In this document: piece after piece, positions 1 through 64,000 of the stretch | Layout: every line of letters begins with the position of its first letter | Position numbering within the stretch: position 1 is the first letter of the stretch | Assembly: GCF_026151205.1 (NCBI RefSeq) | Contig: NC_087077.1 | Location: forward strand, 3,782,001 to 3,846,000 | Source: Bolinopsis microptera | Taxonomy: Eukaryota; Ctenophora; Tentaculata; Lobata; Bolinopsidae | DNA length: 64,000 nt | Direction: 5' to 3' | Notes under the pieces: model-generated | What the model was told of the DNA's origin: nothing | What the model saw: the letters and a program-made list of their open reading frames with translations, nothing else | Databases searched by the model: none | Made by a program: the position numbers and the translations under genes

Positions 1-2163
1 ACTAAACGTAACAGCATAACCAACCCTTGGATCACCCAGGGCCTCATTAACTCCATCGACAAGAAAGCTAGGTTGTATTTCGAATGGAAGAAGACTTGTA
101 CATTAAAACTACCTGATGGGGATCCAAACAAGCACATATACTACAAGGAATTCGACAAGTTTCTCAAGAGCTCAATAAAGATGGCAAAGGCTATGTGCTA
201 TACTCAAAAATTCGAGAAGTACAGCATGAACTCAAAAAAGACCTGGGAAATTATAAATGAACTCCGTGGCAAAAATTTATCTAGATGTAAAGACGATTTT
301 GTCATAGATGGCCAGAGAGTTACTTGCAGACGAATAATTGCTAACAAATTCTGTGAATATTTTACATCTCTTGCAAGTAATCTCAATAAAAATGTACTGT
401 CAAACAATAGTATTTCTCTGGAACCAGTAGAATCATTTGCTCAGTTTATGTCTAATTCGGTATCTGACTCCATATACCTGGAAGAAACTAATGAAGAAGA
501 AATTATAGAGGTGATCCGAGATTTTCAAAATGGTAAGGCCAGTGACATACCTGTAGTTGTTGTAAAAAAACCGGCAAAACTCATTGCAGGTACTTTGGCT
601 AGGCTTTACAACACATGTATACAAAGTGGTACATTCCCAAGTATTTTTAAAACTGGTAAAGTTATTCCTATTTACAAGAAAGACAATAAAGAATGCATTG
701 AAAATTATCGGCCTGTATCAATATTACCTTTATTTGGAAAGATCTTCGAGAAGGTTATTTATAAACGCCTCTATAATTTCTTCACATCTAAAGGTGTACT
801 AACAGACTCACAGTTTGGATTTAGAAAAGGCCATTCTACCACCCATGCTCTACACAAATCTATAGACTCCGTTACTAAGTCTCTGGCAAGCAATAAACAT
901 GTCCTAGGGATATTCATTGACTTGAGCAAAGCCTTCGACACCCTTGATCACGATATTCTTTTATGCAAATTAAATTCCTACGGTATTAGGGGCACAGCAC
1001 TTACCTTACTAAAAAGCTATTTGACTAACAGAAAGCAGTATGTTATGTATAACGATGTACCATCAGAAACAATGGACGTGAAATTTGGAGTACCACAAGG
1101 GTCAATTCTAGGGCCGTTACTCTTCCTATTGTATATGAACGATATAGTAAACTGCTTTTCAGACAGTGAGGTGAAATTTGTACTTTATGCTGATGACACT
1201 AATATCTTCATATCAGGACCATCTAGAGAAGCAACATACAAAAAAGCCAACTTAGTACTTAAACATGTCTCGATTTACATGAAATGTAATCTACTTCATA
1301 TCAACATGTCCAAATGCTGCTACATACATTTTAAACCTGCCTCTGAATATGATGACACCTGTGCACGGACCAGACCATTTGCTATCCTGCTAGATGAATC
1401 TAGATCAATATTCATCAATGGTAAGGTTATTACTAAAGTCAAGGATACCAAATTCTTAGGTGTTGTTATAGATAGTAAGCTAAACTGGATTGCCCACATG
1501 CACTACATCCGTAAAAAACTGCGATCTATGACTGGTGCAATCTGCAGAATTCGGCACTCGATACCTTCTGAACTATATTTGAAAATATATAATGCTCTTT
1601 TTGAATCACATCTCAGTTATGGTATAAGTGTGTGGGGTGTTGTCCTCAAAGAACGGTCCAATGATAGTCTTTTCATCACACAGAAGCACTGTATAAGGAT
1701 CCTTTTTGGCGACCTTGACTCATATTTAGATAAACAATCAACATGTGCACGTACTAGACCATACGGTATGCAAAAACTAGACCATAAACACTTTGAAAAG
1801 GAACATACAAAACCCATTTTTAATAGATTAAAAATACTTACGGCTCAAAACTTGTACAAATATCACTGCATCTTAGAATTTTCTAAGATTATCAAGTACC
1901 ACTGCCCATACTCCCTTTATGAGGCTATCAACATTTCAAACCGTGCAACGAGTCTCACGGTTATTCTCCTAAATAAATCAAATACCTTTTTGTTTAATGC
2001 AGCCAAGCTTTGGAACGCTGTTCATAAAAAAATTTTAACTTCAAGCAATTGCTTAGAAACGTCCATTAGCTTGATAAAACTGAGAACAAAAGCACTATTA
2101 ATACAAGCACAGGCAGCTGACTTAAAAGATACTTGGACTCCAAACAATTTTAAATTGCAGTAA
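1..2163 (+). CDS. LINE ORF2 protein, reverse transcriptase (5' truncated by window)
   Basis: The open frame of about 720 codons carries the RT blocks in order: YRPVSILPLFGKIFEKV, QFGFRKGHSTTHAL, the catalytic block FIDLSKAFDTLDHDIL, GVPQGSILGPLLFLLYMNDI and the metal-binding box YADDT. It is followed by the usual thumb region (TKFLGVVIDSKLNW, SHLSYGISVWG). The upstream linker (NPWITQGLINSIDKKARLYF) is also typical of this group. The frame has no stop, so the copy is young or still intact in the visible part. Two short CARTRP motifs lie about 130 codons apart; I remember these as conserved in this family rather than as a local duplication. Role: target-primed reverse transcription of its own RNA. 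Confidence 0.9.
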   Translation, partial: TKRNSITNPWITQGLINSIDKKARLYFEWKKTCTLKLPDGDPNKHIYYKEFDKFLKSSIKMAKAMCYTQKFEKYSMNSKKTWEIINELRGKNLSRCKDDFVIDGQRVTCRRIIANKFCEYFTSLASNLNKNVLSNNSISLEPVESFAQFMSNSVSDSIYLEETNEEEIIEVIRDFQNGKASDIPVVVVKKPAKLIAGTLARLYNTCIQSGTFPSIFKTGKVIPIYKKDNKECIENYRPVSILPLFGKIFEKVIYKRLYNFFTSKGVLTDSQFGFRKGHSTTHALHKSIDSVTKSLASNKHVLGIFIDLSKAFDTLDHDILLCKLNSYGIRGTALTLLKSYLTNRKQYVMYNDVPSETMDVKFGVPQGSILGPLLFLLYMNDIVNCFSDSEVKFVLYADDTNIFISGPSREATYKKANLVLKHVSIYMKCNLLHINMSKCCYIHFKPASEYDDTCARTRPFAILLDESRSIFINGKVITKVKDTKFLGVVIDSKLNWIAHMHYIRKKLRSMTGAICRIRHSIPSELYLKIYNALFESHLSYGISVWGVVLKERSNDSLFITQKHCIRILFGDLDSYLDKQSTCARTRPYGMQKLDHKHFEKEHTKPIFNRLKILTAQNLYKYHCILEFSKIIKYHCPYSLYEAINISNRATSLTVILLNKSNTFLFNAAKLWNAVHKKILTSSNCLETSISLIKLRTKALLIQAQAADLKDTWTPNNFKLQ

Positions 2164-2745
2164 TCAAGTCTAATTGCAGCGGCGCACACTTACTATTACT
2201 ATCATGATTGTACTATAGACAGAAAATCTTTCAAATCGATTTTGGGCGCTTTTTAACCATTTGTTGTAATGTTTTTAGATACTAAATATCTAAATTTATA
2301 AAATTTTTATCGGAATGAATTAATTGATTGATATTTAATAATTTATTCGGTAGGTTTATCTGGTATTGATATTGATTATATTGATATTGTTATTATTGAA
2401 CGAAGCTAACTCTAGACATAGTTAATACTACTTCTTTTAAGAAAGGGACTTGGAGTATAAACGACCAAGTTTGCATAAATTTCTATCCAACCAAGAACTC
2501 AGGAGGCAAAGGTGGGTGCGTAAACTTTTGGTCTGCACTCTCCGATCCTGTATCACCCTGGATTCTTCTCGACGTATCTTTGTAAAAGGTATATACCTTC
2601 TAGTCAATCTCTTGCTACTCCAAGTCCCCTAAGATATCTGATCTAAAGTTCGTGCTAGTTATATATATATAGAAAATATATTTTTGTCTGCTTTAATTGA
2701 TACTAAATAAAATTGTTGTTTTCTTAAATTGTTGTTTTCTTAAAT
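1..2745 (+). mobile_element. Non-LTR retrotransposon (LINE), 3' part
   Basis: The left end is cut by the window edge: the reading frame is already open at base 1. The endonuclease region is therefore not visible; what remains is the linker, reverse transcriptase, C-terminal region and 3' untranslated tail. After the stop at 2163 the tail is AT-rich and ends with a 16 bp unit (AAATTGTTGTTTTCTT) present twice around 2711-2745, which I take as the 3' tail. No poly(A) run is seen. The element probably belongs to the broad CR1/Jockey group, judged from the RT motifs; the exact clade is not certain. Confidence 0.85.
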
Positions 2746-5036
2746 TAACACTGAGCCATTTAAAGATTGTCATAAGTTCTATTTTCATGTTTATAAATGT
2801 GCTTCTGCAGGTTTGATCAAAGTTGGTTACAGTTTATGACAGTACTGGCATGACCAATTTTATTGTGGCTGGTAAAAGGACCCAGTTGCTTGTAAGGGCT
2901 TTACCGAACCCTTGGGGACCACAATGTGATAGGATCAGGCCAGATGTTTCTATGTAGAGCAATTTATTTATTTCGGAGCTATGGTTACGTGGTATAGCTG
3001 GTGATGCAATTGGCAGAGCACAATCAAATTTTTTCCTGATCCATGACTCAAAGTGCCGAAGGCACAAAATTAAAAGAGTCAAGGACAAGGGTTAGCGAAC
3101 AAGGTTTTTTTGTATATGGTAGCTTTGCGACCGTGCGACCGTGCGACCGTACCTGCCTGCACACACTGTAATCGCCCACGTGACTACCTGCGCAAAGTTA
3201 TTTTGCGGAATAATCCGAATTAGCTAATTGTTGGCGCGCGGCGCTGAAGGAAAACAAATTTGACTGCCTCAGTAAGGTGAATAATTTAAGCTTGAAGGTG
3301 CCCTGCGCATTTACAGAACCTTATGCGGCGATCACATATTCACGAGGACCTGTGAGCGCCAAAATTAATTTAAAGTTTCTAGAAATCATACATCACTACG
3401 AGTTACTCATGCTTTTGGATTATCAGAGTGCGGATTGTCAGGTATTTCATTCATTCATACTTAATCGGTTTAAAGCTGTATATTTAGAACTCACTATTGT
3501 TTAAACTACGAAAGCAGAACGTAGATAATGGACAATATACCGACGACAATACCAAGGACCCGAGTGCCGCATTGACTTTTCCGGATCCGTTTTTACCGAA
3601 GGCTTATCCACCAGTTACTCATGCTGCATGTATAGTCTGATAATATTTTGTCTTATCTCTAGCAAGCATTCTGTAAATTGAAGTGTCGTATTTATTATAG
3701 AAGAGCCAGCCAACCTCCGCATTATAATCTTTTGTGTGCCAAGTTCGTTTATAAAATCTAATCATATAATAAGATTGATCCAATAGTCTAAGATGAACGG
3801 TATATCATAGCTCATCGTTATTAAAATCCGAATGGATGAATTAATCAAGTAATGTTCCCTTTCAACACAACTAAACAACAAACAAATGCTTGCTCACCAG
3901 TGGTGACGCAATCGTAGGGGCATGCAGTTGGTTCAGATAACTCTCACCCCGACGACGGCGTCTAGAAATTATCAAATTATGCATTTGCGCCATACTGGAC
4001 ACATTTTATATTTAATATTTTGTGGTTTGTAGAAATTAGTGTCATCTACAGTATAGCTTAACTGGCGAGCAAGCATCGTCCCACTCGGCCGGGACGAAAA
4101 TACCAAGTCCAATCACAGAAAGTTAACCAAAAGATAAAAATAAGAGCTCGGATATCAACAAAAATCACACGCTCCAGACGACCGGGGAAGAGAGGAAAGG
4201 AAGTAACCAAGTACATTGTTAATTTCACCATGTACATATCCCACTAGGCACTAATTGATAGCATACTATTATTATTTTGAGTTACTTATACTATTTTGCA
4301 CACATCCGTGTCGGGTGTCAGGTTGCATAAACAATAAGCATATGGTTTTTAAAAATATACACGATTTTCAAATTCAATATGGAATTATATTAACTTGGTG
4401 GCGCTTGGCCTGTCACTTCGCCATATCTGCATACTTATAAACAGTAAAAACTGGGGTCCCCAGGTTGTATAGAAAATGATAAAATACGCCATCACGGATC
4501 GGGAAATTGAGCGGCCATGCACAAAAAAAAAGCGGCCGCATTTCTTGTTAGTGTTGCAATTGGCAGAGCGCAATACATTGCTGTAACCAATATTTTAAAA
4601 ATTTTAACAAAACACATGATCTACTCCATTATAGGGGCAGGGATTGTATGAGACTTCTGATAGATGAATCTCATGTTTGGTGTCCACCTTCTTTCCTCGG
4701 TACCCTCGTAGAGCAATAAGAGTTGTTTTTACTTAAAAAATTGTATTTTATTTATAGATATTTGAATTATGTCCTCAGCTGGTAGCATGTTGTGATACTA
4801 TCATTTACAGTGCAGTGTGCACGTACATGTGCACTGAAGGGTACTCATACAAGATCCAAGATCTTTTGGCAAGGTACTCATAAAACCTTCAATCACGGAT
4901 GATTCTAACACAGTCGAGCACAATTTCAAATACAAATTGTAGAGGAATTGTCAAACAATATTTAATTCGAACAATCTCTTATGAGATAACTATCTTAATG
5001 AGCAAGTACATTGCTGACTTCATCAACTATTTAAGC
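2746..5036. other. Gene-free stretch upstream of the FAXDC2-like gene
   Basis: No reading frame here looks like a gene. A 20 bp segment close to TGCAATTGGCAGAGC occurs at about 3004 and 4554, so dispersed repeat debris is likely. A short run of CGACCGTGC units lies near 3128-3150. A possible small inverted-repeat element is listed separately. Confidence 0.5.
3886..4076. repeat. Possible small inverted-repeat element (MITE-like)
   Basis: ATGCTTGCTCACCAG at 3886-3900 is matched, inverted, by CTGGCGAGCAAGCAT at 4062-4076 with one mismatch over 15 bases. The spacing is about 190 bp. I see no convincing target-site duplication, so this may be a relic or chance. Confidence 0.3.
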
Positions 5037-7192
5037 ATGGCAACCGAAGCCAGCAGACCTGACAATGCTGAACAACAGGAACCCCCGAAAGTAAATTAAA
5101 AAAAATTTGCTACTATTATGAGCTAAATTACTGATTTGTTCAGTACAGTAATTAATAGTTAATTATCATTATCGTATTTTAAATTTCTTTCAGATATTTA
5201 AGGAATAAGTCTCTAATCCTCTGTTTTTCAGGGAGGTGTGTTGTGGGAATCACTGAGGTCTCTTTTGTTCATCTTAGGGACAGCAATTCTAACAACTATT
5301 GCTGTCAAAAACTCTGTTCATCCCTACATAGACAAAATATGGGGAGCTTCGGATGACTTTTGGGGTTCTCTCTGGAACTCCTTGTACGAACTGTGTGGGA
5401 GAAACAATTTTATTGCCCATGTCATTGGTTAGTATTACACAATCTAAATTTTGCAGACAAGGCAATCTCGTCATGATACTGTACATACATTTCATGTTTG
5501 ATCATTGTCGATGTAATGGCTGGCTTATCCCTCAGAGCTATTATAAGTTTTGGACATCACAACAAAACAAAACAAAAATTGTTTTTTTTAAAGGAGGCTA
5601 CATAATATGTCTCGTCTCTGCCAACATAGAGTCAATCACATTTTATTGTCATACTGTACAACTTAGTATTGTTAGCTTCTGTTAAGAAAATAGGTATTCT
5701 CATTTCTCAATCTTATGAATTTATTTTCCAGGTTCTCCGTTAAATGGTATTATCTGGTTTACTGTATTCAACGCCTTCTTCTTGATCTGTGACATCACTG
5801 GACACCCAGCTTGGTTGCTGAAGTACAAAGTTCAGGATGCTAAGAATCAACCCGTGAGTCAGCACAAGATTGTAAACACTAACAATGCTCTTATGCTACA
5901 AATTCGGTGTTGTTGTGTTGATAAATTTATAATAATATTTTTTGCTTTTTAAGCCAAAAATGGTTGATATGCTTATAAAATAAAAAAAAAACCTTCACAA
6001 CCATTGCATGATCACCCAACAAATGTTTAAAGGTCGATAAGAAGAAACTGTGGAGTTGTATCAGAACTGCTGCTTTCAATCTTGGAGTTGTCAGTCCAGT
6101 GTGTTCTTTGGTCGTCTACCTGGCAACTTCGTACAGTGGATGGTACGATGATTGTTATGGGGAACTCCCTTCTTTCGAACGGATTCTGGTGGAGTTCTTG
6201 GTATTCAACATCATTGAGGAAATCTTCTTCTACTATAGTCATAGGTATGGCAAGAACAGAATTGATTTTAGTGTTCTGTTGCACGACAGGCCAGGACAGG
6301 CTGACATTTATTTCCATTTCTGTTTGAAACATTTAGCTGGAGAAGTGTCTGCAAGACAATCAGCTTATAATAAAAACTATTTTTCCAGGGCGATGCACCA
6401 CCCCAAGTTGTATGCTAGATTCCACAAGAAGCACCACGAATGGACAGCTCCGATTGGTATAACCTCAGTGTACTGCTCACCACTGGAGATGGTTGTGTCT
6501 AACTTGCTCCCTGCTACTCTCGGTCCCCTCATCATGAGATCTCATCTGTTTGTGTCTTGGGTTTGGTAAGTTTCGGGAATCACAACAAGTTTATAAGCAG
6601 TTCTAACTGTTCATAAATTTAATGTTGATTTACACCATAGTAATTTCATGTAGATATAAACTTGCTCAAGTTTTGCACTATTGCATTGTTTAACTATATA
6701 ATTTGATTTTATTATCAGGTTTGCATTGGTACTGTTCTCTACAACATTGGCTCACGGTGGATACCACGTCCCCTTCCTCTTCTCTCCTGAAGCTCATGAC
6801 TACCACCACAAAGTGTAAGTGAAACAGCATCCTGTATGCTTCCTTTGTGCTCCTTGTGTGCTTTCAGTATGCTTCGTCATTTCTGTGAGCTACCTGTAAT
6901 CTCCCATGGTCGAGGGTCCCAAATTACTATATTGCAGCTCATAAACTAAGATGTCTGTGATGCTGTCCTTACCGTGCTCCACATAACTAATATTTTTACT
7001 TTTATCAAAACTCCTAGGTTCAACTGTATGTTCGGAACACTGGGAATCCTGGATAAGCTCCACAAGACAGACAAGCCCTTCGCTGGTAGTATCCACGAGA
7101 AACGTCACTACATCTCCTACAGCCTCACTCCAATCAAGCAAATACTCCCCGAACCTGTGAAACGTGTTCAACAATGTGGAAAAGCTGAATAA
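5037..7192 (+). CDS. FAXDC2: Fatty acid hydroxylase domain-containing protein 2-like (sterol desaturase superfamily)
   Basis: Seven exons join to 343 aa: 5037-5090, 5232-5427, 5732-5853, 6033-6244, 6389-6565, 6719-6814, 7018-7192. All introns are GT-AG and phases match. The product is a multi-pass ER membrane di-iron oxidase of the sterol desaturase/fatty acid hydroxylase superfamily. The histidine boxes are visible: HRAMHH (HxxxHH), HKKHH (HxxHH) and HDYHH near the C terminus. Other family marks are EEIFFYYSHR, HEWTAPIG and the LGILDKLHKTD tail motif. Length is close to vertebrate FAXDC2 (about 330 aa). Vertebrate FAXDC2 is linked to sterol (C4-methyl) metabolism; the substrate here is unknown. 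The start ATG is the first in frame and follows an upstream stop-rich region. Confidence 0.93.
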
Positions 7193-8498
7193 ACATCTGG
7201 AATGCGGAGTGAAACTAAAAATTACAGAATTGAACATTTGGAATTACTAGATTTCTGTTCTGTTAGAAGTGTTGCTTGTACATGATCTTTGTTCGTTATC
7301 TGTGTTGTGACCCTCCTGGTAATATTGACTGATCTCTTGATGACTCATATTTAAACCAGAAATTTGAAAACCTTTTTAAACAAACATCAGTGTATATATC
7401 ATAATATCTTGAATTACCACTTTCGTCAGATTTCAGCAGTATTTAGAGCTCTGTTATATTGTTAGATAATTGCATATGATAATTTGTTGACTGATACGTT
7501 ACAGTAAATAGTTATCGTTGAAAACGATCCATCTTTTATAGAAATTATTGAAATTTATGTTAAGTCCTAATTTATGTTAAGTCCTAATTTATTTAAAGTC
7601 CTTTAAATGTTATCTTTATATTATCCGTATAATTTATGTAACACGCTATTTAAGATTTCTGCATAAAACCGTACATAGTTCTTCTGCATTAAAAATGTAA
7701 ACTCTTCTTTGAATTTTGTACCATACTGTATTTATGTGTTTATACCTCCTATAATGAGTCCTAATATTTTATACTCCTAATATATAATAGTACATTATGA
7801 GTTTATTTAAGTTATAGTAATATGACTAAATTTTAAATGATAAACTATATTTTCTTAATCCGTTTTGGGATTATGGAAAGCATTAATCATTGATTAAAAC
7901 TTCTCACTGATCCGTGCCTATGACACGTGATCTAAGTAAATGTTGCACTTTAATTTTGATTACAGAAGGTACAGGTTGCAGTAGTTTAAAATTAGTCTTA
8001 TGAAATCAGATGTCATTTTCTAATTAGGAATTTAAATATAAATCTTATATTGTGTTCTAGCTAATTGTAAATGATTTGTGCTTCGAAATTTGTGTTGCTG
8101 ATTTTTTAATATGATTTTTTGTATGTTATTATAAATTTAACAGTAAAACCCTAGCCGTGCCCCAATATACCAGGAACCTCGATTTACCGATAGTTTTCAC
8201 TTCCCCAAATTAACTTCATGTAAAAGTGCAAAAAGCCCCCCTCTAACCAGAAATATATTTTAACTTGCTTTCCCCAAGACTCGGTAAGTCGAGGTATTAC
8301 TGTTTTGTTGTATCTGATAATTAATTTACATAATCGCGTTTATCATTGCTTAACTAATACTGTATTATTATCTTCAATCTTGTTATAAATTGCATTGGGC
8401 TTCTTGCCAAACAACTTAAAAAATGTTACTTATCAATTAACAATCACACATGACTTCTGACTTAACATTATTTCTCCCAGGAAGGTAACCAAAAGAGC
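7193..8498. other. FAXDC2-like 3' region and intergenic DNA before COG3
   Basis: AT-rich, with no reading frame of note. It contains tandem copies of TTATGTTAAGTCCTAATTTA near 7555-7595 and one small transposon relic (8141-8302). A pyrimidine tract ending in CCCAG lies at about 8470-8481, 18 bases before the COG3 start, and looks like a splice acceptor. Confidence 0.5.
8141..8302. mobile_element. Pogo/Tc1-like MITE
   Basis: The left end CAGTAAAACC...CCTCGATTTACCGA is mirrored at the right end by TCGGTAAGTCGAGGTATTACTG. Ends of the form CAGTnnnACCTCGAnTTA are typical of pogo/Tigger-type elements. About 160 bp long with no coding capacity. A clean TA target duplication is not visible. Confidence 0.6.
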
Positions 8499-10950
8499 AT
8501 GTCATTACAAATCATAACAAATGCAGCCCAATCTAAACTTGTGCGGGACAAGCTTACTAAATGGGAGACAACCACATCTCTAAGTCAGCAGCAAAAAGAT
8601 TGTGTGGTGGACCTAGCCACGTGGTCAGCTATTGATGAAGCAATAGATCTACCTTCCTCTGATATCATCTCAGTCAGTGAAGCTCAGGACCAGTCCAGCA
8701 CCATCAACAATGCTCAACAGTTCTACGAATGGTTTCACTCAGTAGAAAGAGGAATGGAGTCTGATCAAGAGTCTGAGTATAGAGATTATATAAACAGTTT
8801 GAAGGAGCATCATGGGCGGTGTAACTCTGTTCTGGATGGGATAAGTAAAGCACTGGACCATCTGAGAGATCTAGGTGATCAGTACCGCACTGTATCTCTC
8901 ACTACCGAGGCACTTCATGATAGTTGTGAGCTGCTGATGCAGGACCAGCAGGATTTAGAGCAACTCGGTACAAGCATCGCACAACAACTGGTTTATTTTA
9001 CTGAGCATGACAGGATTGGCACCAAGTTGAACAGCAGTGCTATCAGTGTCATGGGCGAGGCTTTTGTGCCTATGTTGATTAAGATAGATGAGTGTGTAGA
9101 GTTCATGAAGGATCACCCTGATTACAAGGAGTCAGCTGTTTACCTGGCTAAGTATCAGCAGTGTCTTGTTCGTGCCCTGACACTGCTGCGCTCCTATATC
9201 GTTAATGCGATAAGAGCCACGGCAACTGCTGCTGTAACAGAGTTATCTGGTGCTGGGGGGCTAGTTCCTGGGGACCCTGCTTTCGCGCAGCTTTACTCAA
9301 AATTTCAATCTCAAGGTCCTAGAATCAAGGCTTTGATGGAGCAGATAGAGGACAGAAGTGAGAAGAACCCAGAATATCTGCAAGTTATGCAGGACTGTTA
9401 CACTTGCTACTGCTATCAAAGGCAAGCTTTAATTCTCCCTGTAATAAACCAGGAATTAGAAAGATTGTACAAACTCCATGATAAAGATCACTGTACATTC
9501 ATCAGAACAAGTTGCATGTCCCTCATCAGGATCTGCGAGGATGAGTTTTCATTGTACCACTGCTTCTTTTCTCGGTCTGACCTCATATTACAGGGGCTAC
9601 TTGAGAGTTTATCCTCCCAACTCTACGATTATTTCCGTCCTATGATAATCCAACAGGTGCAAAGGTTTGAGCTATTGGCAGATATATGCAGTGTCTTGAA
9701 AAATGACATTTTCGAAGATCATGTCAATGCCAAAGGGGAATGCTTGGAAGCTTTTGGCCATTTAGCACTCCAGATGCTAGAAGACTCCCAGGAAAGACTA
9801 AGCTACCGCACTCAGGCATACATACAATCTGATATAATAAACTTCATGCCCTCAGCAGGAGATCTGGCATACCCTTCTAAACTAACAGAAGAGTTGTCTA
9901 ACCAGTACGCTATGTGGTACCCAACAGTAAGAAGAAGCCTTATATGTCTGAGCAAGTTATACCGCTGTACTAACCGCTCAGTCTTTGAGAGTCTAGCCCA
10001 GGAATGCCTAGCAGCGTGTATAGATTCTCTGAAAACAGCTACCTTGTCAATAGTTGAGAACAGCTCACTGCTAGATTCTCAGCTGTTTCTTATCAAACAC
10101 CTGCTGATTATTAGAGAGCAAATCTCACCGTTTGATGTTAACTTCACTGTTAATGAGGTTTCTCTTGATTTCACTAACCTGAAGATGGCTGCTTCCGGAC
10201 TGATCACCAATAAGAATAGGATTCTCTCGCTGAACTCTAATAACGCTGTGCTGGAGTTCTTCTTCCAAGGTGCTCCTCAGTTAACGAAAAAAGTACTGGA
10301 CAGCAAAAAGGATGTGGATATCAACCTCAAAGAGGTGGATTATTTTATGATATATTTCAAGTGAACTGTTATCTTTATTTTATATTTCAATACTAATTTT
10401 ATGTTCAAATTAATACTGGTCTCCCTGGCAGATCTTCAGAGAATAATCGCAGTTTTGTTAATTTGATTGTAGTTTACCTTTCAGGCGTGTACAGACTTCA
10501 TAACAACAGCAGCAACATTGCTCTCCTCCCCTATACATGCTTTCCTTGCCACTGTAGAGACCTCCACTACTCCCGCCACCATGGAACAGTGTAGGAATGT
10601 GGTATCAGAAACCACACAGAGGATATCCAGCAAGTTACCAGGTACTAACACTTTTTGATTGATTTAAATGTCCTGCACAGCAAATCGAAGCGTCTTTAAA
10701 TGATTCACTATCTTTATTGTATTGCTGTGTAAATTTGATTATAATTCTAATTATAGGTATCAAGAAGTCAATGCACCTATACCTTGCAAACCCAGACACT
10801 GAAGCGATCCTCTTTAGACCTATTAGAGGACAGATTCTAACGCAGTTTGGGAATTTGAGGAAGGTTATCGATAACATGGAAGAGGAGGATAAGTTTATTA
10901 TTAACTGTCCGTCTCCAGAACAGCTAACAATGACACTAGCTTACAATTAG
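8499..10950 (+). CDS. COG3: Conserved oligomeric Golgi complex subunit 3
   Basis: Three exons (8499-10334, 10485-10641, 10757-10950) give 728 aa. The product is a core subunit of lobe A of the COG tethering complex, which guides retrograde vesicles at the Golgi. Family marks: WYPTVRRSLICLSKLYRC, FLIKHLLIIREQISPFDVNFT, LNSNNAVLEFFFQG, LDSKKDVDINLKEA, and a C-terminal exon reading MHLYLANPDTEAILFRPIR. The N-terminal half is acidic and probably coiled coil. Human COG3 is about 828 aa; the extra human length is mostly N-terminal and interior. Exon 1 alone carries 84% of the protein. The start codon follows a good acceptor-like sequence by 18 bases, so an extra 5' leader exon or a trans-spliced leader is likely. 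Confidence 0.95.
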
Positions 10951-11405
10951 TTAATTAATTAATTAATTAGTTAATTAATCAATTAATTGTCAGGGTTTTA
11001 AATACAGTGTGTTAGAAGCAGAATCTTGTTAATTTGTCTTTAACTAACCTTAAATGTTTGGAATTTATGACTTGTATTTAGCATGGTAAACACATTTTAT
11101 TAATCGTTTATTTGAATTTGGTGCATGGAATATTGGAATATGGACGATATTTTCCCCGTTTTGTTTTTAGAGATTACAGTAGGTTGTGTACAGAATGCCT
11201 TGTTTTTTTTGCTGAAGTTAATATTTTCGTTAGAATTGACATATTGATTGTTATGGTATGGTTGAGATAGCATGTATTTTATTGTTTTACCATTTAAGTG
11301 ATAATTAAAATACAAAATTCAACAAAAATTGTCATATTTTTATTTTGTATGATGATCCGCTGGCTCTCAGTCTCACCAAACTAAACCAAACCACCAGTAG
11401 GTACT
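10951..11405. other. COG3-PNO1 intergenic interval
   Basis: It starts with a TTAA-rich microsatellite (TTAATTAATTAATTAG, about 10949-10990) directly after the COG3 stop and is AT-rich throughout. No gene is seen. Confidence 0.5.
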
Positions 11406-12083
11406 ATGACAATGACAGAAGACGCTACCACATCAGCGCAGAAGCGCCCTCGACCAGAGGAGATGGAGTTAGACGAAGAAGTGTCAGTCAAAAAACCCTC
11501 ATTCCCTCCCATCTCACGAGAAAAGCTGAAATCAGATAAAACAGAGCTGAGGAAAGTACCGATACCGCCACACAGATACACTCCTCTAAAAGAAAGCTGG
11601 ATGAAGTTATACACACCAATAGTGGAACAGCTGAAACTCCAAGTCAGGTTTAATGTGAAGACCAGGACAGTGGAGTTGAAGACCTCCGCGGAGACTGCAG
11701 ATGTGGGCTCCCTTCAGAAAGCTGCTGATTTCATCAAAGCGTTCACTCTCGGTTTCGATATTGATGATTGTTTAGCTTTGGTTAGGCTGGATGACTTGTT
11801 TTTGGAAACCTTTGAAATATCTGATGTAAAAACATTGAAAGGAGATCATTTAGCGAGGGCGATTGGACGAATAGCAGGGAAAGGGGGCCGGACCAAGTTT
11901 ACAATTGAAAATGTAACTAAAACCAGAATTGTGCTTGCAGATTCTAAGATTCACATTTTGGGCTCGTTTCAAAACATGAGGATCGCGAGAACGGCAATTT
12001 GTAATCTCATTCTGGGAAGCCCTCCAGCTAAAGTTTACGGGAAAATGAGGACTGTTGCCAGTAGAATGTCTGAGAGGTTTTGA
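11406..12083 (+). CDS. PNO1: RNA-binding protein PNO1 (Dim2/Rrp20), 40S ribosome assembly
   Basis: A single uninterrupted frame of 225 aa (human 252 aa). PNO1 carries KH-like folds and binds pre-rRNA near the 3' end of 18S, recruiting Dim1 and Nob1 in pre-40S particles. The N terminus is acidic and lysine-rich with a probable nuclear localisation patch. The core carries [17 protein letters not shown] and the KH signature region [20 protein letters not shown], followed by [17 protein letters not shown] and the terminal VASRMSERF. The GKGG loop is intact. The gene has no intron in its coding region, unlike its multi-exon neighbours. A second ATG lies two codons downstream; the first is used here. 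Confidence 0.96.
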
Positions 12084-12441
12084 AAGTTTTTAAAATCTAA
12101 AGCTTTATGTAGTGTTAGTTTTGGAAATTGTGACCTTGTTTTTATGTAATTTATTTACGAAGTTGTGAGGGTATTATAATTGATAATGAGGCCCTCACAA
12201 AAAAAACGTGCTACATTAAATTATGTAAGCTATGTCAGGGAAGCTATTTCTAACTCATGCCTTGACATGATCAAGTGAAGTTTACAGTATAAGAGAATTC
12301 TTGGTGGTGTCATAAATTTACATCTGTGGTGTTGAAAGTTCTAATTTATTCACTAAGAATTAAGATCGATATTCTTTATCCATTTTACATTTTAATATCG
12401 AGTTTGCCTGCTTTGTCGATGTATCTAGCTTTTACAACCAA
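12084..12441. other. PNO1 3' region
   Basis: It contains a perfect 9 bp inverted repeat, TTGTGAGGG ... CCCTCACAA, around 12163-12200. I see no canonical AATAAA here, only the ATTAAA variant near 12214. The first AATAAA after PNO1 lies in the tandem array that follows. Confidence 0.5.
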
Positions 12442-13107
12442 CAACTGTCACAACCCTAATAAAGTAACACTTACTCAGTTTTAACAACTGTCACAACCCT
12501 AATAAAGTACACTCAGTTGTAACAACTGTCACAACCCTAATAAAGTACACTCAGTTGTAACAACTGTCACAACCCTAATAAAGTACACTCAGTTGTAACA
12601 ACTGTCACAACCCTAATAAAGTAACACTCACTCAGTTGTAACAACTGTCACAACCCTAATAAAGTACACTCAGTTGTAACAACTGTCACAACCCTAATAA
12701 AGTACACTCAGTTGTAGCAACTGTCACAACCCTAATAAAGTACACTCAGTTGTAACAACTGTCACAACCCTAATAAAGTAATACTCACTCAGTTTTAACA
12801 ACTGTCACAACCCTAATAAAGTACACTCAGTTGTAACAACTGTCACAACCCTAATAAAGTAATACTCACTCAGTTTTAACAACTGTCACAACCCTAATAA
12901 AGTACACTCAGTTGTAACAACTGTCACAACCCTAATAAAGTACACTCAGTTGTAACAACTGTCACAACCCTAATAAAGTACACTCAGTTGTAACAACTGT
13001 CACAACCCTAATAAAGTACACTCAGTTGTAACAACTGTCACAACCCTAATAAAGTACACTCAGTTGTAACAACTGTCACAACCCTAATAAAGTACACTCA
13101 GTTGTAA
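12442..13107 (+). repeat. 38 bp minisatellite, 17 copies, each with AATAAA
   Basis: The unit begins CAACTGTCACAACCCTAATA and continues AAGTACACTCAGTTGTAA. Seventeen copies fill 666 bases exactly. Thirteen units are 38 bp and four (1st, 5th, 9th, 11th) are 43 bp variants. Every unit contains the poly(A) hexamer AATAAA in + orientation, followed by a modestly GT-containing segment. The array lies about 360 bases beyond the PNO1 stop and ends about 155 bases before the DENND11 start. Confidence 0.95.
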
Positions 13108-13130
13108 CATTCTAATTCCCGTTAACAGTA

Positions 13131-13153
13131 CTAGGGAGGCAAAGCCTCCCTAG
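13131..13153. repeat. Perfect hairpin, 10 bp stem
   Basis: CTAGGGAGGC at 13131-13140 pairs with GCCTCCCTAG at 13144-13153 around a 3-base AAA loop. It sits between the AATAAA array and DENND11, so it could affect 3' end formation or be a transposon footprint. Confidence 0.7.
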
Positions 13154-13162
13154 TTTTAGTCA

Positions 13163-13213
13163 CACTTGCTCACTTGCTCACTTGCTCACTTGCTCACTTG
13201 CTCACTTGCTCAC
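13163..13213. repeat. 8 bp microsatellite (CACTTGCT)n
   Basis: About six copies of CACTTGCT in a row, 50 bases upstream of the DENND11 start codon. Confidence 0.85.
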
Positions 13214-13263
13214 TATATAGCCAGGTGATGTGATTAGAACTGAAGGGGTGTTTTGGATGTCAT

Positions 13264-16200
13264 ATGCAGTGCTCTGACGAGAGTGAGCCTCTTTTAACCC
13301 TACAGGAACGTTCAGATCTTATAAACGCAGAGTTCACCCCTCCTTTCGTCTCCTGTGATCCTAAGTTACTGTCCGTCTTCGTGGTAGCCTTCGACACCAG
13401 AGCAGGTGACTTTATCAGTATATTTTAATGAATTTGTAATAGTTACACCAGAACAGGTATTTTAATGGATTTGTAATCGTTATGAAAATTATTTAGTTTA
13501 CTTACTTAGCTTATGTAGGTACTCGTATGTCCCGGGGAGCCTATTTAAAGCCTTTGCTCAACTCTCAGTAACAAGAATTGCGCCCGTTGTTTCGTTTTGG
13601 CGTAAGGTTTTTTTTTTCTGGGTGCCACAGACCCACCCAATGGTGCTGACTTTTTTGGGTTAAAGACCCACTTTTCCATTGAATGTGGCTCGCTGGCTGA
13701 GCTGCGCTCGCAGTAACAGTTCACCACCAAATTTTGTAATCCAATTTTTTGAACTTTCCCTATCAACAATCTTAGAGATTGGACTAAATATTACATTCCA
13801 TAATTTAGGACTTGAAGTTGATGACCTTCTTCCGTCAGATATATTATATGTACTATTCATATATATATATGCAATATTCCACCACATTTTGGTTGATAAT
13901 TTGATTTCCAAAGTCCACTCATACATATATGGAAAACTTACAAATACCCCTTAAAATGCTGGCTTTATACTTACAGTATAAAGATGTAGGTATAGGTCAG
14001 GGACGTAGCCAGGATTTTTATTTGAGGGGGGCTGTCGGCGAGCGAAGCGAGCCGACGCGTCCAATCCGACGTGTCCAATCCAGCTGCGCAGCGAGCGAAG
14101 CAAGCAAGCTATGGCAGGGGTCCAGGGGCGGAGCCCCTTGGCAAGGGCTAGGGGGCGCAGCCCCCCGGAAAATTTTTGCGAAACAGGGTGTTTTAGACGA
14201 CATTTGGCATTAAAGAAATTTGTAGGACAGCAATAAACTGGGATTGAAAAGAATCAAGTACTCACGTAAATTTGGTAACTTCACAACAGCAATCTGCATT
14301 CTCCAATCAATTTACGACTTACTCAGGCCTCATCGTCTTAAGATTTTTACATTTCCTACGGTCTAGGGGACACTACTGACTATTTATAGAAGTCTTCTAG
14401 AATGTTTGCTTGGATGTTATGACAGATATTTACTAATCCACAGTTCAAATCTTTGACTGACTGCAGTAATAAACACAGCCCAGTTACCAGGCGACCATGG
14501 GGGAGTAGACACACAGTTGATAACAACAGACCCACTATCAATATCAACAGACCCACTATTTCATCTTAAAGACCCACAAGTCAATCCACAGACCCATTTC
14601 AGAGTAGCAAAGACCCACTATTAAGCGAGTAGACACACACTTAATAACAACAGGCCCACTATTTGAGCTTACAAACCTACTGCCAATAACAACAGACCCA
14701 CTTTGTAACCTTACAGACCCACAAATAAATCTACAGACCCATTTCAGAGTAGCAAAGGCCCACTATTAAGCGAGTAGACACACACTTAATAACAACAGAC
14801 CCACTATCAATATCAACAGGCCCACTATTTCATCTTACACTTACAGACCCACAAGTCAATCTACAGACCCATTTCAGAGTAGCAAAGACCCACTATTAAG
14901 CGAGTAGACACACACTTAATAACAACAGACCCACTATCAATATCAACAGGCCCACTATTTCATCTTACAGACCCACAAGTCAATCTACAGACCCATTTCA
15001 GACCCATTTCAGAGTAGCAGGGACCCACTATTTTAATAGTGGGTCTTTGCTACTCTTAGCAAAGACCCACTATTAAGCGAGTAGACACACACTTAATAAC
15101 AACAGACCCACTATCAATATCAACAGACCCACTATTTAATCTTACAGACCCACAAGTCAATCTACAGACCCATTTCAGAGTAGCAAAGACCCACTATTAA
15201 GCGAGTAGGATGTTATGACAGATATTTACTAATCCACAGTTCAAATCTTTGACTGACTGCAGTCATAAACACAGCCCAGTTACCAGGCGACCATGGGGGA
15301 GTAGACACACAGTTGATAACAACAGACCCACTATCAATATCAACAGACCCACTATTTCATCTTAAAGACCCACAAGTCAATCCACAGACCCATTTCAGAG
15401 TAGCAAAGACCCACTATTAAGCGAGTAGACACACACTTAATAACAATAGGCCCACTATTTGAGCTTACAAACCTACTGCGAATAACAACAGACCCACTTT
15501 GTAACCTTACAGACCCACAAATAAATCTACAGACCCATTTCAGAGTAGCAAAGGCCCACTATTAAGCGAGTAGACACACACTTAATAACAACAGACCCAC
15601 TATCAATATCAACAGGCCCACTATTTCATCTTACAGACCCACAAGTCAATCTACAGACCCATTTCAGACCCATTTCAGAGTAGCAAAGACCCACTATTTT
15701 AATAGTGGGTCTTTGCTACTCTTAGCAAAGACCCACTATTAAGCGAATAGACACACACTTAATAACAACAGACCCACTATCAATATCAACAGACCCACTA
15801 TTCAATCTTACAGACCCACAAGTCAATTTACAGACCCATTTCAGAGTAGCAAAGACCCACTATTAAGCGAGTAGACACACACTTAATAACAACAGACCCA
15901 CTATCAATATCAACAGGCCCACTATTTCATCTTACAGACCCACAAGTCAATCTACAGACCCATTTCAGAGTAGCAAAGACACACTATTAAGCGAGTAGAC
16001 ACACACTTAATAACAACAGACCCACTATCAATATCAACAGACCCACTATTCCACCTTATAGAGTATAGACCCATATAAGTAAGTCTACACTGTAATAAAA
16101 CACATCCAAGCTATCAACAGGCCCACTATTTGAGCATGTACAGACCCTCATTAACCATGGTCAATTCAATCCTTACCTCACACCCCCCCCCCCCCCCCCC

Positions 16201-19200
16201 CCAACAAAATATGTTGTTTTTTTTTCGTTTCAGACAATTTTAATTTTTCGATGAAAAATTTGAGGCAAGGGTGCTGGCACCCTTGGCACCCTATAAAAAA
16301 AAACCTTATTTTGGCGGACGCTAGATTTCCATTTCACTATAACTATTAATATAAGCTCTAATCAGCTCACCTTATAATAATAATATTGAAACATTAGTAC
16401 ACTACGCGTGCCACGTTCAAGTTGGGCTTATTACAAAATACTATACATTAGTATTACTAGTATACATTAAAATACGCTCGTGCCGCGCATTCATTGACCA
16501 CAGACTAGCTATACACCACATCTCCGCAAGCAATCCTCGCGCGCGTGTGCACGGCAAGTTGACATGGTAACGAACGGAAGCAAGCAAGCAAGGAACACGA
16601 CATATTCAGACCCGCCTACTGCTATCTCCAAAATCCACGTTTTTCTGCAAAAACGTCCATTCGTAACCTTTCACTATTGCCTTTTTTCAAAAGGGTGAAA
16701 AGGAAAAAATCACATCAGTCAATTCTGCTACTTTCTGACTTTCTGAGTTTTGCATATTTTGAGACCTGCAGATGATATATAATGTAGCTACTCACCGGGG
16801 GATTCCGTCTCTTAAACCTTTAAACTTACCGATTATATTTATCAGGGAATGTGGTGGAATGGAAGTACCCAGAAAGTTACTCCCTGACAGGGGTAGAGTT
16901 CAAGGCCCTCCCCAGTGGAGCTCACAACGTTCAACACGATGTCATGATATTCGAGTTGGCTAATAACTTTGGTTTAGCAGCTTATATCATGAAACAGGTG
17001 TGTACTGTGTGTGTACTGTGTAGTCATATATATATATATCATCTTCATTTTGGATAATTGATAAATAAAATATTTGTTACATCATGCATGGGTAGAGAAA
17101 ACCTTGTTCTGGTAACCTTGTTGTCTGCACAAGAGCGATTCTAACTGCACATCACATTTGTTGTGAACAGACTTTTCTCAAGGCATGCTTTATTTCAGTA
17201 CTACATTATAAAGCTTTACCAGTCAGCTCACATCTACCATGTACAGGTCGACAACACAGCAGAGCGAGGTGCGCGTATGAAGAGTGTAGGAGTAATAACC
17301 TCCAACTATCTGGCCCTCTGCCAGCACGAAGAGAGACTTGTAGAATTAGCACACGACAGTGTGGAGCACCCTGGCGCGTACGAGCAACTCATTCAGTACT
17401 TTGCAGAGTTTAACCAGGGTTGTAGTGTGCCTGTGTCTCTGGAGATGAAGGCTAATAGTGTGGGCAGTATGTACGATCTCTTTAAGTCTCAAGGTTTGTT
17501 AGCTCAGGGTCTGTTAATCTGCTCACCATCTTTTGTAGTTTTGATAGATTACTGGGGACGAAATGAGAAGGGTTTTAAAATTTATTTATTCGAGTTCCTT
17601 TGTATTTCCATCTGTCTTAAGAGAAGCAGATTGTTAGAAGTAAAGTTGTAACGTTCTCCCCAGGCGTACAGATATTCACACTGTGGAAGATGTTACTATT
17701 GAAGAAGAGGATTCTCCTCCAATGTACTCCTCCAATCTCCAGACAGTGTAGCTACGTGATATGTCTGGCTGCTATCTGTCACTCTCAGTTCACTCAGAGC
17801 AACCCTCTTTTCTATGTTACCGTGAGTACTTCTGTCTTATCTCGTTCGCTTAGTTGGGCCAGCAGTTGAATCATGCAACTCACTGATTTAACAATTGTAA
17901 GGTAGTACGTTTCGTGAAATGTCGGGGTGAGATGTGCCGAGATATCTCAGTAGACTGCTAATGTTTCTTTCATATTATCTCAGTGTTCCTTTAAATAACC
18001 GTTAGATACATGTCTAGCCCGGTTTCTAACTCTAAACATGTCAGGTAAACGACATGACAACGTTAAACTACAAGCAGTCCTACATAGCCTGCTCAGCTGA
18101 CATGATCCTTAAAACTAAAGGTAACCAGCGCGGCGTATACACTCATCATATTGTAATAGATATTACTTATTAGTTTCAGTAGTTTAGGGTCTCATCCATT
18201 TGGAAATTATCCTATGAGAGCACCTATCAAGATATTAAGTTTATGACCCTTCAGGTTCGCAGGTGTATGACGTGTACGTGACAGGAAGTGCGGTGGTAGA
18301 TCCAAAAGGGGAGATGTTTCCTGTGACCAGGGGAGATATTATCAGATACAACCAACTCTGTGGTCAGTTATTTTCATGCTTTGAGGATTTTAGTTACTCA
18401 GAAACGTTGAGGATTTTATCTGAATTAAGTAAAAGATCGTAAATATTGTACATTAGGAATGATTTTTGGACTATGTATTTGTTTCACAAACATTGAATTG
18501 AATATATGAGCAGGTGCAGATGGAGCATCTGTCAATATATCAGATAACATCAACATATCAACATTATATCAACACATCAACATATCAACATATCAATATT
18601 TCAACATATCAACATACCCCAGGCGCAGTAGACAAGGAGTACGGCAAGAAGAACACATCAGAAGTAGATAGGTTAATACAGGGCTACTTCAGTGTACTTA
18701 CCACGGACCTGTTCAACACTCTCACTAATCTCATGACTGGAAGTAGAGGCTTGCAGCCTGACGATCTTAAAGATATCCGGTCAGTACTGTCTAACTTAGG
18801 GGGGGGGGGGGGGGGGGTGGAAGTAGAGGCTTGCAGCCTGACGATCTTAAAGATATCCGGTCAGTACTGTCTAACTTAGACAGTGTCTGAGTTAATGTTT
18901 CTTTACTTACTATTGCTATTAGTTAACTATCAGAAGTGTGAGAGTTCGGAATTTGGTGGTTTAGATACTGGATTGTATTTGGTAAGTTGACGTGTTTTGC
19001 TTCAGTGTTTCTTCTAAACTTATAACTCATCAACACTCAAGGCAAGTGCCTGTTGTATCTGTATGAGTAGCAGGAAATGACATACTACTAAAAGTAACAC
19101 TTCCTTGTGTTACGTACTATTACTGTGATAGTGTGACTTGTGTCACATTACGTTTAGAAGTTGTCATGTAAATGTACAAAGTATGGAGCTCCTGGGTGTC

Positions 19201-19607
19201 GCTAATTGTTAATTAGGATTACTAATGTTCAGTGTCATGATTCGTATATGTCACATAACTTGATGTATTATGTGATCTGTTATATATACACTAATTAGTT
19301 ACTAATCAGTACGTTAGTTAACTGAAAAGTGTTGTATTTTAATATAATTACAACACTACAAATCTATTACATTTATTGAGGATGTAACAGAAGGTGTAAT
19401 ATGTATAATGTTGATTTAGGATGGAGAACTCCAAATTCCCCTCCATCCTCAACTAGACTTTCACTTTCTCAACATGACGTACCAAACTCTTGCAGGTTAC
19501 ACAACAGTGATTTACCTTACCTGCAAACGTTAGTAGACAAGCTAGGATACGATGTGGAACTCTTCTCTCCAAGTTGCTGTGAAGAGCACTTCTCGTCCCT
19601 GATCTAA
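13264..19607 (+). CDS. DENND11: DENN domain-containing protein 11 (LCHN/KIAA1147-like)
   Basis: Eight exons (13264-13405, 16846-16997, 17247-17493, 17664-17821, 18045-18120, 18255-18362, 18623-18779, 19496-19607) give 383 aa; human LCHN is about 455 aa. It is a predicted DENN-family guanine nucleotide exchange factor for Rab GTPases. Family marks: VFVVAFDTRAG-NVVEWKYPE, LTGVEFKALPSG, RGARMKSVGV, FTLWKMLLLKKRILLQCTPP, NPLFYVTVND and the terminal LVDKLGYDVELFSPSCC. Intron 1 (3.4 kb) holds a 2.7 kb hAT-like element full of satellite repeats. The exon 7 3' end and its donor (GTCAGT) are duplicated after a poly-G run; the first copy is used in this model because the second would shift the frame by 80 bases. 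The acceptor of exon 7 sits in an ATATCAAC microsatellite, an unusually purine-rich context. Confidence 0.93.
13603..16308. mobile_element. Non-autonomous hAT-like element, 2.7 kb, satellite-filled
   Basis: The inverted ends are TAAGGTTTTTTTTTT...GGGTGCCA (13603-13626) and its mirror TGGCACCC...AAACCTTA (16284-16308). They are flanked by a perfect 8 bp direct duplication TTTTGGCG (13595-13602 and 16309-16316), the size expected of hAT elements. No transposase frame is present. The interior has a GC-rich block (about 13998-14180, with GAGCGAAGCGAGC motifs and GGGGCGGAGCCCC-type palindromes) and then about 1.6 kb of tandem repeats rich in AGACCCACTATT. It lies in DENND11 intron 1. A 19 bp poly-C run at about 16183-16201 lies near its right end. 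Confidence 0.75.
14412..16080. repeat. Higher-order satellite inside the hAT-like element
   Basis: Units built from AACAGACCCACTATCAATAT, CAGACCCATTTCAGAGTAGC and AAGACCCACTATTAAGCGAG recur with changing order. The whole block is itself duplicated: the segment beginning GGATGTTATGACAGATATTT occurs at 14412 and again at 15208, a period of 796 bases. Each large unit contains one inverted copy, ATAGTGGGTCTTTGCT facing AGCAAAGACCCACTAT, which could form a hairpin (about 15020-15075 and 15680-15740). Confidence 0.85.
18738..18879 (+). repeat. Duplicated exon 7 end plus splice donor of DENND11, with poly-G spacer
   Basis: A 62-base segment (42 bases of exon 7 and 20 of intron, including donor CCG|GTCAGT) is present at 18738-18799 and again at 18818-18879. 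The copies are separated by a G run covering about 18799-18817. The period is 80 bases, so use of the second donor would break the frame. The copies look identical, which fits either a very recent duplication or an assembly artefact around the homopolymer. Confidence 0.85.
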
Positions 19608-20862
19608 CATTCTTTTAACACTCTGTTATTTAACACACATTGCATTCCTGTTAGCACAGATAACAGATTTATAACTGTGTTAGATAAGCTGTTGACTAGA
19701 TAAGCTGTATTATAATGAAGACTGTAAATTGTATAGAACACGGTGTTTGTTGTACTGTTTATTGTACTGCACACAGTTTATTATTGTCCTCCAAATGTTC
19801 ACTGTTTTACCTGTTATTTGCAAACCCTATCAATTAGTACAACCTTGGACTATAATTATCACGTTCCTTTTGTGTTCCTCATCTTTGTTTTATATATGGT
19901 AACAAGTAAATTTTATCAAATTATAGGAGTAGACATTAGTCCTGTTATTTATCTACTAACTCTTATACTATTACAGTCACTATAGCAAGTTTCTTAGTTT
20001 TACGGTCTTCTTGAAACTGACACCCGTAACACCACTGGGTTAAGAGAAGGTAGAGAATACAGTGTTTTAGTTTGTTCGTGGCTATCATAAATAATAAATA
20101 TGTAGGCCACATTTTTGTTTCATTCCTCGACCTGTCAGATATGGCCAAGGGTTTGTCATCTTTAAACTGCGTGCATATCATTTTATTTTACAAATATAAA
20201 GAACTGAATACTTGCGGGGAGGCGAGTTTAGAAACGTAACAGTGATTGTTTGTTGGAAGCAGAAAGAGGTATGTAATGGTATGTAATGGTATGTAATGGT
20301 ATGTAATGATATGTAATGATATGTAATGGTATGTAATGGTATGTAATGGTATGTAATGGTATGTAATGGTATTCAATGGTATGTAATAGTATGTAATGGT
20401 ATGTAATGGTATGTAATGCAAATGGTATGTAATGGTATGTAATGGTATGTAATGGTATGTAATGGTATGTAATGGTATGTAATGGTTCATTCCCCGCCAG
20501 TATTCAGATCTATTGGCTCTTCGAAAATTTCATGATTGACTCATATTTAATTATTTATTGTGAATTGGAAACACGACAATTTTGTATTGATTTTGTGTTA
20601 AATCTCTATTCCTGAAATGAATTTGTAAAGTTATATTATCAACTTTTGTTTCAATGTTTGATATTGTACATGATCTTTAACTGCCCCATGCAATATTTGA
20701 TATTATGATTTGTAATTAATTCTTGTTTTACTTTTACATTATGTCAAGATTCTTTTCCAAATAAGCCGAAATTTTACAATATTCTTGATATATCCATCTC
20801 CTAACACAAATTATTGTTGTAGATGCCAAAAGTTACAGTGTGAAGCTAACGAAGATTTCATA
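19608..20862. other. DENND11 3' region and intergenic DNA, with a decamer array
   Basis: AT-rich with no gene seen. It holds the GGTATGTAAT array described separately. An acceptor-like TTATTGTTGTAG at about 20811-20822 precedes the DPM2 leader. Confidence 0.5.
20268..20487. repeat. 10 bp microsatellite (GGTATGTAAT)n, about 22 copies
   Basis: Consecutive GGTATGTAAT units with a few single-base variants and one imperfect unit near 20417. The complementary strand is open as a THr/Tyr/Ile/His-rich frame only because the repeat lacks stops in that frame. Confidence 0.95.
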
Positions 20863-21456
20863 ATGGAAACAAAAACTAAATTTAAGTTACTGAGTTATGC
20901 AGCAGTATTGCTGTTTCTTTACTTCAACTTATGCTGTTTTATTCTGCCACTATTTGAGGATACTGCTGTCATCTCAGGAATGTTCCCACACAAACAATAC
21001 GCAGGTAAATTCCTATCATAATTCACTCTCATCTTTAGCGATGTTTTAAGATGATACCTTCTGTTTAACTCACAAATCTTGGTGAACTTTTGCTCTTGTA
21101 ATAATAAATTTCAAACAGAACTATTCTGTTTGAACGCCGTTGTTTGTATATAATACCTTTGTTGTATATTCACCTTTGTTGTATATTCACGAGGTTCTTA
21201 ACGATTAATTAGGTAACCTTTCATTCATCCTACCTAATCGTCAACTTGAAGAAAACAAAAAGTTCAAACATTATCGTTAAATTGTAACCAGAAAACTATT
21301 TCAGTTGTCATCCCAATTATATTCTTCTCGACAGCAGCAATGATAGCGTACTGCATGTTCTCAGTACTGCGATCTAATAATCATCAGATAAAACTGAGAT
21401 ATTTAGAAAATAGAGATGGAAATAATACTAAAAATGGGACATTAAAAAGCAGATGA
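20863..21456 (+). CDS. DPM2: Dolichol phosphate-mannose synthase subunit 2
   Basis: Two exons (20863-21004, 21305-21456) give 97 aa, slightly longer than human DPM2 (84 aa). DPM2 is a small ER membrane protein that stabilises the catalytic DPM1 and also associates with the GPI-GlcNAc transferase. Two membrane helices are visible: SYAAVLLFLYFNLCCFILPL and VVIPIIFFSTAAMIAYCMFS. The short lumenal loop ends in FPHKQYA-VVIP, matching the family's PRAYAVAIP motif. The last 25 residues are basic and polar and extend beyond the human protein. An upstream ATG at 20823 is followed by a stop after six codons, so 20863 is used. The UGGT start lies only 372 bases downstream on the same strand. Confidence 0.85.
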
Positions 21457-21805
21457 TGTTTTTTGTTTGTTGTATATTATTATTATGAGATTTTTGAATT
21501 TCTAGATCAATTTTGTTAATTTTGTTTATTAAATCTCATTTGTTTTGAAATTTGTTGATATTGAACTTACATTGATTGATGCTTTATTGTATACATGAAT
21601 TTGTTTGAAACATAAATTGTCATTGTTTATCCAATCCATACACAACAATATTATAATCAATTATTTCCTGTGCTTATTATAATTGATCCTACATGAAAAT
21701 CCTTTTTAATTAAAATTTCTTTAAACGCTGACAATTTTAAACACAATTGCACGCTACAGGATGAGATAAGAAGAAAGTCCCAAATACTGATAACTCTTGA
21801 AAAGC

Positions 21806-21826
21806 GTCACGTGACGTAACCACGTG
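21806..21826. promoter_or_regulatory. CLEAR/E-box cluster just upstream of UGGT
   Basis: The palindrome GTCACGTGAC (21806-21815) equals the CLEAR consensus bound by TFEB/MITF bHLH factors. It overlaps TGACGTAA, a bZIP-like half site, and is followed by a second CACGTG (21821-21826), 2 bases before the start codon. Either family would make sense for an ER quality-control gene; function is inferred from motif only. Confidence 0.45.
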
Positions 21827-21828
21827 CC

Positions 21829-24800
21829 ATGTATTGGAAGCTATGTGTTGCTCTTCTGTTATCTCTAACTCAAGTATCTCACCTTAAATACGTGTCCTCT
21901 GTCCTGAACGCAAACTGGCGTGGAACTCCTCTCTTTCTAGAAACCAGGTTTGCGGTGGTTTTTTTTTGTATCTTTTGAAATGGAGTCGACAGATACAGAT
22001 CACTATGCACCCAAACATTATCCTATATAATACATAACTTTATAAAGTCTGCAACCCTGCTACGAATGGGAATCCTGACATTTCCTGAAAGTGTATCACT
22101 TAAATGGGTCAATTGTGTGAATGGCTATGCACTATTTTCCTTGCGCACATTAAATTCGAGAACTAAACGCCTAAACATTTCAGTGAGTTCTTTGCCGAGG
22201 AAGACAGCGCTTTGTTTTTCAAGTTTGCTGAAGAGTTCGGAGGCGATGAAAGTAGCTCCTCAGAAAAAGGTAAGTGATCGGTCACATGTGCGAGCTATTG
22301 TTCGTGATACGCGCTTGTCGATTTCATATTGCAAAGCACATTTTCCAGCATACATATTGCGCGCTCAGCTGCGCGGCGAGGATAAATTTTAAATTGTACG
22401 TATCCTCATGGTGTTTTCCAGAAGTTGTCCTTCTGATCTAGACGAGTATTGGCTGAAAGCCAATCAAGGCGCAAGTTACACCGTACAAATTCACATCACC
22501 AGTCGATTAGCTGCAAACTTTATACGGCTATTTCGATGGAATGTTGAAGATTAAACAACCTGTCATATTAATTACAGAACTGATAACCTCCACCAGTAAA
22601 ACATCTAGTCCTAATATTCTGGCAGCACTTTTTGTTGTGACCAATGTATTTATTTTCTCTAGGCAAAATCTTCTTTAAGTTTCAGATATTATATCAGATT
22701 TTAGACGATATTTGACCAACAACAAATTTCAGATGACTACGAAGAGCTGATAGAAGCTGCATCTGAGATGTTACCTACTGTATCGGTTTCACTTCTCAAG
22801 CTGTCATTATCTCTCAGGCAGTACTCTCCAAGGCTGGATATGTTTAATAAGGTAAATGGCCATTAATTTAATCATCCCATCTCTCATTATTAGCTGTAGG
22901 AGTTTTTTTCTAATGACCACTTCAAATTCACTTGTTTGAATTCCAAACATTTCAGATAGCAGAGTCAGTTGTTGGAAATCTGGGCTGCAACATATTCCTC
23001 CAGATAGCCACCAAACCTCACTGTTGGACCTCAGACTCTGAACAGCTAATATCATCCTCATCCTCCAAAGATCGTGTTAAACTTATAAAATACGATCATG
23101 TATACCGAGACAATCCAGAACTAACTCAAGTTATACTATACTGTGATATAAGAAAGTACCAGTGTCATGAGCGACACATGAAGCTCATCAGGCTGGCCGA
23201 TCTAGGTCAGATAAGTTACGTGTTCCGACATAATTACGAGCCAGGAGCTGGAAAGGTTCAACTATCTGGGTATGGTGTTGAACTCGCTGTTAAAAGTACA
23301 GAGTATAACGTTGTTGATGATACGGTTGTAACTGAGGAAAACAAAGAGGGTTTGAAGAGTGGTGAGGAGGAGGAGGAAGTGGATGGTTTCAGGTTTGGGT
23401 ATTTGAAACAGAAATATCCTGATAAGGTGGACGATTTGAATAAATTCAAGGAATTTCTCACTGACAGCAAGAATGCCATGTTGCCACTTAAAGCATGGGA
23501 AATTGCTGATCTAGGTTCGTGTTTGATGTAGTCTCCTTACCATTTAGTACTGCTATAGTATTCACCTTTATTGAACCTACCTTCCTATTGATATTAAGTT
23601 ATTTCATATTTCAAAGGAAAACTGTTCGCCAGATATTCTATGTTTTATTTTAGGTTACCAAGCTGCACAGAAAGTGGTAAGTGCTGCTGCTGGAGAAAGT
23701 CTTTCCGTCCTCTCCAAATACTCTCAAAATCTGCCCTCACTTGCTCGGTCACTCAGCAGAACAGTCGTCAAACCTGAACTCAAAACGGAAGTAAAACAGG
23801 TAGCTACAAGTTGAATCTCATTTCTTAAATACAATTTTAGATCTTTTTGAATGGGTGAACATGATAACCTGAAAACAGTTCTAAACTGTGCTAAACTGTA
23901 CTATGAACAGTGGTCGGTGTTCATTATAGAATCTCTAAATCAGATATTTTTCACAGAATCAGAAAATACTGGAGAGGTACGGAGTGCAGCCCGGCAGCAG
24001 TGTGTTACTTCTTAACGGCATGTTAATTGATCTAGAAGGTGCAGATCCTTTCACGTAAGTATAGTTTTATATCTACTTTAAGTGCGGATTTCTGTTTTAG
24101 CACTTATCATAGCGATATATATTTCTTTTTCCGGATAGAAAGTTATAACTTTTTTAATTGACTGAATCGTCTTAACTTCTAGAAATCCGTATGTTGTTTA
24201 GGTTGCTGAAAAAACTCCGCTCTGAAGCCAAGACAGTAGGTGGATTATCCTCACTAGACATATCATTCTCCGATATCAACCAACTCCTCAAGTCAGACCT
24301 CTTCAAACACACTACCAAATATGGTGTTGATATGAGGGACGATGGTTCGTCAAAGTTATTTGTATATTTCTCCAATGATTGACGTAATGTGACAGTTCGA
24401 TGTACTTAGCTATCGTTGTATATTTACTGACTACTGACACAAGCTTCGACTATTCAAATTTAAATCCTGACAGTTTTTGGGAGAACACTAAGATATTGTC
24501 TAATGTGGGAACCCATAAATCTTATATGCTAGTTGTCAAACACTGAATATATCCCCAACATTAAGAACAACATCTAAACAACAATATCCTCACCTCCATC
24601 CCCTCCTCAGCTGTGCTGTACATTAACGACCTAGAGAAGGACCCCCAATACGCGCACTGGCCGGGTCAACTACACGAACTACTCCGACCTTCCTACCCCG
24701 GAATGTTAAAACAACTCCGCAGGAACCTTTACAACGTGGCCTTCCTACTCAGACCCGGTCACCCTTCCTGCCAGATACTGGTTAATCTTATCGCTGCCTT

Positions 24801-27800
24801 GCTGGAAAACAATGCTCCTGTTAGGATAGGTACTTATGCGGCAAACTTCTAGAAACTAACTTAATTACTCTAACTCTTGCACTGCAAACATTTCGCAGTA
24901 TTATTAATTGATACAGAAGGAATATTTTCTGAAGTAACAATTTCTGGTTGCAGGTCTGATATTTACCTCGGATTCAGAGGAGAGTGCAAGTAACATTGAC
25001 TCCGTCATCCCCGCGATGATAAACAAGATCATGGAGACAAAGGGACGGGTAGCTGTCGGTGAATTCCTTGTCGAGGTGGGGTTACAATATTACATACTGA
25101 TCATAACTCATATCATGTATATATGAGGACTGAAAATACCATAACTTTCCCCTTTGACATGGCTCTTCAGGCATATTCTTGTCTGGACGCAAATTTTTAC
25201 AGTTAATTTTGATTTCGTGTTTCCAATATTTCTATTCTAACAGTAAGCACTTTCCAGCTAACTGACGACGGACTGACACTTGACAACGCCCGATCTGAGT
25301 TTAGTGATCTACTGGGACTGCAGGTCACAGATGAGTTTGTCTCAGAAAATAACCCCCTGGTTGTGGCGGGAAACCAACTCCTTCTATCCTCAGGTATTTT
25401 GCAATTACCACTTAATACATAACTGAGTACAAAATATGGGGAGGGGGTTCAGCACCACTCTTCATTTATTCCGAAAATAATGATCACCCTCCCTTGCTCT
25501 TCAATTACTTCAACTTTATAGTGTTGGTTTCCACAAATCATCGTTGTTAAATACGTCAAAAAATTGGCTCAAAATACGGCGTATTCAATGTTCGAGAGAA
25601 ATACGTAAGAATACGTGAAGTTTCCAATCAATAAGCCCGAAAAAAATGAAATTTAGACCCTGTTCAATTTTGTCCGGAATACGTCTAAAATTTGTCCGAA
25701 ATACGCGCGAAGATCAAAATTTATTGTGAAAAATCGTTCCTACTCCACAGTGGAAATCGAAATACGCTAATTTTCGGTGACAAATACGTTTGCGTATGCA
25801 TACGTTTGCTTGAAACGCTACGTATTTAACAGCATTGCCACAAATTACCAGGTATTACAAGTGTCTACTGTATGACACATAATTACACATGATATATATG
25901 TATATTTGCAGGGTTAGCTGCCCCGTCAATGGTAGTAAACGGCGTGGTGCTGGACGACCTAACCTCAGCTGAGGAAACTCTTCTAGAAACCCTGCAAGCT
26001 CAACTACCTAAACTACAGCGTGCAGTATATTTGGGGGAGGTCAATGATAAGACAAACATTTTAGGTTGGTACATATTACTATGCTATGTAAACTTAATGG
26101 TTTTAACTAACAATTAATTACAGTTTTATATAATTACTAATTAATTACAGTTTTAATGACATTGACTTTCAAATATTTTACATAGTAACCAATTAACAAA
26201 ATGTGATACCAACGGCATATGCATTGCGGGCAAACGGCGATTTCACCTTCCTTAATAGGTCTGCACTCTGCAGTCATTTCTGCAACTGTTGGTTGTCCTA
26301 GTCCCTCCCCCTCCCCCCCTAGCCTGTCCTATTAATCTGTCTCTGAGCCTCTTATACTTTACTCAGCTGGTAATGGGGGCTGTACTAGTTCTCGTAACGA
26401 TATTACTTCATTTTGAATTTCTTCATTGCGTTCATTAAATTGGGCGTCTTCGATGTTTGGATTTTCTTCCGGATGTAACCCCTTTCGAGAATAAAATCGT
26501 ACCACTTTTTCATAAAACCTCCTCATTAGCGAATTGAAGAAATCGTTATAAAATAAAGGATTGATAACAGAGTTGATGGGAAGGAATACTATTGAGATAA
26601 GGGCATAATAGCGAGTTGCGTCGATAACACCCAACGAGTGTAGACAAGAAGCTAGGGTAACTGGTAGCCAACAGAGGAAATCTGACGCGATTATTAGAGC
26701 TATTTTGCGCTGTAATCTTTTGTTTCTTTTCCTGATCTCGTGTCCCCCTATCTTACTCTTAGTCAGCACTTTGGAGGTTGCTCTGGTGTCAACGTTGATG
26801 AAGATGTAACATACCGAGATTATTGCGAAGCAAATCATGTTCATTCCTAGGACGGCCCAGGCATAGACTCGTTGCGGATCGTCTGATTTTACGAAAAATT
26901 TGAATAGACAAACCCCCTCATTGCCGTAGAATTCAAGTTTCTTTCGACCAAGTGCATCACCTCCATAATCACTCGAAAACATACCATCAACTAGATTATT
27001 TATAACTCTCCATTTGAGGTTTTTATCTTTAATTTTGCCATAGTATTCCTGTATGATGCTAAGATGGATTTGTTTCCCCGGAGCCCCGATAAAAAGTCGT
27101 GTAGATGGCTCGTATGTCATGCCATTGACAAAGAAGTCCTCAAATTGAGGTACCAAAGGAACCACGGCTACAGTAATAGACATCAGAACGATAGACGTTG
27201 CAATTATACAAATACTGCGCATATCTGAGCTGGTGGCTAAATCTCTGATTTGTGTTCCATTTCTTATTCCCATTATCCTCACCAACCCAAGCATTGTCAT
27301 TGATAGCAGAGAGATCTCGTATCCGACTGTGCTGATGATTCCTATAACAGAGCAACGAACACTTGATAGCCAGTTAAGTTGTTCAGAGCAGTAGCTACTC
27401 CCGTAAATGATGGTGTCCATAACCGCGATATTCAACAGATATACCCCGCATAGCAAGTCACCTACATTTATCAGAAGAATCAGCAATTTATTGTTAAGAG
27501 CAGCTTTTGACATTTCTTTTTTGAAATCAGTTGAAGTACTGTAGAGGGATATGAGGTTAAGAATAATGGCCAGCAAGGCTAAAGACCAACACAACAACTT
27601 GAGGAATGTGTTTTCTAAGATCTCTCTGCCGCATTCTGAGTTACACTCGTCGGAGTAGTCAAAACAGTCAATATTTCCATCACACTTTTCAGTGATTGGG
27701 ATCAGCTCCTCCTTAGACTCACACACAAACAAATTGGTACAAAGTCTTTCGTCAGAACCATCCCCGCAATCATCGACTACGTTGCAAACTTTGTCATAGT

Positions 27801-30800
27801 CTAAGCAAATGTTGTTGTCACAGCGGTAAAAGTCATTTTTGTATTCATTTCCTGATTTGATGACAAAAGAAAGGAAAGTATTGTTAGTGACTGTGTAAAC
27901 TCTGTGAGGATATTGCTGAGGACATGAATCGTACTGTATCTTGTTTTTTAAAGGACAGATCGAGTCTTCACAAAACCCTGCACAACTCAGTATCAAGTAA
28001 ATTTCTCCAAAGGTGTAGTCACAATTAATAGTTGTATCAGGCGGGGGGAGATCCATACACTTAGTACCGGACATCACGTTGGTGGGTGGGTCATTTTTTC
28101 TTCTAAAAACACAGTTAGTACATGGTACTAACTGGTGGGTCTACTGCCCATTTTCCTGAAAAACAGTTAGTACATGGTACTAAAAGGGGTGTCTAACCCC
28201 AAAAAAAACCCATTTTACCTCAAATTTCAATTTTGGGAATGGGTTTTGAGGTTTTTAAAAGTTATTTTTTGGGTTTTTTTTTTAATTTTTAAAATTTTGT
28301 AAAGTCTTCCTTTAAAAATTAAATGAGCTCTTTTAAAAAAAAGCAATTTCTGGGTGGGTATCTTATTCTATATTCCAAAAAACAGTTAGTACCACGATTT
28401 TTCGACAGTTAGTACGGCAAAAGGGGTGGGTGTCTTACGTATTATCCAAAAAAACAGTTAGTACCGCAAAGGGGGTGGGTGGGTCTAGTGAAAAATATCC
28501 AAAACTACACTTAGTCGACGTGATGTCCGGCACTTGGTACCTGATCCCCCCCGTATCAGGACGGACTAACGTTAAAAATGGTCGAACTCCAAAAACAGCA
28601 AGTCCGGACAGGTTGACTTCATTGATAACACAATGGTTTGCTGCTTCCTGCAGACGCTCCAGACCAGGCAAGCAATACATCAACACTTTCTCAACTCCAG
28701 CTGACTTCTTGACAGTCATTGCATTGTCAAATGTTCGGCTGATCCCATGTGACTTCTCACACATTCTCCTCTCACTACCACATGTATCAATCCCATCGCA
28801 CAGATTTTTGAACTCTACAAAAGCTACTTGATCATGTTTACAAAGGAAAACCTCCTCGCAGGGTTGATTGGCTGACACGACATATCGTTTAGTTGCACCA
28901 ATACCACAAGTAAGCCACCCATCCTCCTCGTCAATCCTGTCTAAACAGTCCTCCACCCCATCCCTCAGCCATGACAGAGGTATCTCCAGATCGTGATCGT
29001 GCTTGTACGCTCTGTCACACACCCTCTCCGTCTTGGAGGAACAGATGGCCAACTTCTCGTCGGACCCATCAACACAGTCCTCTATCTCATCACACAGTTG
29101 GTGCTTATGCAGCTGACAGGTTAGAGACACTCTCTCACAGACCTGGTCTATTCTGTTATCACACAGAGCTGGAACTCTGCCAAGTCTGTGGCACACAAAG
29201 TATTTAGACACAGTTGAGGGGTATCCTCCGATATCACAGATCACTGATGAGCGATTTGTATCCGTACAGTTTGTTTGATCCAGGAAGTTCGCACAAACAG
29301 GATCTAAATATGTATTATCTGAGTCATGTGCAAAAGGAACTCCACACCTCGTATTATTCAAAATAGGGACAATCAACAAATACGGTGTCTTGGAAGATGG
29401 ATGGGAGTATTTTAAACATTTGTCTTGGCTGTTCAAAGAGTCAAGATCTGGACAGTTCCGTTCATCTTCATTATTTGCGCAAGACGGATATCCATTACAC
29501 ACGTCATTTGGTTTGATGTAATATGTTGTTTGTTCCCAGCCAATGCAGTACATCCCGTACAGATAGCCACCACACAAAGCCTCGTCTTCGCAGCCATAAT
29601 CATAATGGAAATCGCACCATCCGTCACACACCGCAGAATTAGCCATTTTCAGGCCTCCCCTTAACTCAACTATTGTGTCCTTTTCAGTTCCAGCAGCACA
29701 AAATTCTTCTGGTAGATTGAGGTTATCACAGCCTTGCGAATAACGACCATATTCGTCAGATTGAGTTTTAATTATATTACAGATCGTTTTCGACGAAGCA
29801 GAAATAGCAGGAGTATCATCACCATAGAACAAAGCGATGTCATCTTCAGTTTCACAGACGTATTCGTTACAGAACACAGCACCATTTGTTAAGGTCTGTG
29901 ATGGTTTGATCCCACAGTACTGATAGAAATGAGGGTCATTGTTACAGATAGAGCTGAATGTGGTAACAAATGATGCAGGTTTTGATATGTACATCGTGTC
30001 AGAATAGGGGCAACTAAACACTGTGAATCCAAAATCTTCAGTGCACAATCTTTTAAGGAAATTATTCCTCTCCACGATGGGACAACTGTCCTCAAAAGGT
30101 CCACAAAACAGATAACTGGTGGGTGGAAGGCCTATCTTAATCAAGCTTTCCTCCGTTGGTTTGATTTCAAACGTGGATAAAACAGTACCATTTTGATCCA
30201 CAGAACAGGAAACGTCGTTAAATTCTAACGTAACGATTGTGTTCCTGGGATTCAAATTGGGAAAGAACCCGGATGCAAGCTTGTACCCTAACTGCTGGCA
30301 GATGTAGTTTGGAAGACAGTCTGAATAGTGATCAGCAAATAGAATGGGTCCAGAGATCTCGCCAATCTGAACGTGTAATAGACCAAATCCATTCGTAGCA
30401 TTGGCTCCCTTACTGTTAAGCAAGTAGAATGTCTCGTAGCCTGATTGAATGGTTTTATGTCAGCCCTTCAGAAAATGAATAAATTTGACCCCTTGTCGCA
30501 CATTTACTTTAAATCTAAAAGCCAAATATGAAGTTTCGCTGGCGCATGCACCAGATTCAGTGCCGTAACAAAGGACCCCGCTGACCCCGCAGTTCATGTG
30601 TATATCAAAAGGCCAAACACAATGCATTTCAATTTGACTCGATCCAATCACTGAAAATATATAAAAAAACGCGAAAATTATGGTTCATTCGGAAAAAATG
30701 AACGATTGAACAACGATATTATTTGAGGAATACATCAATTTAAATGTTACACGTGGTTTAAATACCTGTGTAAAGAGGCAACAGAGTTAGTACAAGTAAT

Positions 30801-33800
30801 AACCAGATTCTATTTGGCATGGTTCTGTTAACTCAAACTCCTCGTATGTTGTCAGTTGTGGTTACTAGACTCCAAAGATGTAGCAAGTCCTTTCGATGGG
30901 TCCCCGGATTGGATCCACTCCAGAACTCCCAAAATTATACCATAAAAGTCTTTATATCAACGTAACAGACCTCCCAATTCTTGGAATTGACACTTAGTGC
31001 TCCATTGAATTATTATGAACTGATATAAGACTATTGAGTGGCTCGTGAGCAAAAACAACGTGACAGTATTGAGTAAACTGCATTAAGTAAACTGCATATT
31101 GCCAGATCTGAGTTCAATTTGTAACGGAGTTTTATATTAACAGGAAACGATGTACCTTAATTCCCAAAAATTTGGGCGACCAAAAATTTGAGCGGGCCTC
31201 TCGCCCAAATTTTTTGCAGACCAAATTAATTGCATAAATCTTTTCCGTCTGCTAAATTTTTTGCTAACCAAACTTTTGGCATTTGGCCTGTGGCCCTGAA
31301 ATCTATAGAAAGATGGCCTTTTCTTCATATCCAAGTGAAATGATATTTGAAATTTTAGTTTTCTAATCTGTCATTCATGGCTTGACCAAGTAAAAAGGCT
31401 TATATTTTAAATGAATAGAAATAACTGGAATTAGACTTCAAGACCTTTGGTCCGGGTTTACAGTAGTTCGCTACACACAATTATGTACACCTTTGTTTCC
31501 CCCAAAGCTAAGCGTATGTGCCGCTTAGTTTGATAGATCATGATGTAAACCTTCTAATTTTCTTCCAAACCTTTCGACCATCTGTTGAGGCGTCATAATG
31601 ATAAGTGTATGTGAAAGGGGTATGATAAGATATGCTGAGTGTAAGTAGACTAAACTATCTGATTGAGAGACTAAATATCACTATTGTATATCTATCATTT
31701 TGTACTGTGCCTGGTGCCATCATCACTGTATTTTTTAGTAGTTACTGGGCAGATCGTAAATTTCATAATGTGAAACAACTCAGACTACCACCTACATGCT
31801 TAATATTGAAAGCAAAATGACTGGAATAATAAGGAATAATAATGAACTAAGGCAAATATCTAACTGACATTTTAGTGGAAAATCGTTCATTTTTCGAAAA
31901 ATTTGTGCCCAAATTTTCGGTCGCCCAAATGAGTTCAAATTTTCTGCCCAAATTTTTAGGGCTCAAATAAATTGTGCTCAATATAATGGCACACAAATTT
32001 TTGGGAACTAAGGTAACAGAGTCGATATATTTTAATGTTGCCATGGGGTGGCAAGTCCCCATACATCGTGGTCCGGTAGTTTCATTGCGTCCTAATATTA
32101 ATCGATATAATACAGTTGCTGCTCTCAACTATTTAATATTTATTAACAAATACGGACACAGCTCATTTTAGAAACAGCAGAAACTGAATCTGAATCACAT
32201 TAATAAACTACATGTTGTTATATTGAAAAAGGAAATCAGTTTATAACTTTATAAGGGGTTTTAAAGCTGGATACTTAGTAAACTACCAAGAGACACTTAG
32301 CGGTAAAATTTAAGCGCAATCCGACCACAACTTTCCGAGAGCATTCTTAAAATTGTAATGTAATACTATACGTATATTGGAATATCTAATGTATGATTCA
32401 AGTAAAATGGAGAGAGGAAAATTCTTGAGAAATTTGAAGAATAATTTGAATAATAATAAGGTCAGCACCTCAACTCTTGCGTCAGTCTTGTACCCCTCTT
32501 ACAGATTCCTAATAAATTAGACGGAGAAATAACAACCATCCGTACTCCAGCGTGGCGGACACTCCGGTTTCTGTTTGAAGTGGTCCAGAATCCCAGATAA
32601 TAACTTGAACCTTGATCAATGATTACACGCAACTTCAGTGTATTGCACTTAACTAACATCTTGTTGCTTTAGATTCTCAGAAACTAATACTGGTTTTATT
32701 TTCAGATTGGTACATGCAAGACGCCAGTATCCTACCCAGGCACAACCCTCAGATAATGGACCCTAAAGCTTACACCTTACCCTTGGCTGATCTAGACAAA
32801 TCTGGTACCACACGACACACGCATAATATTGTTTAACGACTACTTTAAATCCAGGGCTTTTTAAAAAATTACTTTCAATGGTCGAACCCTAAATAAAATT
32901 GCTGGAACGAATTAAAATAAACTACATAATGCGGGGGATCTCATATTATGAGTGATGACTTTCAGGCCCCCAATATACTGATCTAGACGAGACATTAAAG
33001 GAGAGTAATTGGCTGGGTGCCGAGAAAGCCCCCGTTTCCATGGTTATAGTAGGTGATTACGAGTCATCTCAAGGAAAACAGCTCCTTCTTTCAACTCTTC
33101 TATCTGTTGAAAAGGTAAACTCTCAAGTTATAGATTATAATGACAATGTAGGGGGTTATCGTTACCATGCCATGATGGACAGGATACTGTTGGACAATGT
33201 CAATATTTACTGATTTATAATTATGGTTTATTGATTGAAACCATTTTTAGTTATAATTACGTATAAATCTAAATACTTGCCCAGAGCTAAACAGTATACA
33301 GATATAGCTTTTCAACATGATTAACATCTAAGACTATAAGTAACCAACAACCTCCCAGTTACACAATAAAATAATTCCAATAAAGTTAACATCCACCACC
33401 CCTAGTTACAGCAGAGTAGGTTCACCCTCCTCTTTACCTCTGATACAGACATGAACTACAGAGTGTGGTCAGTACTACAGAACACGCCCTCTGACAAGGT
33501 AGTGGTGACAATGAGGGCTGTATTGCTAGGTGATCACGTGGAGTTGGAAGAGAGATCACGTGACGACTTTTCTGAGATAGTCAAGTAAGGAATTTTCTAA
33601 GAAAGTCTTTCTTCTTTGCTCGTTTGTAAAAGATCTTGGACAAGAATGCTACTTAAATCATTTCACCAAATAAAGAAGTGTTAGTTCTACCAGCTATTGA
33701 GTTAATAAACCACCAGGAAGCACTCAGCAGTCGCCCACGTGGTACTACACGTGACCCATGGCAACACTGCAGTCCTGTGTAATGGTCGCGTAGTAACGCC

Positions 33801-36800
33801 TCTACATCGCGCCTCTTCGGAAGACTTACAGCTGATTGAGACCTTGGAGCTGAGGAGTGGCGCAGGTTTTACAGAAATATATTGGTAGATGTAAAATACC
33901 GTAAAGATTTACCCTACTTCAAAGTAAACAGTAGAATAGAACTTAATTTGATAGTGTTTATGTAAAATCTGAACGACTGAACTCTGAATCTCAACTCGCA
34001 GAGAAGTTGAAGGAGATAATGACTGGATACAGCAGTGACGTGGTGATGAGAGCCGCCTCCCTACTGAGGCGACAGGAGCCTGTAAAGAGGATATCTTTCC
34101 CTGAACTGAAAGTGGAACACTCGGCTGCTATCGTACCGGGAGATGGTCCCTTCCAGGTGGGTTCTACTATACATTATACATTATACAGTTTACATTATAC
34201 AGTATACAGTATACATTATACATTATACATTATACATTATACATAATACAGGGGGGGGGGGGGGCCAACCATATTAAAGTATATTAAAGTATATCCCCGG
34301 GTCAAAATCGGAAAAAATCCTACATTTTAATATACTTTAATATACCTACAATTAGAAGATTTATATTCTTCGTTAAGATTTACATGATGAACTATATTTG
34401 TCACTCATATTCGCAAGATAAGCCTGTTTTAGGACTAGTACATGAATTTCCATCCAGATTGGTCAAAAATTGGCTGAGCTATGAGCTTTAAAAAGTATGC
34501 CCATATTTGGGCATACGCTTTTGCCCAAATTCGCTTTAGCCCAAATTCGATAAAATTTCAATATTTTTTAATGAGACTAACTCTATGTGAAAGATATAAC
34601 TCAGTGTTTGTTGAATATAGTGGATACTAAGTAAAAAGACCTCCATGAACAAAATTGGGAAAATTGCACATAATATCTCGGTTAGGAATACTAGCCAAAA
34701 TGACTTCATTAAAATTGAAATAACTCCATCAGTTTTCAATATTTTTTCAAGAACTTTTTGGAATCGATTAAGAATTGCATTTCAAGCTTATTTAGGGCAA
34801 TAATTTTTGATGTAGGCCTCCAAGAAGATAGGGATTTATTAAAGTATATTGTAGGTATATTAAGTATATTAAAGTATATCCCCGGGTCAAAATCGGGAAA
34901 AATCCTACATTTTAATATACTTTAATATGGTTGCCCCCCCCCCCCCAATACATTATGTACTATACTTAAGCTTAGTGTACTAGTGTACTAGGGTATACTA
35001 CTATACTACTATACTTGTTGTCTTTATTTCAAAAATTTTCTCAGACATGGGTCTCATCTTCTCGCATATTGGTACTATTACCTGTCACTGTTGATTACAA
35101 ATAACAATACAACTCCTATTTTTCTCCAGGTAGAAGCAGTGTTAGACCCCCTGAGTGCTGGAGCACAGCAGATATCCCAAATACTGCACGTGCTTCACTC
35201 CGCTGGCCTCATCACTCTCAGGATATTCCTTAACCCCATAGGTACAACCTACACAGTATTACTTACAGTTACTACGTACTACAAGCATATCTTTAATATT
35301 TCAATCAATAACTGGGGATGAAATTAAGATCATCGGGCCATCTAATTTTGCTGTAAAATTGCCTAAAAATAACAATTTGTATTATTCCAGATAAGCTGTC
35401 TGAGATACCGGTTAAAAGGTTTTACCGGTACGTGCTGGAACCTGAACTACGTTTTAATGGAGATGGCAACATAGCAGATACAGGCAGCAGGTATGCCTAA
35501 TTTAACTTTGATGACATTTTGTTCGGACTTAATAATAATTTAAACAAGTTTTGTTCCAGCCTCTCTGTTGCATGGCACGTGCGTAACAACAAACTCCCGG
35601 TCAGGTTTACAGATCTCCTGCCCCACCTCCTCCTAACTATGTCCCTGTCCACTCCTATAAACTGGATGGTGGCTAGTACCCATAGCCCGTACGATCTGGA
35701 TAACATCCGTCTCAACGATGTGGAAAAAGGTTTGGGGCGTTCTGCCACGTGGGCGCCACGTGCTCTGCCACGTATTCTGCCACGTATGCGCGCATATAAC
35801 ATTTTGTCTTACTCTGGACTGCTATGTTGAGCTCAATTTCAGATTAGCAGCAGAGTGACCAACATGCCCCTCTTTCAGTATGATTAGCAGTTGCCGGTAT
35901 TCTAGAAAACTATCATATTGATACCGCGACCGCGACCGATCTATAAGAAATATACAAATTTGATCAGCAATAAAGATTTCTGTAGAAAAAGATTGGCGTA
36001 GTATTGACACTGGTCCGTAAGAAACAATATTAGCATTATAAGCCGCAGAGTGGTGACCCATTGCAAGGCTTTTCAATAAACCATAATATCGTGATGGTTC
36101 TCAAGAAATCTACTAATATAAATTGAATCTATCAATAAAATAGAGAACATACAAATAACTTTTAACTTGCAGGTGTTTACGCTGAGTATACACTAGAATA
36201 CCTGGTAATAGAAGGCCACAGTCACGACCCCACCAGATACAATAACCCTACCAAGGGGCTCCAGTACGACCTGACGTCCGGGGACACTTCACACGATACC
36301 ATCGTTATGGCTAATCTGGTGAGGAGAACTCATTTTTAATTATTATAAATATCAGCTTCAGGTTCATGTTTGTTTGTGTAGGAAATATTTACCAAATATT
36401 TACCAATATACTCTTGAGGTGAGAATCCGATTTAACACCTGGTTACTTTGTCAAAGTTAAGAATTTCCCAAATGTTTCCTGATTGTGGTAGTACCAGCCA
36501 CTCGATCTGAATCTTGTTATTTCAGGGATACTTCCAGCTAAAAGCAGGGCCAGGTCTGTGGACCTTGTCTCTGAGAGACGGTCCCAGCAAGGAGATCTAC
36601 CAGATAACAGGAGTAGAAGGACCTGGTGACCTGGAGGGGGAGGGACAGGTTCTCGTCACTGTCGGGGATCTTACTAGCACTTTTATTACTGTCGAGGTGA
36701 GCACGGGGGGAGGATCCTGAGAATAATTCATAAGAAGAATAGGTTTCAAAGTTGATATATTATGTAATTTTAAACAAGTAAACTAAATGCATTCTGCTTG

Positions 36801-39800
36801 TAGGCGTCAAAGAAAGAAGGAATGGCTCAAAGGTCCATATCTGCAGAGAATGAATCTCAAAATGACGATAATTCTGAAAGCTCCGGCATATGGAGTTCTA
36901 TTAAAAAGTAAGTTTCTTGTTATAATCCGTGTAGGATGCAGTAAGCAGTTAACAGTTTTGTGGTTTTCAAGTTGATCGATGTAAATTTATAAGTAGTTTT
37001 TAGATTATCCATGTCCTGCGTATGAACTATTTATGTTCAATTGTGATATTCTTGTCATTCTAAGACTGTATTTTGTATTTTGTATCCTATTTCTTTGACA
37101 TATTCATCTCTCTAGAGCAGGAAATAGGTATGTGTGCTCAGTGCTGTTTCTTACTGTATATCAGTGCTATTTCTTGCTACTTTTTACTTTTAGCTTCAAT
37201 ATTACTTAAGCTGGTTGATCTATGATTCATCTTACTATGATTCTGATTGTTGATTGCTTGCAGGGGCTTTCCCGAATGGACGTCTTTATTTAGCGCGTAT
37301 GTGTAAAGCACTAAATTAGCAGTGATTAGAAGAATTAGCAGTGATTAGAAGCACTGAATTAGCAGTGATTAGAAGCACTTTTAACAGAGCATTAGTATTC
37401 AGTATTTAGCACTTCTTTTAACATATTGTATCAGTAGTCAATGACTGGACAGGGTTATTGAAAATAACATTACATTGTATGTAACCATGTTGACCGTTTG
37501 TTTTAACCCTTAAATACTAAATAGTTCCTTTCTCAAAAACCCCATTTAGACACTGCTCCCCCGATTAAGTTCGAATAAACATTAAACATGTATTATGAAC
37601 ATAATAATATAAATAAGATAGCAGCGCTGTTTTAATTTTCCGGCATTAGATAGGATGACCAAAAGTGATCGTTTTAAAATTCATTCATCTTAGGAATCGA
37701 GCAAACAATCATGAAAGTTACTTTTGTTTTATTAGAATAAGGCTGTGAATATAACCAATCATTTTACTTTTTAATTTGCAGCATCGTGGGAAGTAACGCA
37801 AAAGAAGAAGGCAGTACAGTACACGAGACGATACATATCTTCTCTGTGGCTTCCGGGCATTTGTACGAGAGGATGTTAGGGTAAGTAGCCTAGTAGAGTT
37901 ATTTAGTCAAGATATACTCCGTTGCTTCTTCTTGCTTCGGAGCAATTACTTCTTAAAGATTCAATTCAATTATGACTTCGAAACTCTTCTCTCAATCAAC
38001 GCAACTGTGGTATCTAAAAGCTTTTATTATCTCAGAGTGATGATGCAGTCTGTGCTGGCTAATACAAAGCTTTTATTATCTCAGAGTGATGATGCAGTCT
38101 GTGCTGGCTAATACAAAGCTTTTATTATCTCAGAGTGATGATGCAGTCTGTACTGGCTAATACAAAGCTTTTATTATCTCAGAGTGATGATGCAGTCTGT
38201 ACTGGCTAATACAAAGCTTTTATTATCTCAGAGTGATGATGCAGTCTGTGCTGGCTAATACAAAGCTTTTATTATCTCAGAGTGATGATGCAGTTTGTGC
38301 TGGCTAATACAAAGCTTTTATTATCTCAGAGTGATGATGCAGTTTGTGCTGGCTAATACAAAGCTTTTATTATCTCAGAGTGATGATGCAGTCTGTGCTG
38401 GCTAATACAAAGCTTTTATTATCTCAGAGTGATGATGCAGTCTGTGCTGGCTAATACAAAGCTTTTATTATCTCAGAGTGATGATGCAGTCTGTACTGGC
38501 TAATACAAAGCTTTTATTATCTCAGAGTGATGATGCAGTCTGTACTGGCTAATACAAAGAACCCTGTAAAGTTCTGGTTCCTGAAGAACTTCCTGTCTCC
38601 CAAGTTCATCACTTCCGTCCCCACCATTGCTAAGGAACTGGGATGCGAGGTGAGCGTGATATCTTTAAATATTGAATATTGATGCTTATTTCGCAATAAA
38701 GTGAGTGTGTGTTTGCATGTAGCAAATATCTTGGGCTATAAAACTATCATTACTTTCACAACTTCTATCCAAATTCCAACAATCACTTGTTACTTCAGAT
38801 CGAGTTTGTCCAGTACCAGTGGCCCAGTTGGTTGAACGCTCAAACAGAGAAACAGAGAATAATTTGGGGCTACAAGATCCTTTTCCTTGATGTACTCTTC
38901 CCAATGTCTCTCAAGAAAATCATATTTGTTGGTAAGTGCAGCTTATAAGAAGGAATGTACTGCGTACATTGTACAATGTACAATGTACACTGTGTACACT
39001 GCACATTGTACACTGTACAGGCCTCAATCCTGTTCGACCATCTTTGACTGCCTAGTATTACTACTGTTAACTGTATCATTTATTTGTGTCGCGAAAGCTG
39101 AAATTTCCAAAATTTTCATTCTGCATCAAAGTTTCCTACTCGGTCAAGGAGACGGCAGGAAAGCTTCTCTCCAAAAATCTTCCAAAATCTCTTCTTATAT
39201 TCGGATGATTTTTCGTTAATCAAAGATTTCTTTGGAAATAGAACTTTCAGTTAGTTTCAGTACCTCAATCGTGTCTTGTGCCATCCTCATTCCTCACTCC
39301 TCAGTGACCTTGTTAGATGTTCATTCAATAAAAATTCAGTTAAAACAGTGAAGTTTGGGTCACGGAAAGCTGAAATTTGGAAATATCCCAAATGTATTAG
39401 AAGTAATTAAACCTTAACAAGAAACTCGTGACCCAGACGCTGATCAGATAGTAAGAGCTGACATGAAGGAACTGATAGACCTGGATTTGAAGGGGGCTCC
39501 TTACGGTTATACTCCTTTCTGTGATGACAGACCGGAAATGGACGGGTTCAGGTAATGCTACACCAATTTGAGAAACTGTATAGAATTCATTTGTGAGTAA
39601 GTAACAGCGTTGTTTTCTACTCAGAATCCTGCATTGAACAAAGCAATTGTTTCATCTATGACAGTTTTTTTTTGCCATTCTTCAATTTCCAAAAGTAGCT
39701 ACGTTATTTAAAATTAAAACTATCCAGATTCTGGAAGCAAGGGTACTGGAGGAACCACCTAATGGGTAGATCCTACCACATCAGTGCTCTGTATGTTGTG

Positions 39801-40703
39801 GACCTTCAGAAGTTCCGACTGATCAGTGCCGGTGACAGGCTGCGTGGACAGTACCAGGTTTTTAACTCATTATTCGGGTTTTTAACACGTTATTTATCTC
39901 TAATTCTGTTGGCACCTGGTATTATTTTCAGTAACTGTTCCTCTGGAAGTTATCCTCCCTTAATTCTATAATTTCAGGGACTCAGTCAAGATCCGAACAG
40001 TTTAGCGAACCTGGACCAGGACTTGCCCAACAACATGATACACCACGTCCCCATCTTCTCACTACCTCAAGAGTGGCTCTGGTGCGAGACTTGGTGCTCC
40101 GACTCCAGCAAAGCAAACGCTAAAACAATCGATCTGGTCCGTTACCTATAATATTTGGAGCTTTAGTTTTAGAACCTCTTGATATCAGAATTGTGCATGT
40201 TAATGTTTTAATTCAAATCGTTTTCCCCACAATACCGATATTTATCCGTTTAACTTAAAGCTCTACGAATTGAACCCTTTTCTTCGACAGTGCAACAATC
40301 CCCAAACGAAAGAACCAAAACTTGACCGAGCTAGGAGAATCGCTCCTGAATGGGTAGAATATGATACTAAACTTAGGAGGATTTTAGACAAAGTAGTCGT
40401 CGAAAGTGAGTACCGAGATTTAGAACCAATTTGGGGCTGTCGTGACGATAATTGTAGAAAGTTTGTGCTTCTCAAATTCCTCAAACGTTGATAACGAGAA
40501 GACTATTCAGATAACAACAGAATTTGTGAAACCTTTCTAATTATTATCTTATTAGTTCTTACAACATATAATATGTAGAATAAGAAAACTGTAGTCCGTC
40601 CGGACTATTCTATGTAATAACCCATATTCCCCTATCAGGTAGCGAAAAGTCCAAGCAAGAGAGTTCTAGTCAGTCACGCTCCAGCTCACATTCAGAATTA
40701 TAA
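21829..40703 (+). CDS. UGGT1: UDP-glucose:glycoprotein glucosyltransferase
   Basis: ER lumen folding sensor that reglucosylates misfolded N-glycoproteins. Exons: 21829-21947, 22184-22269, 22733-22851, 22956-23514, 23654-23799, 23957-24054, 24202-24344, 24611-24829, 24954-25075, 25258-25393, 25912-26064, 32706-32804, 32966-33114, 33412-33584, 33717-33865, 34002-34156, 35130-35241, 35391-35490, 35560-35729, 36173-36318, 36526-36696, 36804-36907, 37264-37296 (probable cassette), 37782-37880, 38526-38649, 38799-38931, 39437-39551, 39728-39857, 39978-40136, 40291-40405, 40639-40703. The model is 1466 aa (human about 1555). Visible marks: signal peptide, [25 protein letters not shown], thioredoxin-like repeats, [10 protein letters not shown], then a GT24 domain from about residue 1170 with [18 protein letters not shown] (DxD, about 1273), [24 protein letters not shown]. 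The C terminus HSEL is a KDEL-type retention signal. Intron 11 hosts an antisense receptor gene. Whether it is UGGT1 or UGGT2 cannot be told. The exon 7 acceptor is the least sure. Confidence 0.95.
25539..25837. mobile_element. hAT-type MITE, 299 bp
   Basis: The ends CATCGTTGTTAAATACGT and, inverted, CAATGCTGTTAAATACGT form an 18 bp terminal inverted repeat with the CAnnG start typical of hAT. A perfect 8 bp duplication CCACAAAT flanks it (25531-25538 and 25838-25845). There is no coding capacity; the interior is rich in ATACG motifs. It lies in UGGT intron 10. Confidence 0.85.
26359..30820 (-). CDS. LDLa-repeat seven-transmembrane receptor (GRL101/relaxin-receptor-like), nested in UGGT intron 11
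   Basis: Model on the - strand: 30820-30766 (signal peptide [19 protein letters not shown]), 30650-30508, 30432-28541, 28102-26359; total 1277 aa if the 511 bp element at 28042-28552 is spliced out. The extracellular part is long and cysteine-rich. It starts with an SRCR-like stretch ([12 protein letters not shown]...ICQQLGY) and has several LDLa-like modules ([48 protein letters not shown]). A class A 7TM domain begins near residue 860, with [12 protein letters not shown] after TM3 and [13 protein letters not shown] (NPxxY type) in TM7. Molluscan GRL101 and vertebrate LGR7/8 share the LDLa-7TM layout; no leucine-rich repeats are seen here. Ligand unknown. The junction between exons 2 and 3 is the least certain. 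Confidence 0.8.
28042..28552. mobile_element. 511 bp G-run-ended element inserted in a receptor exon
   Basis: A perfect 8 bp duplication GTATCAGG flanks it (28034-28041 and 28553-28560). The ends are inverted: CGGGGGGA...ACTTAGTACCGGACATCACGT on the left and ACGTGATGTCCGGCACTTGGTACC...TCCCCCC on the right. The interior is AT-rich with five CAGTTAGTAC motifs (TACTAAC on the gene strand). With the element and one duplication removed, the receptor frame runs straight through ([12 protein letters not shown]), so the insertion hit a coding exon and is recent. It has no coding capacity. The donor ATCAG|GTACCAAG (exon end 28541) and acceptor GTGTTTTTAG|A (exon start 28102) lie inside it and are phase-compatible. 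Confidence 0.88.
31155..32013. mobile_element. MITE with TA target site, 859 bp
   Basis: The inverted ends CCTTAATTCCCAAAAATTTG (31155) and CCTTAGTTCCCAAAAATTTG (mirror, ending 32013) match at 19 of 20 positions, flanked on both sides by TA. Subterminal regions repeat GCCCAAATTTT-type motifs. There is no transposase. TA target choice suggests the Tc1/mariner/pogo group. It lies in UGGT intron 11, upstream (on the - strand) of the nested receptor gene. Confidence 0.7.
34251..34946. mobile_element. G-run-ended inverted-repeat element, 696 bp
   Basis: It starts with 14 G and ends with 13 C; the inverted ends continue as CCAACCATATTAAAGTATAT. Just inside each end lies a roughly 60-base direct repeat containing ATATCCCCGGGTCAAAATCG and its AATATACTTTAATAT tail. 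A 6 bp duplication AATACA flanks it (34245-34250 and 34947-34952). No protein is coded. It lies in UGGT intron 16 beside an ATTATAC microsatellite. Confidence 0.75.
37264..37296 (+). other. Probable 33-base cassette exon of UGGT
   Basis: Bounded by TTGCTTGCAG and GTATGTG, with phase 2 on both sides. It adds 11 residues ([11 protein letters not shown]) between exon 22 and exon 24, and skipping keeps the frame. The residues resemble the linker before the human GT24 domain (GFWDSFKWGF), so inclusion may be the default. Confidence 0.55.
38021..38559 (+). repeat. 49 bp tandem array carrying the UGGT exon 25 splice acceptor, 11 copies
   Basis: Each unit has 15 intron bases (CTTTTATTATCTCAG) and the first 34 bases of exon 25 (AGTGATGATGCAGTCTGTGC...). 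Eleven units fill 539 bases exactly. Only the last unit runs into the rest of the exon (AACCCTGTAAAGTTCTGG). Entry at any earlier acceptor reads into a stop within 25 codons (unit length is 1 modulo 3). Variants are single-base changes such as CTGTGC/CTGTAC and CAGTTT/CAGTCT. Confidence 0.96.
38955..39018. repeat. Palindrome-rich TGTACA repeat in UGGT intron 26
   Basis: A run of overlapping GTACA/TGTAC motifs (GTACATTGTACAATGTACA and similar). It can pair with itself in several registers. No function is evident. Confidence 0.6.
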
Positions 40704-41546
40704 ATTAATTTAGGTTAGGTCACGTTAAATTTAATGGGGTATTACTAAAATAGCGGCCTCTGTTAGATAATTCTTATGAATTGCAGCTACGATTACAATT
40801 AACAGATTGCTGTTTTAATTAATTCATATTTTAACCTAGGTTCCTGTAATTATGGGTTTAATATTTTACTTTGTTGTGTACAAATAAAGGGCCTGAAGGA
40901 AAGGATTAGTGCTTGCTCCATTGCTAACTTGTTTCATAATAACTCTGCGCGATAACGTTGTATTGGATCTACTATTCTATATGATAAATTGATAAGACTC
41001 TATTTTCTAATGATCTTTCCATCAATTGTATCAACTAATGGTGTTTAAAATAACTGCTAATTAGCTAATTCCGTGTTAACTAGTTATCATAATCATTACT
41101 ATAAATTCATTGTATCACTCGAGAATAAATACGTTCAATTGATAATATGTTTATGACTGCGTTGAATGTTTTGGGTTTGAATAGATTGATGATAATAGAA
41201 TGCTATACATTTTTAAAGTTTATTTTCCCACTGTTTTATCTAACTTCGAATCATCAGAATCTGATATCGTTATATAGCGTTTTACTCAAGCCTGCTTTGA
41301 GGTCAATTCATTCAAGAATCCCAATAGAAGTTCAGATGACAATACAAAAATGTTTTACTCAATACTCAACGATAGGACATAATATTGTTTCCAACATGCA
41401 GCACGTTATGTATGTTAAACTTAAATATGCCGCATGTTCTGCATGTTAAACATGCATGATCTGCATGTTAAACATGTTGAGTATGTTAAACATGCTGCAT
41501 GTTGTGTAAGTTCTACATGCCCTAACCTCTCGTATCCAGGTATAGT
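40704..41546. other. UGGT-EIPR1 intergenic interval
   Basis: AT-rich; no gene seen. From about 41397 to 41517 there are several copies of CATGTTAAACATG-like palindromes. A pyrimidine-rich acceptor-like CTCTCGTATCCAG ends 7 bases before the EIPR1 start codon. Confidence 0.5.
41397..41517. repeat. ATGTTAAACATG palindrome cluster upstream of EIPR1
   Basis: At least four copies of a TATGTTAAACTT/GCATGTTAAACATG unit occur within 120 bases. The AAACATGTTG and AAACATGCTG pieces resemble p53-family half sites (RRRCWWGYYY), but a simple palindromic repeat explains them equally well. Confidence 0.5.
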
Positions 41547-44059
41547 ATGGATAATCTGCTCCCTCGGATACATGGTATCGAGCACAGATGCAGATCACTA
41601 TGTGCTCTGGAGGGCGAACAGGAGGTCGTATCCTTTCTGGTCGGTACTCAATCTATGAAACAGGACAACATAGTGAGTCTTTATTAGTCTTTCTTAGTAG
41701 TGGTATTAATCGTATCGAGCCTTCAAATTCGGTCTTGATGTTCTTTTAAACTATATGGTTCATTTAGCTTGAACTGGACAGACAAGAGAGAGTCTACTAA
41801 TAATAGATAATATTGTGGTTGTAACCTTCAATCTTGTTGACTTGTTCAGGTGCACTTGTTTGAACTTGACGAGGAGTTTGGGGAGCTGAATGACAGATGT
41901 TACCACCACGATGCTGGCGAGGTGTGGCATGTTGCTTCCTCCCCTCACTCCAGGGACCTTATATCCACCTGTCATTCTCATGTTGAGAGCGAGGTAAGGT
42001 ACACACTAAACACTACACAGATATAAGGAAGCAGAGAGGTAAGGTACACACTAAACACTACACATATATATAGGGAAGCAGAGACAAAATCTGCAGTAAT
42101 ATAATCCTTACATTTTACAATTCTAGATAAGCTTAATATCTCCGGAATATTGTCAAGTCTTTAGTTCACAACTGTAACTGTCAGGTGAACCTAGAGAGTG
42201 GAGCTACAGTGTGGAGGCTAGGTGGGGCACCTGAGGAACCTAAACTGGAGGAGCTGGGTCATGTGTCTGCTCACAACTCTAATGTTGGTTTTTGAAACGT
42301 TGATTTTTCTTTCATTTCAAGCTGCTCACTAGGTATGAAAATTGTCGTGTGTTTGGGAATGTTGCTAAATTCCAGATACATACTTTGGCCCTCTTCGCTG
42401 CCAGACAACTTCGCCCAATTAAGACTTCCCCTAATTTCACCTCTTCTCCGTTTGAAATTGTAACACTAACCTCCCAGATGCGAGCAACAGAGTGGGGTGT
42501 AGAGGGATGTGAGGGGTCTCTCTGTTCCCTTGGAGACACCTCCCTGGTCCAGTGGAAGATAGACAGTAATGTCAGGGAACACAGTTTCTGTGAACTCCCA
42601 AAAAGGAGCTGCCCCACTTCACTTCGGTGGAATCCTCACTCCTCTGGTGAGCTGAGCGTTAAATTAAATATAGATTTGGACACTGCGAGGTGAGTCATAT
42701 TGTTCTGCGAATAACCAAGCAGCTTTTAGTATTGGCCAATGGCCAATCAAACCCCAGAATTACTGTCACGTGTTGGTACTTCACGTATTAGAACCGCCAC
42801 CTACTAGCATCTATACTAGATCTATTTATGAATCTCTTTTGGCATCAAACAATGAACAACTTGCTAGAGCCATCATAAGAAAAGTTTGCAACAAAGTTAC
42901 AATTTAAATAGATCTACGTTCTGTATTGTTGACAACTACAAGCGGTAACAAAATATCAAGTACGGCAACTAGATTTTGAATTATATACATAATAAATACA
43001 TAATAAATAATGAATTCTAAAAGGTTTGGAGAAATTGATAAAAATTGCCAATCTAAAGGAGAGGCTCTGCAATAACCTTAAGAGCCCGAAGGACAGCATA
43101 TCCCACTTTCTCCCCAGTTTAGCCTACTCACAGTTCAGGTAACCAAGGCAACCTCCAGGTAACCAAGTAGGGATAGCCTCAGACCAACACATCCGACTAC
43201 ACGACCTGCGCACTATGAAGTGCACCACAGTACTCGATAACGCCCACACCCAGACAGTACGAGACCTGGACTTTAACCCCAACAGACAGTATTACATGGC
43301 CACCTGTGGAGACGACTGTGCCACCAGGTTCTGGGACACCCGGAACTGCTCACAACCCCTTCTCTCCTTCTTCAACCACTCTCACTGGGTCTGGAAAGTC
43401 AGGTAATATAATATAGATTATTGATTCTTTAGAGTAGTGTAGATTAATTTTATTTTTTATATTTATTTATTGTGAAGGATCTACAATAATTATTGATATT
43501 GTTGAATTATAATGTGCTTAACATAATATAAATTGATGTACATATTTGTAATATCTTATTGAGGCACATGCCACCCCATCGCGGGTTTACTATTTAATTA
43601 CTACTACTACAGGTACAATCTGCGAGATCAACTGTTACTAACGGGAGGGAGTGACAGTAAGGTGGTGTTACTGAATGTGGCCTCTCTTGCTTCTACTGAT
43701 CCTGCTACGGAGGATGAGGAGGAGGAGGGGGAGAAGGAGATCGATCACAACAAGGTTAGTGACTTCCTGTGAGGTTGTGTTAAAACGCTAAATTTGATCA
43801 TTATGTTTTGCGTCGCTTCAACAAATCTGTATGAATAACAAATTAAAAACTCTGCTTTATACTTCACTTCTATTTCCACTACCCTGCCCAGGAGCAGATG
43901 AGAGAGGGTGTATTAGAAGAGTATGACAAACACGAGGACTCCGTCTACTCTGTAGCCTGGTCCACTGCTGATCCCTGGCTTTTTGCTTCTCTCTCTAATG
44001 ACGGTAGACTTGTCCTCAACAAGGTCTCCAAGGAGATCAAGTTCAGTATTATTCTCTGA
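41547..44059 (+). CDS. EIPR1: EARP and GARP complex-interacting protein 1 (TSSC1), WD-repeat
   Basis: Seven exons (41547-41672, 41850-41993, 42185-42283, 42478-42646, 43159-43402, 43613-43754, 43892-44059) give 363 aa; human EIPR1 is 387 aa. It is a WD40 beta-propeller that binds the EARP and GARP tethering complexes and promotes endosomal recycling and dense-core vesicle sorting. Marks: VSFLVGTQSMKQDNI, AGEVWHVASSP, RWNPHSSGNQVGIASDQHIR, TVRDLDFNPNRQYYMATCGD, SHWVWKVRYN, HEDSVYSVAWSTADPWLFAS, and a terminal KFSIIL. An acidic insert (TEDEEEEGEKEID) sits in the same place as the human acidic loop. Two of its splice sites are duplicated in tandem (exon 2 donor, exon 5 acceptor). Confidence 0.95.
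41991..42083 (+). repeat. 45 bp duplication carrying the EIPR1 exon 2 donor
   Basis: GAGGTAAGGTACACACTAAA begins at 41991 (true exon end GAG|GTAAGG) and again at 42036. The second copy has a strong donor too; using it would insert 45 in-frame bases, so it needs checking for real alternative use. Confidence 0.85.
43136..43168 (+). repeat. 20 bp duplication carrying the EIPR1 exon 5 acceptor
   Basis: CAGGTAACCAAG occurs at 43136 and 43156. Only the second acceptor (exon start 43159) keeps the frame; the first would add 20 bases and shift it. Confidence 0.8.
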
Positions 44060-44468
44060 ATGAGTCAGCGCTGAGAGTTGTTTTATGCGGCTCTATATTA
44101 TGAGAAGTTACATGATGACTATGTTAGGTCAAATCTTTTAGCTTTTGAACTGTTATTAAATAATTTCAAAAGACGTTTTTGTTTATTGACGTTTAGATTT
44201 TTTTTCTTTTTGATGATTTAAATTTAATGCTGATAATGTTTCTGTATTCGGATTACCGCTGGACGGTTATGGTTGTACTGTAAATAATATTGTATTAGAT
44301 AAACTGAATTGACAAAACATTCCAGCAGTTTTAATCCTTTGACAAGTTACTCCCTCGATCAAGATTGAGTAAGCTACGATTGGATTTCTTGTTTTCTTCT
44401 AATTAACTTATTAATCTCAGTCAACTATTGTTATATAATATAATAATATAAAACTGATTTTAGCTATA

Positions 44469-44855
44469 ATGGACCGGTACAACTTCCAGTCCCAACTAGA
44501 GCACTTACAGTCAAAATACATTGGCACCGGACATTCAGACACAACTAAGTTCGAGTGGATGGTCAACCAGCACCGGTCAGTAATTACGGTAGTTAATTGA
44601 TTTATAATTGTTAATTAATTTTTAATTATGTGGTTTTTTCCCTAACTAATGAGGGTAATGAGATTCTGTCACTAAATCCCTGATAATAACGTTCATCTCA
44701 ACAGGGACAGTTTCGCGTCCTATATTGGTCACTACCCCCTCATGGACTACTTCTCCCTTGCTGAGAACGAGACCAAGGCTAGAGTTACATTTAACCTTCT
44801 GGAGAAGATGTTGCAGCCATGTGGACCCCCTCCAGAGAAACCAGACTGGATGTGA
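44469..44855 (+). CDS. SF3B5: Splicing factor 3B subunit 5
   Basis: Two exons (44469-44575, 44705-44855) give 85 aa, almost the same length as human SF3B5 (86 aa). It is a small subunit of the SF3b complex in U2 snRNP, which binds the SF3B1 HEAT repeats during branch-point recognition. The sequence is nearly diagnostic throughout: DRYNFQSQLEHLQSKYIGTG, NQHRDSFASYIGHYPLMDYF, ENETKARVTFNLLEKMLQPC, GPPPEKPDWM. An acceptor-like ACTGATTTTAG ends 5 bases before the start codon. The exon 1 donor is GTCAGT. Confidence 0.97.
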
Positions 44856-44873
44856 GGACCCGGGATGTGGTAG

Positions 44874-44906
44874 TGACGTCATAGTGACGTCATGATAGTG
44901 ACGTCA
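44874..44906. promoter_or_regulatory. Three CRE/ATF sites (TGACGTCA) in tandem
   Basis: Perfect TGACGTCA palindromes at 44874-44881, 44885-44892 and 44899-44906, starting 18 bases after the SF3B5 stop codon and 530 bases before the HAP40 start. They are the consensus for CREB/ATF bZIP factors. They could be part of a promoter for HAP40, or a short local repeat in the SF3B5 3' UTR. Confidence 0.6.
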
Positions 44907-45339
44907 TATTAACAGTTGCAGTTGCTATACCGTGTCATGTAAAACGATTCAGATTGCTCCCGAACATTGCAGATTTTGTGCTGAATTCAATTTGAATTGT
45001 TCGGTGCAGTTTCGCTGAATATAATATCACTTTATTGCATTGTTTTATCCGAGTATGTGAACAAAATTTTCATTGACGATTGATGAAATTCAAGAGTTCA
45101 CTTAACGATATCAAAAATAATATTTTAATTTCTTGCAAAATCTAATTTGTATTTTATTCTTATACTAGTATATTTGACCATTTTAACAAAATTGCTGGCT
45201 ATATAATATTAAATCTTACAATTGTCAATCTCCATTAAAATATTGTTTGTGATTATGCCATATATAATATAACCTCAGCACCTTTTGTAATATTATGTCC
45301 CTGAAATGACGTTTGTTTGAAGCAAATATTGTTTGAACA

Positions 45340-45430
45340 AATATACAAATATATTTGAACAAATATACAAATATTTCATTACAACTATTTCATTACAAAT
45401 ATTTCATTACAAATATTTCATTACAACTCA
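45340..45430. repeat. AT-rich microrepeats upstream of HAP40
   Basis: Copies of ACAAATATACAAATAT and then ATTTCATTACAA repeat up to the acceptor-like CTCACTATAG that ends 2 bases before the start codon. Confidence 0.6.
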
Positions 45431-45438
45431 CTATAGCA

Positions 45439-48400
45439 ATGAGCGATCCGGTAGTAGAGAGATATTTTTCCACCTGCAGGTCCCTCAAGAAGAGGTTCCT
45501 GAGGAAACCAAATATCACCGAGGCTAGAGACAACTTCTACTCATTTGGTACGAGCATTTCAGATCAAATTCATCAGCGAATCTTTAGCTTTGGAGAATAA
45601 TTACTGCTAAACTAAGATAATTTCGTCGTGATAATATAATTTAAAAAACGCCATTTTTCCTCAAATTCCTATTTTGGGGTTCGTTTTTTTGGTTTTCTCT
45701 TTTCATGGGTCATTTTTGGTTTTTATGGGTTTTTTGTGTTTTTATGGGCTTTTTTGTGTTTTTCCCTCGTTTTTGTAACTTTTCATCCAATTATTTAAAA
45801 ACCCAAAAATACATAAAACGAATAAAACATATCATAATTGATAATGGGGATGAAGGACTGTAACATATAACTTGGTCTCAAATGAATGTAGGTGTAAATG
45901 GTATCAATTCTAACATTTTTTATACGTAATAAAAACCCAAAAATACTTCAAATTCCTATTTTGGGGAGTTGGACACCCCCAGTAATCCTAACTTAATCTT
46001 TAAAGATAAATCCTCGATTTTACCTCGATCCTACCTTAACCCTCCCTCCCTGTGCAGGCAAGCAGCTGATAGTATCAGGAAACAAAGAGTACGCAGTGAG
46101 CTGCTATATGTCCGCGTCACAGTGCGAGGAGCAGTTAGGGAACACTGTGGGTGAAACTAATGCTCTTACTAAAGCTGCTGCTCTCTTTCTCGAGGTTCTT
46201 ACTACAACCCCCGGCACTTTATTATCTTTCTACAATCTGTATTATTTCCCGTGCTTAATTATTGATCCCCCTCGTGAAGACACTTGACACAAGTGGTTTA
46301 ATTTGAGGTTTTTAATGCTTATAATATGAGGATAAAAGATACTCATCGTGTGTGTATCTCAAAGTTTCTTTAGGATACTGTTTGAATTTATCCAAATAAA
46401 CCGATGGAATTTATTAATTAACAAAAGGAACTTGCCCGCAGTTGGAGAAGGACAAGCAGAAGTTGTGTATCTCAAGTAACGAGCACTACCTTGCAGCAGG
46501 TATAGACTGCTACAACATGGCTGTAAACAAGCTGGTAGCTACTAATAAACACGACCTCGCTCTTAAACTCTGTGTAGAGGTTAGCCGTTAGTGTCATTAA
46601 CATTTCACTCTTAAACTCTGTGTAGAGGTTAGCCGTTAGTGTCATTAACATTTCACTCTTAAACTCTGTGTAGAGGTTAGCCGTTAGTGTCATTAACATT
46701 TCACTCTTAAACTCTGTGTAGAGGTTAGCCGTTAGTGTCATTAACATTTCACTCTTAAACTCTGTGTAGAGGTTAGCCGTTAGTGTCATTAACATTTCAC
46801 TCTTATTCTTAAACTCTGTGTAGAGGTTAGCCGTTAGTGTCATTAACATTTCACTCTTAAACTCTGTGTAGAGGTTAGCCGTTAGTGTCATTAACATTTC
46901 ACTCTTAAACTCTGTGTAGAGGTTAGCCGTTAGTGTCATTAACATTTCACTCTTAAACTCTGTGTAGAGGTTAGCCGTTAGTGTCATTAACATTTCACTC
47001 TTAAACTCTGTGTAGAGGTTAGCCGTTAGTGTCATTAACATTTCAGGGTAAAATATTGTGAGCACATCTCCTTCTGTTTCGTATCTTAGTTTGGAGTGCA
47101 AGTGTGGTTTGAACACTGGTCATCGCCCTTTGCCATTCGAAAATTAATGTTGAAAATAGTGGTGATCCCCATCATGATTTATAATGTTATTTCAGCTAGG
47201 CTGCCTGCTAGTAGACGTAGGACACATCATGATTTAGGATGTTATTTCAGCTAGGCTGCCTGCTAGTAGACGTAGGACACATCATGATTTATAATGTTAT
47301 TTCAGCTAGGCTGCCTGCTAGTAGACGTAGGACACATCATGATTTATAATGTTATTTCAGCTAGGCTGCCTGCTAGTAGGCGTAGGACACATCATGATTT
47401 ATAATGTTATTTCAGCTAGGCTGCCTGCTAGTAGACGTAGGACACATCATGATTTAGTATGTTATTTCAGTTAGGCTGCCTGCTAGTAGACGTAGGACAC
47501 ATCATGATTTATAATGTTATTTCAGCTAGGCTGCCTGCTAGTAGGCGTAGGACACATCATGATTTATAATGTTATTTCAGCTAGGCTGCCTGCTAGTAGA
47601 CGTAGGACACATCATGATTTATAATGTTATTTCAGCTAGGCTGCCTGCTAGTAGACGTAGGACACATCATGATTTATAATGTTATTTCAGCTAGGCTGCC
47701 TGCTAGTAGACGTAGGATACATCATGATTTAGTATGTTATTTCAGCTAGGCTGCCTGCTAGTAGACGTAGGACACATCATGATTTATAATGTTATTTCAG
47801 CTAGGCTGCCTGCTAGTAGACGTAGGATACATCATGATTTAGGATGTTATTTCAGCTAGGCTGCCTGCTAGTAGACGTAGGACACATCATGATTTAGAAT
47901 GTTATTTCAGCTAGGCTGCCTGCTAGTAGACGTAGGACACATCATGATTTATAATGTTATTTCAGCTAGGCTGCCTGCTAGTAGACGTAGGACACATCAT
48001 GATTTATAATGTTATTTCAGCTAGGCTGCCTGCTAGTAGACATAGGACACATCATGATTTATAATGTTATTTCAGCTAGGCTGCCTGCTAGTAGACGTAG
48101 GACACATCATGATTTATAATGTTATTTCAGCTAGGCTGCCTGCTAGTAGACGTAGGACACATCATGATTTAGGATGTTATTTCAGTTAGGCTGCCTGCTA
48201 GTAGACGTAGGATACATCATGATTTAGGATGTTATTTCAGCTAGGCTGCCTGCTAGTAGACGTAGGACACATCATGATTTAGAATGTTATTTCAGCTAGG
48301 CTGCCTGCTAGTAGACGTAGGACACAACATGATTTATAATGTTATTTCAGCTAGGCTGCCTGCTAGTAGACGTAGGACACATCATGATTTATAATGTTAT

Positions 48401-51400
48401 TTCAGTTAGGCTGCCTGCTAGTAGACGTAGGACACATCATGATTTATAATGTTATTTCAGCTAGGCTGCCTGCTAGTAGGCGTAGGACACATCATGATTT
48501 AGGATGTTATTTCAGTTAGGCTGCTTGCTAGTAGACGTAGGACACATCATGATTTAGGATGTTATTTCAGCTAGGCTGCCTGCTAGTAGACGTAGGAGAC
48601 ATCATGATTTATAATGTTATTTCAGTTAGGCTGCCTGCTAGTAGACGTAGGACACATCATGATTTATAATGTTATTTCAGTTAGGCTGCCTGCTAGTAGA
48701 CGTAGGACACATCATGATTTATAATGTTATTTCAGCTAGGCTGCCTGCTAGTAGACGTAGGACACATCATGATTTATAATGTTATTTCAGCTAGGCTGCC
48801 TGCTAGTAGATGTAGGACACATCATGATTTAGTATGTTATTTCAGTTAGGCTGCCTGCTAGTAGACGTAGGACACATCATGATTTATAATGTTATTTCAG
48901 TTAGGCTGCCTGCTAGTAGACGTAGGACACATCATGATTTAGAATGTTATTTCAGCTAGGCTGCCTGCTAGTAGACGTAGGACACATCATGATTTAGGAT
49001 GTTATTTCAGCTAGGCTGCCTGCTAGTAGACGTAGGACACATCATGATTTATAATGTTATTTCAGTTAGGCTGCCTGCTAGTAGACGTAGGACACATCAT
49101 GATTTAGAATGTTATTTCAGCTAGGCTGCCTGCTAGTAGACGTAGGACACATCATGATTTAGTATGTTATTTCAGCTAGGCTGCCTGCTAGTAGACGTAG
49201 GATACATCATGATTTAGGATGTTATTTCAGTTAGGCTGCCTGCTAGTAGACGTAGGACACATCATGATTTATAATGTTATTTCAGCTAGGCTGCCTGCTA
49301 GTAGACGTAGGACACATCATGATTTATAATGTTATTTCAGCTAGGCTGCCTGCTAGTAGACGTAGGACACATCATGATTTAGGATGTTATTTCAGCTAGG
49401 CTGCCTGCTAGTAGACGTAGGATACATCATGATTTAGGATGTTATTTCAGCTAGGCTGCCTGCTAGTAGACGTAGGATACATCATGATTTATCATGTTAT
49501 TTCAGCTAGGCTGCCTGCTAGTAGACGTATGACACATCATGATTTAGGATGTTATTTCAGCTAGGCTGCCTGCTAGTAGACGTAGGATACATCATGATTT
49601 ATAATGTTATTTCAGCTAGGCTGCCTGCTAGTAGACGTAGGATACATCATGATTTAGGATGTTATTTCAGCTAGGCTGCCTGCTAGTAGACGTAGGATAC
49701 ATCATGATTTATAATGTTATTTCAGCTAGGCTGCCTGCTAGTAGACGTAGGACACATCATGATTTAGGATGTTTTTTCAGCTAGGCTGCCTGCTAGTAGA
49801 CGTAGGATACATCATGATTTATAATGTTATTTCAGTTAGGCTGCCTGCTAGTAGACGTAGGACACATCATGATTTATAATGTTATTTCAGCTAGGCTGCC
49901 TGCTAGTAGACGTAGGACACAACATGATTTATAATGTTATTTCAGCTAGGCTGCCTGCTAGTAGACGTAGGACACATCATGATTTAGGATGTTATTTCAG
50001 CTAGGCTGCCTGCTAGTAGACGTAGGACACATCATGATTTATAATGTTATTTCAGCTAGGCTGCCTGCTAGTAGACGTAGGACACATCATGATTTAGGAT
50101 GTTTTTTCAGCTAGGCTGCCTGCTAGTAGACGTAGGACACATCATGATTTATAATGTTATTTCAGCTAGGCTGCCTGCTAGTAGACGTAGGATACATCAT
50201 GATTTAGTATGTTATTTCAGCTAGGCTGCCTGCTAGTAGACGTAGGACACATCATGATTTAGGATGTTATTTCAGCTAGGCTGCCTGCTAGTAGACGTAG
50301 GATACATCATGATTTAGGATGTTATTTCAGCTAGGCTGCCTGCTAGTAGACGTAGGACACATCATGATTTATAATGTTATTTCAGCTAGGCTGCCTGCTA
50401 GTAGACGTATGACACATCATGATTTATAATGTTATTTCAGCTAGGCTGCCTGCTAGTAGACGTAGGACACATCATGATTTAGTATGTTATTTCAGCTAGG
50501 CTGCCTGCTAGTAGACGTAGGACACATCTTGATTTAGTATGTTATTTCAGCTAGGCTGCCTGCTAGTAGACGTAGGATACATCATGATTTAGTATGTTAT
50601 TTCAGCTAGGCTGCCTGCTAGTAGATGTAGGACACATCATGATTTAGTATGTTATTTCAGCTAGGCTGCCTGCTAGTAGACGTAGGACACATCATGATTT
50701 AGTATGTTATTTCAGCTAGGCTGCCTGCTAGTAGACGTAGGACACATCATGATTTAGTATGTTATTTCAGCTAGGCTGCCTGCTAGTAGACGTAGGATAC
50801 ATCATGATTTAGTATGTTATTTCAGCTAGGCTGCCTGCTAGTAGACGTAGGACACATCATGATTTAGTATGTTATTTCAGCTAGGCTGCCTGCTAGTAGA
50901 TGTAGGATACATCATGATTTATAATGTTATTTCAGCTAGGCTGCCTGCTAGTAGACGTAGGACACATCATGATTTATAATGTTATTTCAGCTAGGCTGCC
51001 TGCTAGTAGACGTAGGACACATCATGATTTAGGATGTTATTTCAGCTAGGCTGCCTGCTAGTAGACGTAGGATACATCATGATTTAGGATGTTATTTCAG
51101 CTAGGCTGCCTGCTAGTAGACGTAGGACACATCATGATTTAGAATGTTGTTTCAGCTAGGCTGCCTGCTAGTAGACGTAGGACACATCATGATTTATAAT
51201 GTTATTTCAGTTAGGCTGCCTGCTAGTAGACGTAGGACACATCATGATTTAGGATGTTATTTCAGCTAGGCTGCCTGCTAGTAGACGTAGGACACATCAT
51301 GATTTATAATGTTATTTCAGCTAGGCTGCCTGCTAGTAGGCGTAGGACACATCATGATTTATAATGTTATTTCAGTTAGGCTGCCTGCTAGTAGACGTAG

Positions 51401-54400
51401 GACACATCATGATTTAGGATGTTATTTCAGCTAGGCTGCCTGCTAGTAGACGTAGGACACATCATGATTTATGATGTTATTTCAGCTAGGCTGCCTGCTA
51501 GTAGACGTAGGACACATCATGATTTATAATGTTATTTCAGCTAGGCTGCCTGCTAGTAGACGTAGGACACATCATGATTTATGATGTTATTTCAGCTAGG
51601 CTGCCTGCTAGTAGACGTAGGACACATCATGATTTATAATGTTATTTCAGCTAGGCTGCCTGCTAGTAGACGTAGGACACATCATGATTTAGGATGTTAT
51701 TTCAGCTAGGCTGCCTGCTAGTAGACGTAGGATACATCATGATTTAGTATGTTATTTCAGTTAGGCTGCCTGCTAGTAGACGTAGGACACATCATGATTT
51801 AGAATGTTATTTCAGCTAGGCTGCCTGCTAGTAGACGTAGGACACATCATGATTTATAATGTTATTTCAGTTAGGCTGCCTGCTAGTAGACGTAGGACAC
51901 ATCATGATTTAGTATGTTATTTCAGCTAGGCTGCCTGCTAGTAGACGTAGGATACATCATGATTTAGGATGTTATTTCAGCTAGGCTGCCTGCTAGTAGA
52001 CGTAGGACACATCATGATTTATGATGTTATTTCAGCTAGGCTGCCTGCTAGTAGACGTAGGACACATCATGATTTATAATGTTATTTCAGCTAGGCTGCC
52101 TGCTAGTAGACGTATGACACATCATGATTTAGGATGTTATTTCAGCTAGGCTGCCTGCTAGTAGACGTAGGACACATCATGATTTATAATGTTATTTCAG
52201 CTAGGCTGCCTGCTAGTAGACGTAGGACACATCATGATTTATAATGTTATTTCAGCTAGGCTGCCTGCTAGTAGACGTAGGACACATCATGATTTAGTAT
52301 GTTATTTCAGTTAGGCTGCCTGCTAGTAGACGTAGGACACATCCCAGATGCTGAACCACATTTCATCAAGGCTTCCTCTCTCATCAACCCTGGCAACATT
52401 ACTTTGCAGGTGACAATATTTGCAATTTCTTAACGCTCCTTTCATTGTTATTCAACTTTGATGCTTCTATGCTGTATTGTTGAGGGTTAACCTATTAAAA
52501 TATATTAAAATAGTCTGTTAAATTTCAGATAGTGGTATTAAAGAAGTTGTGTTATTTCAGATAGTGGTATTAAAGAAGTTGTGTTATTTCAGATAGTGGT
52601 ATTAAAGAAGTTGTGTTATTTCAGATAGTGGTATTTAAGAAGTTGTGTTATTTCAGATAGTGGTATTAAAGAAGTTGTGTTATTTCAGATAGTGGTATTA
52701 AAAAAGTTGTGTTATTTCAGATAGTGGTATTTAAGAAGTTGTGTTGTTTCAGATAGTGGTATTAAAGGTGCACACCGCGAATTTTGCAACTTTGGCTAAA
52801 ATAGTAATAGGGCGTGAAACAGAAACATTGTGCTATGTTTCGCAGCGTTGGTCTAATTACATCACCCTCAAATTAGCGATCAAAGTTTTCGCTTCCTAGA
52901 GAGATACAGCGTCTTAGGAAATCAAGGAATGTAAACAGTGTGGATTGTGGCTTGAACATTGCTAATTTTCTGAATTGTTTTGTGAACTGCTGGTTTCCGA
53001 TCTTATCGGCCAAAACAAAGGCTGTGTTTCTTCGATATTTTAATAGATGGAATTAATTTGTACACAAATTCTACGCGTTTTATGTGCAAAACTACCCTGA
53101 CTGTAAAATCATTATATATATTATCCATTGAATTACTAAATCCAGCGTATTTTCCACTAGAGGTCACTCTAACAAATAAAACAAAACTATTCCAATCAAA
53201 ATCTAGATCGGTCAAGCAAGGTTGACCTTTTTGGAATTTTTAGTCCCGTGATATTCTTAGGAATTGTTCTTTTCACGTACTGACTTTCCTTGAGCATGGT
53301 GGCTATACTGCGGGGCTCTTTTCCCTCTCAAACATAGTCCCACATTCCTTGCAAGATATCCTTTCTGTAAGAGTAGTCCTTGTTGATGACTCGGCTTTTG
53401 CTTACATATTTCTTTTGGCTCTTAGAATAGGACCAAAATTCTTTTCTGTTGCTGGTTAAGTTCTTATTGATTTCTATAGCAATAACCATAGAGCCCACTA
53501 CCATTCTGTTTAGGGAATAGGAAGTCCGTTTAGGCAAGAGCTTTAGTCTCACATTGTGATAAACTTCCAAAGCCCCTGTGTGTAGAAAGTTACAACACAA
53601 CTGGATGGAACTTATGAAGCGGGTGCTGGTGAAGTACTTGAATAAAGAGGTGAATTCTTCACTTTCTATTTTAAACCACTTTAGCCCCTTTAGCGTCCTG
53701 TGTTTTACCCTTGAAGAGTACTTCATTTTATGAAAGTAAGGATATAGCTTTTCAGAGGTCAAAACAATTTGCTTCTTTCTTTTTTCATTCCGTTCTTTCT
53801 GCAGTTGTAGTTTTAGAGGCTCGAAGGGATCGGCTGTCCAGGCGTGATGGTTACTAATGTGCAGTAAAGTCGAATGAACCCTTTCCACTAACTCTTTCGG
53901 GTCCCCTGCACGATAGGGGCAACAAACTCCGACAGCTTCGGTAGTTTTTTAGACATTTCCATGAGCTTTCTTTTCACCAGCCTCGCTTTGTGCCAAATAT
54001 CATAGTTGTGAGTAATACTGGTAAAGAAGGTCCTCATCAGATTTGCAATCCTCGTATTCTCATCGGTCACGAAGTGTCGGACTTTCAGCCCTTGGCTAAC
54101 AAGGTTGAGTAGGACTCCCTTGCACGCAAACGTTTCCAGGTCGCCTCTGTACATTCCCTTTTGGGCGACGAAAAAGTCAAGAATAGCACCTGTCTTAATA
54201 TCTAGAATTCTATAAGTGCAAAACTTCGCACACCAACCGGGCGAGTCGAAGTGCCCATCTCCTGCGATGTCAACGTGTTTCAACCCACTGCGACTCTCTA
54301 GCAAAGCTGTCCTCATAGACGTCCATTGGTCGACGATTATAGGGTATAGATTGGTCGTGTTGTTTTTATAGAAACTTGAGCATGTTATGTATGGAACAGA

Positions 54401-56433
54401 TAAACAAGTCATGAACGATTCTAAAACACTATAACTCATCCCACACAAAAAAGCTGCAGCAGAAACTACAAGGTTGCACTCATACTTTTTCTGTCTCAGG
54501 CGTGAGCTTCTCCAGACTCCTTCGTGAGGCAGAATACCATAACACCTGTAATTGACCACTATGCCAAATCCAGCACAGTTTATCCTCTTGATGACTGACC
54601 GGGCTCCGCATTCGGGACAGAATTTAAATAGGGATAGTAGTAAGGGCACGCTAATAATGGCCCAACAAGCGTTTGTTGTGAATGATTCTACGCTTCCATC
54701 AATAACTGGCTCATCATCGTCCGTGAGGTCATCCAGTTCAAGATCATCCAGCTCTATAAAGTCACCTTCTTCGGAAAATGAAGAGTTGATATCTTCATTA
54801 TGTAAACCCGTGTCAAAGTCATCATCATCATCTTCATCAGTAGGTTGGCTATCTTCACTGTCAGTTTCTGAGAAGTAAAGCTCGTCGATCTCCCAAAAAG
54901 AATCAGGTTCAATGTTAGAACAGGATTCGTTGGTTGTATCCTGATCAATATCTATGCCATCAGTTGACCCTGCCGGTTGCATTTCAACTAATCTTTCTTT
55001 AGGGGGTGGTCGTTTTGACATTGTTTGGACTAGGGGGTTGGCGAAACTACCAGTCCTTCGATCTGTATTTGGTACACTATCGACTTTCAAGCGAATCAAT
55101 GTGCGAGTTTCAGGATTGGCTCGAGCATGATATCGTTCCAAATCACCCTCTTGAAAGTCATCCAGGAAAAAGTGATCAGTACAAACTCTTGTACTAAGGC
55201 TGGGTTGCCATGATCGTGAATCTCTATTCATCCTCACAACCCATTTTTGCTTTAAAGCTTGATTTGTTGGTAGTCTGATGTATCTTAGATATTCTCTTCC
55301 ACTGTGATCACTTACTTTGTTTCGGCTACTACGATTCGAGCAAGCACCCACAGCACAAAATGATCCTCCTGGTCTCCGCTTCTACGAAGGTGGTTGTTCA
55401 GCCATTCAGCTACTTTATTTCTGTAACATCGTTCGAGTATTGAAGAATGTATTGAAGAATGTGACTAAAAATACTAAAATAACTCGTGATATTATAACTT
55501 GTAACTAGTGATAAGAGATGGCAAATTTAAATAACTAATCGTGTTAACAATAACAAACTACTAGTGCTCAGTATTACCGTTTAAAACGAATGTGTCATGA
55601 TTGCGTGTAAGAGACAAAACGTGGCATTGCAAATGTAAACAACGTAATAGTGAGAGGAGAGTAGAGAGAGAGAGTGATAGTACGCTGCATCTCTCGAGCG
55701 ACCCTAATTTTGGTGGCCAATTAGAGGGCGACACCCTAACTTGCGTGTCCCTAAATTTTGCGGAAGTTAATATATTCGCTTGACTATCAGATTGAGTTAA
55801 AAAACAAAAATGTTAAAATTTTTTCCCTATCTCGGTGTGCACCTTTAAAGAAGTTGTGTTATTTCAGATAGTGGTATTAAAGAAGTTGTGTTATTTCAGA
55901 TAGTGGTATTTAAGAAGTTGTGTTATTTCAGATAGTGGTATTAAAGAAGTTGTGTTATTTCAGATAGTGGTATCAAAAAAGTTGTGTTATTTCAGATAGT
56001 GGTATTAAAGAAGTTGTGTTATTTCAGATAGTGGTATTAAAGAAGTTGTGTTATTTCAGATAGTGGTATTAAAGAAGTTGTATTATTTCAGATAGTGGTA
56101 TTAAAGAAGTTGTGTTATTTCTGATAGTGGTATTCAAGAAGTTGTGTTATTTCAGATAGTGGTATTAAAGAAGTTGTGTTATTTCAGATAGTGGTATTAA
56201 AGAAGTTGTGTTATTTCAGATAGTGGTATTAAAGAAGTTGTGTTATTTCAGATAGTGGTATTAAAGAAGTTGTGTTATTTCAGATAGTGGTACTATTAAA
56301 GAAGTTGTGTTATTTCAGATAGTGGTATTAAAGAAGTTGTGTTATTGCAAGACTTACTGTAAGAACTACATGGGAGCATTAGAGACGCTGGATAGACTGG
56401 TATATCTGATAAACGTGTCAACTTCTATGATCG
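45439..56433 (+). CDS. F8A1: 40 kDa huntingtin-associated protein (F8A/HAP40), 3' end not found
   Basis: Five exons are supported: 45439-45547, 46058-46194, 46442-46579, 52311-52409 and 56319-56433, together 199 complete codons and an open phase-1 donor (ATCG|GTGAG). HAP40 is a TPR-like helical protein that clamps the huntingtin HEAT domains and links huntingtin to Rab5 endosomes. Marks: LKKRFLRKPNITEARDNF at the N terminus (closely like human LKKRFLRKPNVAEA), GETNALTKAAALFLE, DLALKLCVE-LGCLLVDVG, DAEPHFIKASSL and KNYMGALETLDRLVYL. Human HAP40 is 371 aa, so about 150 C-terminal residues are missing; I see no matching exon before 64000. Three of its splice sites are embedded in tandem arrays, and a Kolobok transposon sits in intron 4. 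Confidence 0.85.
45648..45975. repeat. Low-complexity relic in HAP40 intron 1
   Basis: The segment CAAATTCCTATTTTGGGG occurs at about 45661 and 45949, enclosing T-rich TTTTATGGGTTTTT repeats and ending GAGTTGGACACCCCC. It resembles the AT-rich interior of the 28 kb element (CTAACCCCAAAAAAAACCCA), so it may be a decayed relative. Confidence 0.35.
46560..47045 (+). repeat. 48 bp tandem array carrying the HAP40 exon 3 splice donor, 10 copies
   Basis: Each unit has the last 20 bases of exon 3 (CTCTTAAACTCTGTGTAGAG) and 28 intron bases starting GTTAGCCGTTAG. Nine units are 48 bp and one is 54 bp. The first donor ends the true exon; use of any later one reads GAG GTT AGC CGT TAG, a stop. A 214-codon antisense open frame over this array is only a by-product of a repeat length divisible by three. 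Confidence 0.96.
47171..52340 (+). repeat. 55 bp tandem array carrying the HAP40 exon 4 splice acceptor, 94 copies
   Basis: Each unit has about 22 intron bases ending GTTATTTCAG and the first 33 bases of exon 4 (CTAGGCTGCCTGCTAGTAGA...). The first and last units start at 47171 and 52286, 5115 bases apart, exactly 93 x 55, so there is no net insertion or deletion in 5.2 kb. Units differ at a few positions: CAGC/CAGT before TAGG, GACAC/GATAC, and ATAAT/AGGAT/AGTAT/AGAAT. Only the last unit continues into exon (CATCCCAGATGCTGAACC). Earlier acceptors lead to stops such as ATG ATT TAG. Confidence 0.97.
52766..55844 (-). mobile_element. Kolobok-type DNA transposon, 3.1 kb
   Basis: The ends are inverted (AGGTGCACACCGCGA left; mirror AGGTGCACACCGAGA right) and the target duplication is TTAA (52762-52765 and 55845-55848), as expected of Kolobok. 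It codes one THAP-type transposase on the - strand. It is inserted into a 32 bp unit of the HAP40 intron 4 array, opposite in orientation to the host gene. The clean duplication and near-complete frame suggest a fairly young insertion, though this copy is inactivated. Confidence 0.88.
53328..55405 (-). pseudogene. Kolobok transposase (THAP domain), inactivated by one stop and one frameshift
   Basis: From the ATG at 55405 (MAEQPPS) the frame meets a TAG at 55382-55384, then continues as a THAP-like zinc finger: FCAVGAC (C-x4-C), W..., RVCTDHF (C-x2-H). Next come an acidic linker (about residues 110-210), CPECGARS, and the catalytic region with HVDIAGDGHFDSPGWCAKFC and DENTRIANLM. Near 53890 a one-base shift in a G run (CAGGGGACC) moves the sense reading to the next frame, which continues LVERVHSTLLHISNHHAW. 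Total about 690 codons. The DGHFDSPG and HNYDIWHKARL motifs are typical of this transposase family in aquatic invertebrates and fish. It probably cannot make active enzyme. Confidence 0.82.
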
Positions 56434-57287
56434 GTGAGATACTTAATTTAGTTTGATAGAAAAATGAGTGAGGCAAGCAAAAAGGAGTTTACAATTAACA
56501 TTAATATAGATATAAATAAATCCTAACATTTATTAAATTCTAACATTTATTAACGTATAGATTAATTGAGATTAGTTGCTGTTCACACTTCACCATTCTG
56601 CAAATAATTTAAATGAGCAATACATCACAAGAAGCGTTGGAAACTTAGTAACCCAGAGCAACATATCATTATTAACATCCAAAACTAACTAAAATAACAC
56701 AAATGAGACATAGGATCACAGTGTTGCACGCCCCGTTTATTATCTGGCTAGATTGGTCGGAGACGGCGTCGAATGCCACTCTAAACAGGACATAGCACAT
56801 AATGTGATCATGATATCCCTGAATGACTAGGTGTACATTTGGTGGGTCTGAGTGGAAGTTGATGATGTACATTCAGCACACCTACGGCGGCGTTTCTAAT
56901 CAGTGGCGGCGTTGCTGATCAGTGGCGGCGTTGCGAATACAAAATAATCGGCGGCGTGCAACACAGAGCACTGTGGGGTCACATAACAGCTATATCCGCT
57001 TATTCTAGTCCTGCTAAATCAAGATATAGTTGAAAATATATTAGTTAAGCTGATTCGAAAAATGTTGGACCACTTCCCTCTATCTGGCTAAACACACACG
57101 TTTTATAATATGACGCAGTGAAACTATCGGACTGTGAATATGTAGACTCTGTTACATCGTTTTCTGTTTATATAAAACTCCGTTACAAATTGAACTGGGA
57201 TCTGGCAATACTACACCTTAGTACACCTTATAATATGCCCTCTTATTACTTGTTACCATTTATACAGTAACAGTATTTATATGGTTA
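56434..57287. other. Stretch after HAP40 exon 5
   Basis: No gene is seen and no exon that would complete HAP40. A short GC-richer repeat of about 21 bp (AATCAGTGGCGGCGTT) occurs three times near 56885-56960. Confidence 0.5.
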
Positions 57288-58415
57288 CTAACCGTAGTTG
57301 AGCACCTGGGTGAGCAAACTAAAAAAGCAAACACTGGCTACTAAGTTGACTCTGGAAGCAGGGTTCCCAGAGTTTCCAGGTTCTACATAGTGCCGGCAGC
57401 CCGGTCGTTCAACAAAATTGTTTTGACATTTGAACTGGAAACTAGTAGCATTGTTATACTCATATTCTGGATAACATTGTACAGTGACCTGACTACCTGG
57501 TAAGATGAAGGGAGCCAGTGTGTTTGTGATAACTGCCCCGTTTCTGATCTCCATTTGTGGATCACATGGCCCAAGGTGCTCCTTTATAGTCTCAAATGTC
57601 AGGTCACGTAACTGTTCCTTGCACTCTGGACATAAGAATATTCTGTCGAAATTAGTGGTTAACATTGATATTGATATATAGTCTGGTGCGAAACCATATG
57701 GATATGGAACAACTGGAACTAGCTGAAATGTTTGTGTTGTAGAGCTTCTGGAGCAATCTTCCAGGGTAGCAGTAACTTTAGATCCAGCTGATTTGCTCGC
57801 CACACACTTCCCGGATAGTTTGTGTTTCATCCTTATTTGATTTTTTCCCTGATTCTTGTTAAGATTTGGTTGTACAATCCATTGTGAGGTATCCTCACAT
57901 GCACCCCATTTCATATTTTCCCCAGTTACTTTCAGACATTGCCTACTATTTCCTCTTATTACCAAAATATTTAGGTGTGTTTTACCACTTATCTTACCCT
58001 GAAATTCTACCACCGGGCTCTTCAACTCCAGTGCTCTTTGTATAATCCAGATACATGTTGAATTGCCAATAGTGCTAAACTGGCCACCCGACGGAGCAGC
58101 AGGGTTGTTCAACAATGCACACATCTCTGTTTTATAGTTGAACGCTAAGAAGTTACAGTGGTAGTAGTACTGGCAGTACTGGGTACACTGGTGCAGGGAG
58201 TCTGTGGGAAACTGATAGATGGGTTGCTCGTCACAGCACTCTACCTTATCTGTCTCATAGCATGAGTCCATCAAGTCTTTATCAATTTCTTCTGTTGGAG
58301 ACATTTCAATCAAGTCTGGAGGCGCTTCCAGGCTAATGTTGGATACAGCCCCCTGTGCCAGCGCCCTTAGGCTCAAACAGAGCATCGCTAATTGAACTAT
58401 TTGAGAACGCATCAT
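57288..58415 (-). CDS. Secreted or GPI-anchored protein with PAN-like, ricin-B-like and sushi-like modules
   Basis: Single-exon frame of 375 aa. The N terminus is a signal peptide (QIVQLAMLCLSLRALAQGAV). Residues about 50-125 have spaced cysteines and the pattern CTQYCQYYYHCNFLAFNYKT...C, like PAN/apple domains. Residues about 140-235 resemble a beta-trefoil ricin-B lectin fold (CLKVTGENMKWGACEDTSQW; KLSGKCVASKSAG; TQTFQLVP). Residues about 285-345 look like a sushi/CCP module (GAVITNT...ITVQCYPEYEY...FQFKCQNN). The last 20 residues are hydrophobic (LVASVCFFSLLTQVLNYG) after a small-residue site, fitting a GPI signal. The domain calls are by eye and moderate; an extracellular binding role is inferred. 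An acceptor-like TTTGGTACAG lies 2 bases before the ATG. Confidence 0.75.
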   Translation of the reverse strand: MMRSQIVQLAMLCLSLRALAQGAVSNISLEAPPDLIEMSPTEEIDKDLMDSCYETDKVECCDEQPIYQFPTDSLHQCTQYCQYYYHCNFLAFNYKTEMCALLNNPAAPSGGQFSTIGNSTCIWIIQRALELKSPVVEFQGKISGKTHLNILVIRGNSRQCLKVTGENMKWGACEDTSQWIVQPNLNKNQGKNQIRMKHKLSGKCVASKSAGSKVTATLEDCSRSSTTQTFQLVPVVPYPYGFAPDYISISMLTTNFDRIFLCPECKEQLRDLTFETIKEHLGPCDPQMEIRNGAVITNTLAPFILPGSQVTVQCYPEYEYNNATSFQFKCQNNFVERPGCRHYVEPGNSGNPASRVNLVASVCFFSLLTQVLNYG

Positions 58416-58982
58416 TGCTGTACCAAAGGGAAATCAACTATAGAAATTGTAAATTCAACTTTACTCAAAAGAAGATTGAGTACGCCTGACGCAACACCTT
58501 TTGCATTATTCAAATGAAGCTTTGTCAACCAGAACCCCTTTTATGGAAGGTCCCATTGGGGGGGGGGGTACCAATGGCATAAATGGCATAATGGAGAATT
58601 GGCCAAACAAAATTTCCATTTATGCCATGAAATTTCTATGCCATTTGATGAATTTTATGCCATTTGTCTCCATTCTATGCCATTCGAAATATTAAATTTT
58701 AAAACTTTGAACTGAGAATTTAATAACGAATAGTCTGCACCCCACTAGTACTGTCACCTTTATTTCTATTTGTTGTACTGACCCTGGTCATTAGAAACAC
58801 CCCTAAAAGTTCGTTTTTTGACAAAAAATTTAAAACTTCTGTAATTTCATTTCTGTTTTAGTTACGCATTTGATTTTTGGTATGCGTATAGAAAATCGAT
58901 ACGGCTTTAAAATGAGATGTTCGGCGACCTCCTAGCTCACTCACTAGACTCAGTAGGAGTGATTTAACTGCGAGGGACAATT

Positions 58983-59575
58983 GAGGCTAACAAATTAGCC
59001 TCACCACTTTCAAAAAAGAACTTTCTCATGTTACGTCCATGATATTCAAGTTGCAAGTATAATCCATATTACCTGGGGACCTCAGGCTATTATGTTCATA
59101 AACATAGAGATTATGTTCATAAACATAGAGATTCGGCGGAATGACAGGCTGAGCGCGGCCCAGTAAAATCCATAGTGATTTTACTTGATCGGTATTTAAG
59201 CTTCAAATATTCGAGGTGAAAATGAGGCTAACCACCTTTTGAGAGGGTGAAATGAGGCTAACAAGTATACTTTTGTGTATATTTTCGAGTTGGTTCGGTT
59301 TTGTGACTATCTAATGTGTCAACAATAAAAATTTATTCATCCTCTTCAAGCTCAACATTTCAGAAATCGCAGAGTCTTCTTGTAGGAGGCCAAAATGAGG
59401 CTAATAAATGATTCGACCGCATTTTAAGTTGTAACTTTAATGTACGGAAACATGTTATAGACCCACTATAAAACTTGTAATTGTAGCCCGAAGGTTATTG
59501 AGACTTTATCGAAACTTATGTGAGGTTGGATTGAGGCTACCTTCCCTCCTTGAGGCAAAATTGAGGCTAACAGAT
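58983..59575 (+). repeat. Dispersed TGAGGCTAA motif, six copies
   Basis: TTGAGGCTAAC, ATGAGGCTAAC (twice), ATGAGGCTAAT, TTGAGGCTACC and TTGAGGCTAAC occur at about 58982, 59223, 59250, 59395, 59533 and 59562, all in + orientation; an inverted TTAGCCTCA adjoins the first. Spaced subterminal motifs of this sort are often transposase binding sites. Confidence 0.6.
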
Positions 59576-60061
59576 ACACTACGCAGACAATTGTCACTGT
59601 GCCAGCTATCAAGTAGTTGCTGAGCAGCAGCAGCAGTTAGATGAAGAAAATGAAGTTGAGGAAGTAAATGTATTAGAGCTGTTGGCTAGAGTAGGCCCCT
59701 TACTTCTATGGAGCTCTCTGGCCAATTGCTCTGGCAATGCTCTCCATGGGGCCATGTAATATCACATGATCTGATATCATGCCAAATTAGACTCTAAACT
59801 ATAAAGTATAATAAAAATGGAACTGTTTGAGAAAAAACATTTTTCGTTACTTGGAAAGAGAATACTTACTCAGCTGTCAGAATAACGAATCAGACGTACC
59901 TTGATCTTATATGTACTTGTGACGGTCTTGTTTTGTATTTAACTCTGCTGAAGAAGCAATTCCCTAATGCTGAGATCGTCACTTAAAACCTTGGAAGTGA
60001 TCAGAATGAGCAGCTGTTTGCATTTATTCTGGTTTCTTTTTCATCTGGTCGCTCAAGAAAT

Positions 60062-60840
60062 ATGGATGCGATAACTATGGCCCATGGAATGGAGAGAAAT
60101 AATGTGTACAGTGCTTTATCATTACATGAAGACACATCTGCAATTGCACATGCACGTGGAAGTACAGTTTTGCATCCTACAGTTCACCTCAAAAAGGTTA
60201 AATCTACAGGCCAGAAAGCAGAACGAGTGAAATGGACTGGTGGTATGATAAGCCTAGGGCATCGAGGGACTGCATTCGAGAAGGGAAAAGAAACAATTTC
60301 CCTGTGTTCGCCGCAGTCGCAGATCCTGAAGAACGGAGTGGGAAGCCAATCGTCCATGGCCAAGAACTTTCTTGGGAAGCTGTAGATGATGAAGCTGGAT
60401 GCCTCGAGGATGAGGACGACTTAGCTTATGAGGTAGAACCTGGAGTTGATGATTGTGATAATGGAGAAACGATATCAACAGATAAATATGGAACACTATC
60501 CTTCCGGTCTTTTGAGACACTCACGCTCAATGGAGGAAGAAGCACTTTATCAACAAAATCTCGTCTTTCAAGATTCAAGGGGGACGCGTTTGGAGTGTCT
60601 TCTGATGTTCGCATATACAATCAACCTGAATGCGGATGTTCAACAGTTTTGAAAGCTGGCAGTACAGAAACTCTTAAAGTCTTCAAATCTCAGCAGGACT
60701 TTGCAACAGGAGTGGTTAGATTTATTTCTTATAAGTCATGCCCCATGAAGTACTACTGCCAGGAACATAGCCTAATCAATGGATCTCCTAATGTTTGGCT
60801 ACTCGTCGAAGACAAATACATCAGATGCATTGTTCCTTGA
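60062..60840 (+). CDS. Unknown protein(s) coded in the G-run-ended element
   Basis: Two overlapping open frames: 60062-60385 (107 codons) and 60232-60840 (202 codons). The first reads MDAITMAHGMERNNVYSALS... and looks coding up to about 60240. The second, DKPRASRDCIREGKRNNFPV onward, has an acidic stretch and then a Cys-containing C terminus (NQPECGCSTVLKAGSTETLK; SYKSCPMKYYCQEHSL). The switch of coding appearance suggests an intron or a frameshift between them. I recognise no domain. A further 50-codon open stretch (59600-59757, ending LLLWSSLANCSGNALHGAM) may be an upstream exon or part of the same gene. Confidence 0.45.
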
Positions 60841-61215
60841 TGACATTCAAAATCGTTGTGTTGTCAATGTTTGTATTCTGTACATTTTGAACATCTCACA
60901 ATTTGCTTTTCTTGAATAGTGAAATGTTTGGTATATATTTGATATAATACATTTCTATTTTCTTTATTTGTCATATGAATCTTTGACTTTAACGATCATT
61001 CCAAGCGTTATAAAGCATGAAACATGTCTCTTATTCAAGTACTAATAATATTTGCGGATTTAAAGTCATCCTAAAGGTCAAATATGAAGACCTAAATTCA
61101 TGGCATAAATTGGCATAAATGGAGAATTGGCCAAACAAAATTTCCATTTATGCCATGAAATTTCTATGCCATTTGATGAATTTTATGCCATTTGTCTCCA
61201 TTCTATGCCATTGGT

Positions 61216-61256
<41 letters not shown>

Positions 61257-61263
61257 TCCCATT

Positions 61264-61841
61264 ACAAAGTTTTAAGAAAAGATAAGGGATTCGGGAGGTC
61301 CAGACCAAAAAAGGACTGATGAGGAATACTTATCTTGGAATTCCTGGAGCACACTTTCACTTTGATGATATAGATAAGTAGCCTGTGGTGGTGAAAACAT
61401 GGGGTATAGGGTATTACATGGGGTATAGGGTACCGCAAAAGAAGAATACTCAAGTTATTGTAGGTCGTAAGCTGAAACTTGATGTGCTGAAAAGTGCAAT
61501 GGTAAATATGATCTAGAGCGACCAAAAACCTTTGCCCGAGAAAGAGGCTTGATGAGAGAAATTACAGACATAATTTTGTGGAATTTTATTATCATCTTAA
61601 AATGTAATATAAAATGTTATACATTATAATAAGCTACAAGTAACAAAAAAACAGTTTGCCTCATTCGTTAAATTTTGAAGCGGCACTTGAAACTTCAGAT
61701 TTGGAGTCTTGTAACACCCTGTAAGTACCAGTTGCCTCAGTACTCCGTACTAGCATAGTGTCTATCAAGGTGTTCGTGGCAGTTGACCCCTTCTCACATT
61801 TCCTCTGGGCAGATCGAAGATGCTTCAGCCTTCATTCATAT
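61264..61841. other. Interval between the 2.7 kb element and the MFS gene
   Basis: A short duplication of GGGGTATAGGGTA occurs near 61402-61434. Otherwise nothing is recognised; the right part may be the MFS gene 3' UTR on the - strand. Confidence 0.45.
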
Positions 61842-63614
61842 TTACTGAACATCCGTCATAGAAAGCACGACAAGAATCTGCAGATCACTGAGCACTAACG
61901 CAGTTATTATAACATACAGTGTCGGTGTAAAAGCGACTACAGCAGTTCCAGCTACACCCCCAACCAGACCTATAGCATTAGCTACACTGGAGGCCAGAGC
62001 AAAGTTATCCGTTCCAAAGTACTCCTTATCGATGAAAATGTAATAAGTAGCCATGTTGCTAATCCCGTACAGGAACTTGACAATGAAGTTAGTCACAGTC
62101 ACTGCCACAATACTTTCCTGTTTTAACATCGCTGCGAATGTCCCGATATTAAGCATGGCTACAATAACCTGAGATTTACGGTAACGAACTCTGTCCTTGA
62201 GGAAGCTTGCAAACAACTTGCCAGGAAGTGCCGCGAATGTGACAAGAGCCAGAATGAGCAGCTCCGCACCTTGAGTAGCAGTCTGGTTGCAGCCACTGTC
62301 CAGTTCCGTGTTCCGTGTTTTGATTAGTTGGATCAGTGTTGGAACGAGCAGGATGGTGAGCCACCCTTGGAACATGCTCAAAGCACGGCATAGTCCCAGT
62401 TTAGTGATTCTAGCGATCATGTTGGGAACAGCCACTGTGCAACTGTGCACTGCACCATCCTCTTCCACTTGAATGTTGGGACCTGCAGTCCCTGAAAAAC
62501 AGAAGTGTAGCATGAAAATGGGTGGAATGATTGTTGGTAGAGATGTGAGAAGTATGAATACCCTCCATCCTACCACATCCAACAGCAGATATCCCAAAAC
62601 TGCTGGCCAGACACCCCCAACTGTGTACATGATCTTGGAAATGGTGACTATACTGCCAAGTATTTCATTACTTGAAACCAGCTCCACGATCATGACACTG
62701 TGAATCCACAAGTTGAGTCCAACACAGAAGCCGATAAGGGCTCTAGAAAGGAGAAGGGTTTCGTAGTTAGCTACTATAGCACAGATCACTGTGCTCAGTC
62801 CGCTCATATAAAGGGAGAACAAGGTCAACTCTCGTCTACCAAACCTGGATCAATATGCAACTTTCAATGATTAGATAGGTTTAGAATATTTTGTTAACTT
62901 AAAAATCATGATTCGTTATTTTAACTTATTGGGGAATGGAAAAGGACAGCGAATTAATCTCGTACCTGTCAGCTAACAGACCCGCGATAACAGTAGCTAT
63001 TGCTAAGGTGAAGTACTGAATACACTCCAGCATACCCTCCCGTACCAGGGACAGCTCAATATCGCAGGACACTTGCTGTGTTATCACTCCTGAAGGTTTT
63101 GTCGAATGAAGTCGAGTTATTGGTATGGTGACTGAATGAATTTTAAGGTTTTGTTAAGAGGGAAATCATCAGATTTACTTTATTTTAACCATTATCTGAC
63201 ATATCGTATCTTTCGCCAATATCCATCGATGGCGAAAATGGCGAAAAGTTGTTTGCACAGTTTGGATATTTTCGTTATTTTGTCCCAAGGAATTGTTCAT
63301 TATGCCGTGACAAAGTTAACCCGTGGGCAAATTAAAGCCGTGAAAATGGCACGTGATATGGCACTTAACTAACCAGGTAAATACATTTCCACTCCGTCCA
63401 CAATATTCATAAGTACACCAAATACCAGCAGGAGCTTGTCCATTCTCGTCCAGTCCTTTTGTTGGTTGAGCAAATGTGTCTTCTCCACGTGGGCGTTATC
63501 TTTCTCCGCGTGGGCGCTATTTCCATTCACGTCGGCGTTATCTCCAGTCACGTGGGAGCTATCTCTAGTCACGTGGGCGTTATCTCCAGTGGGCTGGTTG
63601 TTAGATTCTTTCAT
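61842..63614 (-). CDS. Major facilitator superfamily transporter (SVOP/SLC22-like)
   Basis: Three exons on the - strand: 63614-63374, 63089-62966, 62844-61842; total 455 aa. A 12-helix layout fits the hydrophobic pattern. The MFS motif A after TM2 is visible across the exon 2-3 junction (GLLADRFGRR), and a second-half equivalent is FLKDRVRYRKS. TM4-TM5 read LLLSRALIGFCVGLNLWIHS. The N-terminal cytosolic tail has five 7-residue repeats of the type GDNAHVT. The substrate cannot be predicted; SV2/SVOP and organic ion transporters are the nearest look-alikes. The start codon lies 3 bases after an acceptor-like TTCTGCTTCAG. Coding begins with a soluble tail ending DWTRMDKLLLVFGVLMN, the usual entry into TM1. 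Confidence 0.85.
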
Positions 63615-64000
63615 CTTCTGAAGCAGAATCCTAACAGAAAACTAATGAGCCATTTACCATTATAGTTAAGAAAGTTTATGACAGAAAGTATGAAAAATGT
63701 CAACGTTTTTGCCGACCATTCACCTCTACTTGTACTTATGAGTATTGCTGAAAGCACAGTGTAAGGCCTACACGGACCGCCTCTAACTAGCCAATCCCTG
63801 TTTATGTCATAAATTGCAATGCGTTAAAATGGGGTTTCTATCATGTCCGCCAAGACGAGCATAAGTAATTTAATGTTGAAAGGGCATAACCTCCAACAAT
63901 TGAATCTTTAAACAATTTTAGCGACAGAATCCTCGATACAAATGATTAATTATAGTATATGGGGAGCAACAAGTCTAAAACACGAAAAATGGTTATATTT
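63615..64000. other. Window right edge
   Basis: Nothing recognised apart from the acceptor-like sequence before the MFS start codon; it probably holds the 5' flank of that gene. Confidence 0.5.

What the first reader, a model, noticed from the sequence alone, without database searches (positions are those of the whole stretch)
46560..52409. An intron with ten tandem donors facing ninety-four tandem acceptors (HAP40 intron 3)
Seen directly: the 3' end of exon 3 with its GT donor is repeated 10 times (48 bp unit), and the 5' start of exon 4 with its AG acceptor is repeated 94 times (55 bp unit), both inside the same 5.7 kb intron. Only the first donor joined to the last acceptor gives an open frame; later donors read into TAG at once, earlier acceptors into stops within one or two units. 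The spliceosome would have to ignore 9 decoy donors and 93 decoy acceptors, all with near-identical local sequence. Exon definition, in which the last acceptor is the only one paired with a nearby downstream donor, could solve it, or the locus may leak heavily into nonsense-mediated decay, or the repeats may tune expression. I know of no described case of this size.
Basis: partly seen in the sequence, partly recalled or inferred. Interest (0 to 1): 0.93.

Follow-up and report, generated by a model that had tools for sequence, protein, structure and literature searches.

The report
Repeat arrays spanning splice sites
In a genome that matches a published comb jelly assembly, one intron carries 10 copies of its start signal and 94 copies of its end signal because short repeats spanning both splice sites expanded; similar arrays sit in neighbouring and distant genes, giving ready-made tests of how the splicing machinery chooses among near-identical sites.

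Summary
HAP40 intron 3 has 10 identical donors (48-bp unit) and 94 acceptors (55-bp unit); of 940 pairings only donor 1 with acceptor 94 stays open. HAP40 identity: PDB match E 1.7e-19. It is not unique. Splice-site-spanning arrays also lie in both upstream neighbours, UGGT (11 acceptors) and EIPR1 (2 donors), and elsewhere on C6, C1 and C2. I found 13 including these, 8 with domain or structure support, 5 by reading frame alone. The assembly matches Bolinopsis microptera in size, largest chromosome and GC. Most likely explanation: neutral tandem duplication in short introns (ancestral intron 3 about 178 nt); copies persist because the outermost sites rebuild the normal mRNA. Long introns fit the known across-exon proximity rule. 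Two short introns (EIPR1 191 nt, L028 231 nt) are harder: the human short-intron rule predicts the inner, frame-breaking site. No RNA was examined, and copy number is an assembly value. Splice-donor minisatellites are known (human IFI6); acceptor arrays of this size and their spread look new within my searches.

The parts
45439..45547 (+). HAP40 exon 1 coding part (first ATG of the model to donor; start not confirmed)
   Evidence: Sequence; intron start; part of the protein matching 6ez8_B
46058..46194 (+). HAP40 exon 2
46442..46579 (+). HAP40 exon 3, ends GAG|GTTAGC
46560..47045 (+). Donor array: 10 copies, 48-bp unit = last 20 bp of exon 3 plus 28 bp of intron
47046..47169 (+). 124-bp stretch between the two arrays
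47170..52343 (+). Acceptor array: 94 copies, 55-bp unit covering the intron end and the first 29 bp of exon 4 (33 bp in the last copy)
52311..52409 (+). HAP40 exon 4 (frame-compatible acceptor at 52310|52311, donor at 52410)
52522..52767 (+). Left part of the intron 4 array, 32-bp unit carrying ATTTCAG (acceptor-like)
52768..55844 (-). Transposon (THAP domain E 8.4e-10; Mutator-like transposase E 7e-9 in the frame 53888-55381) inside the intron 4 array; ends GGTGCACACCG / CGGTGTGCACC
55845..56346 (+). Right part of the intron 4 array (15.6 copies), ends just upstream of the exon 5 acceptor; does not span it
56352..56433 (+). HAP40 exon 5
38017..38559 (+). UGGT intron: acceptor array, 11 copies of a 49-bp unit spanning TCTCAG|AGTGATG; of the last 4 acceptors tested only the last is open
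41991..42084 (+). EIPR1 intron: two identical donors GAG|GTAAGG 45 nt apart in a 191-nt intron; donor 2 reads into TAA

Best explanation
HAP40 intron 3 began as an ordinary intron of about 178 nt. Two short segments, one spanning the exon 3 donor and one spanning the exon 4 acceptor, were tandemly duplicated and grew into minisatellites. Each duplication keeps an intact exon only at the outer edge of the array, so mRNA stays correct as long as the spliceosome pairs the first donor with the last acceptor. I infer that it does this mainly by recognising sites across the exon: the outermost site is the one nearest its partner across the exon and is backed by the full exon sequence. Unproductive splices to inner copies would be removed by nonsense-mediated decay. 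The arrays are therefore mostly neutral growths made possible by this outermost preference, and the genome holds more of them (13 found here in a small part of it). Shown: the arrays, the frames, and recurrence in other genes. Inferred: the ancestral length, the neutral origin, exon definition and decay.
For: 940 pairings, 1 open. Same layout in UGGT (Pfam Glyco_transf_24, 5.7e-144), EIPR1 (Beta-prop_EIPR1, 1.1e-33), an SLC23-like permease (1.2e-5, 24.6 bits, under its curated cut-off of 27) and sushi genes. In 8 of 8 arrays tested by script in the correct frame, the outermost site is open and the next inner one stops. Removing extra copies leaves a 178-nt intron; random placement of units predicts 2.71 splice-site-spanning arrays of 11 in three genes, against 5 seen (one marginal, with 1 exon bp and 1.9 copies); without the two arrays that prompted the finding, 3 of 9 against about 1.8 (the last sum by hand). 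So spanning arrays are not depleted. Genome-wide, triples of TTTCAG 20-50 bp apart occur 6931 times against 1478 for the reversed word, and AGGTAA triples 23878 against 1268. In 314 kb, 12 of 43 array units hold an acceptor-like motif, 0 of 43 when reversed; donor-like 4 against 2. Human minigenes in long introns behave as required (PMC9225289, passages).
Against: No RNA was examined, so actual splice choice is unknown. The ancestral short introns, and EIPR1 and L028 today, fall in the size range where the human rule favours the inner sites. Even in long human introns the annotated preference is only statistical (upstream donor in 60% of near-equal competitions over all classes), and with weak donors the larger exons were skipped. 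The word-count controls are imperfect: TTTCAG is 2.5 times as common as its reverse in the sample, partly because of the HAP40 arrays, AGGTAA counts are inflated by 8-bp satellites such as CCAGGTAA, and both counts are of hits, not arrays. Of 9 C1 loci fetched for TTTCAG arrays, only 2 had the TTTCAG array across an acceptor. Of the 12 acceptor-like units I can place only 2 across an acceptor, and two of the 12 are halves of one array.
Confidence: 0.62

Rival explanations
1. Leaky decoys: inner copies are used often, most HAP40 transcripts carry early stops and are degraded, and the array lowers or tunes expression (possibly under selection).
For: Inner sites are the same as the true ones within the repeat unit and lead to early stops. 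In short introns the human rule would favour inner sites (PMC9225289).
Against: The same layout occurs in several unrelated genes, which argues for a general mutational cause rather than gene-specific regulation. No expression data.
Confidence: 0.2
2. Splice-site-targeted growth: a process acting at transcribed splice junctions (for example RNA-DNA hybrids or repair) preferentially starts duplications there.
For: 5 splice-site-spanning arrays of 11 against 2.71 expected; acceptor-like units 12 of 43 against 0 of 43 reversed.
Against: The excess is small, was not tested for significance and includes the two arrays that prompted the finding; for six of eight arrays inspected by reading frame I saw no convincing exon.
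Confidence: 0.1
3. Assembly artefact: the array or its length was produced by the assembler.
For: The matching assembly used wtdbg and short-read polishing; neighbouring units are no more alike than distant ones (mean difference 2.10 against 2.11), which could reflect a scrambled consensus.
Against: 26 distinct units; 13 similar arrays, most in other genes; the intron 4 array is interrupted by a transposon; the exon frame is intact only at the outer edges.
Confidence: 0.06

Closest known systems
Human IFI6 (6-16, G1P3) splice-donor minisatellite (Turri et al. 1995; paper not held, seen only as a citation and one sentence in PMC4526556)
   Same: A minisatellite supplies multiple splice donor sites at an exon end.
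   Different: There, downstream repeat units are used as donors, giving three mRNA species (PMC4526556). Here the units are 48 and 55 bp, both ends of one intron are affected, acceptors reach 94, and inner copies break the frame.
[quoted passage not shown]
   Same: Tandem duplication across an intron-exon boundary (potato RdRp).
   Different: That created a new intron from one duplication. Here an existing intron appears to be inflated by multi-copy arrays.
Across-exon and across-intron splice-site proximity rules (PMC9225289: passages)
   Same: Competition between identical sites; two identical donors 52 nt apart.
   Different: Engineered human minigenes and human annotation, with two competing sites, not tens.

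Membership tests
Splice-site-spanning minisatellite (IFI6 type) | Tandem repeat unit contains the splice site | tested here: met
Splice-site-spanning minisatellite (IFI6 type) | Array is continuous with the coding exon | tested here: met
   20 bp of exon 3 and 33 bp of exon 4 inside the arrays
Splice-site-spanning minisatellite (IFI6 type) | More than one repeat copy is used as a splice site in mRNA | not testable with these tools
   No RNA data
[quoted passage not shown]
   No orthologue was compared at this position
Exon definition | Site nearest its partner across the exon gives the productive mRNA | tested here: met
   Outermost site open and next inner site stopped in 8 of 8 arrays tested by script in the correct frame; this is coding capacity, actual usage is unknown
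Exon definition | Competing sites lie in an intron longer than about 250 nt | tested here: not met
   HAP40 intron 3 is long (5731 nt), but the EIPR1 (191 nt) and L028 (231 nt) introns are not

The most novel reading that the evidence does not exclude
In this ctenophore the spliceosome picks the outermost of several identical sites whatever the intron length, so even introns under 250 nt are recognised across exons. This would break the proximity rule measured in humans and would be what lets the genome fill its introns with splice-site-spanning satellites.
Probability: 0.33. Interest if true: 0.87.

Novelty: new variant of a known kind. Interest (0 to 1): 0.74.

Why it matters
Splice-site competition has been studied with engineered minigenes carrying two identical sites (PMC9225289). 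This genome offers at least 13 natural cases with 2 to 94 near-identical sites at known spacings in long and short introns, so the across-exon and across-intron rules can be tested directly from full-length RNA in an early-branching animal. It also shows that close copies of real splice sites can accumulate in conserved genes, which bears on intron growth and on splice-site prediction.

Tried and rejected
A home-made gene finder was unstable and is not used; exon calls rest on reading frames, joined exons and domain or PDB matches. In one search two frames were set wrongly (SLC23 donor, L030 sushi donor); SLC23 was corrected, and the sushi frame was read by eye. In one search three intron anchors are off by one or two bases (first UGGT intron, first EIPR1 intron, last HAP40 acceptor), and the EIPR1 expectation used 47 bp for a unit spaced 45 bp. 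The exon 3-5 HAP40 query gave no useful PDB match; the five-exon protein did. A PDB search with the EIPR1 piece gave only general WD40 proteins among the 60 shown; the name rests on Pfam. Loci rejected as splice-site-spanning, by eye: L027, L035 and the TTTCAG array of L029 (no exon found), L033 (in-frame coding repeat), L032 (array begins just after a donor), the 39-bp array of L029 and the 23-bp array of L031 (beside a splice site, not across it), L034 (undecided). Counted from the window start, arrays at 63486 and +117308 look coding, and +81104, +86423, +88075, +105670, +118692 and +160399 showed no convincing exon by eye. The output was cut, so some other arrays of the 264-kb stretch were not judged. 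Literature searches. I saw listings with abstract starts (15 of 19 papers: 15 of 31: 10 of 65; the others whole); none of the listed titles reported an acceptor array of this kind. The library holds open-licence papers only. Turri 1995 and Hellsten 2011 were not held.
Full report
The check. TRF gives a 48-bp array at 46560-47045 and a 55-bp array at 47170-52343. A script finds 10 donors and 94 acceptors at the stated places, every acceptor exactly 55 bp from the next; of 940 joins, 1 is open, donor 1 with acceptor 94. The gene is HAP40: the joined protein of exons 1 to 5 matches the human protein in 6ez8_B at E 1.7e-19, residues 6-155 of 189.

Anatomy. The donor unit holds the last 20 bp of exon 3, the acceptor unit the first 29 bp of exon 4, 33 bp in the last copy. 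The intron is 5731 nt; without the extra copies it would be 178 nt. In 94 acceptor units TTTCAG never varies; most variation sits at four positions (-14, -13, 0, +27 from the junction), and neighbouring units are no more alike than distant ones. Within the unit, local sequence cannot mark the true site: acceptor 94 has T at position 0, as do 15 decoys. What differs is the exon beyond the unit and the distance to the next donor. Intron 4 holds a second, 32-bp, acceptor-like array split by a THAP/Mutator-type transposon; it ends short of the real acceptor, so I do not count it as spanning.

Not a singular case. Upstream in the window, a UGGT intron has 11 copies of its acceptor (49-bp unit; Glyco_transf_24 E 5.7e-144) and an EIPR1 intron has two copies of its donor 45 nt apart (Beta-prop_EIPR1 E 1.1e-33). 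In the 200 kb around the window, an SLC23-like permease has 8 donor copies (Pfam 1.2e-5, 24.6 bits against a cut-off of 27), near C6:3744345. A second, reading-frame-only donor case of about 3 copies lies 119,682 bp from the window start. On C1: L028 has 3 acceptors (55 bp; reading frame only), L030 has 7 acceptors (LRR-CT by eye, no Pfam hit) and 14 donors of a sushi exon (Pfam 3.6e-8), L031 has 7 acceptors inside a split sushi domain (3.5e-7 on the joined exons), L037 has a 54-bp donor array of a sushi exon (0.0019, under cut-off; hits run over C1:428574-430925), and L036 has a 47-bp donor array (reading frame only). L023 on C2 has a likely donor array (reading frame only). In total 13 arrays: 8 with domain or structure support (HAP40 twice, UGGT, EIPR1, SLC23-like, three sushi) and 5 by reading frame alone. 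The C1 loci L027-L037 were chosen because they carry such motifs; the C6 flanks and the five C1-C5 pieces were not; the window was chosen by the finding.

How common. Genome-wide, three TTTCAG words 20-50 bp apart occur 3821+3110 times against 653+825 for the reversed word. Three AGGTAA words occur 11505+12373 times against 744+524. These are hits, not arrays, and need care: TTTCAG is 451 against 177 for its reverse in 314 kb, HAP40 arrays included, AGGTAA 193 against 214, and short 8-bp satellites inflate AGGTAA. A planned control with a broken acceptor word and a stricter donor word did not complete (81, 86, 89, 91, 97, 102). Of 43 arrays (period 20-130) in 314 kb, 12 hold an acceptor-like motif and 0 do when the unit is reversed; for donor-like motifs 4 and 2. 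Of those 12 I can place 2 across an acceptor (HAP40, UGGT), and two are halves of the intron 4 array; all 4 donor-like ones are among the 13. Of nine C1 loci fetched for TTTCAG arrays from the listed places, the TTTCAG array itself spans an acceptor in 2 (L028, L030). Of the AGGTAA arrays listed, I read three (those in L030, L036 and L037), and all three start at the end of an open reading frame; the others were not read.

Frame test. For 8 arrays tested by script in the right frame (HAP40 donor and acceptor, UGGT, EIPR1, SLC23, L028, L030 acceptor, L031), the outermost site is open and the next inner copy runs into a stop. For UGGT, L030 and L031 the four outermost acceptors were tested, for L028 all three, for the HAP40 donors all ten. 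Two further arrays read the same way by eye (L030 sushi donor; L037). The frames were chosen from the open reading frame itself, so an open outermost copy is partly given; the stops behind the inner copies are the result.

Chance or target. In 16 introns of UGGT, EIPR1 and HAP40 with both ends known there are 11 arrays of period 15 or more, counting the two halves of the intron 4 array as one. Five span a splice site, one of them by a single base with 1.9 copies. Random placement of units in the ancestral introns predicts 2.71. Without the two HAP40 intron 3 arrays that prompted the finding it is 3 of 9 against about 1.8. There is no depletion; I did not test the excess for significance. Short introns make spanning likely, 0.42 to 0.48 for 47-55 bp units in 144-178 nt, so no targeting is needed.

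Organism. The assembly has 264,652,675 bases with C1 at 26,206,493; GC in 264 kb is 38.69%. Table 1 of PMC11797021 lists B. microptera at 265 Mb, largest chromosome 26.2 Mb, GC 38.5%. The scaffold count differs (346 there, 232 contigs here). The identification rests on these three numbers. The published assembly used wtdbg on PacBio reads and Illumina polishing (PMC10232365, section read; CLR reads for this species are my inference), so 94 is an assembly value.

Mechanism. In humans, when introns exceed about 250 nt, the sites nearest across the exon are preferred; two identical donors 52 nt apart in 365-nt introns gave the upstream one exclusively, though weak donors led to skipping of the larger exons. 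In short introns the innermost pair is preferred (PMC9225289, passages). Today's HAP40 intron 3 is long, so the first rule gives the productive mRNA. But its ancestor was about 178 nt, the EIPR1 intron is 191 nt with two identical donors, and the L028 intron is 121, 176 or 231 nt for its three acceptors. There the human rule would choose the frame-breaking site. Either ctenophore splicing prefers the outermost site even in short introns, or the truncated exon copies lack what the true exon has, or these genes lose many transcripts. Only RNA can tell.

Precedent. Human IFI6 has a minisatellite with several splice donors (cited in PMC4526556). Tandem duplication across an intron-exon boundary is described in potato RdRp (PMC4974935). 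My searches (listings, some capped) showed no title reporting an acceptor array of this kind or such arrays in ctenophores; the library holds open-licence papers only. That is why I call it a new variant of a known kind.

Noticed in passing
52768-55844: Transposon with a THAP domain and Mutator-like transposase match, 11-bp inverted ends, inside the 32-bp array of HAP40 intron 4; the array is therefore probably older than the insertion.
   Followed up: partly
57288-58433: Open reading frame of 381 aa on the minus strand inside HAP40 intron 5, a possible nested gene; only weak beta-trefoil lectin-like matches (E 0.014), below cut-off.
   Followed up: partly
63486-63590: 21-bp repeat inside an open reading frame of the minus strand next to an MFS transporter match (MFS_1, E 1.5e-12 at 61842-62846): a likely coding repeat.
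   Followed up: partly
47170-52343: Unit variants concentrate at four positions and are not clustered along the array; could be frequent exchange between units or an effect of consensus polishing.
   Followed up: partly
L034 554-1693: Array of a 30-bp unit TTTCAG-AGAGATAACAG-GTAATTATTGGGA, carrying acceptor and donor motifs around 11 bp; not resolved.
   Followed up: no
14539-16062: Complex nested array built on a GACCCACTAT core; contains CATTTCAG; no exon was looked for in detail.
   Followed up: no
12440-13109: 38-bp array (17 copies) downstream of a PNO1-like gene (KH_PNO1_2nd, E 4.7e-46).
   Followed up: no
39857-39894: UGGT: 20-bp duplication beginning at the last base of an exon, a possible new two-copy donor array.
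   Followed up: partly
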